This document shows, one piece after another, positions 1 through 64,000 of a DNA stretch of 64,000 nt (the stretch's first letter is position 1; every line of letters begins with the position of its first letter). A model generated the notes under the pieces. That model searched no databases and was not told where the DNA came from. It saw only the letters and a program-made list of their open reading frames with translations. The stretch is from Rosa chinensis (taxonomy: Eukaryota; Streptophyta; Magnoliopsida; Rosales; Rosaceae). Position numbers and translations under genes: made by a program. Location of the stretch: NCBI RefSeq assembly GCF_002994745.2, contig NC_037090.1, positions 15,426,001-15,490,000 of the forward strand, read 5' to 3'.

Positions 1-886
1 AAATGAGCTGAAGAAAGTTATTTTGCGAGCTTGAATGGATGATAAGCTTACACAAGCTGAGTTTGCTCAAGTAACACACTCTCCATATATAGACAAAGCA
101 GAGAGAGAACCCGAATTGCAACATTTGTCTATCTTCAACAAATGCTATTTACAATTGCAGCTACCTCTCTGTATGTTCTATAGTTAATCAACTTCAAGAT
201 TGAGTCCTATGTACTGGTAGTCATTTGGATTTCTCTTTAGTTATATTCTTTTGGGAATTATAGCATGTACTTGTGTAAATTTACTTCTTCCATCCATCCA
301 AGTTATCCTTTTGTTTTTGAAATTGAATGGTTCAATAACCAAATTATAAACTATAACAACAATTAAATGTAACTGAATTGAGAGGAGACCCAACAAATTG
401 GTACAAGAGTCAGCCTGCACACTAGAGTTGGAAAGGAAGGGGCATTGTTCAAGATTCACAACTCATGTATAGATATAGTTAACAATCAATTTACATATTG
501 CTTGACAACAACTCACAATAATTTTACAAATTTTGGTTTGGCAAGGTAAACTACACCGTGATAGACAAGAGAAACAATTTCCAGTGTTATGCAGCACTTG
601 GACCTTGTGCCGATCACAAGGTGTCTTGGGTATAAACAAGACAGCACCATGGTTTTCTTTTAGACTCAGGACCACCCCATTCTTATCTGAGAATAATACC
701 TGGAGTCTTCAAGATGATTTCCCTCCAGAATATGACAAGTTCAATATGCTTTAGAACAAAAACCAATTAAAGCCCTTTACACATAGGCCTTTAGAACAAT
801 AACCACTTCTGCTACATGTTTCCTCTCAACAAAATTCAAACAGATGGAAACACAGCTGATTTTCTCCTATGCTTTCCTTTGACCTA
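1..886. other. Non-coding stretch at the window edge
   Basis: No convincing exon was found on either strand. The open frames are short, AT-rich and share no recognisable motif. If the WNK-like exon further along belongs to a complete gene, this stretch would lie inside its long first intron. It could also hold the former 3' untranslated region of the TIC20 copy, but no poly-A tail is visible there. Confidence 0.4.
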
Positions 887-1691
887 TTAGTCATAGGGAA
901 TTTGAATATATGCAGCATCACAAACAAAGGGGATATCAGCGTACATACCAGCAAGAGCACAGTGTATGCACTCCAAGTCTCCAACGCTGTAAATAGGTAA
1001 GCAAATGCAACGGCTGTCCAGAAGTGCATCCCGAATTTACCCTAGTAAATAGCAAGTGGCATCCAACGGCTCACAGTCCCTATCACCTGCAAGGCATTCA
1101 CCAACAGTATGCCCATCACCACATGAAATCTGAAGAAGTGAGGGCACTCCTTTTTCCTTACAATTCCAAGATATGCAACGAAAAAGTATGCCATCAAGAA
1201 CCAGCTGGGCAAACTCCCAACGGCGCCAAGAAATGGGTATGTGAAGAACTCAAAGTCTTCCAGGAAAGGGTGCAGCTGATAGGCTGTCTCAGCATGCATC
1301 CATGTCTCGTGTGGGAGCATTAAGCAGGGGAGACATGCTAATGTCCACCACCACCACTTTGGCTTCTTCATCATGGGAGGGAACTGAAAACTGTATGGGA
1401 CATCCTTAGATGCTTGAGGGGGCATACTAGATCTGCCTCGCCTTTGTAGTGTGGGGATTGTGCGTAAAGGCTGCCATGATCCCCACTGAAAAATGGGCTC
1501 AATGTAGCACAAAGGTGCAGAAGCGGCATAGCCTTCTGAAGAGAACTCCATGAACTGATGCACTGAAAAGAACTATTACTTTGAAATCGAGGAATGCATG
1601 ACAACACAGGGCTACTGCATATCGTTGGCTTACACACACTCGAATTTATAAAGATACACCCACTGCGTCTGGTACATGCATTTGGAATCAT
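887..1691 (-). pseudogene. TIC20-I: Broken TIC20-I copy (chloroplast inner-envelope import channel protein)
   Basis: TIC20 is a four-helix inner-envelope membrane protein of the plastid import machinery. The minus strand encodes nearly the whole protein without an intron: a transit-peptide-like N-terminus from the ATG at 1691, then ASKDVPYSFQFPP, KPKWWWWTLACLP, HETWMHAETAYQLHPFLED, FLMAYFFVAYLGIV, FFRFHVVMG and GMHFWTAVAFAYLFTALE, and finally AYIQIPYD before a stop at 887-889. Three lesions are seen. The frame changes near 1545-1575. A TAG at 1042-1044 stands where the family has Trp in IYWGK. An 8-bp tandem duplication at 971-986 (CTCCAAGT/CTCCAACG) shifts the C-terminal frame. Lack of introns suggests a retrocopy, but no poly-A tail or target duplication was found, so a decayed genomic duplicate is possible. 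Confidence 0.85.
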
Positions 1692-1744
1692 AGCCAAGTA
1701 CCTTTTGCTGATACAGAGCCGCAGTGGCTACTACGAGAGCTCTA

Positions 1745-2220
1745 GCTCGATCAATTTAGGGTTTCCGTACCAATTTCTTGACTGAGACTTTAGGAAGCTA
1801 GTCTTAAGATACTCTCATAGCACGATTCTGATGTGCATTTAGCAGCCACAGTGAGAAAGAAGATAATGAGGACCACAACCTTCCAAGCAAGAATAAATGC
1901 TAAAAAATCATCAATTCAGGCTACAAAAATTCAATTCATCAACCCATCAATGAAACTTTGACAAAGAACAGAGAAAAAAGATACACTTTCTTGAAAGCTC
2001 CTTTGCCTAAAACCTCTATATGCTGCAAGGTGCAAATCACCAAAAACACAACATCAGCACAAATCAACTCATATACATCAACCCCAATCAGTACTTGATG
2101 AAAAGATTAAGACTTGCAAGAGTAGAACAGCTAAATCAAATAAAAAACTGAAACCATATTGTACAATCGAAATTACGCAATAATTGAATTAAAGCCAGAG
2201 ATTAAGTTCGAACAACTGAC
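1745..2220. other. Non-coding, possible intron of the WNK-like gene
   Basis: AT-rich sequence between the TIC20 copy and the WNK-like exon with no coding signal on either strand. The sequence just below 2221 reads as a good splice donor on the minus strand, so this is best read as the beginning of an intron. Confidence 0.4.
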
Positions 2221-2309
2221 CTCCGTCCGTAACGACCAGTGAGATCAACCTTAGTGAACTCAGCCTCATCATCGTCCGCTTCCTGATCCGACGGCAAATC
2301 TTCAGGCAT
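2221..2309 (-). CDS. Probable first exon of a WNK serine/threonine kinase (partial)
   Basis: The ATG at 2309 opens an acidic 29-residue peptide that ends EFTKVDLTGRYGR, followed by a strong donor (AG/GTCAGT) at 2220. Plant WNK kinases begin with a short acidic leader and a conserved (V/E)VDPTGRYGRY motif just before the kinase domain, so the match is good although Pro is replaced by Leu. No kinase-domain exon is seen in the remaining 2.2 kb of the minus strand. Either the first intron runs past the window edge and holds the TIC20 copy, or this is an orphan exon. The call rests on one short motif. Confidence 0.5.
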
Positions 2310-2646
2310 TGATTTTCGCAAAGCCTTTTGCTTTCGATCAAATCAGACTACAATCGGATTCGGGTCAAATCCAAAACCCTCAAATTCAATTTGGGAGGGA
2401 ACCAATTGTGATTTGTGAAGAGGACCTGCCAAAAATGGAAACGCAGCAGAGTCAGCGATGTGCTTTGGAGTTCTGGGTTCTGAGAGAGAGTGAGGAAGAC
2501 GGTCGAGATCCAAGAGCCCAGAGCCCCAGACCACCTACTGCTTGTGGTAAACTTGGCTTTTACTGCGCTACGATTTTTTTTTGTCTGCGTTTGACAATTG
2601 TTCACTAACCAACGACCAGCTAACGTTGGTATTCAACTGTTAGCAC

Positions 2647-3272
2647 TAGGGCTGTCACTTGGTCGGTTTGAATCGGTTATAGGTATTACCAACTTCAAAA
2701 CCAAAGCTTTCGGTTTCAAAACTGAGCTACCAATTACCAACCAAAATTTTCGGTTTTTAATTATATCTACCAAATTCGGTATTTCGGTTTTCGGTATTAC
2801 CAATTTTAGAATAACTAATTCTTTATAATATAAAATAGAATGAACAAAACTAGGTTTTTGAATTTTATAGTCATAAACGTTGTATTCATCTACTAATTAT
2901 AGCTTTCTTTTATATATATATGACATCAAGTTCTAGCAATTTTCAATAAAATTAGGTTATTTAACCATCTTTGACTAGGTTACTTAAAATAAATGTACTA
3001 TTAATGTAGTATATGTAGTAATGTTCATACTATTATAAAAGTTTTTATGTTTATTTCTTAATATACATGTATGTGTATTAAAAACTGTAGTATATAAATC
3101 TAATATTTAGATAATCGGTAGATTCGGTATTTACCAAAACCAAACCAACTTTTTCGGTAATTTTTTATTTCGGTTTTATCGGTCTCGGTTTTCAAAAAGT
3201 CGGTTTACCAAACCTAAACCATCGGTTGGTATTCGGTCGGTTTGGTAATTACCAAACCAAGTGGCAGCCCTA
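2647..3272. mobile_element. hAT-type MITE with 8-bp target-site duplication
   Basis: The element is bounded by imperfect inverted repeats, TAGGGCTGTCACTTGG at the left and CCAAGTGGCAGCCCTA at the right. Identical 8-bp direct repeats GTTAGCAC flank it at 2639-2646 and 3273-3280. An 8-bp duplication plus these termini is typical of the hAT superfamily. The 626-bp interior has no open frame of note; it is AT-rich and full of TTCGGTATTACCAA-like subrepeats that continue the inverted repeat inward. It is therefore non-autonomous. Confidence 0.88.
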
Positions 3273-3280
3273 GTTAGCAC

Positions 3281-3765
3281 ACGTGACTTGCACCCTGCTG
3301 GTACAAGTGACCCGACGGTGCATGGAACCCTCATTGTCGTCTTTGTCTTGAAGAAAAAGAAGAAAATTGCAGTTGGGGGAATGAACCTGTACCGCGAAGT
3401 ACAAGTACTCATGAGACTTAAAAAGGATGACCAATAGAAGCGTATATGAATGAACAACAATGGTGGACCTTGACCAAAAGCTCCAATAAGACATGATATA
3501 ATAATTGAATGCGCGTTCCATCTTTTTCCTTACCGAGTTTCGGACTCGAGCAATAAAAATTAGGATTATAATCATAAACAATAACCCTAAAAATTATATA
3601 TTTATTTTTCTTACCTATTCTATTGAAAGCACTGGCTCTTGCGAAAACACGTGTTCGTTTCGATTGTAAATGCTCTGGGACTCCACATAGCTAGGTACAA
3701 CTTCTTTTCAGAAAACTAATCAGGATAATATTGCAGAGGAAGTAGAAGCCAACCCGGTAGAGACA
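3281..3765. other. Upstream region of the receptor kinase gene
   Basis: No coding sequence is seen. This stretch should contain the promoter and leader of the WAK-like gene that starts at 3766. No unambiguous TATA box was picked out by eye. Confidence 0.4.
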
Positions 3766-5775
3766 ATGCAATGGCTAGTTCAGCACATGATTTTCATTCT
3801 ATTGTTATATAAATGGCGCATAAGTACAGCATCATCATCACCACTGAAGATAGCGAAGGGGAACTGTACATCGCAGTGCGGAGGTGTTAGCATCCCATAC
3901 CCATTTGGGATAGGACCTAATAACCATTGTTATTTTGACTCGTGGTACGAAATAGAATGCAACCTCTCTGTTCCAGTAGCAAAGCCGTTCTTGAGGCGTC
4001 TACAACTGGAGGTGCTGAATATTTCTGTTTATGGTGGAAACACAACTGTTCAGGTTCCAAGCCCTGTTACTTACTTGAGTTGCAAAGGGAAGCAATCTCC
4101 GCTAGCGCCAAATCTGACCGGAAGCCCTTTTATGTACTCTGTTGAAAACAGTTTCGTTGCAGTCAGTTGTGATTCATTTGCCTCGCTGCGCACAGATACG
4201 CACACTCTTACTGGGTGCTCGTCAACGTGTCTTGATCAAGATATTCTTTCCGCTTCTGAAATGTGCAAGTATGGTTTTGACTGTTGCCGGACTGCCCTTT
4301 CCCAATTTATCACTACTACTTTCAGCATCACACAAGAACGAGATGAAACAAGAAGAAATAAGACGGATTGCGAGGACTATGCTTTCCTGGTTGACCAACA
4401 GTGGTTTGATGAACATAAATCAGACTTCAGAGCTATCAAGGATAGGGACGTCGTTCCTGTGAAATTAGACTGGATCTTAAGCTTAGAAAAAATAAGTCCT
4501 TGATCAAGTCATTTGAAGCATTCACAGAAGTAGACGGCCGGAGGAACCCAAATGACGGAACACCCAGCTGCTATACATATAGTTTTTTGAGGAATTACAC
4601 ACGGTCTGATTTGTATGACTGTATGTGTCCGCCAGGCTATGAAGGAAATCCCTACCTTCTCTTACCTTGTGGAGGTAATTCTTTGAAATCCGTTTTCTTT
4701 AGGCAGTTTTTGAGAAAATAGTGCTAGATTACCCTCTTTAATTACAAAATTATTTTCAACGAATTTGCAATCCTTTTTTATAATTGAACAAATTATTGAC
4801 ATGGCCACCTTTGTTCAAACCTATTATACTACGCTTCTCCGCAAAGTGAAATAGAAAATGGAACAATTTGGTTACTGAATCTCTAGGTTAAATTGAAATG
4901 AAATAAAAAATGAGTGAAATTCTCCATATTTCTGTTTTTGATAACTTGAATTTTATTTTTAGTTCTTTTATATAAATTTCTACCAACACAAATTTCTACT
5001 AGTCTGCATTAAGGAGTTGTTATTTTGGCGAACTGCTATTGATTCATATTATACATGACATTTTCTCAAGAGCTGTTATTGTGATATCGTGATCTTTATC
5101 TTTGTTTTGTATGTTTCAGATATTGATGAATGCAAGGATGGTAATCCGTGCCAGGGTGATGATCTTAATACAACTACTACATGGAACATTAGTAATGCCA
5201 AATGTCAGAACACTGACGGGGGTCATATATGCTACTCAAATAGAACAGGGGAAACCTGCGAATTGTTTGCCTCTGACAGAGTTGCTAAGTGCTACCATCA
5301 AAGTAGGCCTCACTCTCAGCTCAAGCCTATTCTCTCAGGTAAATTAATCTCTATACTATATGGTAACTTTCTTTAGTCTAAGAGGACTAATTTATACGTG
5401 GTACAGATTACTGGTATTACTGAAATATGCATGTCGTATGTACTACGATTGTAAGTGTATACTTGAAAATAGTATAAATAAAAAATAAATTTACAGTAAA
5501 CAAAAATAGATAAAATATTCAATAATTAGAAATTTTACACATATTCTGACCATATAATTTAGGGAAAATCGTCCGTACAGTACCTGACTTTTGCCCCATT
5601 CTAAACTTCAGTACCTCATATTCAGGAAATATCATAACGGTACCTGAGGTTCTGACCCCGACCGAAGAATGGTACCTGGAGCCGTTAGCTCCGTTACAGA
5701 AGCTGACAATTGAAGGATATTTTCGTCTTTTCATGTCTTAATCAAATTTTTTATTATCTAATTCATCTTTTTCTA

Positions 5776-5834
<59 letters not shown>

Positions 5835-8727
5835 CAACTCTCCTCGGTCTCAACGGAGCCACAGGCTTCACCACCGTCTCTCAGATCGGATTCAGCCTTC
5901 ACCGACCTAAACTCCGACATCAACTTTCATCTCTCTCTCTCTCTCTCTCTTGAATCCAAATCTCAATTCGGTCTCAATGGAGCCACCAATATCACTACAG
6001 TCTCTCAGATCGAACCCAACCTTCATGACCCGAAGAAGGAATTGATAGGATCGAGGACTCCAAGGACTTGCAGCAACAGAGCAAAGCCTTCGATAAGCTC
6101 ACTGACCGCGTCGAAGATCGCCAGGTCGATTCGACAAGATTCCAGAAGGCCATGGCTTCCATTGCTGACACCTTAGAAGTCGATTTGGAAGCTATGAGAA
6201 AGAGGGAGAAAGAATTGGGTACTGTGAAGATCAATCCATGCGATGTTGAGATAATTGCCATCAATATGTTGCTGGGTTTGAATTGGAACAGTGAGGCAGG
6301 AAGTGAGTTTTTTAGGAAATTGTGAGAAAGTTTGAGGGCTCTCTGTTTCATCTTCTATGAGCAATTTTGTTTCCCTAATTTTCCTTTCCAATTTATGCAT
6401 TGCAGCTTCCAAGGATTATGTTGGTGCAAATTGGATTGCAGTTTCCTTAATTGTGAGAAAGAGTTGAACCCTCAATCAAATTGCAGGTTAGGTTATGCAA
6501 AACCGTTATTTCGAAAATGCACTACAGAATTGACCTGGGATTCTTAAGAATTGGGTTCGGATTTCAATTGGGTTTCTTTGGATTTCTAGAGTTGGTTGAT
6601 TTGGATTGAATGGAGTCATTGAATGGAATTGGTTCATATGTATTCGAGTTGTGGTGATTTGGTTTGTGCCCAGAAAGTGATTGATGAAATGCGTGAGATA
6701 TATTTGGTTTGGTGGAATCTTTGATATGTGAGTATAGTAAGTGTAGTAGGTATAAGGAGGTTTTGGGTCTTTTTGAGGCGATGAAAGTAATGGAGAATGT
6801 GAGGGTTGATGCGGTGACGATGGTGAAGGTTGTTTTAGCATGTATTCACTTGGGTGAATGGCAAATTTCGGATTCTATGAAAGTATGTGGAAGAAAATCA
6901 TGTTGGTGTTGATGTTTACTTGGGAATACAACGATGGATATTTATGGACGGTGTGGTCTCCGGCCTCTTGAACTTGTACTTCTCATCGTCAGTGGCGGCG
7001 AACACGGTGGAGAGGTCATCGGAGCCCATTGTTAGGGTTTGTTGTAGTCGGGTGGATGAGCGAGGTTTAGAGAGAGAGAGAGAGGGAGTCAGAGAGAGAG
7101 AGGGAGGAAGTTATACGAAGAAAATTAAGTAAAACAAAAAACAAAGGGTAAATTGGTCATTTACTTATCAAAATATGCCAACTGTCAGCTTCTGTAACGG
7201 AGCTAACGGCTCCAGGTACCATTCTTCGGTTGGGGTCAGAATCTCATGTACCGTTCTGATATTTCCTGAATGTGAGGTACTGAAGTTTAGAATGGGGCAA
7301 ATGTCATGTATTGAACGGACGATTTTCCCTATAATTTAACACAATTGTTTAAATGATACATATACGTAACTTTCACATACTAATCATTTATACATCACGT
7401 AATGCCTTATGCTAACAGTGATCTCACTATCATGCAAATGGACGTTATATATTATACTCTACTAGTTGAGAGTAATTTATCATAGAACTGAGTAATTATA
7501 TATGCAGGTCTCGGTGCTGGTATTGGACTGTTGTCATTGCTTAGTGGTGCATGGTGGGTATACAAGTTTGTAAAGAAATGGAAGAAGATTAAACGTAAGG
7601 AGATGTTTTACAAACGAAATGGTGGTCTATTGCTAGAACAACAATTATCGTCAGGTGATATTAACGTTGAGAGAATCAAATTGTTCAAATGCAAGGAGTT
7701 ACAGAGGTCTACAAACAATTTCAATGCTGATAGAATTATTGGTCAAGGGGGGCAAGGTACTGTTTATAAAGGCATGTTGATGGATGGAAGAATTGTGGCT
7801 GTTAAAAAGTCAAAAATTGTAGACGAGGCAAAGCTTTCAGAATTCATCAATGAGGTTGTCATTCTTTCTCAAATCAACCACAGGAATATCGTTCAACTAT
7901 TGGGTTGTTGTCTAGAGACGGAAGTTCCTCTTTTGGTATATGAGTTTATACCTAACGGAAACTTATCTCAGTACATCCATGACCAGACCGAAGACTTTCC
8001 ACTTACATGGGAGATTCGTTTACGAATTGCTACAGAAATTGCAGGAGCTCTTTCCTACTTACATGCTTCAGCTTCGTTTCCCATTTATCACAGGGACATC
8101 AAGTCTACAAACATACTCTTGGATGATAAATATAGAGCAAAAATTGCTGACTTTGGAACTTCAAGATTAGTTACCATTGACCAAACGCACTTGACCACAA
8201 ACGTACATGGCACATTTGGTTATTTGGATCCTGAATACTACCAATCGAGTCAATTTACTGAGAAAAGTGACGTCTACAGCTTTGGAGTGGTGCTTGTTGA
8301 GCTCTTGACAGGAAAAAAACCAGTAACAAGGTCAGCCGAAGGCGAAACATACAAGAGTCTTGCCACATATTTTATTGTTTCGTTGCAGGAAGATTCTCTA
8401 TTTGACATTCTTGATGCTCGAGTAGTGAATGAAGGCTCTAAACATGGTATTATGGTAGTCGCTAATCTTGCAAAGCGATGTTTAAATTTGAATGGAAGAA
8501 AGCGCCCTACGATGAGAGAGATCACAGCAGAGTTGGAGACCATCCAATTATCGGAGAAACTTGCCGACGCTCGTCAACCAAGTTGTGAAAGGATTGAATC
8601 TGGCCAAGATTATCGAATCGAGCAGTGGGATGACGTTGTTTCTAGCTCCACAATGTCAACTTGGGAAGGTGCTCCGACTCCATCATCAGTTGAACTGCTT
8701 CCACTAGTTTCTATGAAGACATGTTGA
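3766..8727 (+). CDS. Wall-associated kinase-like receptor kinase gene, three exons, one frameshift
   Basis: Exons are inferred at 3766-4674, 5120-5338 and 7508-8727, with GT-AG junctions whose phases agree. Exon 1 gives a signal peptide (about residues 1-24) and a galacturonan-binding GUB_WAK ectodomain with [13 protein letters not shown] and many Cys. Its end [17 protein letters not shown] leads into exon 2, a calcium-binding EGF-like module beginning [11 protein letters not shown]. Exon 3 gives the membrane segment and kinase. Proteins of this type sit in the plasma membrane and sense pectin or wall fragments. A single defect is seen: at the A6 run 4487-4492 one base appears missing, so the first frame stops at 4501-4503 while the downstream ectodomain continues in the next frame. 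With the frame intact the product would be about 782 residues, normal for the family. Intron 2 carries a Pack-MULE. Confidence 0.85.
5782..5831. repeat. (CT)n microsatellite inside the Pack-MULE
   Basis: About 50 bases of uninterrupted CT dinucleotides, with a shorter CT run at 5932-5950. A (GA)-rich tract at 7069-7106 lies at the matching place near the other end, so the pair may be part of an extended degenerate inverted repeat. Confidence 0.9.
6035..6325 (+). pseudogene. Captured HYPK-like fragment (huntingtin-interacting protein K family)
   Basis: The frame reads [20 protein letters not shown], then [18 protein letters not shown] and [20 protein letters not shown]. This follows closely the conserved core of plant HYPK, a small chaperone-like regulator of the NatA N-terminal acetyltransferase with a C-terminal UBA-like domain. 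After VEIIA the match fades into [13 protein letters not shown], where the UBA-like helices should be, and no normal C-terminus follows. It lacks a clear start of its own and lies between the inverted repeats of the Mutator element, so it is read as a transduplicated piece of a host gene. Expression is not implied. Confidence 0.8.
6629..6960 (+). pseudogene. Captured pentatricopeptide-repeat (PPR) gene fragment
   Basis: Read in pieces, the plus strand gives [20 protein letters not shown], then [38 protein letters not shown] and [15 protein letters not shown]. This is the helical repeat pattern of a PLS-type organelle RNA-binding PPR protein. The frame breaks at least three times: near 6717, near 6880, and again near 6925 where the codons slip from VYLG into a PPR-like DIYGRCG. 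It is a decayed fragment of about two to three repeats captured by the Pack-MULE, separate from the HYPK piece. Confidence 0.75.
7508..8727 (+). CDS. Membrane segment and kinase exon of the WAK-like gene
   Basis: The exon opens right after an AG acceptor and encodes a hydrophobic segment ([17 protein letters not shown]) followed by basic stop-transfer residues. A full Ser/Thr kinase domain follows: glycine loop [17 protein letters not shown] lysine, catalytic [18 protein letters not shown] magnesium loop, [10 protein letters not shown] activation-segment end, and [16 protein letters not shown]. All catalytic residues are present, and the HRD arginine makes it an RD kinase. This exon is open from end to end, so the damage in exon 1 has not spread here. 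A truncated protein made from this exon alone would lack a signal peptide. Confidence 0.92.
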
Positions 8728-9480
8728 ATAATATATTTCTAGCTGGTACTGTAAAATATGTTCAATTTGCTACTTTTGACAATTTTATGTTACATTTTAT
8801 GCTACATATACTATGTTATAAGTGATCGATCAATCCTCCTTGTGTAGTTAATTGGAGGTCCTCAAAAGTTTTTCCAATTGGGTCGGTTTAAGGATAAAAG
8901 GAGTGTGCATGGTTTCGGCAAATGTACATCTCAGTATGGTATAAATTGAATCGTCTCATACTTTTATGATGTCTCCATAGCTTCATTTGATTGATATTTT
9001 TCCTCTCAACATGTGTCCTTTTTCAGTGAACATCTGCTTAATGCATCTCTTGGTAACGGGGTTGTCTGATGATTAATCTTGATGTCTAGTCTACATGCTC
9101 TCATCCAACACGACAGCATCATGAACAAAATCTCCATTTCCGACGAAATGTTCGTGTTCCCCCCTTACAGCTCTCTTACATTTCTGCTTTCGGGAAAACC
9201 ATACATGCATGAGGTGTTTATAGAATGACAACATCTTTTTCTTCAGTATATAATTTTTTTTTTCAGCTTCGTTATATATGGTTTGATATTAATTTGAATG
9301 GTTGGTTTTCTGATGTAGTCGGAGTATCCTAGGTTTACAAGGTATAAATTCTACAACAGATAAATCCAGTCCATCAGAGAATATGAGAAAAACTCTCAAT
9401 TTGATTTTAAAGAATATGAAATATATGAGTCTGCAGCTATTTAAGGTTGCTTAAATTCTAATATACTCAATAAGTTCTTA
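8728..9480. other. 3' flank of the receptor kinase gene
   Basis: AT-rich sequence holding the presumed 3' untranslated region and polyadenylation site of the WAK-like gene. No further gene or repeat structure was recognised. Confidence 0.4.
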
Positions 9481-10292
9481 AAAGAATGATGAAACCTATT
9501 TCAGAGCAGCTCTGCTAGGGTTAGTGTTAGCCTGCTCTGCTAGGGTTAGTGTTAGCCAATTAGTCACCCTCAAGTATAAAGGGTACAAGCTCTGCTAGGG
9601 TTAATGTTAGCCAAATAGTCACCCTCAAGTATAAGAGGTACAAGTAATAGTATAAGAATTTAAGAAAGGTTGTCGAACCCACGAGTATTGAATTTCTTTC
9701 ATTAGCTAGGGTGTTAACCTAAGAAGAGCTAGAATATGCAAATGTACAATCACAAACCTAAATTCATAAGGAAATCTAGGCTCATGGTGAGTATGTGTAT
9801 TGTGGTGGTAGTGAAATTATTTGTTGGATAGAGTGCTTAACCAAATTAAAATAAATGCCCAAATGTAAACTAAACTACTCTAAACTAAACTAGTAATATA
9901 ATTGATGAAGTTAGGAGTTGAATTGCCTACCACTAACCTCCCTTGCAAGTATTGAAATTCATATACAAGTGATGCTATTCTAATTTCCCAATTTCCTAAT
10001 TACCCTCTTTGCATCCAGGTAAGACTATAAAGGCTTAAACTTCTTTAATGTTATCAATTCCAACCGGATAAGTCTAGAATTAACTACCTAAGAACAAATC
10101 CTATTACTGGTTAAGTCTCAATTCATTATTCCTGGATGCATAAAGCTTTGAGTTTAGATAATCATGCAAGCAAACCAATCCTAGATCTAAGTGATTTTAA
10201 CTCACAACCTTCATATGCACATAGAGGATGCTATCATGCTATCATGCTATCAATGCTCAAGGTTAACTACTCCCTAAACATGTTTTCATGAG

Positions 10293-10540
10293 GCCAACAA
10301 GGTTTGGCTCAGTTGGCATGGGCGGCCTCGTGCTGGAACCCCCACCCGAGTTCGATCCCCGCTGCCAGCAGGCCTCGTTGGTTCGTGATCTGTAAGTACC
10401 TGCGGAAATCCATACCTGTGGGCTGTGTGACAGTTAGGTGTCACCGTAAGTCCTGCAGGGTTGAGGTTGTAGGCGTGCCCTGGCGATGGTGGTGTAGCGT
10501 AACCAAGCTCTCACCTAAACTTTTTGTAACAAAAAAAAAA
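10293..10540 (+). mobile_element. tRNA-derived SINE with 14-bp target-site duplication
   Basis: The 5' part has pol III promoter-like boxes, TGGCTCAGTTGGC (A box) and GAGTTCGATCC (B box), as in a tRNA. The element ends TTTTTGTAAC followed by an A tract. Perfect repeats CATGTTTTCATGAG flank it at 10279-10292 and 10541-10554. A second copy of the family, inverted, lies at 46895-47146. Confidence 0.9.
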
Positions 10541-11225
10541 CATGTTTTCATGAGATGACAAACACAACATATTCAAAATAGTTAAGTTTGAATCAATGCA
10601 TTCACTTCTTGAATTAGCATATGAAGATAAAAATCACAAATAACTTCAAATGTAAATTAAAACATTAATTTATACAAGATTGGCTAGGGCTTTCAACCTT
10701 AGCCCCAACAAAGCACTACTCACTCATAATTACATATACTAACTTTATCATCAAATTAAACACCAAAATATAATCTAGAGTAAAAGGGATAGAGTTGGCT
10801 TAATAGTGTGTCGGATGGTCCCCAAGCTCACGTCTTGGTGGTGATGGTGGTGGTGGTGATTCCCTCTCCTTCTTGCTCTTGAAGATTTGATGATAAAAGA
10901 TAGTGAAACTTGTATTATATATTGTGTAAATATATAGGTGGAGTAGATGGAGAAAATGATGATAGAAAAGAGAGTAGATAAATGATATAGTAGTGGTGGT
11001 GTTAATGGAGGTAGAGGATAAGAAATGGCAGTGGTGATGGATCAGATGGAGTAGTATGGATAGTATGAGTTTGAATTTTGGGAGGTGGAGATGGAGGTTT
11101 TGTGGTGCAGATAGAGAGAAAGCAGATGTAATAGGGTGGTATGGGTGATGTCTTTTCCTTGTGAGAAGAGATGCTTATATAGAGAAGAAAAAGGGAAGTA
11201 AATGATGAATTGGAAGCAAAAGGGA

Positions 11226-13778
11226 TGTAGCGTCCTGGACCTAAATTTACCGGTTTACTAGTCTTTTGATTGGTAAACAACATTTACATTTACTTTTCGG
11301 CTTCGTTTCGACCTTTAAGGGGACCCTAAAAGTTGACTTTTTATTTGGGTCAAAATTTGAGGAAACTTTCTTCATGAAAGTCGTAGAGGACGTTAAACAG
11401 AGCGCGTGCATATGTGGTTCGTAAAAATCAGAATTTGTATACGAAAGTTACAAGGGAAAAGACCCAGTTACTATTCATTATAATTCTCTATATATATGGA
11501 AAGTTACTGTAGTAGGTCAGAACCTACCACAATGTGTAACTCTCTCTCTTCCCCCTCCTGTTTCTCTCTCCCCGACCCCGTCGACTTTGGTCGGCCGTTT
11601 CTTCCTCTTCTGGCCAAGGATTTGGACAAGGTCTGCGGCTATGGAACCCTTTCTTCCTCCTCTTCACGTCTGTGGTGTTTTGGTGGCGCGATTTGGGTAG
11701 TAGGAGGAGCAACAAGGCGGTGACCGCTGTGGTCATTTTGGGTTACCTGCAATTTCGCATTTTCCGGCAATTTTCGGCCATTCCACCACCTATAACATGG
11801 AGTCCTCGTCTTCATGGTTCGACCCATGCCAATGGGTAACCTCAATTTTGCCGGATTACGATGAATAGACAGTGGGACCGATCTCATGGATTTGAGGTAA
11901 TTTCGACTACCTAAACTTAAAATTGAGCTTGGCCATAGTTATGAAAGATGTTTAGGATGATGTGGATGAAATTTGGTAGTCAGATATGGTGGTGGACCAG
12001 CAGCGCGTGGGGGCTCGTCCGGCCGTTCCTGGTGGGTTGTTTTGGTCCGTTGGATAGTATTTGTTGTTACAAATTTATAGATATGAGTTTGGTGGGAATC
12101 GGAAGAGATTTGGGTATCGATCGGAATTTCCGAAGTTCGATAGTTTGGTTATTGATTTAAGAGAATCTCATCGTCGGATTTTCTCTCAGTTCTGCCCTAG
12201 AAACTTTGAATTAAAGAATTGGTGTTAATGATGAAGTTTTGATTAAATCGGATAAGAAATAGAAATATTGATTTATGAGGATTTGATGTGGGAATCGCAT
12301 TTAATTTCTAGATTATTATTCATGAATTATAATTGTGTACAGGGCGACGTAACCAGCTACTGCTCGACGTAGGAAACCAGTAGTGTGGTCGCCTAAATAG
12401 TTCAGTGAGTGGACCTTTGCTTTTAAGTTAAATTGCATACAGTATATGTTCTTGGGTATTTAATTATCTTATTGATTTTTATAATGCTTTATGTGATTTA
12501 TCAAGAATTATTGAATCATGCTTTCAAGGAATTAAATTATTGAGTTATTTATGATTTATCGGCAAGGAGTTTATTTTTGAGCTTTGCAATTTCACGAGCT
12601 TGATTTATTAAGACTTATTTACGGTTTATGAGACTAGTATTGCAATTTTCTTCCCGAGGGCTTTTAGTAGAATTCGAGCTAATATTTATGAGTTACTGAA
12701 TTGAGAAATGATTTTCGAGAAGTGAGTGATTGATTAAATATCTACAATTTTCTTGAGGATGAGATTGATGTTTGACATAACATATTTCGAAGGGAAAAAT
12801 GTTTTTTAAAAAAAAAGAAAGGAAAGGGGATGAATTTGATAAGGAGGCTAGTATCGGCGCATGCGCACATTACCTGGTCGGTACTTCCCTCCAGGTAATA
12901 GTCTAGTCGGCAGTCCCCTTGAGACAATATTCTGGTCAGCAGTTCCCTCCATAATATTCTGGTCGACAGTCCCCTCCAGTGTGTCATCTGGTCGGCAGTC
13001 CCCTCTAACTACCAGCGGTTAGTCGGCAGTTCTTTCTAACCACCGCCTCCTACGTTCCGGTCAGCAGTCCCCTCTAATGCGTCATCTGGTTGGCATACCT
13101 CTCAAGATGGCATGAGATGACTAGTCAGCAGCCCTCTCTAGTCATCAAAGGTTTTACATGGAAAGGTGAATATTGTAAGGAAGTGGGTTTGAGACTTTTC
13201 ATTATGAAAGGTTGATTTTTTTAAAGGAAGTGAATTTAGAATGTTTTATAAATTGCACTGCATGCCAGATTTAAAGAACAAGGAAATGGGGAAAGTATTC
13301 AATTAGTTATTTTCATAATTATTTCATTTTTGTCCACTCACTCTAACGGTTTTCTAAATGTTTTTCCCCTGGGCTCTTCGGTTTCAAATGCCCAGTATGC
13401 AGGCAAGATTAGTCGAGGTCAGACGTACCTGACATTTGAGGCACAGTTGTCATTGCCTCCGCATGGTAGGATCCATCGATCCTTTACCCTTTTTATTTTA
13501 TATTATTGTGTATTAGAATTGCTCTGATAACCCATAAGATTAATATTCTTAAGTTCAGAATTGTTATGTGAAATGGGAGAAGTTGTGATTTAGGGAGTAG
13601 GGTGGCTCCAGAAGAATATGGTTGGATTGTTTAGAAGTGTTTTGTTTTTCCACAGATTTTCTTTTTGGGTAGTCCATTTTAGAAAAGGTTCCGCCAAATT
13701 TTTGGTAGAACTTCTTCTAAGATGGGCCCCGCAGTACAACTCCAGATTTCAGGGTGAAATCAGGGGCGGTTCCTATCA
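11226..13778 (+). mobile_element. Solo LTR, about 2.55 kb, with 5-bp target duplication
   Basis: The segment begins TGTAGCGTCCTGGACC, a common start of large plant LTRs, and ends CCTATCA, with AGGGA on both sides (11221-11225 and 13779-13783). The flanking sequence on the two sides joins smoothly into the pyrimidine-rich leader of the older minus-strand LTR, which supports insertion at this point. No internal region or second LTR is attached, as expected after LTR-LTR recombination. The strand is assigned from the TG start and is not independently proved. Confidence 0.68.
12850..13145. repeat. Degenerate tandem repeats in the solo LTR
   Basis: A motif close to GGTCGGCAGTCCCCTC recurs seven or more times at irregular spacing of roughly 25-45 bases, for instance near 12908, 12960, 12990, 13020 and 13060. 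The block is GC-richer than its surroundings. It probably evolved by local duplication inside the LTR; no function is apparent. Confidence 0.75.
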
Positions 13779-14790
13779 AGGGAGCAGCTCAAGCATTGTA
13801 AGAAGCATGGAGGTGGAGTATGAGAGTGGTAATAGATCCTAAAAATAAGAGAAAGGGGTATGGAAGAGATGAAGTAAAAAGATGGAAGTAAGGATGAGCT
13901 ATGAGAGTGTAGATTAGAAAAGATGACTTAGGAGAAGAGAGGAGCAACTACTCTCTTTATTGTGCATGGGAAACATGAAAATGAAGAGTGTTGGGGTGGT
14001 TTTGGGTCACCAAAGTCAATGTGACAACCAAATGAGAGAATGTGCATAGGGATGCCTATTATTCAAAGGATAATATATGGACTAATCTTGCCATAATCTT
14101 GTAAGATTCTTCTAGGGCTCTCCTTGATAATTTCAGCATCATAGACCTTTCAAAAATGCACAAGAAATCAGCCCAAAGAAGGTTTTAGACCAAACTGCCA
14201 CGTTTAGACTAGGATACATCTCTGAAGTTTCCTTCAACTGAATCTCCACCTAAACTTCAAAATTAGCTTTCAACTTCTGTATACCAAATATTTTTTGATA
14301 AGTGTATATCTTCTTGGTAAAATTTCAGAGCTTAGTTTACAATGGTTTGGCCAAAAATACTATTGGAATCCGTACAGGTCCGGTTTTGCCGTTTTCTTCT
14401 TTTAGTCAGAAACTTGGACAGATATTTTGAAGACCTTCCACTCCGAACTAGCTCTTGCACTCTTCATAAGAAATGATCTTTAGGATGTCTAGAATGGATC
14501 TGAAAAGTTTCAACTCATTTAGAGTTTTTTTTATTAGGCTTCCGCCCCTCTTTTCTTGTCTAGCTCGCTTTCTCCTAGCCTAAGTAGGAAAATGTGCTAA
14601 GGTTAACTTTTTAGTGCATTTCCATGCTTCTCCATCATTTCCTAACATGATAAGGAAAACAAAATAAATATATATCAATAAACACAAATTTTAAGCAAAA
14701 GTACGAGATTAGGAGAATAATGGAATTAGATTAGTCAACATTAAATTGGACTTTAGAACAATTAATTTTCATGTTTTAGGGTACAAAATA

Positions 14791-15497
14791 TGTATATGAA
14801 TTATGATTGAACAGTTAGGAGTTTGCTGCATGTGGCTTGGCTTCTCCAGAATTGTTCCCCATCCCCGATGGGTTCGGCTCTGATACCATCACTAAGATCG
14901 GTTGAGATGCACCCGTTGTCTGGCGTTGCCATGCTAAAGGGCTTGGTGGGTGGTTAATTGGGTTATTGTCAAGGACGGCAGGTGTTTTCGGTGCTCGTTC
15001 TGTTTGTACAACTGAGGCCTAGTCGGAGGTGGTTACAGAGTAAGGCGTCAGGAGGTGCACAGGGCGGTGGGACATAATGGAATGTGTATGGTTCGTCGAT
15101 TCGCTCGATTTTGGGAGGATCGAAGGTGTGACAAGGCCGTGCCGAGCACGGCTTAGATGGGGATGCTGACCAGTTTGGCTGAAGTGCGGTGATGTCGTCA
15201 AGTGCTGTGTTTTGCGACTCTATAAATCCAAACATAGTTTTGTGGTCGAAGGGAGCGAGGGCGGTGCGGCAATCAAAAGGTGATGGCGAGCTGCACCTTG
15301 TTCGGAAGGAGTGAGGTGTATGGATGCCTAAAGAACTTTCAAATGGGCCTGGGCCTGTGATATGGCAAGGGTGTATGGGCTTGCTGCTATTTGGTTCAGT
15401 ATTTGAGATTTAAGAGATTTATGGGCTCTAATTTTTTCTATACTTTAGATTTGGTTCTCCGAGTACTACACTTGTGGAATGATTTGGTGACCCAATG
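14791..15497. other. Unidentified GC-richer stretch with a minus-strand iMet PBS-like site
   Basis: At about 14877-14890 the minus strand reads TGGTATCAGAGCC, the primer-binding sequence complementary to initiator-Met tRNA used by many retrotransposons. A minus-strand open frame of 88 codons (14969-15235) lies upstream of it and resembles nothing I recognise. This could be the remains of another retrotransposon, but no LTR ends were found. Confidence 0.3.
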
Positions 15498-15502
15498 CAT
15501 AG

Positions 15503-16029
15503 TGTTAGGGGCCGCACTTGTAATGCCGCAAGCAACCTTGTCCAGGGTCATTAGTCAAGCCCTTGGTTGGTTTGCTTGTGTGCTAGGGTTGTTTTGGTAA
15601 TTTACAAATTATGTAATTTATTTTATTTAGGCTTTAGTCTCCTCAGCCTTTTCCATGTTTCCTACTGCCAAGTTCATGTAAGCCCGATATGCTCTTTAGG
15701 GAGGGGTTCCTAGTCGACATAGTTTGGACTACGGAACTAGTATAGGTAAGCACATGTACTTTTGCCTCCCTTGACGTCTTACCATCAATAAAAGAGGAAT
15801 TATTCAATCATCTGTGTCTCGTGAGATTGCCCTTTGATCTTTCCTTTCGATTAATCATTGTTCTTCGTGGTTGCCCAATGTTTATATAATTGTGTTCTTG
15901 CTTGTTGCTAGCACTATTTTAATATCGGGTGGATTTCATTGTTCCTTGCAAGGTACTCACTTGGCTGGCTTGCTTACTAGCAAGTGCCGCACGGTCCGCT
16001 TTGCGCATTGCAAAGTTTGGCCCGTGACA
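15503..16029 (+). repeat. 5' LTR of the gypsy element
   Basis: Starts TGTTAGGGGCC and ends CCCGTGACA, directly before the primer-binding site. Differs from the 3' LTR by an A/G change (TAGTCGACATAG against TAGTCGGCATAG) and a T/C change (CCCAATGTTT against CCCAACGTTT). Confidence 0.95.
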
Positions 16030-16031
16030 GT

Positions 16032-16044
16032 TGGTATCAGAGCC
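16032..16044 (+). other. Primer-binding site (initiator-Met tRNA)
   Basis: TGGTATCAGAGCC, two bases after the LTR end, is complementary to the 3' end of plant initiator-Met tRNA, the usual primer of this retrotransposon group. Confidence 0.9.
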
Positions 16045-16069
16045 AACTCGGCTCAAGAAGCTTACTACG

Positions 16070-19000
16070 ATGACAAGCAGGATGACAAACCAACAAAGAT
16101 TCGATTGGTATGACCAGCAACTCGGAGAACTTGCGGGGGTGCCCGACAGATTGATTGATGTCACTAACATGTTGGACCGCGTCGACCTAGATGGGTTGGC
16201 GGCGCGGATGACAGAGGTGGAGAGCCTGAAGGACCGAGTTGTGGCCCTTGAAAAAAGTAAAGCTCGAGGTGAGGGAATGGAGAGAAATGAGGAAGAAACC
16301 TCCATTCCGAACGAGCAAATGGGGGCGATGAGTGATGCCCTTGACACACTCCAGGTGACGGTGGATAATATGGCAGAAGATGTCCGAGTCACCATTAACG
16401 CATTCAGGAACGAGTTGGTGGAGATGAATACCAAGCTCAACCTGACCATCCGTGCGATGGGAAACCAACCTGTGACGGACTACAGGAAGGTAAAGATACC
16501 TGAACCTCAAGCCTTCGGAGGGGCGCGTGATGCCAAGGAGCTTGAGAATTACTTATTTGATATGGAGCAATACTTCCGAGCAGTGAAGCCAGACTCGGAA
16601 GAGGTGAAGGTGAACATGGCAACAATGTATTTGTCGGGAGATGCGAAACTATGGTGGAGAACCAAGTATAATGACATCCAAAGGGGAGTATGCACCATCG
16701 ACACTTGGGAGGATCTTAAGAAGGAGCTCAAAGCTCAGTTTTTCCCCGAGAATGTCGAATACATTGCCAGACGGCAACTAAGGGAACTCAAGCACACCAA
16801 CAACATTCGAGACTTTGTGAACAAGTTCTCTGTGCTCATGCTTGACATCCCAGACATGTCAGAGAAGGATCGGTTGTTCTACTTCCTTGAAGGCTTAAAG
16901 CCATGGGCGAGGACAGAACTTCAGCGACAAAGGGTCCAAGATTTGGCCTCCGCACAGGCTGCTGCTGAAAGGTTGACAGACTACACATTCGAAGAGAACT
17001 CCACTAAGAGGACTCAGCCCTTTTCCAATGCAAATGTCAACAGAAATACAAGACCTGGACCGAGTAGAAGTGGGGGAGCGGAGTCCAAATTTTCCAACTC
17101 AGGAGGAGGGGACAGGAGAGTAACGAATGCGAGGGACACCGCAACGTCCAAGCCTGCGACCTCAACAGGGGTCTTCACCCCTCGACCCTTTAATCCCGCA
17201 GGCTATGCTCCAAGGCCACTAGTATGCATCTTATGCAGAGGACCTCATAGAGTGAATGAATGCCCTCACAAGACCGCCCTCTCTGCCCTACAGGCTCATA
17301 TTCAATTGAAAGAAACAGAAGATCAGCAAGAGCCAGAGGAGGAACCTAGTCACATGGGAGCTTTGAGATTCTTGGGTGCACTAGAGAAGCGACCACAATT
17401 TCCTGAGAAGTCCCAAGCTAAAGGCTTGATGTTCATAGATGATAGTATTAATGGGAAAAGTGCTAAGAGAGTGATGGTGGACACAGGGGCCACTCACAAC
17501 TTTGTGTCAGAAACTGAAGCACAGAGGTTGGGGCTGAAATTGGAGAAGGATGTAGGCCGTATGAAAGCTGTGAACTCTAAGGCCTCACCCACAGCCGGAC
17601 TATCTCGAGGAGTGTCACTCAAGTTAGGTCACTGGCAAGGGAAGACCGACCTTATAGTTGTTCAGATGGATGACTTCGATGTCATACTGGGGATGGAATT
17701 CTTACTGGCGAACAAAGCTATTCCCATTCCCAGTGCCCAAAACTTGCTTATTATGGGAGAAAGGCCGTGTGTGGTTCCAGCAAGAATTAAACAACCAAGT
17801 GAACCCCGTCTCTTGTCTGCCCTCCAGTTCAAGAAAGGGGTGAAGCGTCAGGAGCCTACCTATGTAGCAGTTCCCCTGATAAAGGATGAAACTAAAGGAG
17901 AAGTGATTCCAAAGGAGATAGAGGGGGTATTGGAGAGCTATGGAGATGTGATGCCCCCTGAACTTCCCAAAGAATTACCTCCAAGGAGGAGTGTGGACCA
18001 CGAGATTGAATTGCTTCCAGGGGCCAAACCACCTGCGAAGGCACCTTACAGAATGGCTCCCCCAGAGTTGGCAGAACTTCGAAAACAGCTCGAAGACCTA
18101 CTCAAGGCAGGATTCATTAGGCCATCTAAAGCCCCATTTGGTGCGCCTGTACTGTTTCAAAAGAAGCAAGATGGAAGTTGGAGATTGTGTGTGGACTATC
18201 GAGCTCTCAACAAGGTAACGGTACGCAACAAGTACCCGATTCCTCTTATTGCAGATCTATTTGACCAACTTAGTGGTGCCAAGTATTTCACAAAGTTAGA
18301 CCTCCGCTCGGGGTACTATCAAGTTCGCATCGCGGAAGGCGATGAACCCAAGACAACTTGTGTCACCCGTTATGGCGCTTTTGAATTCCTGGTGATGCCG
18401 TTCGGGTTGACCAACGCACCAGCTACATTCTGCACCTTGATGAACCAAGTCTTCCACGAATACTTAGACAAGTTTGTGGTAGTCTATCTAGATGACATTG
18501 TGGTGTATAGCTCTACCATGGATGAACACGTAGAGCACTTGAAACTGGTGTTCCAACGGTTGCGGGACAATCAGCTGTATGTCAAGCGCGAGAAGTGCTC
18601 CTTCGCACAAGTGACCATCAAGTTTCTAGGTCACGTTATTGAAAGGGGTAAAATCAGGATGGATATGGAGAAAGTAAAAGCCATAAGGGAGTGGCGAAAC
18701 CCCAAGAATGTGAAAGAACTACGTTCTTTTCTTGGGCTGGCTAATTACTATCGGCATTTCATCAAGAACTACTCAAAGAAGACAACCCCCTTAACTGAAC
18801 TCTTGAAGAAGGGAGTGGCGTGGGACTGGAGTAGTGATTGTGAGAAGACCTTTCAAGATTTGAAGAAGGCCGTAATGGAAGATCCAGTCCTCGCCTTACC
18901 CGACCTGAACCAACCGTTCGAAGTACAGACGGACGCTTCTGACTTTGCCTTAGGAGGAGTCTTGCTACAACAGGGGCACCCTATTGCGTATGAAAGTCAT

Positions 19001-19186
19001 AAACTCTCGGAAGCTGAAAGGAAGTACACGGCTCAAGAGAAAGAGTTGCTGGCCGTAATCCACTGTTTGAGGACATGGCGACACTATTTGTTGGGGTCAA
19101 AGTTCCTTGTGAAGACAGACAATTCTGCCGTCAGCCACTTCCTGACCCAACCAAAGTTAACTCCAAAGCAAGCTCGATGGCAAGAG
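16070..19186 (+). CDS. Gypsy gag-pol polyprotein, N-terminal part (gag, protease, RT, start of RNase H)
   Basis: The frame starts at the ATG at 16070, 41 bases after the LTR. In order it shows a gag domain ([31 protein letters not shown]), a CX2CX3HX4C zinc knuckle ([13 protein letters not shown], near 17224), an aspartic protease with VDTGATHNF (near 17479), reverse transcriptase with YLDD (near 18485) and RNase H with [10 protein letters not shown] (near 18928). It is open throughout. It is cut at 19186 by the target duplication TTTCT of the nested array; the apparent stop at 19211 lies in foreign LTR sequence. The other half resumes at 37834 in the same frame. Confidence 0.95.
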
Positions 19187-20023
19187 TTTCTTGATAGGAG
19201 CATTTTAATGTGATATTTTAATAGTTAATTCCTCACATTTTGCTTAGTTAATTCCTTAACTGAATCGATTTTAATTCAATTTCTATTTTTAGGTACATTG
19301 GAGTAAATGAAGGTGAAATGAGCGTTAGGTCCATAATTACCTAGAAATGATGGAGAAGAATGAAAATGCACTAAAAAGTCAACCTTGAATATTTTCTTAC
19401 TCCGGCTAGGAGAATCAGAGCCAAGCAAGGAAGAAGGAGCGGCCGCCTGACCAAATGAACTTCAAATGAGCTGAAACCTTCCAGATCCATTCTAGACACC
19501 CAAAGGATCATTTCTTATGAAGAGTGCCAGAGAAAAATATGAGTGGAAGGCCTTCAAACAATCAGCCCAATTTTCTATAGAAGCAAAACCGGAAAACTGG
19601 ACCTGTAAGAGGTCCAGCAGCATTTCCGGCCCAACCACATGGATTGAAGCTCTGAAAATTTGTCAGGATGATCTACACTCATAGTGGAACATTTCATATG
19701 AAGAAGTCAAAGGCATATAATGAAGTCTTGTTGGAGAAATAATTGAAGGAATAAAGGGGAAGAAACTGACCTGAAAACAGCTCAACACCACATATTCATG
19801 TTTCCCACCCACATGAAGAAAGCTAGATGCTTTTCTCTTTTTCCTTGGATATATTTTTTCTACAATCTCTTTAATAGATCATCATCACTTCCATGTTGCT
19901 GCACCTTCATGCTTTGCTTTCATTTCATCATTTCTCTTTCTTTTCCATATTTTACAAATCACTTTCATACTCCACTTTCATTATTTTTCTTCCACTCATC
20001 ATTTCACTCTTCTTTTTCTTCCC

Positions 20024-20030
20024 TATATAA
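20024..20030 (+). promoter_or_regulatory. TATA box of LTR 1
   Basis: TATATAA in the setting CTTCCCTATATAAACACC, at the U3/R side of the LTR about 830 bp from its start. The same sequence is kept in the other three LTRs. Confidence 0.7.
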
Positions 20031-20055
20031 ACACCTTCTCCTCTCATTCTATAAC

Positions 20056-20224
20056 AAATTCCTTCATCCATCTCATCTTCTTTGTCTCTCCATTTCCTTT
20101 CCATTTTCCCAAAAATTCCTTCATCCATCTCATCTTCTTTGTCTCTCCATTTCCTTTCCATTTTCCCAAAAATTCCTTCATCCATTCCATCTTCTTTGTC
20201 TCACCATTTCCTTTCCATTTTCCT
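20056..20224. repeat. Three tandem copies of a 57-58-bp pyrimidine-rich unit in the LTR leader
   Basis: Each copy reads like ATTCCTTCATCCATCT, then a CTTCTTTGTCTC block and CCATTTCCTTTCCATTTTCC. The third copy is slightly diverged. They lie just downstream of the TATA box, so they would be in the transcript leader. Equivalent triplets occur in LTRs 2, 3 and 4. Confidence 0.9.
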
Positions 20225-21362
20225 TCTCCATTCTCTAGTTGCAAAGTTCTGCGTTTTCAAGCAAGGAGAGGAAGAAGAAAAAGGAGCCGTGAAGATCATA
20301 TCCTCCATCATCCACCTTGAAGGCTTGCTTCCAAGATTCAAGATCCAACCATCTAGCTCTCCATCTCCATCTCCCCTCACGGTGTAATTCATTCTTTTTC
20401 CTTGTAATGATCTTTTGTTTTCCTTGTTTGAATTCATATGAACTTGTTTCTAGTTAACAATAATGTTTAGGGTAAAGTTTAAACCCAACTTCTATGTTTA
20501 AATAAAGAATTTCGATTCTTATGTTGTGATTCCAAAGTTGCTTATGTGTGATTGTTCGATTGAATTTGCTTGATAGAAAACTTTTATATGTTTATCTTAT
20601 TTGGGTCGACACTTATAAGATTTGCATGTAATTGGTGCTAGGTTTAAGAACATGAAATCGACTTTTCGTTTTGTGTAAACTTGAATCAAAGTAATAAAGG
20701 TTTTGGACAAAAATCGAATTCAATTGAAGAGGATTGCAATTAGGTGAACTTATTCATACTAAGTTGTACACTTGAGTTGATAGCCTTTCTCTATGTGTAA
20801 TGCGTTAAACATGACATGATTGACTAGCTTTCTAGGGTTTGATTGCATGTTTAATAGGATTAATCTAGGTGCTTTCGCTTAGATTAATTAGCATTGAAAA
20901 GTAAAATATGGGAAATCGTTTGCTTTCGAATGTTTCACATGATCAACTCCATTCACATGACTTGGAAGAACAATGTAGGGTTAATTCGAATTCAATGATA
21001 AACTTGGGTTTAATCTTTGTTTCTTATGTTTCATTCTTGTACATGTGTTTTTATATTTTCTTTATCTTAATTTTCAATTCTATAATTCTTAAACCCCCCT
21101 CCCTTTTTATTTTGTTACTTGTATATATTTCTATTCTTTACTTTATTTTGTAAATAATACTTTATTATTTTAATTCTTTATTTGTTTATACAATTGTATA
21201 TATTTATTCTTTATTTTATTTCTGTAAATAATACTTTTCTTTATTTGTTTCACAATTACAAGTGTACCCTCAATCCCCGGATAGAACGATCCCTATTTGC
21301 TTATACTACTAACGATATTTTCAGGGTTAAATTGCGCGCTTCCCAAAAGCGGCATCAATTTT

Positions 21363-21380
21363 TGGCGCCGTTGCCGGGGA
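21363..21380 (+). other. Primer-binding site (tRNA-Asp) of internal region 1
   Basis: TGGCGCCGTTGCCGGGGA is complementary to the 3' end of plant tRNA-Asp. It starts five bases after the LTR end. Copies stand at 28578-28594, where one G is missing, and at 33204-33221. Confidence 0.9.
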
Positions 21381-22486
21381 ATGAAAAATCACTTGTTAAA
21401 TTGTGTCATTTATTGTATATATTTGTTGTATATAAATTGTTTAAAACTTAGTTTTAAATATTATTTATATTATTGAACATGAATTTTAATTGTAGGTTGT
21501 AAATTGAGAGGAATATGTGAAGTCTCTTTTGTTAATATTGGCCTAAACCCCTTATTGGTACCTAGCTCAGGTCCCTTAAGGTTGAGGGCGGCCTTTATTA
21601 ACACTTGTTGAACTGTCTTCACACTTATGAACTTTTTCATCTTAGTAAGCATAGCCTATGTGGAATGGTGTCTAGGAAGGGGACAACGTTCATGACGGGT
21701 TTTTGAATCCAGAAGTGCTTGCAAATGGGCCTAAACCACTATGTGGGAGTAGCTCATGCCAAAATGGATTTTTCCTCTTGTGTTCGTCCTCCCCCACCTG
21801 GCCATTTCAGTAAGGTTGCCCAAAAGATTTGAAAGGGAGTTTGTGTCTAGGCGACTATACTTGGGCCGCACGTCCACTTGATTTACCGCTTGAAATTTGA
21901 TTCGATATCAATAATGTTTATAATAAAAGAAATACTTGTGAATACTCTATACGTGTAAATTATTTTGTTGTTTCACACTTTAATACTTGTAAAAATACTT
22001 TTCACGTTTTATACTCACTTGTACTTAACTTGTGTCTTTTGTACAATATACTTGTTAATTTTACTTGTAGTTTGTAATTAATAGTTATACTTGTTTTTAT
22101 TTTGTATTTCTTTGTTAATTATAGTTACTAACTTTATTTAATGTAGGTACCGTCTGGCTGTAAGACGTAAAATACAAGCGCTACTTGGGAGGCAACCCAT
22201 GCAAATCAGATTTGCTTTCTTTATCCTTATATTTTATTTTTCGTTTTTGCTTATTTGTTTTAGTTTTTATTTTCGTAAATTTCATCCCTATATGCTTACT
22301 TATTTCATTGCATGCTTTTAATTGATTACATTGAAGATAATGCAATATTTAAGTGTGGGGGAAGGGATTTATATTTTTGTCTTTCATTTTAAGTCCTATA
22401 TATATCTTTGTCTTTTATTTTTGAATCCTATGTATTAAAAAAAAAAAACTGCATTCATTCAGTCTTATTAAATTCAGCTATTTACA

Positions 22487-22489
22487 AAA

Positions 22490-22529
<40 letters not shown>
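22487..22529. repeat. (AAT)n microsatellite next to the homeobox gene
   Basis: About 14 AAT units, just beyond the 3' end of the antisense homeobox gene. Confidence 0.9.
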
Positions 22530-22533
<4 letters not shown>

Positions 22534-22542
22534 TACTCTATA

Positions 22543-23154
22543 CTAAGCCATGTCTGCATCTCCGTAGGAGTTGAGGCTGAGCTCAAGGGAAATGCGAGAG
22601 CCACCGCCATAGCCGCTACCTCCCTCGGAAGTAGTCTTCATGTTGCCCAAGATGTCCTCACCATGCATGGGGAATAGTGGAAGGGTTTCAATCTCCTGGT
22701 GATATTCTCCTCGTTGTTCCATGATCGATCCATCAGCACTATAGCCGACACGTGACCCAAAATTTAGATCAATGGATCTGTCAGTACTAGTAGAACTAGT
22801 GGATCCAAAATTGAGATCGAGAGATCCACCAACCGGAACGTTCCGAAATTCCTTCAACTTCTGCCTCTCACGAGCCTTGAGGTTCTGGAACCAAAAGAAG
22901 ACGTTTTTGTCCTCGATCTGCCCATACTGTTTCAGATGGAGGCAGATCTCTTGAATCTGCTCTGGAGTTGGGTACTTAAAACCCTTATCATAGTAAAGGC
23001 CCTTGAGGATTCTTAGTTGAGGCGGTGTGGGAGCCCACCGGTTACTACTCCCGGCTGCTTGGATGCTTCCTCCCTCCTCGGTTGGTTACTGGGCTTGTAA
23101 TTCCATTTGTTGCTGGGTTTGTAACTCCATTAGTTGCAGAGTTCGTGGTTCCAT
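22543..23154 (-). pseudogene. WUSCHEL-type homeobox gene carried by the retrotransposon, one nonsense codon
   Basis: Lying antisense to the element, this 203-codon frame encodes a WOX-type homeodomain at about residues 39-101 ([48 protein letters not shown]). Near residue 157 it has a WUS box (TLPLFPMH), and near residue 190 an EAR-like repression motif (LELSLN) at the C-terminus. These three motifs together define WUS, the stem-cell transcription factor. The N-terminus from the ATG at 23154 has an in-frame TAA at codon 23 (23086-23088); the remaining 180 codons are open. No intron interrupts it. A duplicated DLNFGS motif precedes the WUS box. Changes such as NVFYWFQNH to NVFFWFQNL show divergence from canonical WUS. 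It may be a pseudogene or restart downstream. Confidence 0.85.
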
Positions 23155-23264
23155 GTTGATGAAGAAAAGATTTGAGTTTCGAAAGAAAGGCTGAAGGGTT
23201 GAGAAAGAAAGGCTGGAACTCGGAAGAATTTTCTTTTGGAGTGAACAGTCGCTCAGAATGCACC

Positions 23265-23272
23265 TATTTATA
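23265..23272 (-). promoter_or_regulatory. Possible TATA box of the homeobox gene
   Basis: TATAAATA on the minus strand, about 110 bp upstream of the ATG at 23154. If used, it would mean that the gene came with its own promoter rather than as a bare cDNA. Confidence 0.5.
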
Positions 23273-23377
23273 GAACGAGTGAGCAGATCTCCACCGTTGG
23301 ATCGACGATCTCTGAGATTAAATCTACGCGTTGGATTAAAGTCACCCGAAAACACGGAAAAGCTGTTGGCTCGTGAA

Positions 23378-23680
23378 GGACACGTGGGGGAACCAAACTG
23401 ATCTCGAGGAGCTGTGACAGATAAGCTACAGCCGAAAGCAGGTTTAATTGCCGTGAATCAAGGAAAAGAAAGGACGCGTGGGGGAATCAAACGAATCTCG
23501 AGGATCCGTGACAGACAAGCTATAGCCGAAAGCATGCCATAAATCCAGGAAAAGAAAGGACGCGTGGGGGAATCAAACGAATCTCGAGGATCCGTGACAG
23601 ACAAGCTATAGCCGAAAGCATGCCATAAATCCAGGAAAAGAAAGGAATATTTACACGTGGGGGAGTTTCTTGGGCCGAGA
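23378..23680. repeat. 86-bp tandem repeats upstream of the homeobox gene
   Basis: Two copies identical by eye lie at 23472-23557 and 23558-23643. A diverged 94-bp copy precedes them (from 23378) and a partial one follows (from 23644). Each begins near a CACGTGGGGG or CGCGTGGGGG box; the CACGTG forms are G-box cores. Position and content suggest an upstream regulatory repeat. Confidence 0.85.
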
Positions 23681-23842
23681 ACTATCATAACTCTTCTCCT
23701 TCCCGGAGAAGCTTTGTTAAAACCGTGTGCCTGTTGAGATTTCTACCCTATTTTGTGCTTTACATATACATCCTTTTTTGTCTCCTCCAGATTTTACTAA
23801 GGTTTGTCTAAGCGTGCAGTTTCAAATTCCTTCTACTTCCTC

Positions 23843-24373
23843 ATGGCTCGAACCAAGGTTACCCCTCGCAGGGGCGTCAATCAATGCCGTGTTCTCTCTT
23901 TGGAAGAAGAAGGTCATCAAGCGGCCACTAGAGCTGGGCTTACTCGTCCATGGGACCATCGTCCTATCCGTGAGCGTACCTGCAGTCCCCCTCCTCTGCC
24001 TCGTCGCTCTCCCAGACTGCATCCCGGAGAGTCTTCTTCCTCACCAGCTGCTCGTGCTCCTCGCCCTATGGCCACCCTGGAAAGCTTGTCGGATTCGATT
24101 GATGATTTGCGTTCCTCTCTCCGCGATGGTATCATGGTGACAGATTGGAGAGTCAATTGCATGATCGATTACATCTCTGAGATGAACTGCTCTTTGATCC
24201 GCTGTCACACTGCAATAAACAAGCTTGCTCAGGAAGTCAATAACTTGCAGAGTTATCCTCCTGGGTTTCCTCGCAAGGACACTACTGCATCACACCATGA
24301 GAACCCTCCTCAGGAAGCTGAAACCAGCAAGAGGGCTGCCACTCTCCCGCATACCGCTCCTCCAAAGGAGTAA
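23843..24373 (+). CDS. Small ORF of the retrotransposon, unknown function (MARTK ORF)
   Basis: A 176-residue frame starting MARTKVTPRRGVNQ. The N-terminal half is rich in Arg, Pro and Ser (PPPLPRRSPRLHPGESSSS). The middle is a possibly helical segment (LESLSDSIDDLRSSLRDG, MIDYISEMNCSLIRCHTAIN) and the tail is hydrophilic. I do not recognise a domain; it has no zinc knuckle or protease motif. The basic start could suit a nucleic-acid-binding or gag-like role, which is speculation. The 3' half survives in internal regions 2 and 3 as an 89-codon frame. Confidence 0.5.
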   Translation: MARTKVTPRRGVNQCRVLSLEEEGHQAATRAGLTRPWDHRPIRERTCSPPPLPRRSPRLHPGESSSSPAARAPRPMATLESLSDSIDDLRSSLRDGIMVTDWRVNCMIDYISEMNCSLIRCHTAINKLAQEVNNLQSYPPGFPRKDTTASHHENPPQEAETSKRAATLPHTAPPKE

Positions 24374-24844
24374 ATGGAGGTACAAGTCTAGGCTGAGAGA
24401 CTTTAAACATTAAGCGCTGCATGGGAGGCAACCCATTTCAACCGTATCTGTGGAGGAGCCATCAAACGCAGATTTGCTTTCTTGAACTCTTCCTTCTATT
24501 TTATTTTCATGAATTTTAAGTTGTTTTAGGTTTCGTTGTGTTAACTTTCTCTTCTATGCTTGATTTATGCTTTGCATGATTTATATTTGTTTGTACATTG
24601 AGGACACTGCATGAATTAAGTATGGGAGAAGTGTTATTGCTTTATTGTGTGTTTAGTAGTTAGTATATAAAAAAAAATGAAAAATAGTTGATGTTGGATT
24701 GTGTTTTTATTGTGTTTTTAGTTGATGTTGTGATACACTAAGGTATATTGGATTAAACATAGTCTTGAAAAAGGGTAGCTGTTTCAGTCCCATTGCACAT
24801 CAAGACTCCCTGTTCCCGTACCTAAGTGTTGAAATTAAATTAAA

Positions 24845-24883
<39 letters not shown>

Positions 24884-26391
24884 TTGGTTTTAGAGTGTTT
24901 TTGTTTGTGTGTTTGAGTCTTAGGATGCTCCTAACGTCTAGGATGAACATGTCTCCGAATTCATGGCTGAAGGTTTTCACAATAGAAATAGGACTTAATT
25001 GAATTCTGTGGTTAATCGACATTGTGATGCTTGTATGAAGATTTGAGATAAGATTGTAACTTGGTTCATTAAGCATGCTAGGATTAAGTCTGATTCATTT
25101 GACCCAAGTGAGCTGTTGAGCTAAAATACTTTCTTTTCGAGTGCTTATTGATAAATTCAGAATTTCATGGCTGTATTTGCAAAACCTCATCATTCTTTTG
25201 AAAATCCAATGATCATGTGCCATAGATTTTAATGGACTAGAGAGTACTAGAACTCGGCTGTTGTGACTGTCAAAACTTGTATGCCATAATATGCACTGAT
25301 CCTGGATAGGATAGAAGGCATTAGGGTAACCACCATAGCCAAACAAGCATGTATCCCCAATTGTGCCCGTCGTGGGACTCCTTAGAATGAACCCCTTTGA
25401 GCCTACGTTGAAAACCTTTGTTTCATCACCCTCACTACCCTACCATGAGCTTAGTACAGGATATCTCTACCCTTGTCTTAAGGACTTAGTAGAGCATGAC
25501 ATAGTATGTAGGGGTGACGATGAAAGACAAGTATGGGGTGGGAAAAATCCAAGAAAAAAAAAATTTTGCCTTGAAAAAAAGAAAAAAAGAAAGAAAAGCG
25601 GCAAAAGAGAAGAAAAATTGAAAAGAAAACTCTTGGGAAAATGTTGAAGTGTGGTTTTGGACTTGCAAATGTGTAGAAGGCTCAAAGTTGAAAATTATGC
25701 CTTTGTCCATTCCCATGTTGGTTAGAGTGAAGGTTTGGCCCAAAACAATTATATTTGGTCTACAAAAATGATGACATAAGGTGGTCCTTATATGCTCTGC
25801 TAGGTCCTTAGGATTTTTTTGTATCCTTAATCTTCATTTCGAAAACCCTAGCTTAGCCCTATTACAACCTGTTTTAAGTGCTGACTTGATCCTTGAGATG
25901 GGCAGTCTTTGGTTAGTGGAGTCAGTTACGCAGTCGAGCTTATGGTTTAGGTCCATTTGTGCACTTAGTCATTTCATGAGGTCTTTAAAAATTCTTCACA
26001 AAATGTGTTTATTGATGAAATATGCAAGCTGTTTGTTGCCTTACAATTTGTTCTCTTGCATATACTTGAGTGTGAAGCTTTTAAGCATAGCCATTTCTGA
26101 GAGAAAAATCGAGAGTATGCCCTGTAAGTTTGGATTGGACTTGTTCGAAACATGCTATCATTCACTGTATAACTTAAGTTCTCCATATCTTGCTTAGTCA
26201 TATGAATGTCACAGGTTTATTAACCATGGAATTATCTTTGTGATTTTGATTAAGTGTTTAACGTGAAAGCCATGAGTTTGGAGTCTCTGAGACAACAGTT
26301 AGGAGCAATAGAGTCATTTACTTGCCTTTTGTCAAGTCTTTGTTCTGTTTTGGATTTTTTTTGTTTTGTTTTGCTAAGGGACTAGCAAAAG

Positions 26392-26408
26392 CTAAGTGTG
26401 GGGGAATT
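26392..26408 (+). other. Polypurine tract before LTR 2
   Basis: TAAGTGTGGGGGAATT directly before the TGATAGG start of LTR 2, the expected plus-strand priming site. The same sequence precedes LTR 3 (ending 31034) and LTR 4 (ending 35667). Confidence 0.8.
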
Positions 26409-28572
26409 TGATAGGAGCATTTTAATGTGATATTTTAATAGTTAATTCCTCACATTTTGCTTAGTTAATTCCTTAACTGAATCGATTTTAATTCAATTTC
26501 TATTTTTAGGTACATTGGAGTAAATGAAGGTGAAATGAGCGTTAGGTCCATAATTACCTAGAAATGATGGAGAAGAATGAAAATGCACTAAAAAGTCAAC
26601 CTTGAATATTTTCTTACTCCGGCTAGGAGAATCAGAGCCAAGCAAGGAAGAAGGAGCGGCCGCCTGACCAAATGAACTTCAAATGAGCTGAAACCTTCCA
26701 GATCCATTCTAGACACCCAAAGGATCATTTCTTATGAAGAGTGCCAGAGAAAAATATGAGTGGAAGGCCTTCAAACAATCAGCCCAATTTTCTATAGAAG
26801 CAAAACCGGAAAACTGGACCTGTAAGAGGTCCAGCAGCATTTCCGGCCCAACCACATGGATTGAAGCTCTGAAAATTTGTCAGGATGATCTACACTCATA
26901 GTGGAACATTTCATATGAAGAAGTCAAAGGCATATAATGAAGTCTTGTTGGAGAAATAATTGAAGGAATAAAGGGGAAGAAACTGACCTGAAAACAGCTC
27001 AACACCACATATTCATGTTTCCCACCCACATGAAGAAAGCTAGATGCTTTTCTCTTTTTCCTTGGATATATTTTTTCTACAATCTCTTTAATAGATCATC
27101 ATCACTTCCATGTTGCTGCACCTTCATGCTTTGCTTTCATTTCATCATTTCTCTTTCTTTTCCATATTTTACAAATCACTTTCATACTCCACTTTCATTA
27201 TTTTTCTTCCACTCATCATTTCACTCTTCTTTTTCTTCCCTATATAAACACCTTCTCCTCTCATTCTAAAACAAATTCCTTCATCCATCTCATCTTCTTT
27301 GTCTCTCCATTTCCTTTCCATTTTCCCAAAATTCCTTCATCCATCTCATCTTCTTTGTCTCTCCATTTCCTTTCCATTTTCCCAAAATTCCTTCATCCAT
27401 TCCATCTTCTTTATCTCACCATTTCCTTTCCATTTTCCTTCTCCATTCTCTAGTTGCAAAGTTCTGCGTTTTCAAGCAAGGAGAGGAAGAAGAAAAAGGA
27501 GCCGTGAAGATCATATCCTCCATCATCCACCTTGAAGGCTTGCTTCCAAGATTCAAGATCCAACCATCTAGCTCTCCATCTCCATCTCCCCTCACGGTGT
27601 AATTCATTCTTTTTCCTTGTAATGATCTTTTGTTTTCCTTGTTTGAATTCATATGAACTTGTTTCTAGTTAACAATAATGTTTAGGGTAAAGTTTAAACC
27701 CAACTTCTATGTTTAAATAAAGAATTTCGATTCTTATGTTGTGATTCCAAAGTTGCTTATGTGTGATTGTTCGATTGAATTTGCTTGATAGAAAACTTTT
27801 ATATGTTTATCTTATTTGGGTCGACACTTATAAGATTTGCATGTAATTGGTGCTAGGTTTAAGAACATGAAATCGACTTTTCGTTTTGTGTAAACTTGAA
27901 TCAAAGTAATAAAGGTTTTGGACAAAAATCGAATTCAATTGAAGAGGATTGCAATTAGGTGAACTTATTCATACTAAGTTGTACACTTGAGTTGATAGCC
28001 TTTCTCTATGTGTAATGCGTTAAACATGACATGATTGACTAGCTTTCTAGGGTTTGATTGCATGTTTAATAGGATTAATCTAGGTGCTTTCGCTTAGATT
28101 AATTAGCATTGAAAAGTAAAATATGGGAAATCGTTTGCTTTCGAATGTTTCACATGATCAACTCCATTCACATGACTTGGAAGAACAATGTAGGGTTAAT
28201 TCGAATTCAATGATAAACTTGGGTTTAATCTTTGTTTCTTATGTTTCATTCTTGTACATGTGTTTTTATATTTTCTTTATCTTAATTTTCAATTCTATAA
28301 TTCTTAAACCCCCTCCCTTTTTATTTTGTTACTTGTATATATTTCTATTCTTTACTTTATTTTTGTAAATAATACTTTATTATTTTAATTCTTTATTTGT
28401 TTATACAATTGTATATATTTATTCTTTATTTTATTTCTGTAAATAATACTTTTCTTTATTTGTTTCACAATTACAAGTGTACCCTCAATCCCCGGATAGA
28501 ACGATCCCTATTTGCTTATACTACTAACGATATTTTCAGGGTTAAATTGCGCGCTTCCCAAAAGCGGCATCA
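26409..28572 (+). repeat. LTR 2 of the array
   Basis: 2164 bp, TGATAGG start and GGCATCA end. It acts as the 3' LTR of the long unit and as the 5' LTR of the first short unit. Shares the C5 tract near 28310 with LTR 3, whereas LTRs 1 and 4 have C6. Confidence 0.95.
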
Positions 28573-29477
28573 ATTTTTGGCGCCGTTGCCGGGAATGAAA
28601 ATCACTTGTTAAATTGTGTCATTTATTGTATATATTTGTTGTATATAATTGTTTAAACTTAGTTTTAAATATTATTTATATTATTGAACATGAATTTAAA
28701 TATTATTTATATTATTGAACATGAATTTCGATTCTTATGTTGCGTTCCTCTCTCCGCGATGGTATCATGGTGACAGATTGGAGAGTCAATTGCATGATCG
28801 ATTACATCTCTGAGATGAACTGCTCTTTGATCCGCTGTCACACTGCAATAAACAAGCTTGCTCAGGAAGTCAATAACTTGCAGAGTTATCCTCCTGGGTT
28901 TCCTCGCAAGGACACTACTGCATCACACCATGAGAACCCTCCTCAGGAAGCTGAAACCAGCAAGAGGGCTGCCACTCGCCCGCATACCGCTCCTCCAAAG
29001 GAGTAAATGGAGGTACAAGTCTAGGCTGAGAGACTTTAAACATTAAGCGCTGCATGGGAGGCAACCCATTTCAACCGTATCTGTGGAGGAGCCATCAAAC
29101 GCAGATTTGCTTTCTTGAACTCTTCCTTCTATTTTATTTTCATGAATTTTAAGTTGTTTTAGGTTTCGTTGTGTTAACTTTCTCTTCTATGCTTGATTTA
29201 TGCTTTGCATGATTTATATTTGTTTGTACATTGAGGACACTGCATGAATTAAGTATGGGAGAAGTGTTATTGCTTTATTGTGTGTTTAGTAGTTAGTATA
29301 TAAAAAAAAATGAAAAATAGTTGATGTTGGATTGTGTTTTTATTGTGTTTTTAGTTGATGTTGTGATACACTAAGGTATATTGGATTAAACATAGTCTTG
29401 AAAAAGGGTAGCTGTTTCAGTCCCATTGCACATCAAGACTCCCTGTTCCCGTACCTAAGTGTTGAAATTAAATTAAA

Positions 29478-29508
<31 letters not shown>

Positions 29509-31034
29509 TTGTTGGTTTTAGAGTGTTTTTGTTTGTGTGTTTGAGTCTTAGGATGCTCCTAACGTCTAGGATGAACATGTCTCCGAATTCATGGCTGAAG
29601 GTTTTCACAATAGAAATAGGACTTAATTGAATTCTGTGGTTAATCGACATTGTGATGCTTGTATGAAGATTTGAGATAAGATTGTAACTTGGTTCATTAA
29701 GCATGCTAGGATTAAGTCTGATTCATTTGACCCAAGTGAGCTGTTGAGCTAAAATACTTTCTTTTCGAGTGCTTATTGATAAATTCAGAATTTCATGGCT
29801 GTATTTGCAAAACCTCATCATTCTTTTGAAATCCAATGATCATGTGCCATAGATTTTAATGGACTAGAGAGTACTAGAACTCGGCTGTTGTGACTGTCAA
29901 AACTTGTATGCCATAATATGCACTGATCCTGGATAGGATAGAAGGCATTAGGGTAACCACCATAGCCAAACAAGCATGTATCCCCAATTGTGCCCGTCGT
30001 GGGACTCCTTAGAATGAACCCCTTTGAGCCTACGTTGAAAACCTTTGTTTCATCACCCTCACTACCCTACCATGAGCTTAGTACAGGATATCTCTACCCT
30101 TGTCTTAAGGACTTAGTAGAGCATGACATAGTATGTAGGGGTGACGATGAAAGACAAGTATGGGGTGGGAAAAATCCAAGAAAAAAAAAATTTTGCCTTG
30201 AAAAAAAGAAAAAAAGAAAGAAAAGCGGCAAAAGAGAAGAAAAATTGAAAAGAAAACTCTTGGGAAAATGTTGAAGTGTGGTTTTGGACTTGCAAATGTG
30301 TAGAAGGCTCAAAGTTGAAAATTATGCCTTTGTCCATTCCCATGTTGGTTAGAGTGAAGGTTTGGCCCAAAACAATTATATTTGGTCTACAAAAATGATG
30401 ACATAAGGTGGTCCTTATATGCTCTGCTAGGTCCTTAGGATTTTTTGTATCCTTAATCTTCATTTCGAAAACCCTAGCTTAGCCCTATTACAACCTGTTT
30501 TAAGTGCTGACTTGATCCTTGAGATGGGCAGTCTTTGGTTAGTGGAGTCAGTTACGCAGTCGAGCTTATGGTTTAGGTCCATTTGTGCACTTAGTCATTT
30601 CATGAGGTCTTTAAAAATTCTTCACAAAATGTGTTTATTGATGAAATATGCAAGCTGTTTGTTGCCTTACAATTTGTTCTCTTGCATATACTTGAGTGTG
30701 AAGCTTTTAAGCATAGCCATTTCTGAGAGAAAAATCGAGAGTATGCCCTGTAAGTTTGGATTGGACTTGTTCGAAACATGCTATCATTCACTGTATAACT
30801 TAAGTTCTCCATATCTTGCTTAGTCATATGAATGTCACAGGTTTATTAACCATGGAATTATCTTTGTGATTTTGATTAAGTGTTTAACGTGAAAGCCATG
30901 AGTTTGGAGTCTCTGAGACAACAGTTAGGAGCAATAGAGTCATTTACTTGCCTTTTGTCAAGTCTTTGTTCTGTTTTGGATTTTTTTTGTTTTGTTTTGC
31001 TAAGGGACTAGCAAAAGCTAAGTGTGGGGGAATT
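28573..31034 (+). mobile_element. Short internal region 2 (deleted form)
   Basis: About 2.46 kb. After the primer site and roughly 110 bases, a 31-bp AT-rich block is duplicated (28662-28730). Then GAATTTCGATTCTTATGTTG, a stretch found in the LTR, leads straight into the 3' part of the MARTK ORF. The homeobox gene, the 86-bp repeats and the ORF start are absent. The rest is colinear with region 1. Confidence 0.92.
28737..29006 (+). pseudogene. Truncated MARTK ORF, copy 2
   Basis: 89 codons beginning MLRSSLRDG. The ATG comes from the LTR-derived filler at the deletion junction, and from LRSSLRDG on the frame equals residues about 89-176 of the full ORF with one Leu-to-Arg change. Whether it is translated is unknown. 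Confidence 0.5.
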
Positions 31035-33198
31035 TGATAGGAGCATTTTAATGTGATATTTTAATAGTTAATTCCTCACATTTTGCTTAGTTAATTCCTT
31101 AACTGAATCGATTTTAATTCAATTTCTATTTTTAGGTACATTGGAGTAAATGAAGGTGAAATGAGCGTTAGGTCCATAATTACCTAGAAATGATGGAGAA
31201 GAATGAAAATGCACTAAAAAGTCAACCTTGAATATTTTCTTACTCCGGCTAGGAGAATCAGAGCCAAGCAAGGAAGAAGGAGCGGCCGCCTGACCAAATG
31301 AACTTCAAATGAGCTGAAACCTTCCAGATCCATTCTAGACACCCAAAGGATCATTTCTTATGAAGAGTGCCAGAGAAAAATATGAGTGGAAGGCCTTCAA
31401 ACAATCAGCCCAATTTTCTATAGAAGCAAAACCGGAAAACTGGACCTGTAAGAGGTCCAGCAGCATTTCCGGCCCAACCACATGGATTGAAGCTCTAAAA
31501 ATTTGTCAGGATGATCTACACTCATAGTGGAACATTTCATATGAAGAAGTCAAAGGCATATAATGAAGTCTTGTTGGAGAAATAATTGAAGGAATAAAGG
31601 GGAAGAAACTGACCTGAAAACAGCTCAACACCACATATTCATGTTTCCCACCCACATGAAGAAAGCTAGATGCTTTTCTCTTTTCCTTGGATATATTTTT
31701 CTACAATCTCTTTAATAGATCATCATCACTTCCATGTTGCTGCACCTTCATGCTTTGCTTTCATTTCATCATTTCTCTTTCTTTTCCATATTTTACAAAT
31801 CACTTTCATACTCCACTTTCATTATTTTTCTTCCACTCATCATTTCACTCTTCTTTTTCTTCCCTATATAAACACCTTCTCCTCTCATTCTAAAACAAAT
31901 TCCTTCATCCATCTCATCTTCTTTGTCTCTCCATTTCCTTTCCATTTTCCCAAAAATTCCTTCATCCATCTCATCTTCTTTGTCTCTCCATTTCCTTTCC
32001 ATTTTCCCAAAAATTCCTTCATCCATTCCATCTTCTTTATCTCACCATTTCCTTTCCATTTTCCTTCTCCATTCTCTAGTTGCAAAGTTCTGCGTTTTCA
32101 AGCAAGGAGAGGAAGAAGAAAAAGGAGCCGTGAAGATCATATCCTCCATCATCCACCTTGAAGGCTTGCTTCCAAGATTCAAGATCCAACCATCTAGCTC
32201 TCCATCTCCATCTCCCCTCACGGTGTAATTCATTCTTTTTCCTTGTAATGATCTTTTGTTTTCCTTGTTTGAATTCATATGAACTTGTTTCTAGTTAACA
32301 ATAATGTTTAGGGTAAAGTTTAAACCCAACTTCTATGTTTAAATAAAGAATTTCGATTCTTATGTTGTGATTCCAAAGTTGCTTATGTGTGATTGTTCGA
32401 TTGAATTTGCTTGATAGAAAACTTTTATATGTTTATCTTATTTGGGTCGACACTTATAAGATTTGCATGTAATTGGTGCTAGGTTTAAGAACATGAAATC
32501 GACTTTTCGTTTTGTGTAAACTTGAATCAAAGTAATAAAGGTTTTGGACAAAAATCGAATTCAATTGAAGAGGATTGCAATTAGGTGAACTTATTCATAC
32601 TAAGTTGTACACTTGAGTTGATAGCCTTTCTCTATGTGTAATGCGTTAAACATGACATGATTGACTAGCTTTCTAGGGTTTGATTGCATGTTTAATAGGA
32701 TTAATCTAGGTGCTTTCGCTTAGATTAATTAGCATTGAAAAGTAAAATATGGGAAATCGTTTGCTTTCGAATGTTTCACATGATCAACTCCATTCACATG
32801 ACTTGGAAGAACAATGTAGGGTTAATTCGAATTCAATGATAAACTTGGGTTTAATCTTTGTTTCTTATGTTTCATTCTTGTACATGTGTTTTTATATTTT
32901 CTTTATCTTAATTTTCAATTCTATAATTCTTAAACCCCCTCCCTTTTTATTTTGTTACTTGTATATATTTCTATTCTTTACTTTATTTTTGTAAATAATA
33001 CTTTATTATTTTAATTCTTTATTTGTTTATACAATTGTATATATTTATTCTTTATTTTATTTCTGTAAATAATACTTTTCTTTATTTGTTTCACAATTAC
33101 AAGTGTACCCTCAATCCCCGGATAGAACGATCCCTATTTGCTTATACTACTAACGATATTTTCAGGGTTAAATTGCGCGCTTCCCAAAAGCGGCATCA
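31035..33198 (+). repeat. LTR 3 of the array
   Basis: 2164 bp, same boundaries as the others. It has a private G-to-A change near 31497 and two shortened T tracts near 31682 and 31699. Confidence 0.95.
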
Positions 33199-34108
33199 AT
33201 TTTTGGCGCCGTTGCCGGGGAATGAAAAATCACTTGTTAAATTGTGTCATTTATTGTATATATTTGTTGTATATAAATTGTTTAAAACTTAGTTTTAAAT
33301 ATTATTTATATTATTGAACATGAATTTAAATATTATTTATATTATTGAACATGAATTTCGATTCTTATGTTGCGTTCCTCTCTCCGCGATGGTATCATGG
33401 TGACAGATTGGAGAGTCAATTGCATGATCGATTACATCTCTGAGATGAACTGCTCTTTGATCCGCTGTCACACTGCAATAAACAAGCTTGCTCAGGAAGT
33501 CAATAACTTGCAGAGTTATCCTCCTGGGTTTCCTCGCAAGGACACTACTGCATCACACCATGAGAACCCTCCTCAGGAAGCTGAAACCAGCAAGAGGGCT
33601 GCCACTCGCCCGCATACCGCTCCTCCAAAGGAGTAAATGGAGGTACAAGTCTAGGCTGAGAGACTTTAAACATTAAGCGCTGCATGGGAGGCAACCCATT
33701 TCAACCGTATCTGTGGAGGAGCCATCAAACGCAGATTTGCTTTCTTGAACTCTTCCTTCTATTTTATTTTCATGAATTTTAAGTTGTTTTAGGTTTCGTT
33801 GTGTTAACTTTCTCTTCTATGCTTGATTTATGCTTTGCATGATTTATATTTGTTTGTACATTGAGGACACTGCATGAATTAAGTATGGGAGAAGTGTTAT
33901 TGCTTTATTGTGTGTTTAGTAGTTAGTATATAAAAAAAAAATGAAAAATAGTTGATGTTGGATTGTGTTTTTATTGTGTTTTTAGTTGATGTTGTGATAC
34001 ACTAAGGTATATTGGATTAAACATAGTCTTGAAAAAGGGTAGCTGTTTCAGTCCCATTGCACATCAAGACTCCCTGTTCCCGTACCTAAGTGTTGAAATT
34101 AAATTAAA

Positions 34109-34139
<31 letters not shown>

Positions 34140-35667
34140 TTGTTGGTTTTAGAGTGTTTTTGTTTGTGTGTTTGAGTCTTAGGATGCTCCTAACGTCTAG
34201 GATGAACATGTCTCCGAATTCATGGCTGAAGGTTTTCACAATAGAAATAGGACTTAATTGAATTCTGTGGTTAATCGACATTGTGATGCTTGTATGAAGA
34301 TTTGAGATAAGATTGTAACTTGGTTCATTAAGCATGCTAGGATTAAGTCTGATTCATTTGACCCAAGTGAGCTGTTGAGCTAAAATACTTTCTTTTCGAG
34401 TGCTTATTGATAAATTCAGAATTTCATGGCTGTATTTGCAAAACCTCATCATTCTTTTGAAAATCCAATGATCATGTGCCATAGATTTTAATGGACTAGA
34501 GAGTACTAGAACTCGGCTGTTGTGACTGTCAAAACTTGTATGCCATAATATGCACTGATCCTGGATAGGATAGAAGGCATTAGGGTAACCACCATAGCCA
34601 AACAAGCATGTATCCCCAATTGTGCCCGTCGTGGGACTCCTTAGAATGAACCCCTTTGAGCCTACGTTGAAAACCTTTGTTTCATCACCCTCACTACCCT
34701 ACCATGAGCTTAGTACAGGATATCTCTACCCTTGTCTTAAGGACTTAGTAGAGCATGACATAGTATGTAGGGGTGACGATGAAAGACAAGTATGGGGTGG
34801 GAAAAATCCAAGAAAAAAAAAATTTTGCCTTGAAAAAAAGAAAAAAAGAAAGAAAAGCGGCAAAAGAGAAGAAAAATTGAAAAGAAAACTCTTGGGAAAA
34901 TGTTGAAGTGTGGTTTTGGACTTGCAAATGTGTAGAAGGCTCAAAGTTGAAAATTATGCCTTTGTCCATTCCCATGTTGGTTAGAGTGAAGGTTTGGCCC
35001 AAAACAATTATATTTGGTCTACAAAAATGATGACATAAGGTGGTCCTTATATGCTCTGCTAGGTCCTTAGGATTTTTTTGTATCCTTAATCTTCATTTCG
35101 AAAACCCTAGCTTAGCCCTATTACAACCTGTTTTAAGTGCTGACTTGATCCTTGAGATGGGCAGTCTTTGGTTAGTGGAGTCAGTTACGCAGTCGAGCTT
35201 ATGGTTTAGGTCCATTTGTGCACTTAGTCATTTCATGAGGTCTTTAAAAATTCTTCACAAAATGTGTTTATTGATGAAATATGCAAGCTGTTTGTTGCCT
35301 TACAATTTGTTCTCTTGCATATACTTGAGTGTGAAGCTTTTAAGCATAGCCATTTCTGAGAGAAAAATCGAGAGTATGCCCTGTAAGTTTGGATTGGACT
35401 TGTTCGAAACATGCTATCATTCACTGTATAACTTAAGTTCTCCATATCTTGCTTAGTCATATGAATGTCACAGGTTTATTAACCATGGAATTATCTTTGT
35501 GATTTTGATTAAGTGTTTAACGTGAAAGCCATGAGTTTGGAGTCTCTGAGACAACAGTTAGGAGCAATAGAGTCATTTACTTGCCTTTTGTCAAGTCTTT
35601 GTTCTGTTTTGGATTTTTTTTGTTTTGTTTTGCTAAGGGACTAGCAAAAGCTAAGTGTGGGGGAATT
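33199..35667 (+). mobile_element. Short internal region 3 (deleted form)
   Basis: About 2.47 kb with the same deletion, 31-bp duplication and LTR filler as region 2, so both descend from one event. Differences are mainly in homopolymer lengths. Confidence 0.92.
33367..33636 (+). pseudogene. Truncated MARTK ORF, copy 3
   Basis: 89 codons, identical in translation to the copy in region 2, again with its ATG inside the LTR-derived filler. Confidence 0.5.
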
Positions 35668-37833
35668 TGATAGGAGCATTTTAATGTGATATTTTAATAG
35701 TTAATTCCTCACATTTTGCTTAGTTAATTCCTTAACTGAATCGATTTTAATTCAATTTCTATTTTTAGGTACATTGGAGTAAATGAAGGTGAAATGAGCG
35801 TTAGGTCCATAATTACCTAGAAATGATGGAGAAGAATGAAAATGCACTAAAAAGTCAACCTTGAATATTTTCTTACTCCGGCTAGGAGAATCAGAGCCAA
35901 GCAAGGAAGAAGGAGCGGCCGCCTGACCAAATGAACTTCAAATGAGCTGAAACCTTCCAGATCCATTCTAGACACCCAAAGGATCATTTCTTATGAAGAG
36001 TGCCAGAGAAAAATATGAGTGGAAGGCCTTCAAACAATCAGCCCAATTTTCTATAGAAGCAAAACCGGAAAACTGGACCTGTAAGAGGTCCAGCAGCATT
36101 TCCGGCCCAACCACATGGATTGAAGCTCTGAAAATTTGTCAGGATGATCTACACTCATAGTGGAACATTTCATATGAAGAAGTCAAAGGCATATAATGAA
36201 GTCTTGTTGGAGAAATAATTGAAGGAATAAAGGGGAAGAAACTGACCTGAAAACAGCTCAACACCACATATTCATGTTTCCCACCCACATGAAGAAAGCT
36301 AGATGCTTTTCTCTTTTTCCTTGGATATATTTTTTCTACAATCTCTTTAATAGATCATCATCACTTCCATGTTGCTGCACCTTCATGCTTTGCTTTCATT
36401 TCATCATTTCTCTTTCTTTTCCATATTTTACAAATCACTTTCATACTCCACTTTCATTATTTTTCTTCCACTCATCATTTCACTCTTCTTTTTCTTCCCT
36501 ATATAAACACCTTCTCCTCTCATTCTAAAACAAATTCCTTCATCCATCTCATCTTCTTTGTCTCTCCATTTCCTTTCCATTTTCCCAAAAATTCCTTCAT
36601 CCATCTCATCTTCTTTGTCTCTCCATTTCCTTTCCATTTTCCCAAAAATTCCTTCATCCATTCCATCTTCTTTATCTCACCATTTCCTTTCCATTTTCCT
36701 TCTCCATTCTCTAGTTGCAAAGTTCTGCGTTTTCAAGCAAGGAGAGGAAGAAGAAAAAGGAGCCGTGAAGATCATATCCTCCATCATCCACCTTGAAGGC
36801 TTGCTTCCAAGATTCAAGATCCAACCATCTAGCTCTCCATCTCCATCTCCCCTCACGGTGTAATTCATTCTTTTTCCTTGTAATGATCTTTTGTTTTCCT
36901 TGTTTGAATTCATATGAACTTGTTTCTAGTTAACAATAATGTTTAGGGTAAAGTTTAAACCCAACTTCTATGTTTAAATAAAGAATTTCGATTCTTATGT
37001 TGTGATTCCAAAGTTGCTTATGTGTGATTGTTCGATTGAATTTGCTTGATAGAAAACTTTTATATGTTTATCTTATTTGGGTCGACACTTATAAGATTTG
37101 CATGTAATTGGTGCTAGGTTTAAGAACATGAAATCGACTTTTCGTTTTGTGTAAACTTGAATCAAAGTAATAAAGGTTTTGGACAAAAATCGAATTCAAT
37201 TGAAGAGGATTGCAATTAGGTGAACTTATTCATACTAAGTTGTACACTTGAGTTGATAGCCTTTCTCTATGTGTAATGCGTTAAACATGACATGATTGAC
37301 TAGCTTTCTAGGGTTTGATTGCATGTTTAATAGGATTAATCTAGGTGCTTTCGCTTAGATTAATTAGCATTGAAAAGTAAAATATGGGAAATCGTTTGCT
37401 TTCGAATGTTTCACATGATCAACTCCATTCACATGACTTGGAAGAACAATGTAGGGTTAATTCGAATTCAATGATAAACTTGGGTTTAATCTTTGTTTCT
37501 TATGTTTCATTCTTGTACATGTGTTTTTATATTTTCTTTATCTTAATTTTCAATTCTATAATTCTTAAACCCCCCTCCCTTTTTATTTTGTTACTTGTAT
37601 ATATTTCTATTCTTTACTTTATTTTTGTAAATAATACTTTATTATTTTAATTCTTTATTTGTTTATACAATTGTATATATTTATTCTTTATTTTATTTCT
37701 GTAAATAATACTTTTCTTTATTTGTTTCACAATTACAAGTGTACCCTCAATCCCCGGATAGAACGATCCCTATTTGCTTATACTACTAACGATATTTTCA
37801 GGGTTAAATTGCGCGCTCGCTTACAGCGCATCA
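35668..37833 (+). repeat. LTR 4 of the array, with a variant 3' end
   Basis: 2166 bp. Up to TTAAATTGCGCGCT it follows the other LTRs, but the last 16 bases read CGCTTACAGCGCATCA where LTRs 1-3 have TCCCAAAAGCGGCATCA. The target duplication TTTCT follows at once, so this is the true outer end of the array. Confidence 0.93.
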
Positions 37834-39459
37834 TTTCTCGCAGAGTTCGACTTCCAGTTCGAGCACAAGGCTGGCCACACAAACCAAGTTGCTGACGCTC
37901 TAAGTCGCAAGGCCGACCTTGCCACCCTCAAGGTGTTGGCCGCTTTGTCAAGCAGTATCATTGCTACAGACATCAAGCAGCGTATCAAGGAGGGTTTGAA
38001 GAAGGATTCCATGGCGCAATCCCTCATAAAAATGGTGAAGGAAGGGAAGAGCCGTCGTTTTTGGATGGAGGATGACATGTTGATGGCCAAAGGAGGAAGA
38101 GTGTTTGTTCCGCGAGCCGACGGACTTCGAAGAATGCTCATGAGGGAGTGCCACGACACCCTGTGGGCAGGTCACCCTGGTTGGCGAAGAACCCACGCAC
38201 TTCTCAAGCAGGGCTACTATTGGCCCCAGATGCGGGACGATGTCACAGAATACACCAAGACTTGCTTAACCTGCCAGCAAGACAAAATTGAGCGTCAAAA
38301 GACTGCAGGGCTGTTGGAACCACTATCTATCCCGACTCGCCCGTGGGAGAGTGTCTCCCTTGACTTTATTACTAACCTCCCGAAGGTGGGAGACCTATCA
38401 GGCATTCTGGTGGTGGTTGACAGATTCTCAAAGTATGCCACCTTTGTTCCTACTCCAAAGTACTGCTCAGCGGAAGACACAGCAAGCCTCTTCTTCAAGC
38501 ATGTGGTGAAGTACTGGGGCGTGCCCCAGAACATTGTCAGCGATCGCGACACTAGGTTCACAGGGACATTCTGGACCGAGCTATTCAAGCTGCTCGGGTC
38601 TGAGCTCAACATATCTTCAAGTTATCATCCACAGACTGATGGGCAAACGGAAAGGTTCAATGGGATGTTGGAAGAATACTTGCGCCATTTCGTTCATGCC
38701 AATCAACAGAATTGGGCGAAATTGCTAGATGTTGCACAATTTTGTTTCAACTCGAAGAAGAGCTCATCCACCAACAAGAGTGCTTTTGAAATTGTCACTG
38801 GCCAACAGCCTCTACTGCCTCATACTGTGCAAGAAGTCTATAAAGGGGCGAATCCGCGTGCTTTCAACTTCACAAAAGAATGGAAGACCAATGCCGAGAT
38901 TGCTCAAGCCTACCTAGAGAAGGCAGCAGGAAGAATGAAGAAGTGGGCTGATCAAGGCCGCAAGCCCAGGGAGTTCCAAGCAGGAGATATGGTCCTTGTA
39001 AAGTTGCTCCCGAAACAACTCAGGTTCCTGCGCACCAGAGACAAACGACTATTTCGGAAGTATGAAGGACCACTCCCCATCATCTCTAAAGTGGGGAAAT
39101 GCTCCTACAAAGTTGACATTCCCGCCTGGATGAGAGTCCACCCTGTCTTCCATGTCAGCAACCTCAAGCCGCACCAGCCAGACCATGAAGATCAAGCACG
39201 CAACCAGCCTGTTCGAGAGCATGTCGACATCAGACCACCCAAGCCGAAAGAAGTGGAGAAGATCTTAGCAGAGAGAGTGAGCAGAGTGTCAAGGCGCCCA
39301 TGCCAGCAGTTCTTGGTCAAGTGGAAGGGTCTTGGAGATGAAGAAATCAGTTGGGAGAATGCTGAAGATCTGAAGAAGAAGTTCCAGCAGAAGATTGAAG
39401 ACTTCAAGGCCAATACCGTCGTCAAGGACGCCGACAGCTTAAATGGGGGAGGATGTTAG
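37834..39459 (+). CDS. Gypsy polyprotein, C-terminal part (end of RNase H, integrase, chromodomain)
   Basis: After the second TTTCT copy the frame goes on with the RNase H end (HKAGHTNQVADALSRK). Integrase follows, with its H-H-C-C zinc finger (HPGWRRTHAL to CLTCQQDK) and D,D,E core (LDFITNLPK, IVSDRDTRFTG, TERFNGMLEEYL), then a chromodomain (FLVKWKGLGDE, ISWENAEDL). The stop TAG at 39457-39459 falls inside the first bases of the 3' LTR. The two halves add up to 1580 residues with no lesion other than the insertion. Confidence 0.95.
   Translation, partial: FLAEFDFQFEHKAGHTNQVADALSRKADLATLKVLAALSSSIIATDIKQRIKEGLKKDSMAQSLIKMVKEGKSRRFWMEDDMLMAKGGRVFVPRADGLRRMLMRECHDTLWAGHPGWRRTHALLKQGYYWPQMRDDVTEYTKTCLTCQQDKIERQKTAGLLEPLSIPTRPWESVSLDFITNLPKVGDLSGILVVVDRFSKYATFVPTPKYCSAEDTASLFFKHVVKYWGVPQNIVSDRDTRFTGTFWTELFKLLGSELNISSSYHPQTDGQTERFNGMLEEYLRHFVHANQQNWAKLLDVAQFCFNSKKSSSTNKSAFEIVTGQQPLLPHTVQEVYKGANPRAFNFTKEWKTNAEIAQAYLEKAAGRMKKWADQGRKPREFQAGDMVLVKLLPKQLRFLRTRDKRLFRKYEGPLPIISKVGKCSYKVDIPAWMRVHPVFHVSNLKPHQPDHEDQARNQPVREHVDIRPPKPKEVEKILAERVSRVSRRPCQQFLVKWKGLGDEEISWENAEDLKKKFQQKIEDFKANTVVKDADSLNGGGC
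39441..39453 (+). other. Polypurine tract of the gypsy element
   Basis: AAATGGGGGAGGA, immediately before the 3' LTR, has the position and composition of the plus-strand primer. It is also coding, as the last codons of the polyprotein overlap it. Confidence 0.8.
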
Positions 39460-39980
39460 GGGCCGCACTTGTAATGCCGCAAGCAACCTTGTCCAGGGTC
39501 ATTAGTCAAGCCCTTGGTTGGTTTGCTTGTGTGCTAGGGTTGTTTTGGTAATTTACAAATTATGTAATTTATTTTATTTAGGCTTTAGTCTCCTCAGCCT
39601 TTTCCATGTTTCCTACTGCCAAGTTCATGTAAGCCCGATATGCTCTTTAGGGAGGGGTTCCTAGTCGGCATAGTTTGGACTACGGAACTAGTATAGGTAA
39701 GCACATGTACTTTTGCCTCCCTTGACGTCTTACCATCAATAAAAGAGGAATTATTCAATCATCTGTGTCTCGTGAGATTGCCCTTTGATCTTTCCTTTCG
39801 ATTAATCATTGTTCTTCGTGGTTGCCCAACGTTTATATAATTGTGTTCTTGCTTGTTGCTAGCACTATTTTAATATCGGGTGGATTTCATTGTTCCTTGC
39901 AAGGTACTCACTTGGCTGGCTTGCTTACTAGCAAGTGCCGCACGGTCCGCTTTGCGCATTGCAAAGTTTGGCCCGTGACA
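39454..39980 (+). repeat. 3' LTR of the gypsy element
   Basis: 527 bp, same length as the 5' LTR and almost identical to it. It is followed by the target duplication CATAG. Confidence 0.95.
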
Positions 39981-39985
39981 CATAG

Positions 39986-41082
39986 CATGTTGAGATATAT
40001 ATATATTTGCAATTCATTTTGTCCTCTTCGTTGGGAAAATTTGACTCCTCAATGATCCTGATTGTGTTTGACCCAAAATTAAATACACCCTTGGGTGGTC
40101 TTTGAAAACCAGAAGTAATGTCCGATACAGATGCTCTCTTGTTAAAACTCTTACATTTAGTAGTATTAGGGTAAAAGAAATATACAAAGAAATATAAACA
40201 TTGTAAGAAACCCCTCCTCGTTGAAAGGATCTCAGTCTAATATTCAATTCGTACAAAAATTAAGAAAAAATTTATACAAAAAAGTACAAACTTGTGAAAT
40301 TGTCTTTCCAAAAAGAAAAAAAGAAAAGGAAAGGAAAGCTGTTCTAAGTGGTTAATTGACATGGGAAATTCGTTTACAATTCTAAGATGAAGCCAACAGG
40401 CAACAGCAGATTTAAACACTTACCATGAAAGGGAGTTTTACTTGGCAAGAACTGAAAATCTTAGAAAGTTGTACTTCTTCAATGGGTTACAATTATGATT
40501 TCTTGCACAACTCGATGGAGAAAAGTATATATATTTGAAGTATATGCTTCATTATTGATCATCATTCATCAATCTTATTGTCCAATTTGTATCCTCTATC
40601 CAAAAAACAAATACATTTTGACGAGAGCGCAATGTTTATAAAATGGCTGTGCTAGGAGATCCCATCGTTATTAATCATGATTTAATACCGATGTAAGTTG
40701 TTTCAGTTGTCTGTTTTCACTCTGTCTCGTTTTTTTTTGTTTTTAACCATCACTTAACGTAATTAATTGTGACTAGTCTACAAATTATAGTCACAGTTTT
40801 TGCAATTGTATGGTTGTTCATGTAATTAACTCATGCCTTGTGTGTACATACTTCAATAGTGTTCTCTTCTTTTGCAAATCAATTTTTTTAATAGGGAAAT
40901 TGAAGTCTAGAGTCTTCTTCTTAGCGATCAAAGCACTCACTTTAGTCGCATATTGGAGTAAACTAGACAGGCATATGTCTCAGTATTTATTCAACACATC
41001 TATTTTCTTCTGAAATCTTCAGAAAAAAGAAATAGCATTACATATTAATTAGGATAACAAAATTTAAATTATTTTATTATAA
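39986..41082. other. Intergenic, no feature recognised
   Basis: AT-rich sequence after the gypsy element. No coding pattern, repeat boundary or RNA gene was recognised on either strand. Confidence 0.5.
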
Positions 41083-42204
41083 CTAGTTTGAAGATCTGGT
41101 GGTTGATGTGCTCTTAGCATCCGAAGAGTCAGTCCTCAATTCGTTAAGAAATCTTGCAACTGTTTGAACAATTACTTCATTGTGTTCCTGATGAGCTGCA
41201 GCGGTGGCGGTGTTTGTGGAATTCTGATACATAAACCAGACAAACGTAATCATACATTTGCATATATAGGCAGATAAAAATTTAAAAATAAAATGTAATA
41301 AGATTACCCCGCGGCGCTTAGAAGATTTGGTCTTGGTGTTCATTATCCCCATCAGTTCGTCAAACTGAAATAACAAAATTATAAGCTCAACGATATATCT
41401 TAATCAATTTAGACATGTATAAATGAAACATAAGTGTTTACTAAGAAATATAGAATAACAACATTATTGCTCGACATGAAAAGCATTTGCAATCTTGCTA
41501 TTTGATGACTCATCCCGAAATTTGAACCTGGATTGTCATGTGTTATAAGTTTACTTGTTTAAGGTCAATGATGATACATTAATCAAATCACCATTGAATT
41601 AAAACATAAAATATATTGTAAACTACAGCCCCAGTATACACCTTGAGAATTGAGAGTTGAGTGGGGGATAGGTCTCAAGACTTCATTAAGCAACCGAGTC
41701 TTGAAATCATATTAGAAAAGAGAAAATTTTACAAACAGTACCCGAACTAAGGCCGACTCCTAACTTCAGTACCCGACTATGCAAAACTATCACTTTGGTA
41801 CTCCAAGTTTGAAGCTCGACCCAAGAATGGTACACGCCGTCCATCACAGCGTTAAGTCTTTGCTACGTGACAAACCATGAGGGCCCTCAAAATATGACAC
41901 GTGGTTAGCTAGTTAAAGCTTTGATGGACGGCGTGTACCATTCTTGGGTCGGACTTCAAACTTGGGGTACCAAAGTGATAGTTTTGCATAGTCGGGTACT
42001 GAAGTTAAGAATGAACCTTAGTTCGGGTACTGTTTGTAACATTTTCTCTATGGGTTAAATCCTAAAAGCATAAATGATGAGCAACCAGACCAACAAGCAA
42101 AAACAAATGATTGAGGCACTGCATACTACCTGTCTTACAATTTTGTTGTAAGTCCTTGCACACCGATAGAGCCTCTTTTCCTCCTCGTCTTCCTTATTAG
42201 ACAT
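41083..42204 (-). CDS. Small three-exon gene, 90-aa protein of unknown function
   Basis: The minus strand gives exons 42130-42204, 41308-41364 and 41083-41223, all joined in phase 0 at GT-AG borders. A TATATAT box near 42277-42284 stands about 75 bp above the ATG. The predicted protein starts with an acidic-basic stretch (MSNKEDEEEKRLYRCARTYN). It has a short middle exon (FDELMGIMNTKTKSSKRRG) with a basic KSSKRR cluster, and ends with an Ala/Thr-rich part, a helix-like VIVQTVARFLNELR and a Ser/Thr tail. I do not recognise the family. The agreement of phases, splice sites and promoter supports a real gene. A basic cluster would suit a nuclear protein, but that is a guess. Confidence 0.55.
41719..42049. 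mobile_element. MITE with long inverted repeats in intron 1 of the small gene
   Basis: About 331 bp, nearly all inverted repeat: the left arm starts AGAGAAAATTTTACAAACAG and the right arm ends with its complement CTGTTTGTAACATTTTCTCT, each arm about 140 bp. The arms share spaced motifs (CAGTACC, AACTTCAGTACC, AAGAATGGTAC) with the Pack-MULE at 5562-7329, so it is placed with Mutator-like MITEs. No clear 9-bp duplication was found at the ends I chose. Confidence 0.75.
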
Positions 42205-43286
42205 ACTCAACTCTCAAAGCCCTCAAACCCTTCTCACTTTGGGACAATGTGTTGAAGATAACTAGAAAGATTGGGACATATATAGCTCAACGAGCTGGGT
42301 TTATAGAGCATACAAGGTCATGCTTTCCTTGAATTTGATATGGCCGCTGCCAACCGTCTTGACTCTTGACTCTTCTAAACGGCTATAGAAAAAGGGGATG
42401 AGAAAACGATTATCTTCTTCCTCGCGTGTTCGGACACTAATCTCGTGTTAAGGAAAGAAAGAATTCAACTGCAGGAATTAAACACTAGCCATAAAATGGA
42501 GTTCTACTTCTAATTTAGTTACAGTGTAACTACTTCCCAAATATACCTACTCTCCCAACAAAAACATATGAATTTTAACAATAAATTTACCACCAATTCT
42601 AGTCATGTAACACCTAACTACTTGCCATATATTCCAGGTTGATTCAGTTCAGTTATGATAAATTTATTTATTTATTTTTCTTGTGGACTTCTTTTTTGCT
42701 GGGTTTGCCACCATTTACCAATTTGAGAAAACAGTATGATCATATGTTACTCGGCCTAACAAGTGCCTCGCATGGACTATGAAAATGATTTCAGGCTTAC
42801 AGCAGCAAAACAGAACAACATGCAATTCGTGAATGAATCATGATTATTTCATCAATTCAAAAACTGCCGCGTTTCTCAAGCCTAAATTCCATGAAAATAA
42901 CAGAAAAGTTTCCACCACTTCCACTTAAGTTTAACCGGTCATATAAACCTAAAGCTGATGGCATGTGTAAGCTTACTTAGACTGCATGAATTTCTTAAGC
43001 TGCTTTAAGATAAGTAGGTCACGCAAATAGCATTTTGTTCCTCATAGAGGAACTGACCAATAGGGAATGCTTTTGCAATAAAGACAGAATCCCTAATTAT
43101 ACATATCTCCTTAATTGTTGTTATTTCGTCATCTGAAATGTAGTTGTTTCTCAATAACCCCTAGAAAAATATATCTATGTACAGAAAAAGAGCAAAAATC
43201 CTTGTAGAAGCACAGCCATTTAAAAATGGGTGAAATTTGAGAACATAATGAGATTCAGTTCTCTGACGAATTCTCCTGTGACAAGG
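42205..43286. other. Intergenic, promoter of the small gene and 3' flank of the CASP-like gene
   Basis: No coding pattern beyond the TATA box of the small gene. The part next to 43286 is expected to hold the 3' untranslated region of the CASP-like gene. Confidence 0.4.
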
Positions 43287-45949
43287 TCACCGCGAAGCCA
43301 GCGACCAAAAGTTTAAAAGAAAGGATGGTGACACAACAAACCAACTGATAAAAGCCATAGCTGTTGCAGATTCAAACCTTTTGCAATGGTTCACAGCACA
43401 TCTATTAAGATCATTGGCAATGAGGACAGTAATTCCAGCAGAAGCGCATGCGGCAGCAAATGTAAGAGTGGATGTGATCTGCAGGTAAAAGAAAAATAAA
43501 TAAATAAACAATAACTACCATATCCGCAAGCTGGTATAACAATGATAACAATGATTTAGGAAGCACCAAGCTATAGTTTCTAACTTCCAAACAGTGAATT
43601 TTTGCCCAAGCATATTAATAAGCATCGGTAACAAACTAACAAATGAATGAAAGACCCAACATTAAGCTATGACCCATTGGAATTTGAATTTTTAAGGCAA
43701 TATATCAAAGTTGGCAATCCAAAAGGGACATCCATGCCACATGTGGGAAAGGGTTGAGTAGCTATTGATGGATAGTCTGATACTTAATCAAGTATTCCAA
43801 TGCCTTAAAACAAGCCAAATCAGTAAACTAAGGATGAAGTGCTGTACTGAGTGCAATATTAACAGTGACCTAGATGTTTCTACTGTCTAGAAATTCCTCC
43901 TACAACAAACAGAGACTCTCACACATTACTCATATCATCTCTTTCTAGAATACTCCTCATTGTTATCCATTTTGCAGCTACTTCTTTTAAACAATAAAAT
44001 ATAAACAAATTAGAACTTTTGTTTGATCATGTAGCTGAGAAGCAAGCTGTCCAAGTGTGAGTGAAAGTGAGATCTTGAGTTTACGTGAAAGTGTGTACAC
44101 TAAAGTGAGTGTCTACACAACTGTCAACCTTTGTGTGTTTAGTAACTGTGGTTTTTCATTTTAAATACCACAAATCCCTGAACCCACTTTGCGGATCCAG
44201 GCTTGAAAGTTGAAACTGGAGGCCTCCAGCCAAACCCTACAGTCTTTAAGAGATGGGAAATTCTAACCAATAGCAGGTAGGTAAGGTGAGGGGTTCGAAT
44301 CCCAGGCAAACCATAGGCCTAACCACTCCTATATTTCAACTTTTTTGACCCGCGGCATGCATACTTTGTTCACTTGGTCTTTGAGAAGGCAGTCAGGGCT
44401 CACTTCTCATAATGCTTTCAAGTCATCATGCATAGAATAGTTCATTTGAAACTTGTAAGAGATTACATATGGAATTGAGCAGTTTCTGTTGAGTCATGAT
44501 AAGTGAACTATATAAGTGGAATCATATATCTATGACCAGAGGATGCTACCTCCTTGAAGAAATGACAGATAAAAACAGGTATGGCAATGTTCTGAGTCAA
44601 GACAACCACAGAAGAAGAGATGCTTCAGCACATCAAAGTCTTGTCAACAAGCCACATCAGTTTTGTTGAAAAGAAACAATACGATACTGACATTTGCAGA
44701 ATGGTTTGGCTCTCTATCTCGATGACATATGATAACCAACCAAGATTATGACATTAAAATATTTATCTGTCATGAAAATCTGAATCAAATCCTACAACTA
44801 CTGTTTCAAATTTAAAAAATAAAGAACAAGTATCCATAAGAGAGTTACTTTTGTATAGAGTTGGGCCAATGGAACCTTGTTTTCTTATACAAGAAAGGTA
44901 AACAGTACAAGTTAGTTGGCTCCTAAGCCCAGTATAAGGCTTATTATGAAACAGATCATGATATGGGTGATGAGCTACTAAAATTGCATTTAACCAGTGG
45001 TGGGATAGTAACAGACATAAGATTATAGACTAGTAAAAGGATCACAAGAAAGTATGTGGTTAATTCAGTTCTGACCATGTACTACTGCAAAAGTTAAATC
45101 AGTGGTTCGTTTAGCTTCATTATCCACACATGGACCGATATCATTTTGTTGGAGAAAAAGAATGTTACAAGGACAGATAAAAATAGGAATACACATCAAA
45201 CGGTGCATCGTACAGGTGCATTTGTAAGTTAGTTTTGTTTGAAATGGACTTTCAAGCAACCTCGATGAAGCAAATTCAACGAAGAACTATATTGTATATG
45301 TATAACTGGGAAATTACATATTAACATAAGCTAGTTCACAAATAGATGGAAAGACCAGCATTACCTACAGCTAGTTCAACTTCAAACATCCAGCCAATTT
45401 AACAGACTACTGCTAACTTTCACGTGGAGCCTAATCAGCCAATCAACAACAACAGCTTACTAAAGTTTTTAAAGATGTAAATAACAAGTTTGGTTCTTAT
45501 CTTACCCCATCTCCAATGGCGAAGAAACAAATAACCTTGCAGTTTCGCAGACTCCGCCGCACCGAAATCGCATACAAATCAACAATCGCCAGTGACAAGC
45601 TCCACACACATTGCAAGCTCACAGCAGCAACAAGGTAGCTGACATAAGACACAAAACCACACCAACAATCAAAAGACTTGCACTTCAAACCAAAAATCGA
45701 AGAACCAAGAATCCCCAAAAGCAACCACCATTACCAAAACGCAGTGACAGATGGAAAATCATTGGTGGAGGCCATGACGGCGAGCGAGACTCCGGCGAAG
45801 ACGAGCTGGCAAAGACGGAGAGCGAGGCCGCCGGCGGTGCCGGGCATGCCCTGAACGTCCTTCATCCTGACTCGGAGGCCGTTCTGGGCCGCCACGTCAA
45901 TCAGCGGTGGAGCCTCCACCGGGTGGACCGACGGACGGCTCACGCTCAT
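43287..45949 (-). CDS. CASP-like protein, 5A type (four-helix membrane protein)
   Basis: Exons on the minus strand are 45735-45949, 45506-45638 and 43287-43478, with GT-AG borders and agreeing phases, giving 179 residues. CASP-like proteins are MARVEL-related plasma-membrane proteins; true CASPs build the scaffold for the Casparian strip, while 5A members have no settled role. Visible are the N-terminal [15 protein letters not shown], the [11 protein letters not shown] motif, and four membrane helices ([73 protein letters not shown]). The start at 45949 is chosen because family members begin MSVS; an in-frame ATG lies eight codons upstream. Intron 2 is about 2 kb. Confidence 0.9.
44200..44345 (+). 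repeat. Possible tRNA-like SINE remnant in the CASP-like intron
   Basis: GGGGTTCGAATCCC at about 44291 looks like a pol III B box, with a weaker A-box-like TAGCAGGTAGGTAAG upstream. No clear end, tail or target duplication was seen. Confidence 0.3.
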
Positions 45950-46876
45950 TATCGGACGGCGAAGTAAATACACTCACTCTGATCTCACCCCATCAAAGAC
46001 TTCAGCCTTTGAGCTCAATTGGACAACTGGGTTTGTTGGGTGCTTGATTCTTGAAACGAATTGAAAGGAAAAGCGGAGCTAAGAAGAAGAGGAAGAGCTT
46101 AGTGAGCAATGAGAATTGGAATTGTGAGGTAAAGAAATGGTTTTTTGAGTCATGAGCGGCGTGCCGTGGTGAGTGAGGGAACCGACTGTGACTCGGCGCT
46201 TTTTGGTGTTCTTTTCGCTACGCACCAATTGGAGTGGGGCAGAGATTCTTCTCTTTTAAATTGAGCAGACGTTACCATACAAATTCCAGAGCACTCGTGT
46301 CCTCCATTACTTGGACCCTTCGTTATTAATTAACGAAACGTCTCTAGCAGAACCTTTTAACTAGAAAATTGGGGGCTAATGCAGAGTCTAAAATGAATCA
46401 ACCCCCGTGCGCTGCATCTGTGATTGTTCAAAGTTCGGTTCTCTCTATCAGAACTGAAGCTTAATTCTAACTAATACTAAGAATCAGTAACTTTTGGTGT
46501 TAGCGGAGTTTGGTTGGTAGGACGATTGTGGAATACATCAGCCAGTTAAATTTCCACGATCTCTACGGGTCTTGATTGACACGTTGCATGAGTTGGGAAG
46601 TCGCTTCATGTGACCGGGGATTCTCTTCTTTCGTCTCTGTCATAGACCAACTTCAAAGTGCGGAATTTGGGAGGAGAATTTATCCTCAATACTTAAATAA
46701 ATAAATAAATCTAAAATGAGTCATTAAATCTCATATGCAAATGAGAGTCTTGTTTACCTACTTAATTAATTTTTCACTCAATTGTCATCATCTGTCATTA
46801 GAGCGATTGAGAATAATAAGACAAAGGTTGTATCCCACTTGAATTAAGAGTTCCCTAATATGTGATATCCAAAATA
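45950..46876. other. Promoter and leader region of the CASP-like gene
   Basis: The first 200 bases are GC-richer and purine-rich, as expected of a 5' leader. Beyond that the sequence is AT-rich without any coding pattern. Confidence 0.4.
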
Positions 46877-46894
46877 TCTTTAAAATTAGTTTTT

Positions 46895-47146
46895 TTTTTT
46901 TTTTGGTTACAAAAAAGTTTAGGTGAGAGCTTGGTTACGCTACACCACCATCGCCAGGGCAAGCCTACAACCTCAACCCTGAAGGGCTTACGTGTAACAC
47001 GTACCTATCTCACAGCCCATAGGTATGGATTTCCGCAGGGGACTTACAGATCCCGAACCAACGAGGCCAGCTGGCAGCGGAGATCGAACTCGGGTGGGAG
47101 TTCCAGCACGAGGCCGCCCATGCCAACTGAGCCAAACCCCGTTGGC
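46895..47146 (-). mobile_element. Second SINE copy, inverted, with 18-bp target-site duplication
   Basis: About 252 bp, belonging to the same family as the element at 10293-10540. It carries the same tRNA-like boxes (GGCTCAGTTGGC, GAGTTCGATC on the minus strand) and a T tract at the low-coordinate end as poly-A tail. The flanks TCTTTAAAATTAGTTTT(T) at 46877-46894 and 47147-47164 match. Confidence 0.9.
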
Positions 47147-47352
47147 TCTTTAAAATTAGTTTTTAGTACCAGTGCTCGATATTTTCTTGTTTCTAAATGC
47201 AAAACTAAAATTTCAAACTTTCGGTCAAACTAACTCCATTATATGGGTTGGACCTGGCCCAATAGAGATGTGATATGGTAGACCAAGAAGAAAAGGCAAA
47301 TGGAACCGCCATGAAAAGACCAGAAAGCCCCAGGAATATATACTACCTACCC

Positions 47353-47360
47353 TATATAAA
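47353..47360 (+). promoter_or_regulatory. TATA box of the UBL5 gene
   Basis: TATATAAA in the setting CTACCCTATATAAACCCC, about 100 bp before the ATG at 47456. Confidence 0.65.
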
Positions 47361-47455
47361 CCCCCTCTCTCATAATATGTGGCGTCAAAAATTCTCCCTC
47401 TATATTTTCCTGGTCGTTGTTTAGGGCCTCTCTGACTTTCGAAGAAGAATCGAAG

Positions 47456-47677
47456 ATGATCGAGGTGGTGCTGAACGATCGTCTGGGGAAGAAGGTGAAG
47501 GTGAAGTGCAACGAGGACGACACCATCGGTGACCTGAAGAAGCTGGTGGCCGCTCAGACGGGTACCCGAGCCGATAAGATCCGGATCCAGAAGTGGTACA
47601 ACGTCTACAAGGACCACATCACTCTCAGGGATTACGAAGTCCATGACGGCATGGGCCTCGAGCTGTACTACAACTGA
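47456..47677 (+). CDS. UBL5: Ubiquitin-like protein 5 (UBL5/Hub1)
   Basis: A 73-residue protein, the family's normal length, starting [20 protein letters not shown] and ending [12 protein letters not shown]5/Hub1 has the ubiquitin fold but ends in a Tyr-Tyr motif instead of a Gly-Gly tail, so it binds partners non-covalently. In yeast and animals it regulates pre-mRNA splicing through spliceosome proteins. The coding region is one exon. An in-frame upstream extension to 47417 has no ATG and is not part of the protein. The start at 47456 is fixed by strict family conservation. A 3' untranslated intron is possible, with an acceptor TTTTCAG near 49328, but not proved. Confidence 0.97.
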
Positions 47678-49993
47678 ACAAGGTCCCGATTCTCTGCAAT
47701 TACATCTACTCTCGTGCTGAATTTTGTTATATTTGCTCAATTTTCGGGAATTCCATTGATATCTAGGGTTTTTCTTTTTAGGTGAATTGGATTTTTAGGG
47801 TTTGCTTGTATGACCTAGTTTTGTTTTCGGAGTTTAATAATTACTTGTTCTTGACTTAATTCGCGTGATATGGTCAAGCAAATTGCTAAATACTACATAG
47901 TTGTTCGTTACGATTGCACCGCATAGATATTGGATTGATTGGGTGTGATATAGTGAAGCAGGGTTAAGTAGTTGATTAATGGTGTGCAATCGTGGATGTA
48001 TTGTGTGGTTGTTTTGTCAATTTTGGTAATTAGTACTCTTAGTTTTGGTTGTGCTGCCTAGAGATTGACGTATATGGATGTGACATAGTGAAGCAGTGCT
48101 TAATATCATAAACCCTGAATTATAAACTGCATAAGTTTAACTCCCAGAAAACTTTTTTCTTTAGGCAGCGAACACCGAACACAGTCTGGTTAACTAGATA
48201 AGTTTTACATTCGGTGGCTTCCCATCTAGTTTTAGGAACTTGTAAACTGTCAACAGAAGTCTAGTGTTGTTCATTCTGGAAACAGGGAGTAGTCGTGACA
48301 AGATGAATGAGAGTGGCTAGACAACTTTATGTTTCGAGGCTGTTTTGTACTTCCTTGATGTCTTGGTGAAGCAAAGTCATACACATAAACTACTCTTACC
48401 TTTCAGAAACAACTTATTCTCTTAAGGCTTTCCTTTAATATAGCTTGGGTAAATGGACACAAATCTTTTGATCTCCTTGGCTGTCCCATTTGTGCTGTAG
48501 AGCAGCACTGTCTAGACCCAAAAAGCTAACTCATTGTTTATGAGGCTCTGAACTAATTGCTTGCACGAATGGTCTGCTGTTTATGCATGTATTAGCTGGT
48601 TGTAAGCTTGTAATGGATCTGATTATGGTGGATTAATGAGGATTTTGTCATGTTCTAATGTTTTTGTATACTGGACTTATTTTAAAGGTTGTCTAGGTCT
48701 CTGGGTTAAGAGTGCAAGTGATTCCAAATGGTGTTCATCCTGGTAGGTTGGAAAATTAACAGACCTCTATATAATATTGGCATGCTGGTAACATGTTGTC
48801 TACCAATGCTCAAGCCATGTTCTATCCAGCATGAGTATGCAAATTGTGACCATGTAAAGCAGTAGTTGGACTATGTCAGTCTCCAGGCTTATTAGAATGC
48901 CCAATAATAGGTGAAGCCATTTTTGGCCTAGGACTTTTGCCTTACCATCTAATTCTTGATAGTTGATAGTATTTATGCCTTCTGCTGCTTTGCAACACTG
49001 CTATTTAATGTGCTGGTTAAGCAGCATTCTGATGCTTTTCCTTAGATCAAGTGCTTTCTGAGACCAGCTATACTTATCCAAACAATCGATCATCTGACTG
49101 AGCAAGGTTCTCTCCCTGGTTCTTGCTTTTGTCACGATCTGATACATTGTGGCTTGTGATTTTGCTCAAGTTCTTTCAAAAGAAAAGAAAGGAAGGAATA
49201 AATAAATAGAGTACGGGTTGTATATCCCTCGGTAGTTTCTTTGATGAAGAATTTATCATCATATCATGAAGCATCCCAACTCTTTTTTTTCTTTTGACGT
49301 TTCAGGATGTTAACACAATTTTATGTGTTTTCAGGCATTGTAATGATGCACTGGCCGTGGGACTGATGCATAGTCTTTATAAGAGGTGGTGCTGTATGGA
49401 GTGCAAAACTGGAGGATGGTGCAGATTATGTGTATTTTCTGAAACTACTTTATAAGTGCTTTGTTTACTTATATTTCAATGTCTACTCGATACATTTGGG
49501 TTGAATGAATTCGGTGTAGTAATGATACATAAGCACTTAAGCTGTATAACTTACTCTTTGACATAAGCAGTATTGGAGTAATGTTGGTGTCTCTGTTCAG
49601 CTTCCTTTTTTTCTTTTTCTTTTTTTGTTGTCGAGTGATATGCTGGTTCTGCTTTTCTTTGGTATAACCCCTGGGCAGCTTTTAATGCTCCTCGTAATTC
49701 TGATTTATTTGAGCTTTCCAATTACTAACCAACTTCTATTCAATTGCCAAACCTGGTAGAGGCTTTCAAGGAGAGTTGCCAGTGTGTAGCTGTCCAAATT
49801 TGGTGATCCATTCAGTCCATTGTTTTGCATCTCTATTTTTCTTTAGGTTCCCACTGTGTTGTTAAAAAAAAAAAAAAACCTTGGTTCAGTATTTTACCAA
49901 TCTTTCCAACTAGTGAGGATTGAAGTTCATAGTCTTGAGTCTTAACAATCAAACTTTCGATAATTGTTTTCGTCATATTAAGGAGTATTCTTT
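47678..49993. other. 3' side of UBL5 and intergenic sequence
   Basis: No second coding region. The stretch GCATTGTAATGATGCACTGG near 49335 follows an AG acceptor and could be a 3' untranslated exon of UBL5. Other parts are AT-rich with homopolymer runs. Confidence 0.35.
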
Positions 49994-50430
49994 CTAGGAA
50001 ACTCTTTCTTTCAAAAAGTATGTAAATAATCTCATTGAAAGTCTATCCGTTTTACTTGTCCACCAAGAAGATCTGGGGCCAAACTTACTTGAAACTGCTT
50101 CTAGGGGTAATTTCATAGCTGGTTCCTCTAGATCTTGCAATGTTGGATCTGTTATTGAAGCTGAAGCCATAGCTCTTGTAGATGTTTGAAGTTGGTCAAG
50201 CAATTGAACCTAGACAAATATTGTTTTGGAAAGGAATTTGCAGAAACTAATTTCATGGGAAATCACATAGAGAAAGGTAACCGGAGAGTATCCTTTCCTC
50301 ATTGAGTTTCATCGCATCCATCAACTTCTGAGCAATGTCTCTCGGCACTGGATCTCTGGTGAAGCCTAACCATGCGGCCAATGCAGTCGCAAAGCTAGCC
50401 AGGGTTACACCCCCAACCTCCTTGGGTGTG
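49994..50430 (-). pseudogene. Unidentified gene remnant, two exon-like pieces
   Basis: The minus strand has a piece at about 50275-50430 (EVGGVTLASFATALAAWLG, FTRDPVPRDIAQKLMDAMK). A second piece, 49994-50203, follows a TAG acceptor (QLLDQLQTSTRAMASAS, DPTLQDLEEPAMKLPLEA, stop at the end). Composition and length look like real protein, but no donor joins the two in frame and no start was found. I do not recognise the family. It is read as the C-terminal remnant of a gene, or a gene with an exon structure I could not resolve. Confidence 0.4.
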
Positions 50431-50706
50431 TTTTAACTAGCAATGGGATTCCTTGTCCTGGCTGACAGGTGGCGGGAACAGTTTTCATTGTTCTTTGTTG
50501 TTGTTTGCCTGGTATTACCATGACAGGTTGACAGATGTTGCATTTGTATTTGGTTTATCGGGTTTTTAATTGAAGTCCCACTCATATTATATATATATAA
50601 AAGCGAACCTTGCAAACCTCTAGCAACTACTATCCTCGAAACAACGGGGATGCTATGGCTGTCTAGGACTGGTGCTTCGGCTGGGTCGACCTTGATACTT
50701 GAGAGT

Positions 50707-51042
50707 TTAAATGAAGGCCCAGTAACAAACTGTCTGACCCATTTCTCTTACCCGGTTAATCTTTACAAATTTATACGACGGGTCGCTTTCACTGTCAGAC
50801 GTGTACCCTGCAATTGCATATGGATGTCGGTCGCAGAGAGAAGGTGAAGGTGCGGGGACCACAGCACGGGCCTGATAGTTTGGCGCGTCATCAGAATCTG
50901 TGTCGTTTTTGGAAGAGCCTTTGTTTACGGTAAAAGAACAACTTGGAAGAGACTTTGTTTGGGGTAAAAGGACAACAACATGAGAGGGACCATAACCAGA
51001 AAATTCCAGAAGAGAGAAAAAGTCGGGTTTTCGGGGTTTCAT
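50707..51042 (-). CDS. Hypothetical minus-strand ORF, possibly an exon
   Basis: 111 codons starting MKPRKPDFFSLLEFSG, with a Ser/Asp-rich middle and a GYTSDSESDPSYKFVKINRV segment followed by a good GTAAGAG donor. The segment vaguely recalls F-box-associated or kelch proteins of plants, but no F-box is seen. If spliced at the donor (about 50748), the following exon was not found. It is weakly supported. Confidence 0.3.
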   Translation of the reverse strand: MKPRKPDFFSLLEFSGYGPSHVVVLLPQTKSLPSCSFTVNKGSSKNDTDSDDAPNYQARAVVPAPSPSLCDRHPYAIAGYTSDSESDPSYKFVKINRVREMGQTVCYWAFI

Positions 51043-52479
51043 TGATTAGTACACCTCCGGTGCTGGTAAGGTCTTAGGTAACGTCTACCCCGATCCTTTT
51101 CCCTTCATTTGCTCTAATATTAAAGCCTTCGTTTGATTCACGGAATGAATTTTTTTTAAGAAAGTTATATTTTTGTATTTTTCATCAGAAAGAAAAATTA
51201 AGATTTCTACTATTGTGTTCGATAACGTAAGGAATAGAATCAATAACTAATAATATAATTATAAAAAAATTTAGCCATACAAATTTGAGCCATATAATTA
51301 TAAAAAAATAACGTAAGGAATAGTTATTTATTTTTTTATATAATTATTTTAGTCATACAAATCGTATAATAAATACTAGGAAATGAGAAAGGAAAACGAT
51401 TCCTTAGGAGAAATCCATTTCCTTCCTATTTTCCCTTACAAGAGAAACCATTTTCCTAACCTTGCACTTACCAAACACAGGAAAGTAAGCACTTTCCCTT
51501 TCCTGAGCTTAAAATCCGTGAAACAGCCTTTTTCTCCCAACTAGCTAAGTTTTGTGATTTTCATTTTCATTTGTATTTTTTGTTGATTGCACAAATTAAT
51601 TTCAGATGAAGAATCTGCATCACATGAATATTACCTTTTTTCTTTCATCGAAAAAACAGAATACCTTTTTATTCTTGTTTTTGAGATTGAAGAAATGTTT
51701 CTTTTTAGTTCTCTCAGTTTAAATCCATAACCCTAAAATAGAGTCTTACCGATTTGTGGCCGATCTTTAATTTTGTTTTAGAATTATCATTGGTGTAGTT
51801 ATTTGTTTTAAGATTGTCATTGGTGTAGGTAACTTTAATTTCTATGGTTAAATAAGCATATTTCGATATTTGGCGCATAGTACATTACACTCCAACAAAG
51901 AAAATAAAACATACTATTACGCTATCTATTACACGTAATCAAGTAGATTCTACAAATATTATTAGAAGTTTTTGAGTTCTAGATTGTGGTATGGTTTTTT
52001 GTTGCCAACTAGTAATAATGAATTAATATTCCGTTCTTTTATCCAAAGAATCAAACAAACCTTTCAATTTGATTCAATTGAACTCATCACTTGCGTGTAA
52101 TATTAATCTTACAATAAACGTTTAAATCAGACTCCATGGTAAACCAATAAATTGTGCAACAATAGTGTGATTATGACATATGGGAGGAGCATGTTGCTAG
52201 CTTGGGTCTTAAATCTTTTAAACATAATGGGAATACAACTTGACTAGTAAATAGTAATGGCATGTAAACGTACAACAGCGTTATATACAATATCAAAATT
52301 ATGATTTAGTTCATAACCAAACAAAGAATGTGGCCAACATAAGAGTTAGCTAGATATAAATGCTCACTATAAAAACGCGTAAACATAATTTGATGTCAAT
52401 GCATCCCATCAAAAAGGAAGGAAAAAAAATCCCACATGATTGCATTTTTTATTAAGAATGTGCTGGAAGGAATCGAAAG
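51043..52479. other. AT-rich intergenic sequence
   Basis: No gene seen. A patch at about 51120-51520 with TTTGATTCACGGAATGAATT at one end and ACTTACCAAACACAGG at the other looks like a decayed MITE, but no clear inverted repeat was established. Confidence 0.4.
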
Positions 52480-52492
52480 CCACCAGATAAGA

Positions 52493-52644
52493 CCTAGTCC
52501 TTCTATTTGGTTTTTCTGCCTTCCCTTGTTTGTGTCCCTAGCATTTCATTTAAATTAACTGGGCAGGGGCGTTCCGAGAGGTTTCTTGTTGTAGTTTGGT
52601 TCATATTTTTCTTTCTGCATAAAAAAAAATAAAAAAATAAAAAA
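52493..52644 (+). mobile_element. Severely 5'-truncated retroposon (probable LINE end) with 13-bp target duplication
   Basis: About 150 bp ending in an A-rich tail, flanked by perfect repeats CCACCAGATAAGA at 52480-52492 and 52645-52657. This is the mark of target-primed reverse transcription. No reverse transcriptase sequence is left; the text before the tail resembles a LINE 3' untranslated region. Confidence 0.75.
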
Positions 52645-52657
52645 CCACCAGATAAGA

Positions 52658-53799
52658 ACTCACCTGGTTTTCAAACCTAACTCATTGATCTTGAGAAAGA
52701 AAAAACAGCATTAACAATTTTTGTTTGATTACTTTGTAGACTCTTGAATTCAGTACTTCTATATGTGTACTTAGTGCCAAGTATCATGTTGAATTCAATC
52801 TCTACATATATATGTGGGCTTTGCTTTTATGACTTCTAGAATCAAGCACCTTGTTTGAAATCAGATAAAACCAATAAGAAAAAGACATAGAGAACTCGAT
52901 GTGTCCAATGATATATGAATTTGTTAGCTACATACGCAAATAAAACAGTAAAATAGTATCGAAAAATGTGTAATTATACAGTAACTTAGTTTAATTATTT
53001 AGTTTTTATTTTAGATAATTCATATGCACATTGCTTACACCATTTTTCCTTCTTCTTTTTTTTACTTTTTAATCAATATTACTAAACATTTCATCGCCAA
53101 AAAGAAATCTAACTTATTCTAAAAAAAAAAAAATCTAACAGAGGAGGGGAGGCTAGAAGATCTAGGTAAGCGATTGCTGTCACTAGCATACCCTTTGGTA
53201 CAATGATTGTAGGTTTTGAACGACATGTTTTCATTTGCATGTTTTTCCAAATGACACCTGATGAAGTTAACGATATCCTAAACCTTTACCTTACGTTGTT
53301 ACGTACCGTGAAGGATATCATTTGCATGTATGACTCATCCATAGGGTTAAAGGAGTACAAGGGAAAAACCCTCTTGGACGTACTCATCTGTTAGATCGAA
53401 GTGGACAAGCTCGAGAAAAAGAACATGGAGCTGGCAACTGGCAAGTAGCAATAACAAACCCTAAAGTGAGGGGTCACATATCATAGGGGCATGGGAGCTA
53501 TCAGAAACAGACAGTTCAGCCAATACTCTCATTCAACGTTAATGATGACGCACTTAGCTTGTCCCCCTGAACAGTGCCCTCTTTCCCGTTACTTGGATCT
53601 CTCAAAACTTTCCAGAGTCCAAGAGGGATTCAAAGCAGAACCTGACACTTGCTTAACGTAGTCATGAAGTCAAGTAATCCCTAGGTGATGGTCGTCTCAT
53701 CAGACTCGATCATCTCATGGTCCGTGAGGTTAAGATGGTAAAGACTTTCCGAGTACGACATGCATGGGCGAGCAAGCAAAGACAACCAATACAAAATTA
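52658..53799. other. Intergenic, no gene established
   Basis: A 63-codon plus-strand frame at 53203-53394 (MTPDEVNDILNLYLTLLRT) continues after its stop in a neighbouring frame as EVDKLEKKNMELATGK, as if a coding fragment had shifted. It is too short and broken to name. Confidence 0.3.
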
Positions 53800-53802
53800 T
53801 AA

Positions 53803-54317
53803 GAGCAAGTGCACCGGTCTTGCTTTGCCCGGGCAAAAGGGGAGAATGATGATGTGGTGACCAGGCATAATGAAAATGAAGCTTGCACCGGTGATTGCTT
53901 GACTGGGCAAAGCTTGGCTTTGCATGACTGAGGTAAAAAAAAAGGGCAAGGCTGTGACTTTTTTCTTGCCCAAAGCCATGGAGCTGCCAGCTCGATATTG
54001 TGAGGAACGTGGGTGACGTCAGGAAGAAAAGCAAATAGGCAGGACACTTGGCAGCGCTGGGTTGGCTTCTTAAGTGATTTTGATTCCAATGTGAACAGTA
54101 ATATGAAAAGTGAACAGTAAAATAGGAACAATCATTCAAACAACTAAATCCACTGGGTGAACAGTAATATAAACAGTGAATTACGTGAACAGTGTTGACT
54201 GAGCAAGAAAAACAACGGGTGTAAACATATGTCCAGTGGCAGTGAATAGTAACTTGACTGGTCGAATTCTTGACTTCTCTCGACTTTGTCTTTTCTTGAC
54301 TACGGGTGCACTTGCTC
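53803..54317. mobile_element. Tourist-like (PIF/Harbinger) MITE with TAA target duplication
   Basis: Ends GAGCAAGTGCACC and GGTGCACTTGCTC are perfect inverted repeats, each flanked by TAA (53800-53802 and 54318-54320). The 515-bp interior has no gene. It carries several GTGAACAGTAAT-like subrepeats near 54092-54200 and a CTTTGCCCGGGCAAA palindrome near 53823. Confidence 0.85.
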
Positions 54318-54320
54318 TAA

Positions 54321-57300
54321 GCCTGTGAGTGTATGAATGAATGGAATAGTTGAATCCAATGTGTGTTTGTTTAAGGGTTCTAGGTCGAAACCATGCCATG
54401 TATGGTGGTGTGGTGGAGTGGAAAGTGGGTTCTGAAAACAAAGTGACGACACAAACAATGCTTTGGGAATGGTTTTTGTCTCTCTTTTCTCTCCTTCTCT
54501 AGCTGCTTTGACCGCTGGTTATTTGACTATTAGGGGTTTTGCCCTAACTTGGTACTTTCTTTGGCCATTGGGGGTGGCAAATAATTGAATACCCACTTCA
54601 AAAAATTGAATGAGCTAAACTTTAATATGTTTAAAGAAAAGGAAATGAAAAGGAGGATTCAGGCGCACCGACATGCACTTGCACCGACATAAATGAATAG
54701 TTATTATATTAAATACACTTTTAGGTTATTAATAAAAATATTAATTATAAATATCAAGGGTTGGAATCATCTTATAAGTGTTGGGTCATTTGCACCGTCG
54801 GTGAGTAAAATAATTTTTATTTTTGATAATTTTCAAAAATGGAAAACTATGTGAGAGAAAATTATAAAAGTCATCCTTTTAAATTAATGCATACCTTTAA
54901 AGAAGAGAGGACCCTAGCCAACAAATTAAGCTTATTATCGCTCAGACAATTTAAGTTTTGTTGTACAACGGTTACATGTATTATTGATTGAATACTGTAA
55001 GAAATTCTCAATTCAATTTTACATTACTTCACTCTATGTGGAAATTGCAAAATGATGAAAACCATCAACAACTAAAAATTTTGGAGTCCGGTCATTATTT
55101 ATAGTCACTGTTTAAATTGATGTAATCGAAAGGTGTTTAATTTGTTTATATACTTAGACTTAATTCCATGAATATGTAATGATATACGTTAAGGTTCTCA
55201 AAAATCTCCCTCTTCTTGACTAAACTCACATCACACGATGAAACCAATTAAGGATAGGGGCCATCAAGAATGGTTGTGTCCCGAGCTGTGTTTTCTGTCG
55301 GTGCCAAGGCATTAAAGTGAAGCACTATTCCATAATTTCCATTACAAATGAAATGCTTCCTGCACATAACTTAACAATTATCAAATTAAGAAGTCAGTAC
55401 CAATACCAGAAAATCTAAATTGAAAGTATTTTCAGTATTTTCTTAATCCAGTCAAAGACACTTGTATGCATTTAGCTAGTTTATCAGACTTGCAAGTTAG
55501 AAAGAAATTAAAATACAGTTTTAGTAGTATGAAAATACATACATACTATGGAAACTATTAAAGGTGTAGGTGGTGTTGGTTTTGGTTTTGGGTCTACCAA
55601 AGACTTATCCATCTGGGAGTTACATGTGTTTGGTCCTAGTCTATTAATTAGAAGGAAAACGATTGAGTTGATGATAGTCACCATTATATTATAAAGCCAA
55701 CCCACCAGTTTCTAATGTTCCATATATAAAATTATCATAAAGACATGACATCATGAGAAATGGAAATAACTGCATCGACCCTAATATTGTAATCCCTTTC
55801 TCATCTAGGTGCTGCGTGGGATCCAAGGTAGCTTCCCAGATGTAAGAAAGAAAGAAAATTACAGACTGGGTTGCTTTACTTGTTTCTTTCTTTGAATGCG
55901 TTGCTTTAAGTATCTCTACCCTCGCAACTTAAATTTATTTTGGCTATTTTAACAAATATTTTGTTCTCACACCCTGAAGGAAAAAGAGACAATACGTGAA
56001 ACGACTTATCTTTCGATTGCTAAATTAAAGATAAAAGAAGCTAATTGATTGTCACCAATGTGGTTAGATTGCCAGTTCCATGAGCTAGAGAAATGATTGG
56101 TAGAAACCAACTTCATAATATTGAAAATATGCAACTAAAACTCCCTGCATTAAGCACTTCCTTATTGACAATACCATCTCCTTTTTCACACCTGTCACCG
56201 CATGATAAGAAAATCGAACCATGACAATAATTAAACCTGACTAAAGACTTCCTCATTATTACATCTTGTGTTAAACGCATCTATTGTCGTTAGTGTACAT
56301 GCACTGTCGATGCATATAATCATAACAGTCACTAATCTAATCAACTCATTTATATATTTTAATATCAAAAAAATTACATCCATTTATATTGTAAGTACCC
56401 ATGCACTGACAGTGCAATGAATACACTCCCCCAATTAAACAAATATTGAACGACATAACAGAAAGATCTCGATTAAAATCATTCACTTTTGACATTTTTC
56501 ATCTCCTCAGTCATGCACAGCCTTCAACAACCAAAGCTGTGAAAACAAATTAAGAAGGAAAGGAACAAACAGCCCGGTCAACGAAACGGCGCAACACAAG
56601 CAAACGTTGTCTTTCCAAGCTGACGTCGACCACACGTGCATCCATTACTACCACAATTTAATACCGTCAAAAAAAACCCCATGTGGGGGCCCCACGAGTT
56701 CTCACGTGCGGCCAAGATTACGAAACTAACTGAACGGACAGAATGTGTTTTTTGTTTTCTTCTTCTCCGTCCTCCTCACCTCACTTTCATATCCCTCTCC
56801 CATTACTTACTATTGACTTTTGTGTTTGACAACTTTGTTTTGCAATCCCCATAACCAAAAATAAAAAACGAAAGAAAAGCCCACTATTTTACTCGTAGTT
56901 GGTGATGTTTATATATTTACACTATAACCCACACTTTGTGGCGTCAAGATTGGGACAACTAAATTACTTGTTTATTTTCTTTTGGTTACATACTTGTTTA
57001 TTTTCTACTGAAAATCTGTTGTCGTGTACAACATTTGATTCTGATATAACAAACCTCCACGGGAACGGAGATGATGGTGATGAGAATTGGGATGATTAGG
57101 TCAACTCGGCTTGAAAGAAAAACCCTTTCCTTTGATATATAAACCCTGATGGGATGGTGAAGGTAACCCTTAACCAATTATTTATTTTTTTTGGTTAGGT
57201 CTTGCACGGAACTAGCACATTTTTCTTCCAAAAAATAATTGTTTGAGAAGAAAGTATGATCCTTTTCTCATTGGTAGATGAATTATTCGGGTTCTGTAAT

Positions 57301-57834
57301 TTGGAGCAAAGAAAGAAACAAAAACCTGAAAAAGCAAGCATCTTGATCCCACCAACCAAAGAAACAACTTGAAGAGAGATGTAGAAAAGGCCAAGCAATG
57401 GCATTTACTTCATTGCAAGTACAGAGTCTACATATGGAAAGGAAAAGACACGAGCCAAATAGGAAACTTTTCCTTTCTACTCAAACTCAGTTGAAATGTC
57501 TAATGTACATCTTCACTCAACTTAAACTGCCTTCTTAGAAGACTAAAACACTTTCGAAACGAAAAACCAAGTAGGAACCTCGAAATGGAAACCAGACCAA
57601 CAAAACTGCTGAGGGAATGATGATTCTGTAGTTAAGAGTTTTGATTCTTGAAAGCTAAATGTTCCTTCTTCAAGAAAGGAAGATGAACAAAGAAACCGGA
57701 AAGGTTTAGATTGGAAGCTCAAAAATCAGATGTGTGGCTTCTCCCGCAACTTCAGGAAGAGTAAAATGTCAGCACAGAAACAAAGGATTATCAACCAGCT
57801 GTACAATTTGAATCAAGATTTTTTTATTCTTTCT
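54321..57834. other. Intergenic, 3' flank of the ARF gene
   Basis: No gene seen on either strand. Small imperfect inverted repeats at about 54668-54810 (CACCGACAT... CACCGTCGGTG) and 56291-56427 (GTGTACATGCACTGTC... GACAGTGCA) could be short MITEs; neither has a confirmed target duplication. The part near 57834 should contain the ARF 3' untranslated region. Confidence 0.4.
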
Positions 57835-60502
57835 TTACATTCCTACATTGTTGCTGCCTGAATCCATTAGAATCGTCAATCTCCTTGCCGTTTTCACAAA
57901 GTCACTGCAACTTCAACAATAAAATGATCAACATCTTACCTTATACACCATGTCACCATCCATTCAATGATTAAAAGGAACTAATATGCAGATTCTGAAT
58001 GGTAATTGATTCGTACCTGAATGGTTCGTCTCCAATGTGTTTGACTGCGCCAGTAGCATCTCGATAGAGCACATGGTTCAGTGTCTCGGAATTTTCTATG
58101 CCAAACATGTCTGCCAGTTTCGTATACAATTCATCATAAGACTTGAACTGTGAAAAGTCAAGAGTGCGGCCTACATCTTCAGATTCCATAAAGACTTTAC
58201 AGTGACCAGTTTCCAAATTTGGTTCAGCTTCATGCCGAGTGTCCTTATACCAATGGAAACCTTCACCGGATGATCGCTCTTGTACGCTTTGTTGGTGAAG
58301 TGCAGATCCAGAATTATCAGAATGGTTTGCCATTTTATCTCCACTTCCATCTGACGAACTATTTCCAGTAAGCACTGGTGAGACAGTATCGCCAGAGGAG
58401 CTCATAGAGATTTGCTGCTCAGTAAGTATTGTTTGACCGAAGAGCATGAGCTGCGGTGGCTTTACATCATCGGGTTTCTTTGAAGACTGTGGAGAATGTG
58501 CCATAGTTAACAAGCAAGACACATTCTCGCTCATGGTAGGCCTTTGAATCATTGTGTTATTGGAGAATTTGGTGGGAGTAGCAACATGATCAAGTGGCGG
58601 GAAACCAGCCGGAAATAGACCTGATTGCAGTTTATTGAGGTGGATATCTGATAAGGATAGACCGTAATGAGCATGCCTGGCTCCCTGCATGCCAGCAGGA
58701 GTTTTGTCGGGCAGACAACCGAAGGGGCTGCTGGTTCCAAGGAGGTGGTGATTGCCGGAAAATGTCGGCATTGGAAGTTGTCCCTCAAATGGGAAATCGG
58801 GGTGTTGTGGCAGTCTCATCTTCTTCCTTGGTGGTGAGAAGGGTGTCAGATGGATGGCGGGCATGTTTGACACCAATTCTACCAGCCACGGGCTAACGCG
58901 CTTGACATTCTGAAGCAAATCAGGTTCATCCCAGCTAACCTGTACCGTATGAATTCATATCACTAAAAGGAACTTTTGAGAACAAGATAATTTGGCAATA
59001 CACTAGTACTTCTCTAATGTTCAGTAGCCAGAACTAGTGGCTTCTCTATAATGCAATTGGTCAACAAACTTTTGCAAAGCACTTAAGCACATATGATCAA
59101 TTGCAAGCTTCCAAAATGATTCATATGACCAAAGAAATTATGATATGCGAAACCATAAACTAGTACAACAAAGAAGTAAGGAGCTCATATATAGACAGAT
59201 TAATCTTTAACAGAGGAACCATAAAGCCATTCCTCTATGCTGATTAGTGATTTGGAAACTGTCAGAAGATTAAACATTAATGTTTGTACAGAACATTACA
59301 TGGACGAAATCAGACCTACCAGTAAAGCATATTGGTTCTAGAAAGGAAATTAAAGATGACAACAAGAACTTGGAGCACAGTACCTGGAGAAGCCGCCAAG
59401 GTGATTCAGGCCAGCGCATAGGCTCAGAAACATGAACAGAGGATATGGTTCCCATGAACCAACTTATCCTGGAAGAATCTTCGGTTTCAAAGGCCATCTT
59501 AAATCTCATTCCGGGGCACCAACGGATCTGCAGTGCTGCCTTCACCAACGACGCTTTCACACAAAACTCTGGAGTACTTGCTCGAGGGTAGTAAACAACC
59601 TCAAAGGGTTGTCCATTTGAAGCAAGTGTTGCAGCTTCCAAAACTGATTCAGGACCAACTTTGCCCTTCCCCATTAGACTTCCATTCGAATTCGAGCCAT
59701 TACCATTGCCATTTCTCATCAGTTTCCCCTCATCCTCCCTCAAATAGGAAGAGAACCCTCCATATGGCATGGCACAATTCCCACCCGCCGGATTCCACCC
59801 AGAAGATGACTCCGGGCCACCCCCAATTCCCCTCTTGGCTCGCCGAATTCCAACACAGAGATCACCGTTCTCCGCCCTCAAAAACACAATCGAGTCCCCA
59901 GCAACAAGCTTCTTGTGGTTCACAAAAGTACTCCACCCTGTGGTCAATAGATGCCGCCTCGGCGTCCCCCTATATATGTGCCTAAACTTCCAAGTCTCGC
60001 CATGAACATCCTTAGCAAGAATCGTCTGCACAGGAGGATCAGCCGAGTAGTCCAATCTGGGAAAGATGGTCTCAGCACAGTATCTCGGCACAGAAAACCC
60101 CCCACCATTGTTAGCATCCGACTGAGTCAGCGTCTTTGCAAATGAGGCCGGCTTATCTTGCGAATCAGCCCCATTAATCCCCCCAATTCCATTATCCTCA
60201 TAACCAGCCTCACTGGAGCTCAAAGGAACCAGCCTAATCTTGGCATAAACCTCGTCAGTCTCAGGATCAGCCATGAACTTGATGGCCGAGACCCTGCAGA
60301 GTATGTAAGGCGGAATCCTCGGGCAGTTCCTGAAATCGACAGGGCCACAAGCGTGTTCGGCGTGGCCCTGAGGGAAGTAAAACACCTTGGCATTCACCGA
60401 TGGCATTTGAACCATCCCTCCAGCACAGGCATGCCATAGCTGAGGATCCAAGCACTTCTCTCCCTCCTTCAATTTTTCTTTCGAATCCATAAACGTAATC
60501 AT
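57835..60502 (-). CDS. Auxin response factor, ARF10/16 clade
   Basis: Three minus-strand exons, 59384-60502, 58017-58939 and 57835-57904, give 703 residues with consistent phases. ARFs bind auxin-response DNA elements in the nucleus; this clade represses. A CLDPQLWHACAGGMVQMP start is followed by a B3 DNA-binding domain (about 121-225: FAKTLTQSDANNGGGFSVPR, WKFRHIYRGTPRRHLLTTGW). Next come the ARF domain (about 290-373: RISWFMGTISSV, WPESPWRLLQ), a Ser/Pro-rich non-glutamine middle region, and a C-terminal PB1-type domain (GHCKVFMESEDVGRTLD to GDEPF-SDFVKTARRLTIL). The miR160 site lies in exon 2. The start at 60502 is chosen because family members open MI..M just before LDPQLW; upstream codons of the same frame are intron and leader. 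Confidence 0.95.
58674..58694 (-). promoter_or_regulatory. miR160 target site in the ARF transcript
   Basis: The plus strand over these 21 bases equals miR160 except for one C/T difference (CTGCATG where the miRNA has CTGTATG), so the mRNA pairs along its whole length with one G:U pair. The codons read AGMQGARHA. miR160 is known to cleave ARF10, ARF16 and ARF17 mRNAs, which fits the clade. Confidence 0.93.
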
Positions 60503-60547
60503 CTCCAAATCTCCAACCCCCTTTTTCTTCTTAGCTCTCAGTAAATG

Positions 60548-60692
60548 CTGCAGGCCACATAAATTACCCAAAATCAGATTTTTCCTCTGTTGTTTTTTTT
60601 TTATTATTAAAAAAAAAAACACACAAAATTCAATCACAAAAACGAAATAAATAAACTCAAAATCAATGAACTGCATTCGAACAATTTCTTAC
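60548..60692 (-). other. Probable intron in the ARF 5' leader
   Basis: On the minus strand CTAAG/GTAAGAAATT at 60693/60692 is a strong donor and GGCCTGCAG/CATTTACT at 60548/60547 a good acceptor. The 145-bp segment is AT-rich and includes a T/A-rich tract, and removing it places the ATG 45 bases after the junction. Confidence 0.6.
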
Positions 60693-60982
60693 CTTAGACA
60701 GCACACATGAGCCAACCAGCGAAAAATTCCTGCCGCGTTTTTACTCCAAAATCTTGAGAATTCTTGGACTCTTGTTCTTCAAATCCATATCTGCGGAGAA
60801 TTCAGAACTCAGTTTCATGAGAGTGAACAAGTCCAAAAGCACCAGGGCTTTTTCTTTCAAACAAGACCAGCGCTCCGACTAAGAGGCCGAAAAACACTCT
60901 GCTCTGTTACAACAACAAAAAAATTCAGAATCCACCGACTCTGAAAAAAGCCTCTCGGCACCTGGTTTCGGAGAATCAAGAT

Positions 60983-61261
60983 CTACGGGCCGAGAGCGAG
61001 TCTCAGCACACCGGCGCCTCCGAAGTTTCCGGCAAAAACTCTCCGACGACGCAAAGAGAAGCAGCGTATTATCTCCGGAGTCGGACGCGGAGAATCTTGG
61101 TCCGTTCGTCTTGTAGTTCGTTTGGTTTGGGGTGGAAGAATCAAGCAAAAGCAATCAAGGACTGTTTGGGCAGGGACAGAAGAAGATAAAAAGCCATAGA
61201 AGACACGCAGAGAGAGAGAGAGAGAGAGAGAGAAGAGAAAGCAGAGGACCTTTTGGATCAT
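60983..61261 (-). CDS. Upstream ORF in the ARF leader
   Basis: A 92-codon frame starting MIQKVLCFLF and containing SLSLSLSL from the (CT)n tract at 61210-61233. It begins about 100 bases downstream of the presumed TATA box and stops before the leader intron. Upstream ORFs in ARF leaders can lower main-ORF translation; no conserved peptide is recognised, so this may be chance. Confidence 0.35.
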   Translation of the reverse strand: MIQKVLCFLFSLSLSLSLRVFYGFLSSSVPAQTVLDCFCLILPPQTKRTTRRTDQDSPRPTPEIIRCFSLRRRRVFAGNFGGAGVLRLALGP

Positions 61262-61356
61262 GCAAGAGTCCAAAGGATCACTCACCAAATAACACCAAAA
61301 TTAAAATAAAATAAATACAAAGAGAAGACACAGAGAGGCTACCACTTTTTACTGCA

Positions 61357-61366
61357 CATATTTATA
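61357..61366 (-). promoter_or_regulatory. TATA box of the ARF gene
   Basis: CTATAAATAT on the minus strand, placing the transcript start near 61330 and giving a long leader of roughly 0.7 kb after splicing. Confidence 0.55.
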
Positions 61367-63452
61367 GTGTCACTGTTCTTGCACTGCTCTTTGAGAGTTT
61401 TAATGAGGGTTTTACCTTCTTCTTTTTTTTAAACTATGGTTAATACTTAATACAATGCATTTTTATTGAATCTTTTTGTCAATAAATACTTAATTTGTTT
61501 TTTTTTTTTTGTAATAATCCAGTTAATCATTGCATGTTGTTTTGCGTTATAGATTTATGTCTTCTTGTGAATAAGAATGAAGTGATACGAATTTGTTGGT
61601 AAGAGTTTTGTTGTCATATAAACATGTGTGAATCATTGTTTAAAATAAAATGAAAAACATGTGTGGATCAAATATGTCGGTTAAAAGGATGTCTTATCGC
61701 ACAAAATATCGTATTTTTAAATTTGATTTAAGATATTGTATGTGTCCTATTAGAACATAATTGTTAGAATTTTCATCCCATACTTTTAAAACACTTACAA
61801 ATTGCATAATGATAAACAAAGGATTATCATGGTCTCTAAGGGTTTTTTTATCCTTTGTTTCAAAGATTTTTTGTTTTTGTTTGAAATAAATGTGCGTGAA
61901 CTGTCTAAAAGATGAGTGTACTAGGGGTATATTGGGTTCTTGTTCTGGTCCTAGAATAGGAGTCTCAGGGTACTCTGAGAAACGATTTTTTTGTCGACCT
62001 CTTAGGGGTGTTTCATTTTTATACTGCTTGCTGAATCTATATAATATTTGGTTGACCTCTTTTCTTCCAAAAAAAAAAAAAAAAAACTGAGGATGAGAAT
62101 TAGGAACAGCGAAATGTCGTCCTTGTCAGGGTCCTAAATATAGTCATTCAATTTTTTTTGACAATGATCCATAACCCTCCCTTATCTTAAATTAATTTAG
62201 AATTTAGTTCACGTCTTTGATATATTATCATCTTACCATTAAAATTTAAGATTTAATAATGTATTTTTTCTATTATAGAGAAAATTAAAAAAAAGACAAC
62301 AACATTCATTCAAGGACCTGTATTTGTAATTGAATCAGTTATAAAATTAGCTTGTTTAATGTCAGAAATTCTATATATTTCTATTTTATAAATCTCTGCA
62401 CATTTGGGGAATCTACATTCTAGACTGTACAGGAATGGTAATAACGAACCGGACTCGGTTCCGCTTCAATTACCAACACACAGTGAAAATAGCATTTTAC
62501 CCAAAAGCATCGCACTAAACCATTGACTGATAAGTACTAAAAAATTGTTACTCTAATCCTAATTGTTTATTTGTTACCTTTTTCTTCGGATCTGAGGAAC
62601 TGCGTGTACCTTCAAAAGCCAGCAAAACAACAAAGATCTTTAAGGAAGCACCTTCCCTTTTTTATTTTTTTATTTTTTAATTTTTTATTCTATTCGTAAC
62701 CCAATAATTTATTATTTATTTAATTCTATTCCCAGCAATGAAAACAAACACGGCCTTAATTTTTCCACTTATTGCACATTGGACAATCGCATTGTTTTCC
62801 GTGTCCCGCGAGATATTCAATTTCTCGCGAGCGTGTCGCTTTCTTTTCTGAAAGCAAGGCAAAAGGCAAAACCAGTCTTTTACTAATCCGGTCACGGCGA
62901 GTGTGATCCACGTGCTACAACCCATTGGTCAATTCGGGTATGTGTCTGCTGCGTGTTAATGTGAATAAATGTGTAATTTATGAAATGACCATTTTGGGGT
63001 TGTATTGAATGCCCACTGGATGGCAAGTACACTCTCTGTGCTAGATAGATTCTTTTACCGAAACTGAAGTCAGTGAATCTCTACTCCACTCTTACTTGAA
63101 AGTCTTGACATGAAACTATGAAAGTGAGATCCATATTTCAATACAGTGTTAATATACAATGAATACGGTGTTAATGTGCAGTGCATTAATAAAGTGAAAA
63201 GGTCACCTCTTTTGGGTTTTCAAAGAAAAAAATAATTAAAATTGACTACTAAGCTAATGAATTAGGTTCATCTGCTTTTAAATTAATTCATTGACATATT
63301 TAGTAGTGATATGTATGGTCATTTAGTTTACTTGAAAGTGTTACTCAAGTTCTTGTGTTACTAACTTACTAATAAAACTTTTACTTTCTTCAATAGAAAA
63401 TCGTTATGCGGGATAGTTCTTACAAAGTATCGTGGTTCCTTGTTATTCTATG
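61367..63452. other. Intergenic upstream of the ARF gene
   Basis: AT-rich, no gene. A segment ending in an A17 tract at about 62071-62087 (preceded by GTTTCATTTTTATACTGC and GGTTGACCTCTTTTCTTCC) looks like the 3' end of a truncated retroposon, but its target duplication was not found. Confidence 0.4.
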
Positions 63453-63707
63453 TTTTTTTTTTTGATAAAAAATATTAAATTACAATGAACACCCGTGTGC
63501 GAGCACACCCGCCCCCAAAACAATCAAACTAGAAGGCTAAGCTCGACGAAAGCGGTAACTCAAAAATCCAAAAGGAAGGAGATAATCGAGAATGTCTGAG
63601 TGGGGCTAGACTATCAGCAAGAAAATTGACCTCACACAAAACATGGAAAAAAGAAATAGCTGAAAAGTGACAAGAGAGGTCTCAAGTATCATGAACAACA
63701 AGAAATA
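63453..63707 (-). mobile_element. 5'-truncated LINE fragment (RNase H tail)
   Basis: Minus-strand reading gives FHVLCEVNFLADSLAPL, like the last part of the RNase H domain of plant L1 elements (HV.RE.N..AD.LA), then a stop and a short tail ending in poly-A (T tract at 63453-63463 on the plus strand). The flanks CTTGTTATTCTATG and CTTGTTCTATG look like an imperfect target duplication. Confidence 0.65.
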
Positions 63708-63722
63708 CCTTCTTGTTCTATG

Positions 63723-64000
63723 TTGATCCTGGTATTTATATTATGATTGCACATTTCTTAGCTTAATTTAGTTTGTAGCAGTATTATGATTGATAGTTCA
63801 TGTTAAAGGATCGGGGTTCCTCCTTGTTCTCACTTGACCCCGATTTTTGTAATTCAGTTGTAAATTTCTTAACTTAATATGTAATCGATCATTCCAATTA
63901 TCCAACGTTCGAAATTTTAATGTTTAATATCTACATAAATTTCAATGAAAATTTCAAGTGTCGCTGTAAATATTGATAAATAACGATATTGTTACACATA
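63723..64000. other. AT-rich end of the window
   Basis: No gene or repeat boundary seen. Confidence 0.4.

Follow-up and report, generated by a model that had tools for sequence, protein, structure and literature searches.

An antisense WUSCHEL-type gene as cargo of LTR retrotransposons in Rosa chinensis

Extra genes in plant LTR retrotransposons

Among the closest described systems are elements with additional ORFs (aORFs), namely maize Grande (with gene23), rice RIRE2 and Silene Retand, which carry an extra gene in antisense orientation and occur in many copies (PMC7264820). For Grande, a promoter upstream of the aORF has been demonstrated and the protein is nuclear. Their aORFs are situated between pol and the 3′ LTR, and no host donor is known for them. 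For most antisense aORFs the same source gives the origin as unknown, and it describes transduced genes as usually sense and present in one or few copies. Host gene sequence within an LTR element is also found in maize Bs1 and tomato Rider/SUN (PMC13317346); in the accessible text of that source the terms homeobox, antisense and Rosa occur 0 times. A further survey, which relied on reverse transcriptase as its marker and would therefore miss elements without pol, sought extra domains in Gypsy elements of 121 angiosperm genomes (PMC9289625, as far as its accessible text goes). It reports the Plant Mobile Domain (PMD), a LONELY GUY-type YgdH domain in Citrus, B3 in Aegilops and a demethylase in orchids, and its accessible main text contains homeobox 0 times.

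The rose element described here likewise carries an antisense extra gene in many copies. It differs from Grande, RIRE2 and Retand in that the gene, of WUSCHEL-related homeobox (WOX) type, lies near the 5′ LTR of an element without a pol-sized frame, and in that the donor of the cargo is a known host gene. Bs1 and Rider/SUN resemble it as carriers of host gene sequence, whereas the rose cargo is antisense, present in hundreds of copies and constrained in its homeodomain. With the Gypsy domains it has in common that host-type domains are fixed in element families, B3 being a transcription-factor DNA-binding domain and YgdH a cytokinin-pathway domain. It can be stated with high confidence that the rose WUSCHEL gene (RcWUS), in spliced form, is the antisense cargo of three LTR element families, designated A, B and C, that family C holds some 450-500 copies with a TATA-type upstream region, and that the homeodomain of element-borne copies has been under purifying selection at the protein level. 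No paper tying rose WOX genes to retrotransposons was found in the literature searched, outside which lay most subscription journals and bioRxiv.

The element in the window and its WUS-type frame

The window is the whole stretch of 64,000 nucleotides analysed (NC_037090.1, positions 15,426,001 to 15,490,000). Its relevant features are the following.

15503..39980, plus strand: host Ty3/gypsy element (chromovirus) with a chromodomain; LTRs at 15503-16029 and 39454-39980, 99.6% identical; pol broken by the nested insert
19192..21357, plus strand: LTR 1, 2166 bp, start TGATAGGAGC, end GGCATCA
21363..21380, plus strand: PBS-like stretch TGGCGCCGTTGCCGGGGA just after LTR 1, a PBS by position
22543..23154, minus strand: WUSCHEL-type homeobox frame, 203 codons and a stop; ATG at 23154-23152, TAG at 22545-22543, in-frame TAA as codon 23 (23088-23086)
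22861..23043, minus strand: homeodomain, Pfam match to residues 15-75 of the frame portion after the TAA, coordinates computed from the match
23155..23440, minus strand: WOX upstream region with TATA box CTATAAATAG at 23264-23273; promoter-core pattern with 504 genome matches, control 0
23355..23620, no strand assigned: three 86-bp repeat copies, 23355-23440 at 71%, 23449-23534 as reference, 23535-23620 at 97%
23840..24373, plus strand: sense-strand ORF, 176 residues counted from an ATG read from the sequence, plus stop, the stop included in the 3′ end; 455 genome pattern matches
26409..28572, plus strand: LTR 2, with purine-rich GTGGGGGAA directly before it
28573..31034, plus strand: shortened internal region without WOX
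31035..33198, plus strand: LTR 3
33199..35667, plus strand: shortened internal region without WOX
35668..37833, plus strand: LTR 4; target site duplication (TSD) TTTCT at 19187-19191 and 37834-37838

The insert from 19192 to 37833 thus reads LTR, WOX-bearing internal region (5051 bp, between LTR 1 and LTR 2), LTR, shortened internal region, LTR, shortened internal region and LTR, with the 5-bp TSD on both sides, and 1.2 kb separate the 5′ LTR from the WOX gene. Paired LTRs with TG..CA ends and the target duplication are those of an LTR retrotransposon, and the PBS-like stretch and the purine tract stand at the places usual for such an element. An initial annotation of this DNA had placed a WUSCHEL-like gene antisense inside an LTR retrotransposon; these features bear out the placement, whereas the insert is larger than had been stated and comprises four LTRs, which differ pairwise by 1 to 7 bases, gaps aside. 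The WOX-bearing internal region (21358-26408) holds no frame longer than 190 aa, hence no gag-pol of its own, and Pfam gives no match for the 176-residue sense ORF. Judged by the lack of a pol-sized frame, the element is filed as non-autonomous.

Each of the two shortened internal regions between 28573 and 35667 lacks about 2.6 kb including the WOX gene, and their tandem arrangement is probably due to unequal recombination in which one element had the WOX gene and the other did not. The nested insert splits the pol of the outer chromovirus between the RNase H and integrase matches. The outer element is bordered by a CATAG duplication on both sides, which together with the 99.6% LTR identity points to a recent insertion that preceded the entry of the nested element. 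A wall-associated-kinase-type gene (3691-8727, plus strand) and an auxin-response-factor-type gene (57971-60688, minus strand) flank the nested retrotransposons.

The WUS-type frame consists of an N-terminal part, the WOX homeodomain, a Gly/Ser-rich middle with two DLNFG motifs, the WUS box TLPLFPMH and LELSLN near the C-terminus. The Pfam homeodomain match has E=6.2e-11, above the curated cut-off, and the closest solved structure is 6ry3, the WUSCHEL homeodomain (E=4e-22). The protein search returned 270 homologues at E<=0.001 with a best E=7.9e-116, which places the frame far above chance; the top-ranking proteins belong to Rosa chinensis. The order of TLPLFPMH and LELSLN is that in the WUS proteins of Fragaria, Argentina and Prunus. 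Homeodomain, WUS box and EAR-like motif, all noticed on the opposite strand in the initial annotation, assign the frame to the WUS-clade WOX type.

It had also been proposed that the TAA at codon 23 disables the frame or that translation begins later. No in-frame Met is present between this TAA and the homeodomain, and the first Met after it, within SIMEQRG, lies 3′ of the homeodomain. A later ATG start preserving the homeodomain is thereby ruled out, and translation of the window copy from an ATG should not yield its DNA-binding part. As read from its frame, the copy is a broken casualty from which the codon-23 TAA would remove the homeodomain.

Upstream of the frame, the TATAAA starts 118 nt before the WOX ATG, in agreement with the TATA-like box described earlier. 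CACGTG occurs at 23381, in the diverged 71% repeat, and at 23654, just outside the repeats, whereas the two near-identical 86-bp repeats have ACGCGT at the corresponding site; the G-boxes earlier ascribed to the repeats are thus confined to the diverged copy. Two CACGTG sites in the promoter region compare with a shuffle mean of 0.03. In the leader, TGAATGAA occurs once, a count reached in 5 of 200 shuffles. Autoregulation of the LTR via WUS-type motifs was considered and dropped, because the WUS-binding motifs scanned for are not enriched in the LTR.

Copies in the rose genome, element families and the donor gene

Whole-genome pattern searches gave 504 matches for the WOX promoter core (<=2 mismatches), 455 for the sense ORF (<=3 mismatches) and 450 for the WUS box (<=3 mismatches), with 0 matches for each reversed control. 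These counts put the copy number of family C in this genome at roughly 450-500. Pairing was followed at 95 sense-ORF places among the matches listed, on contigs C1 and C2. An exact WUS box is present within 2.5 kb at 76 of them, at a spacing of 1289-1528 nt and on the strand opposite to the sense ORF in all 76; the exact promoter core is present within 2 kb at 69 of the 95. In most copies (76/95 listed places) the WOX frame is thus antisense to its element, as in the aORF elements. At the remaining 19 of the 95 listed places no exact WUS box lies as close as 2.5 kb, which together with the shortened internal regions of the window indicates that the WOX gene is dispensable in cis. A one-off independent insertion of WUS into one element is rejected, as there are several hundred pattern matches with the same place and orientation where paired. 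The suggestion that an intronless antisense WUS gene travels with a promoter-like region as cargo of a mobile LTR element is in this way extended to several hundred copies. The contrary outcome, a homeobox frame found only here within a target duplication of its own, did not occur.

Twenty stretches around genome homeodomain matches comprise one donor (L009), six of family C (L018, L019, L022, L023, L024, L027), ten of family A (L011-L017, L020, L021, L026) and three of family B (L010, L025, L028). The six family C stretches show LTR, leader, antisense WOX, promoter region and sense ORF ordered as in the window. A 5-bp TSD, whose reading needs both ends, is present in L018, L022, L027 and the window; the 3′ LTR end of L019 was not located, and the ends of L023 and L024 fall beyond the stretch. 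In plant LTR dating, a rate of 1.3e-8 substitutions per site and year, from rice, is in use. With this rate, the LTR distances of 0.001-0.003 in the window, L018 and L022 correspond to ages of some 0.05-0.13 million years. LTR comparisons that were partial or imperfect give 0.0018 for L023, 0.0065 for L024 and 0.0087 for L019, and the L027 pair, in a gapped alignment, has a K2P distance of 0.056.

It has been reported that R. chinensis contains 381 WOX genes, 364 of them in rose-only clades, while R. multiflora contains 170 and a further Rosa species 105 (Duan et al. 2024, PMC11405225). Among the rose WOX clades I-V named there, clade V has motifs in agreement with the window frame. The accessible text of that paper treats the rose-only WOX genes as ordinary genes and leaves the expansion unexplained, and the stem 'transpos' occurs 0 times in its accessible main text. 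Section 4.1 suggests that host WOX genes were duplicated segmentally or with the whole genome, and also gives 0 collinear genes within rose. For the element-borne copies this proposal is contradicted and has next to no probability, as the examined copies are intronless, reside in LTR elements and, at all 76 paired places, run opposite to the element ORF. Amplification by LTR elements accounts both for the count of 381 and for the missing collinearity. The published puzzle of the rose 'WOX genes' is thereby resolved, and rose gene counts need rereading; work directed at RcWUS through primers, expression counts or edits may also affect hundreds of copies in the elements.

RcWUS (L009, C2:11711808-11713110) contains two introns, 86 and 335 nt long and both with GT-AG ends, has a conceptual protein of 299 residues, and is the sole locus with separated WUS exons among the loci fetched. 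The initial annotation had called for a test of intron loss. As family C lacks the linker region in which the introns are sited, it cannot show the loss by itself, and the test rests on L049, a near-full-length copy in a related element type with three in-frame TAGs. Over 1027 aligned nt, L049 is 95.1% identical to the joined RcWUS exons, with one gapped base, across both junctions. Absence of both introns at this identity identifies the cargo as a retro-processed copy; L026, too, lacks both introns, and a short deletion is present at its first junction. L049, L050 and L052 have family A flanks on both sides, and L026, L049 and L050 have similar 5′ junctions. On these alignments RcWUS is the donor of the element-borne gene.

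In L049, L026 and the copies of families B and C, similarity to RcWUS breaks off about 20 nt short of the RcWUS stop codon, and in the other family A copies some 75 nt earlier. No poly(A) tail of the captured mRNA is seen at these ends, since the match stops before the stop codon. A spliced WUS mRNA would have been captured during replication of the element, and the antisense orientation of the copy would place the template switch in plus-strand synthesis. From about 575 to 217 nt upstream of its ATG, RcWUS itself contains an insert of about 356 bp with 16-bp direct repeats (ACCTCTCTGTCAACTT), a T-run at its start and a SINE-like look. This insert is absent from L049 and L050 and was therefore probably acquired after the capture.

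It had been supposed that the WUS promoter moved together with the coding part. This does not apply to the family of the window, whose TATA region resembles L026, L010 and L028 and is unlike the RcWUS 5′ region, so that the family C promoter probably belongs to the element itself. In family A (e.g. L011), by contrast, sequence as far as about 144 nt before the ATG also matches RcWUS.

The WOX gene is found in two LTR element types (A, B) besides family C. The PBS region reads TGGCGCCGTTGCCGGGGA in family C and, next to a different LTR, TGGTATCAGAGC in B (L028); in A (L012), the sequence after the LTR starts with TTTTGGCACACCCAGTGGGAC. Comparison of L010 (B) with the window by blastn shows the WOX gene and its upstream region in common and little else, whereas families A and C have LTR and leader pieces in common. 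It may be inferred that the gene was exchanged among LTR element types. The similar 5′ junctions of L026, L049 and L050 stand against a far larger difference between A and C in the homeodomain (dS 1.19) than outside it (dS 0.35), a pattern suggestive of exchange or of a second source. The tree of WOX homeodomains has poor resolution, the long repeats of L010 do not fit the PBS position, and no long LTR pair was found in the L025 stretch. L066 combines a promoter and C-terminus of family C type with a homeodomain like that of P0020 and 19 homeodomain singletons, a mosaic that suggests exchange between lineages.

Stretches of family A also contain a PMD frame (PF10536) on the same strand as WOX, at 7589-9076 (minus strand) of L013 with E=5e-23. 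In L014, PMD frames at 638-1660 and 1606-2424 (plus strand) give E=8.1e-19 and a weak 0.0005. The long frame of L012 has no Pfam match.

Selection on the copies and possible roles of the cargo

A first homeodomain omega of 0.16 for family C was discarded as evidence for selection, since similarity in homeodomain score had been the criterion for choosing those copies. It was replaced by a sample picked with the 287-nt promoter region, blind to the homeodomain, of the 40 best-scoring among 515 first-look candidates. These are 99-100% identical in the promoter region and all young. The frame is open through LELSLN in 34 of the 40, L034 and L046 being read to three codons before the end, and the WUS box is present in all 34 of this set, which was pre-selected for LELSLN. 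Broken frames are those of the window, L055, L073, L074, L075 and L082; for L073, L074 and L082, alignment to an open relative is poor or has long gaps. The omega set comprises 34 sequences, namely 33 open copies and the window with its stop codon skipped; the five other broken copies were left out, as was L066, because of its 19 homeodomain singletons and P0020-like homeodomain.

In the homeodomain, 7 of 158 nonsynonymous and 12 of 48 synonymous sites vary (omega about 0.18), against 49 of 282 and 23 of 96 outside it (omega 0.73). The homeodomain deficit concerns nonsynonymous variants (p=7.8e-5) and not synonymous ones (p=0.61). Bootstrapping over copies gives an omega of 0.07-0.28 for the homeodomain and 0.58-0.85 outside, the homeodomain being lower in 200 of 200 replicates. 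With L066 retained (35 sequences), the homeodomain has 20 nonsynonymous and 18 synonymous variants and an omega of about 0.34. Among homeodomain singletons, 6 are nonsynonymous and 9 synonymous (p=0.0026), although singletons in a sample of 40 from several hundred copies are not necessarily terminal changes. For comparison, the short sense ORF has an omega of about 0.69 (six copies, one frameshifted near the end). The depletion of amino-acid variants in the homeodomain indicates selection on the element-borne copies at the protein level; with a young, best-scoring sample and constrained singletons, this selection is not placeable on particular branches. The many stop codons and dN/dS near 1 that had been named as contrary evidence did not appear, omega in the homeodomain being well below 1.

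Whether the element makes use of the WUS-type protein is an evenly balanced question. A rather unlikely answer is that the WUS copy is a passive hitch-hiker, useless to the element and amplified through the success of the latter alone. This would agree with the near-absent expression in the published rooting series, where 359 of the 364 rose-only WOX genes are almost silent (PMC11405225), as well as with the WOX-less derivatives in the window itself, the omega of 0.73 outside the homeodomain and the 6 broken frames among 40 young copies. It does not predict that nonsynonymous variants are depleted in the homeodomain and synonymous ones are not. The deep split of family C from RcWUS, with a homeodomain dS of 1.29 and omega of 0.16 in copies picked partly by homeodomain score, also speaks against it.

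The same rooting series shows five rose-only WOX genes above 10 counts in three or more stages (PMC11405225), as would be expected if some copies served as host WOX genes and the family were kept similar by gene conversion. This host use is highly improbable, given that the copies lie in nested, LTR-bounded elements and that conversion should reduce synonymous and nonsynonymous variants alike, whereas the synonymous ones in the homeodomain are not depleted.

Antisense RNA or dsRNA could instead be the main product, tuning the element or silencing RcWUS, with the protein secondary. For aORFs, transcription in antisense and possible roles as dsRNA have been described (PMC7264820). In the transcript region of the window, 33 of 740 21-mers occur in RcWUS exons, the longest exact match being 40 nt, which would allow small-RNA silencing of RcWUS. 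Such a role is nevertheless unlikely: the copies of family B are nearly without RcWUS 21-mers (L028 1, L010 0, L025 1), and a depletion of nonsynonymous variants only is not predicted by it. A combined role of protein and dsRNA is possible.

If the protein is used, the WOX gene would be transcribed from its own antisense promoter, and a WUS-type protein made at some stage would act on the host, its DNA binding aiding the persistence of the element. The plant shoot apex supplies the germ line. A WUS-type factor could keep shoot-apex cells stem-like, and the likeliest benefit, put forward tentatively, would be a stem-like permissive state in shoot meristem cells that are a later source of germ cells. 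By analogy with oncogene-carrying retroviruses, the WUS-type gene may, on a doubtful reading, be an accessory gene of the element whose product holds or turns host cells stem-like in the germ-forming lineage and so favors higher transmission, with the DLNF motifs as an adaptation to this. The rose cargo provides a case of an antisense accessory gene in a plant LTR retrotransposon whose host source is known, and the use of meristem regulators by elements for reaching the germ line becomes a testable question. Among the 34 open copies, DLNF motifs number two in 28, one in 3 and three in 3; the conceptual RcWUS protein is devoid of them and has SHNFG at this place, and the motifs are possibly gained ones of repressor type.
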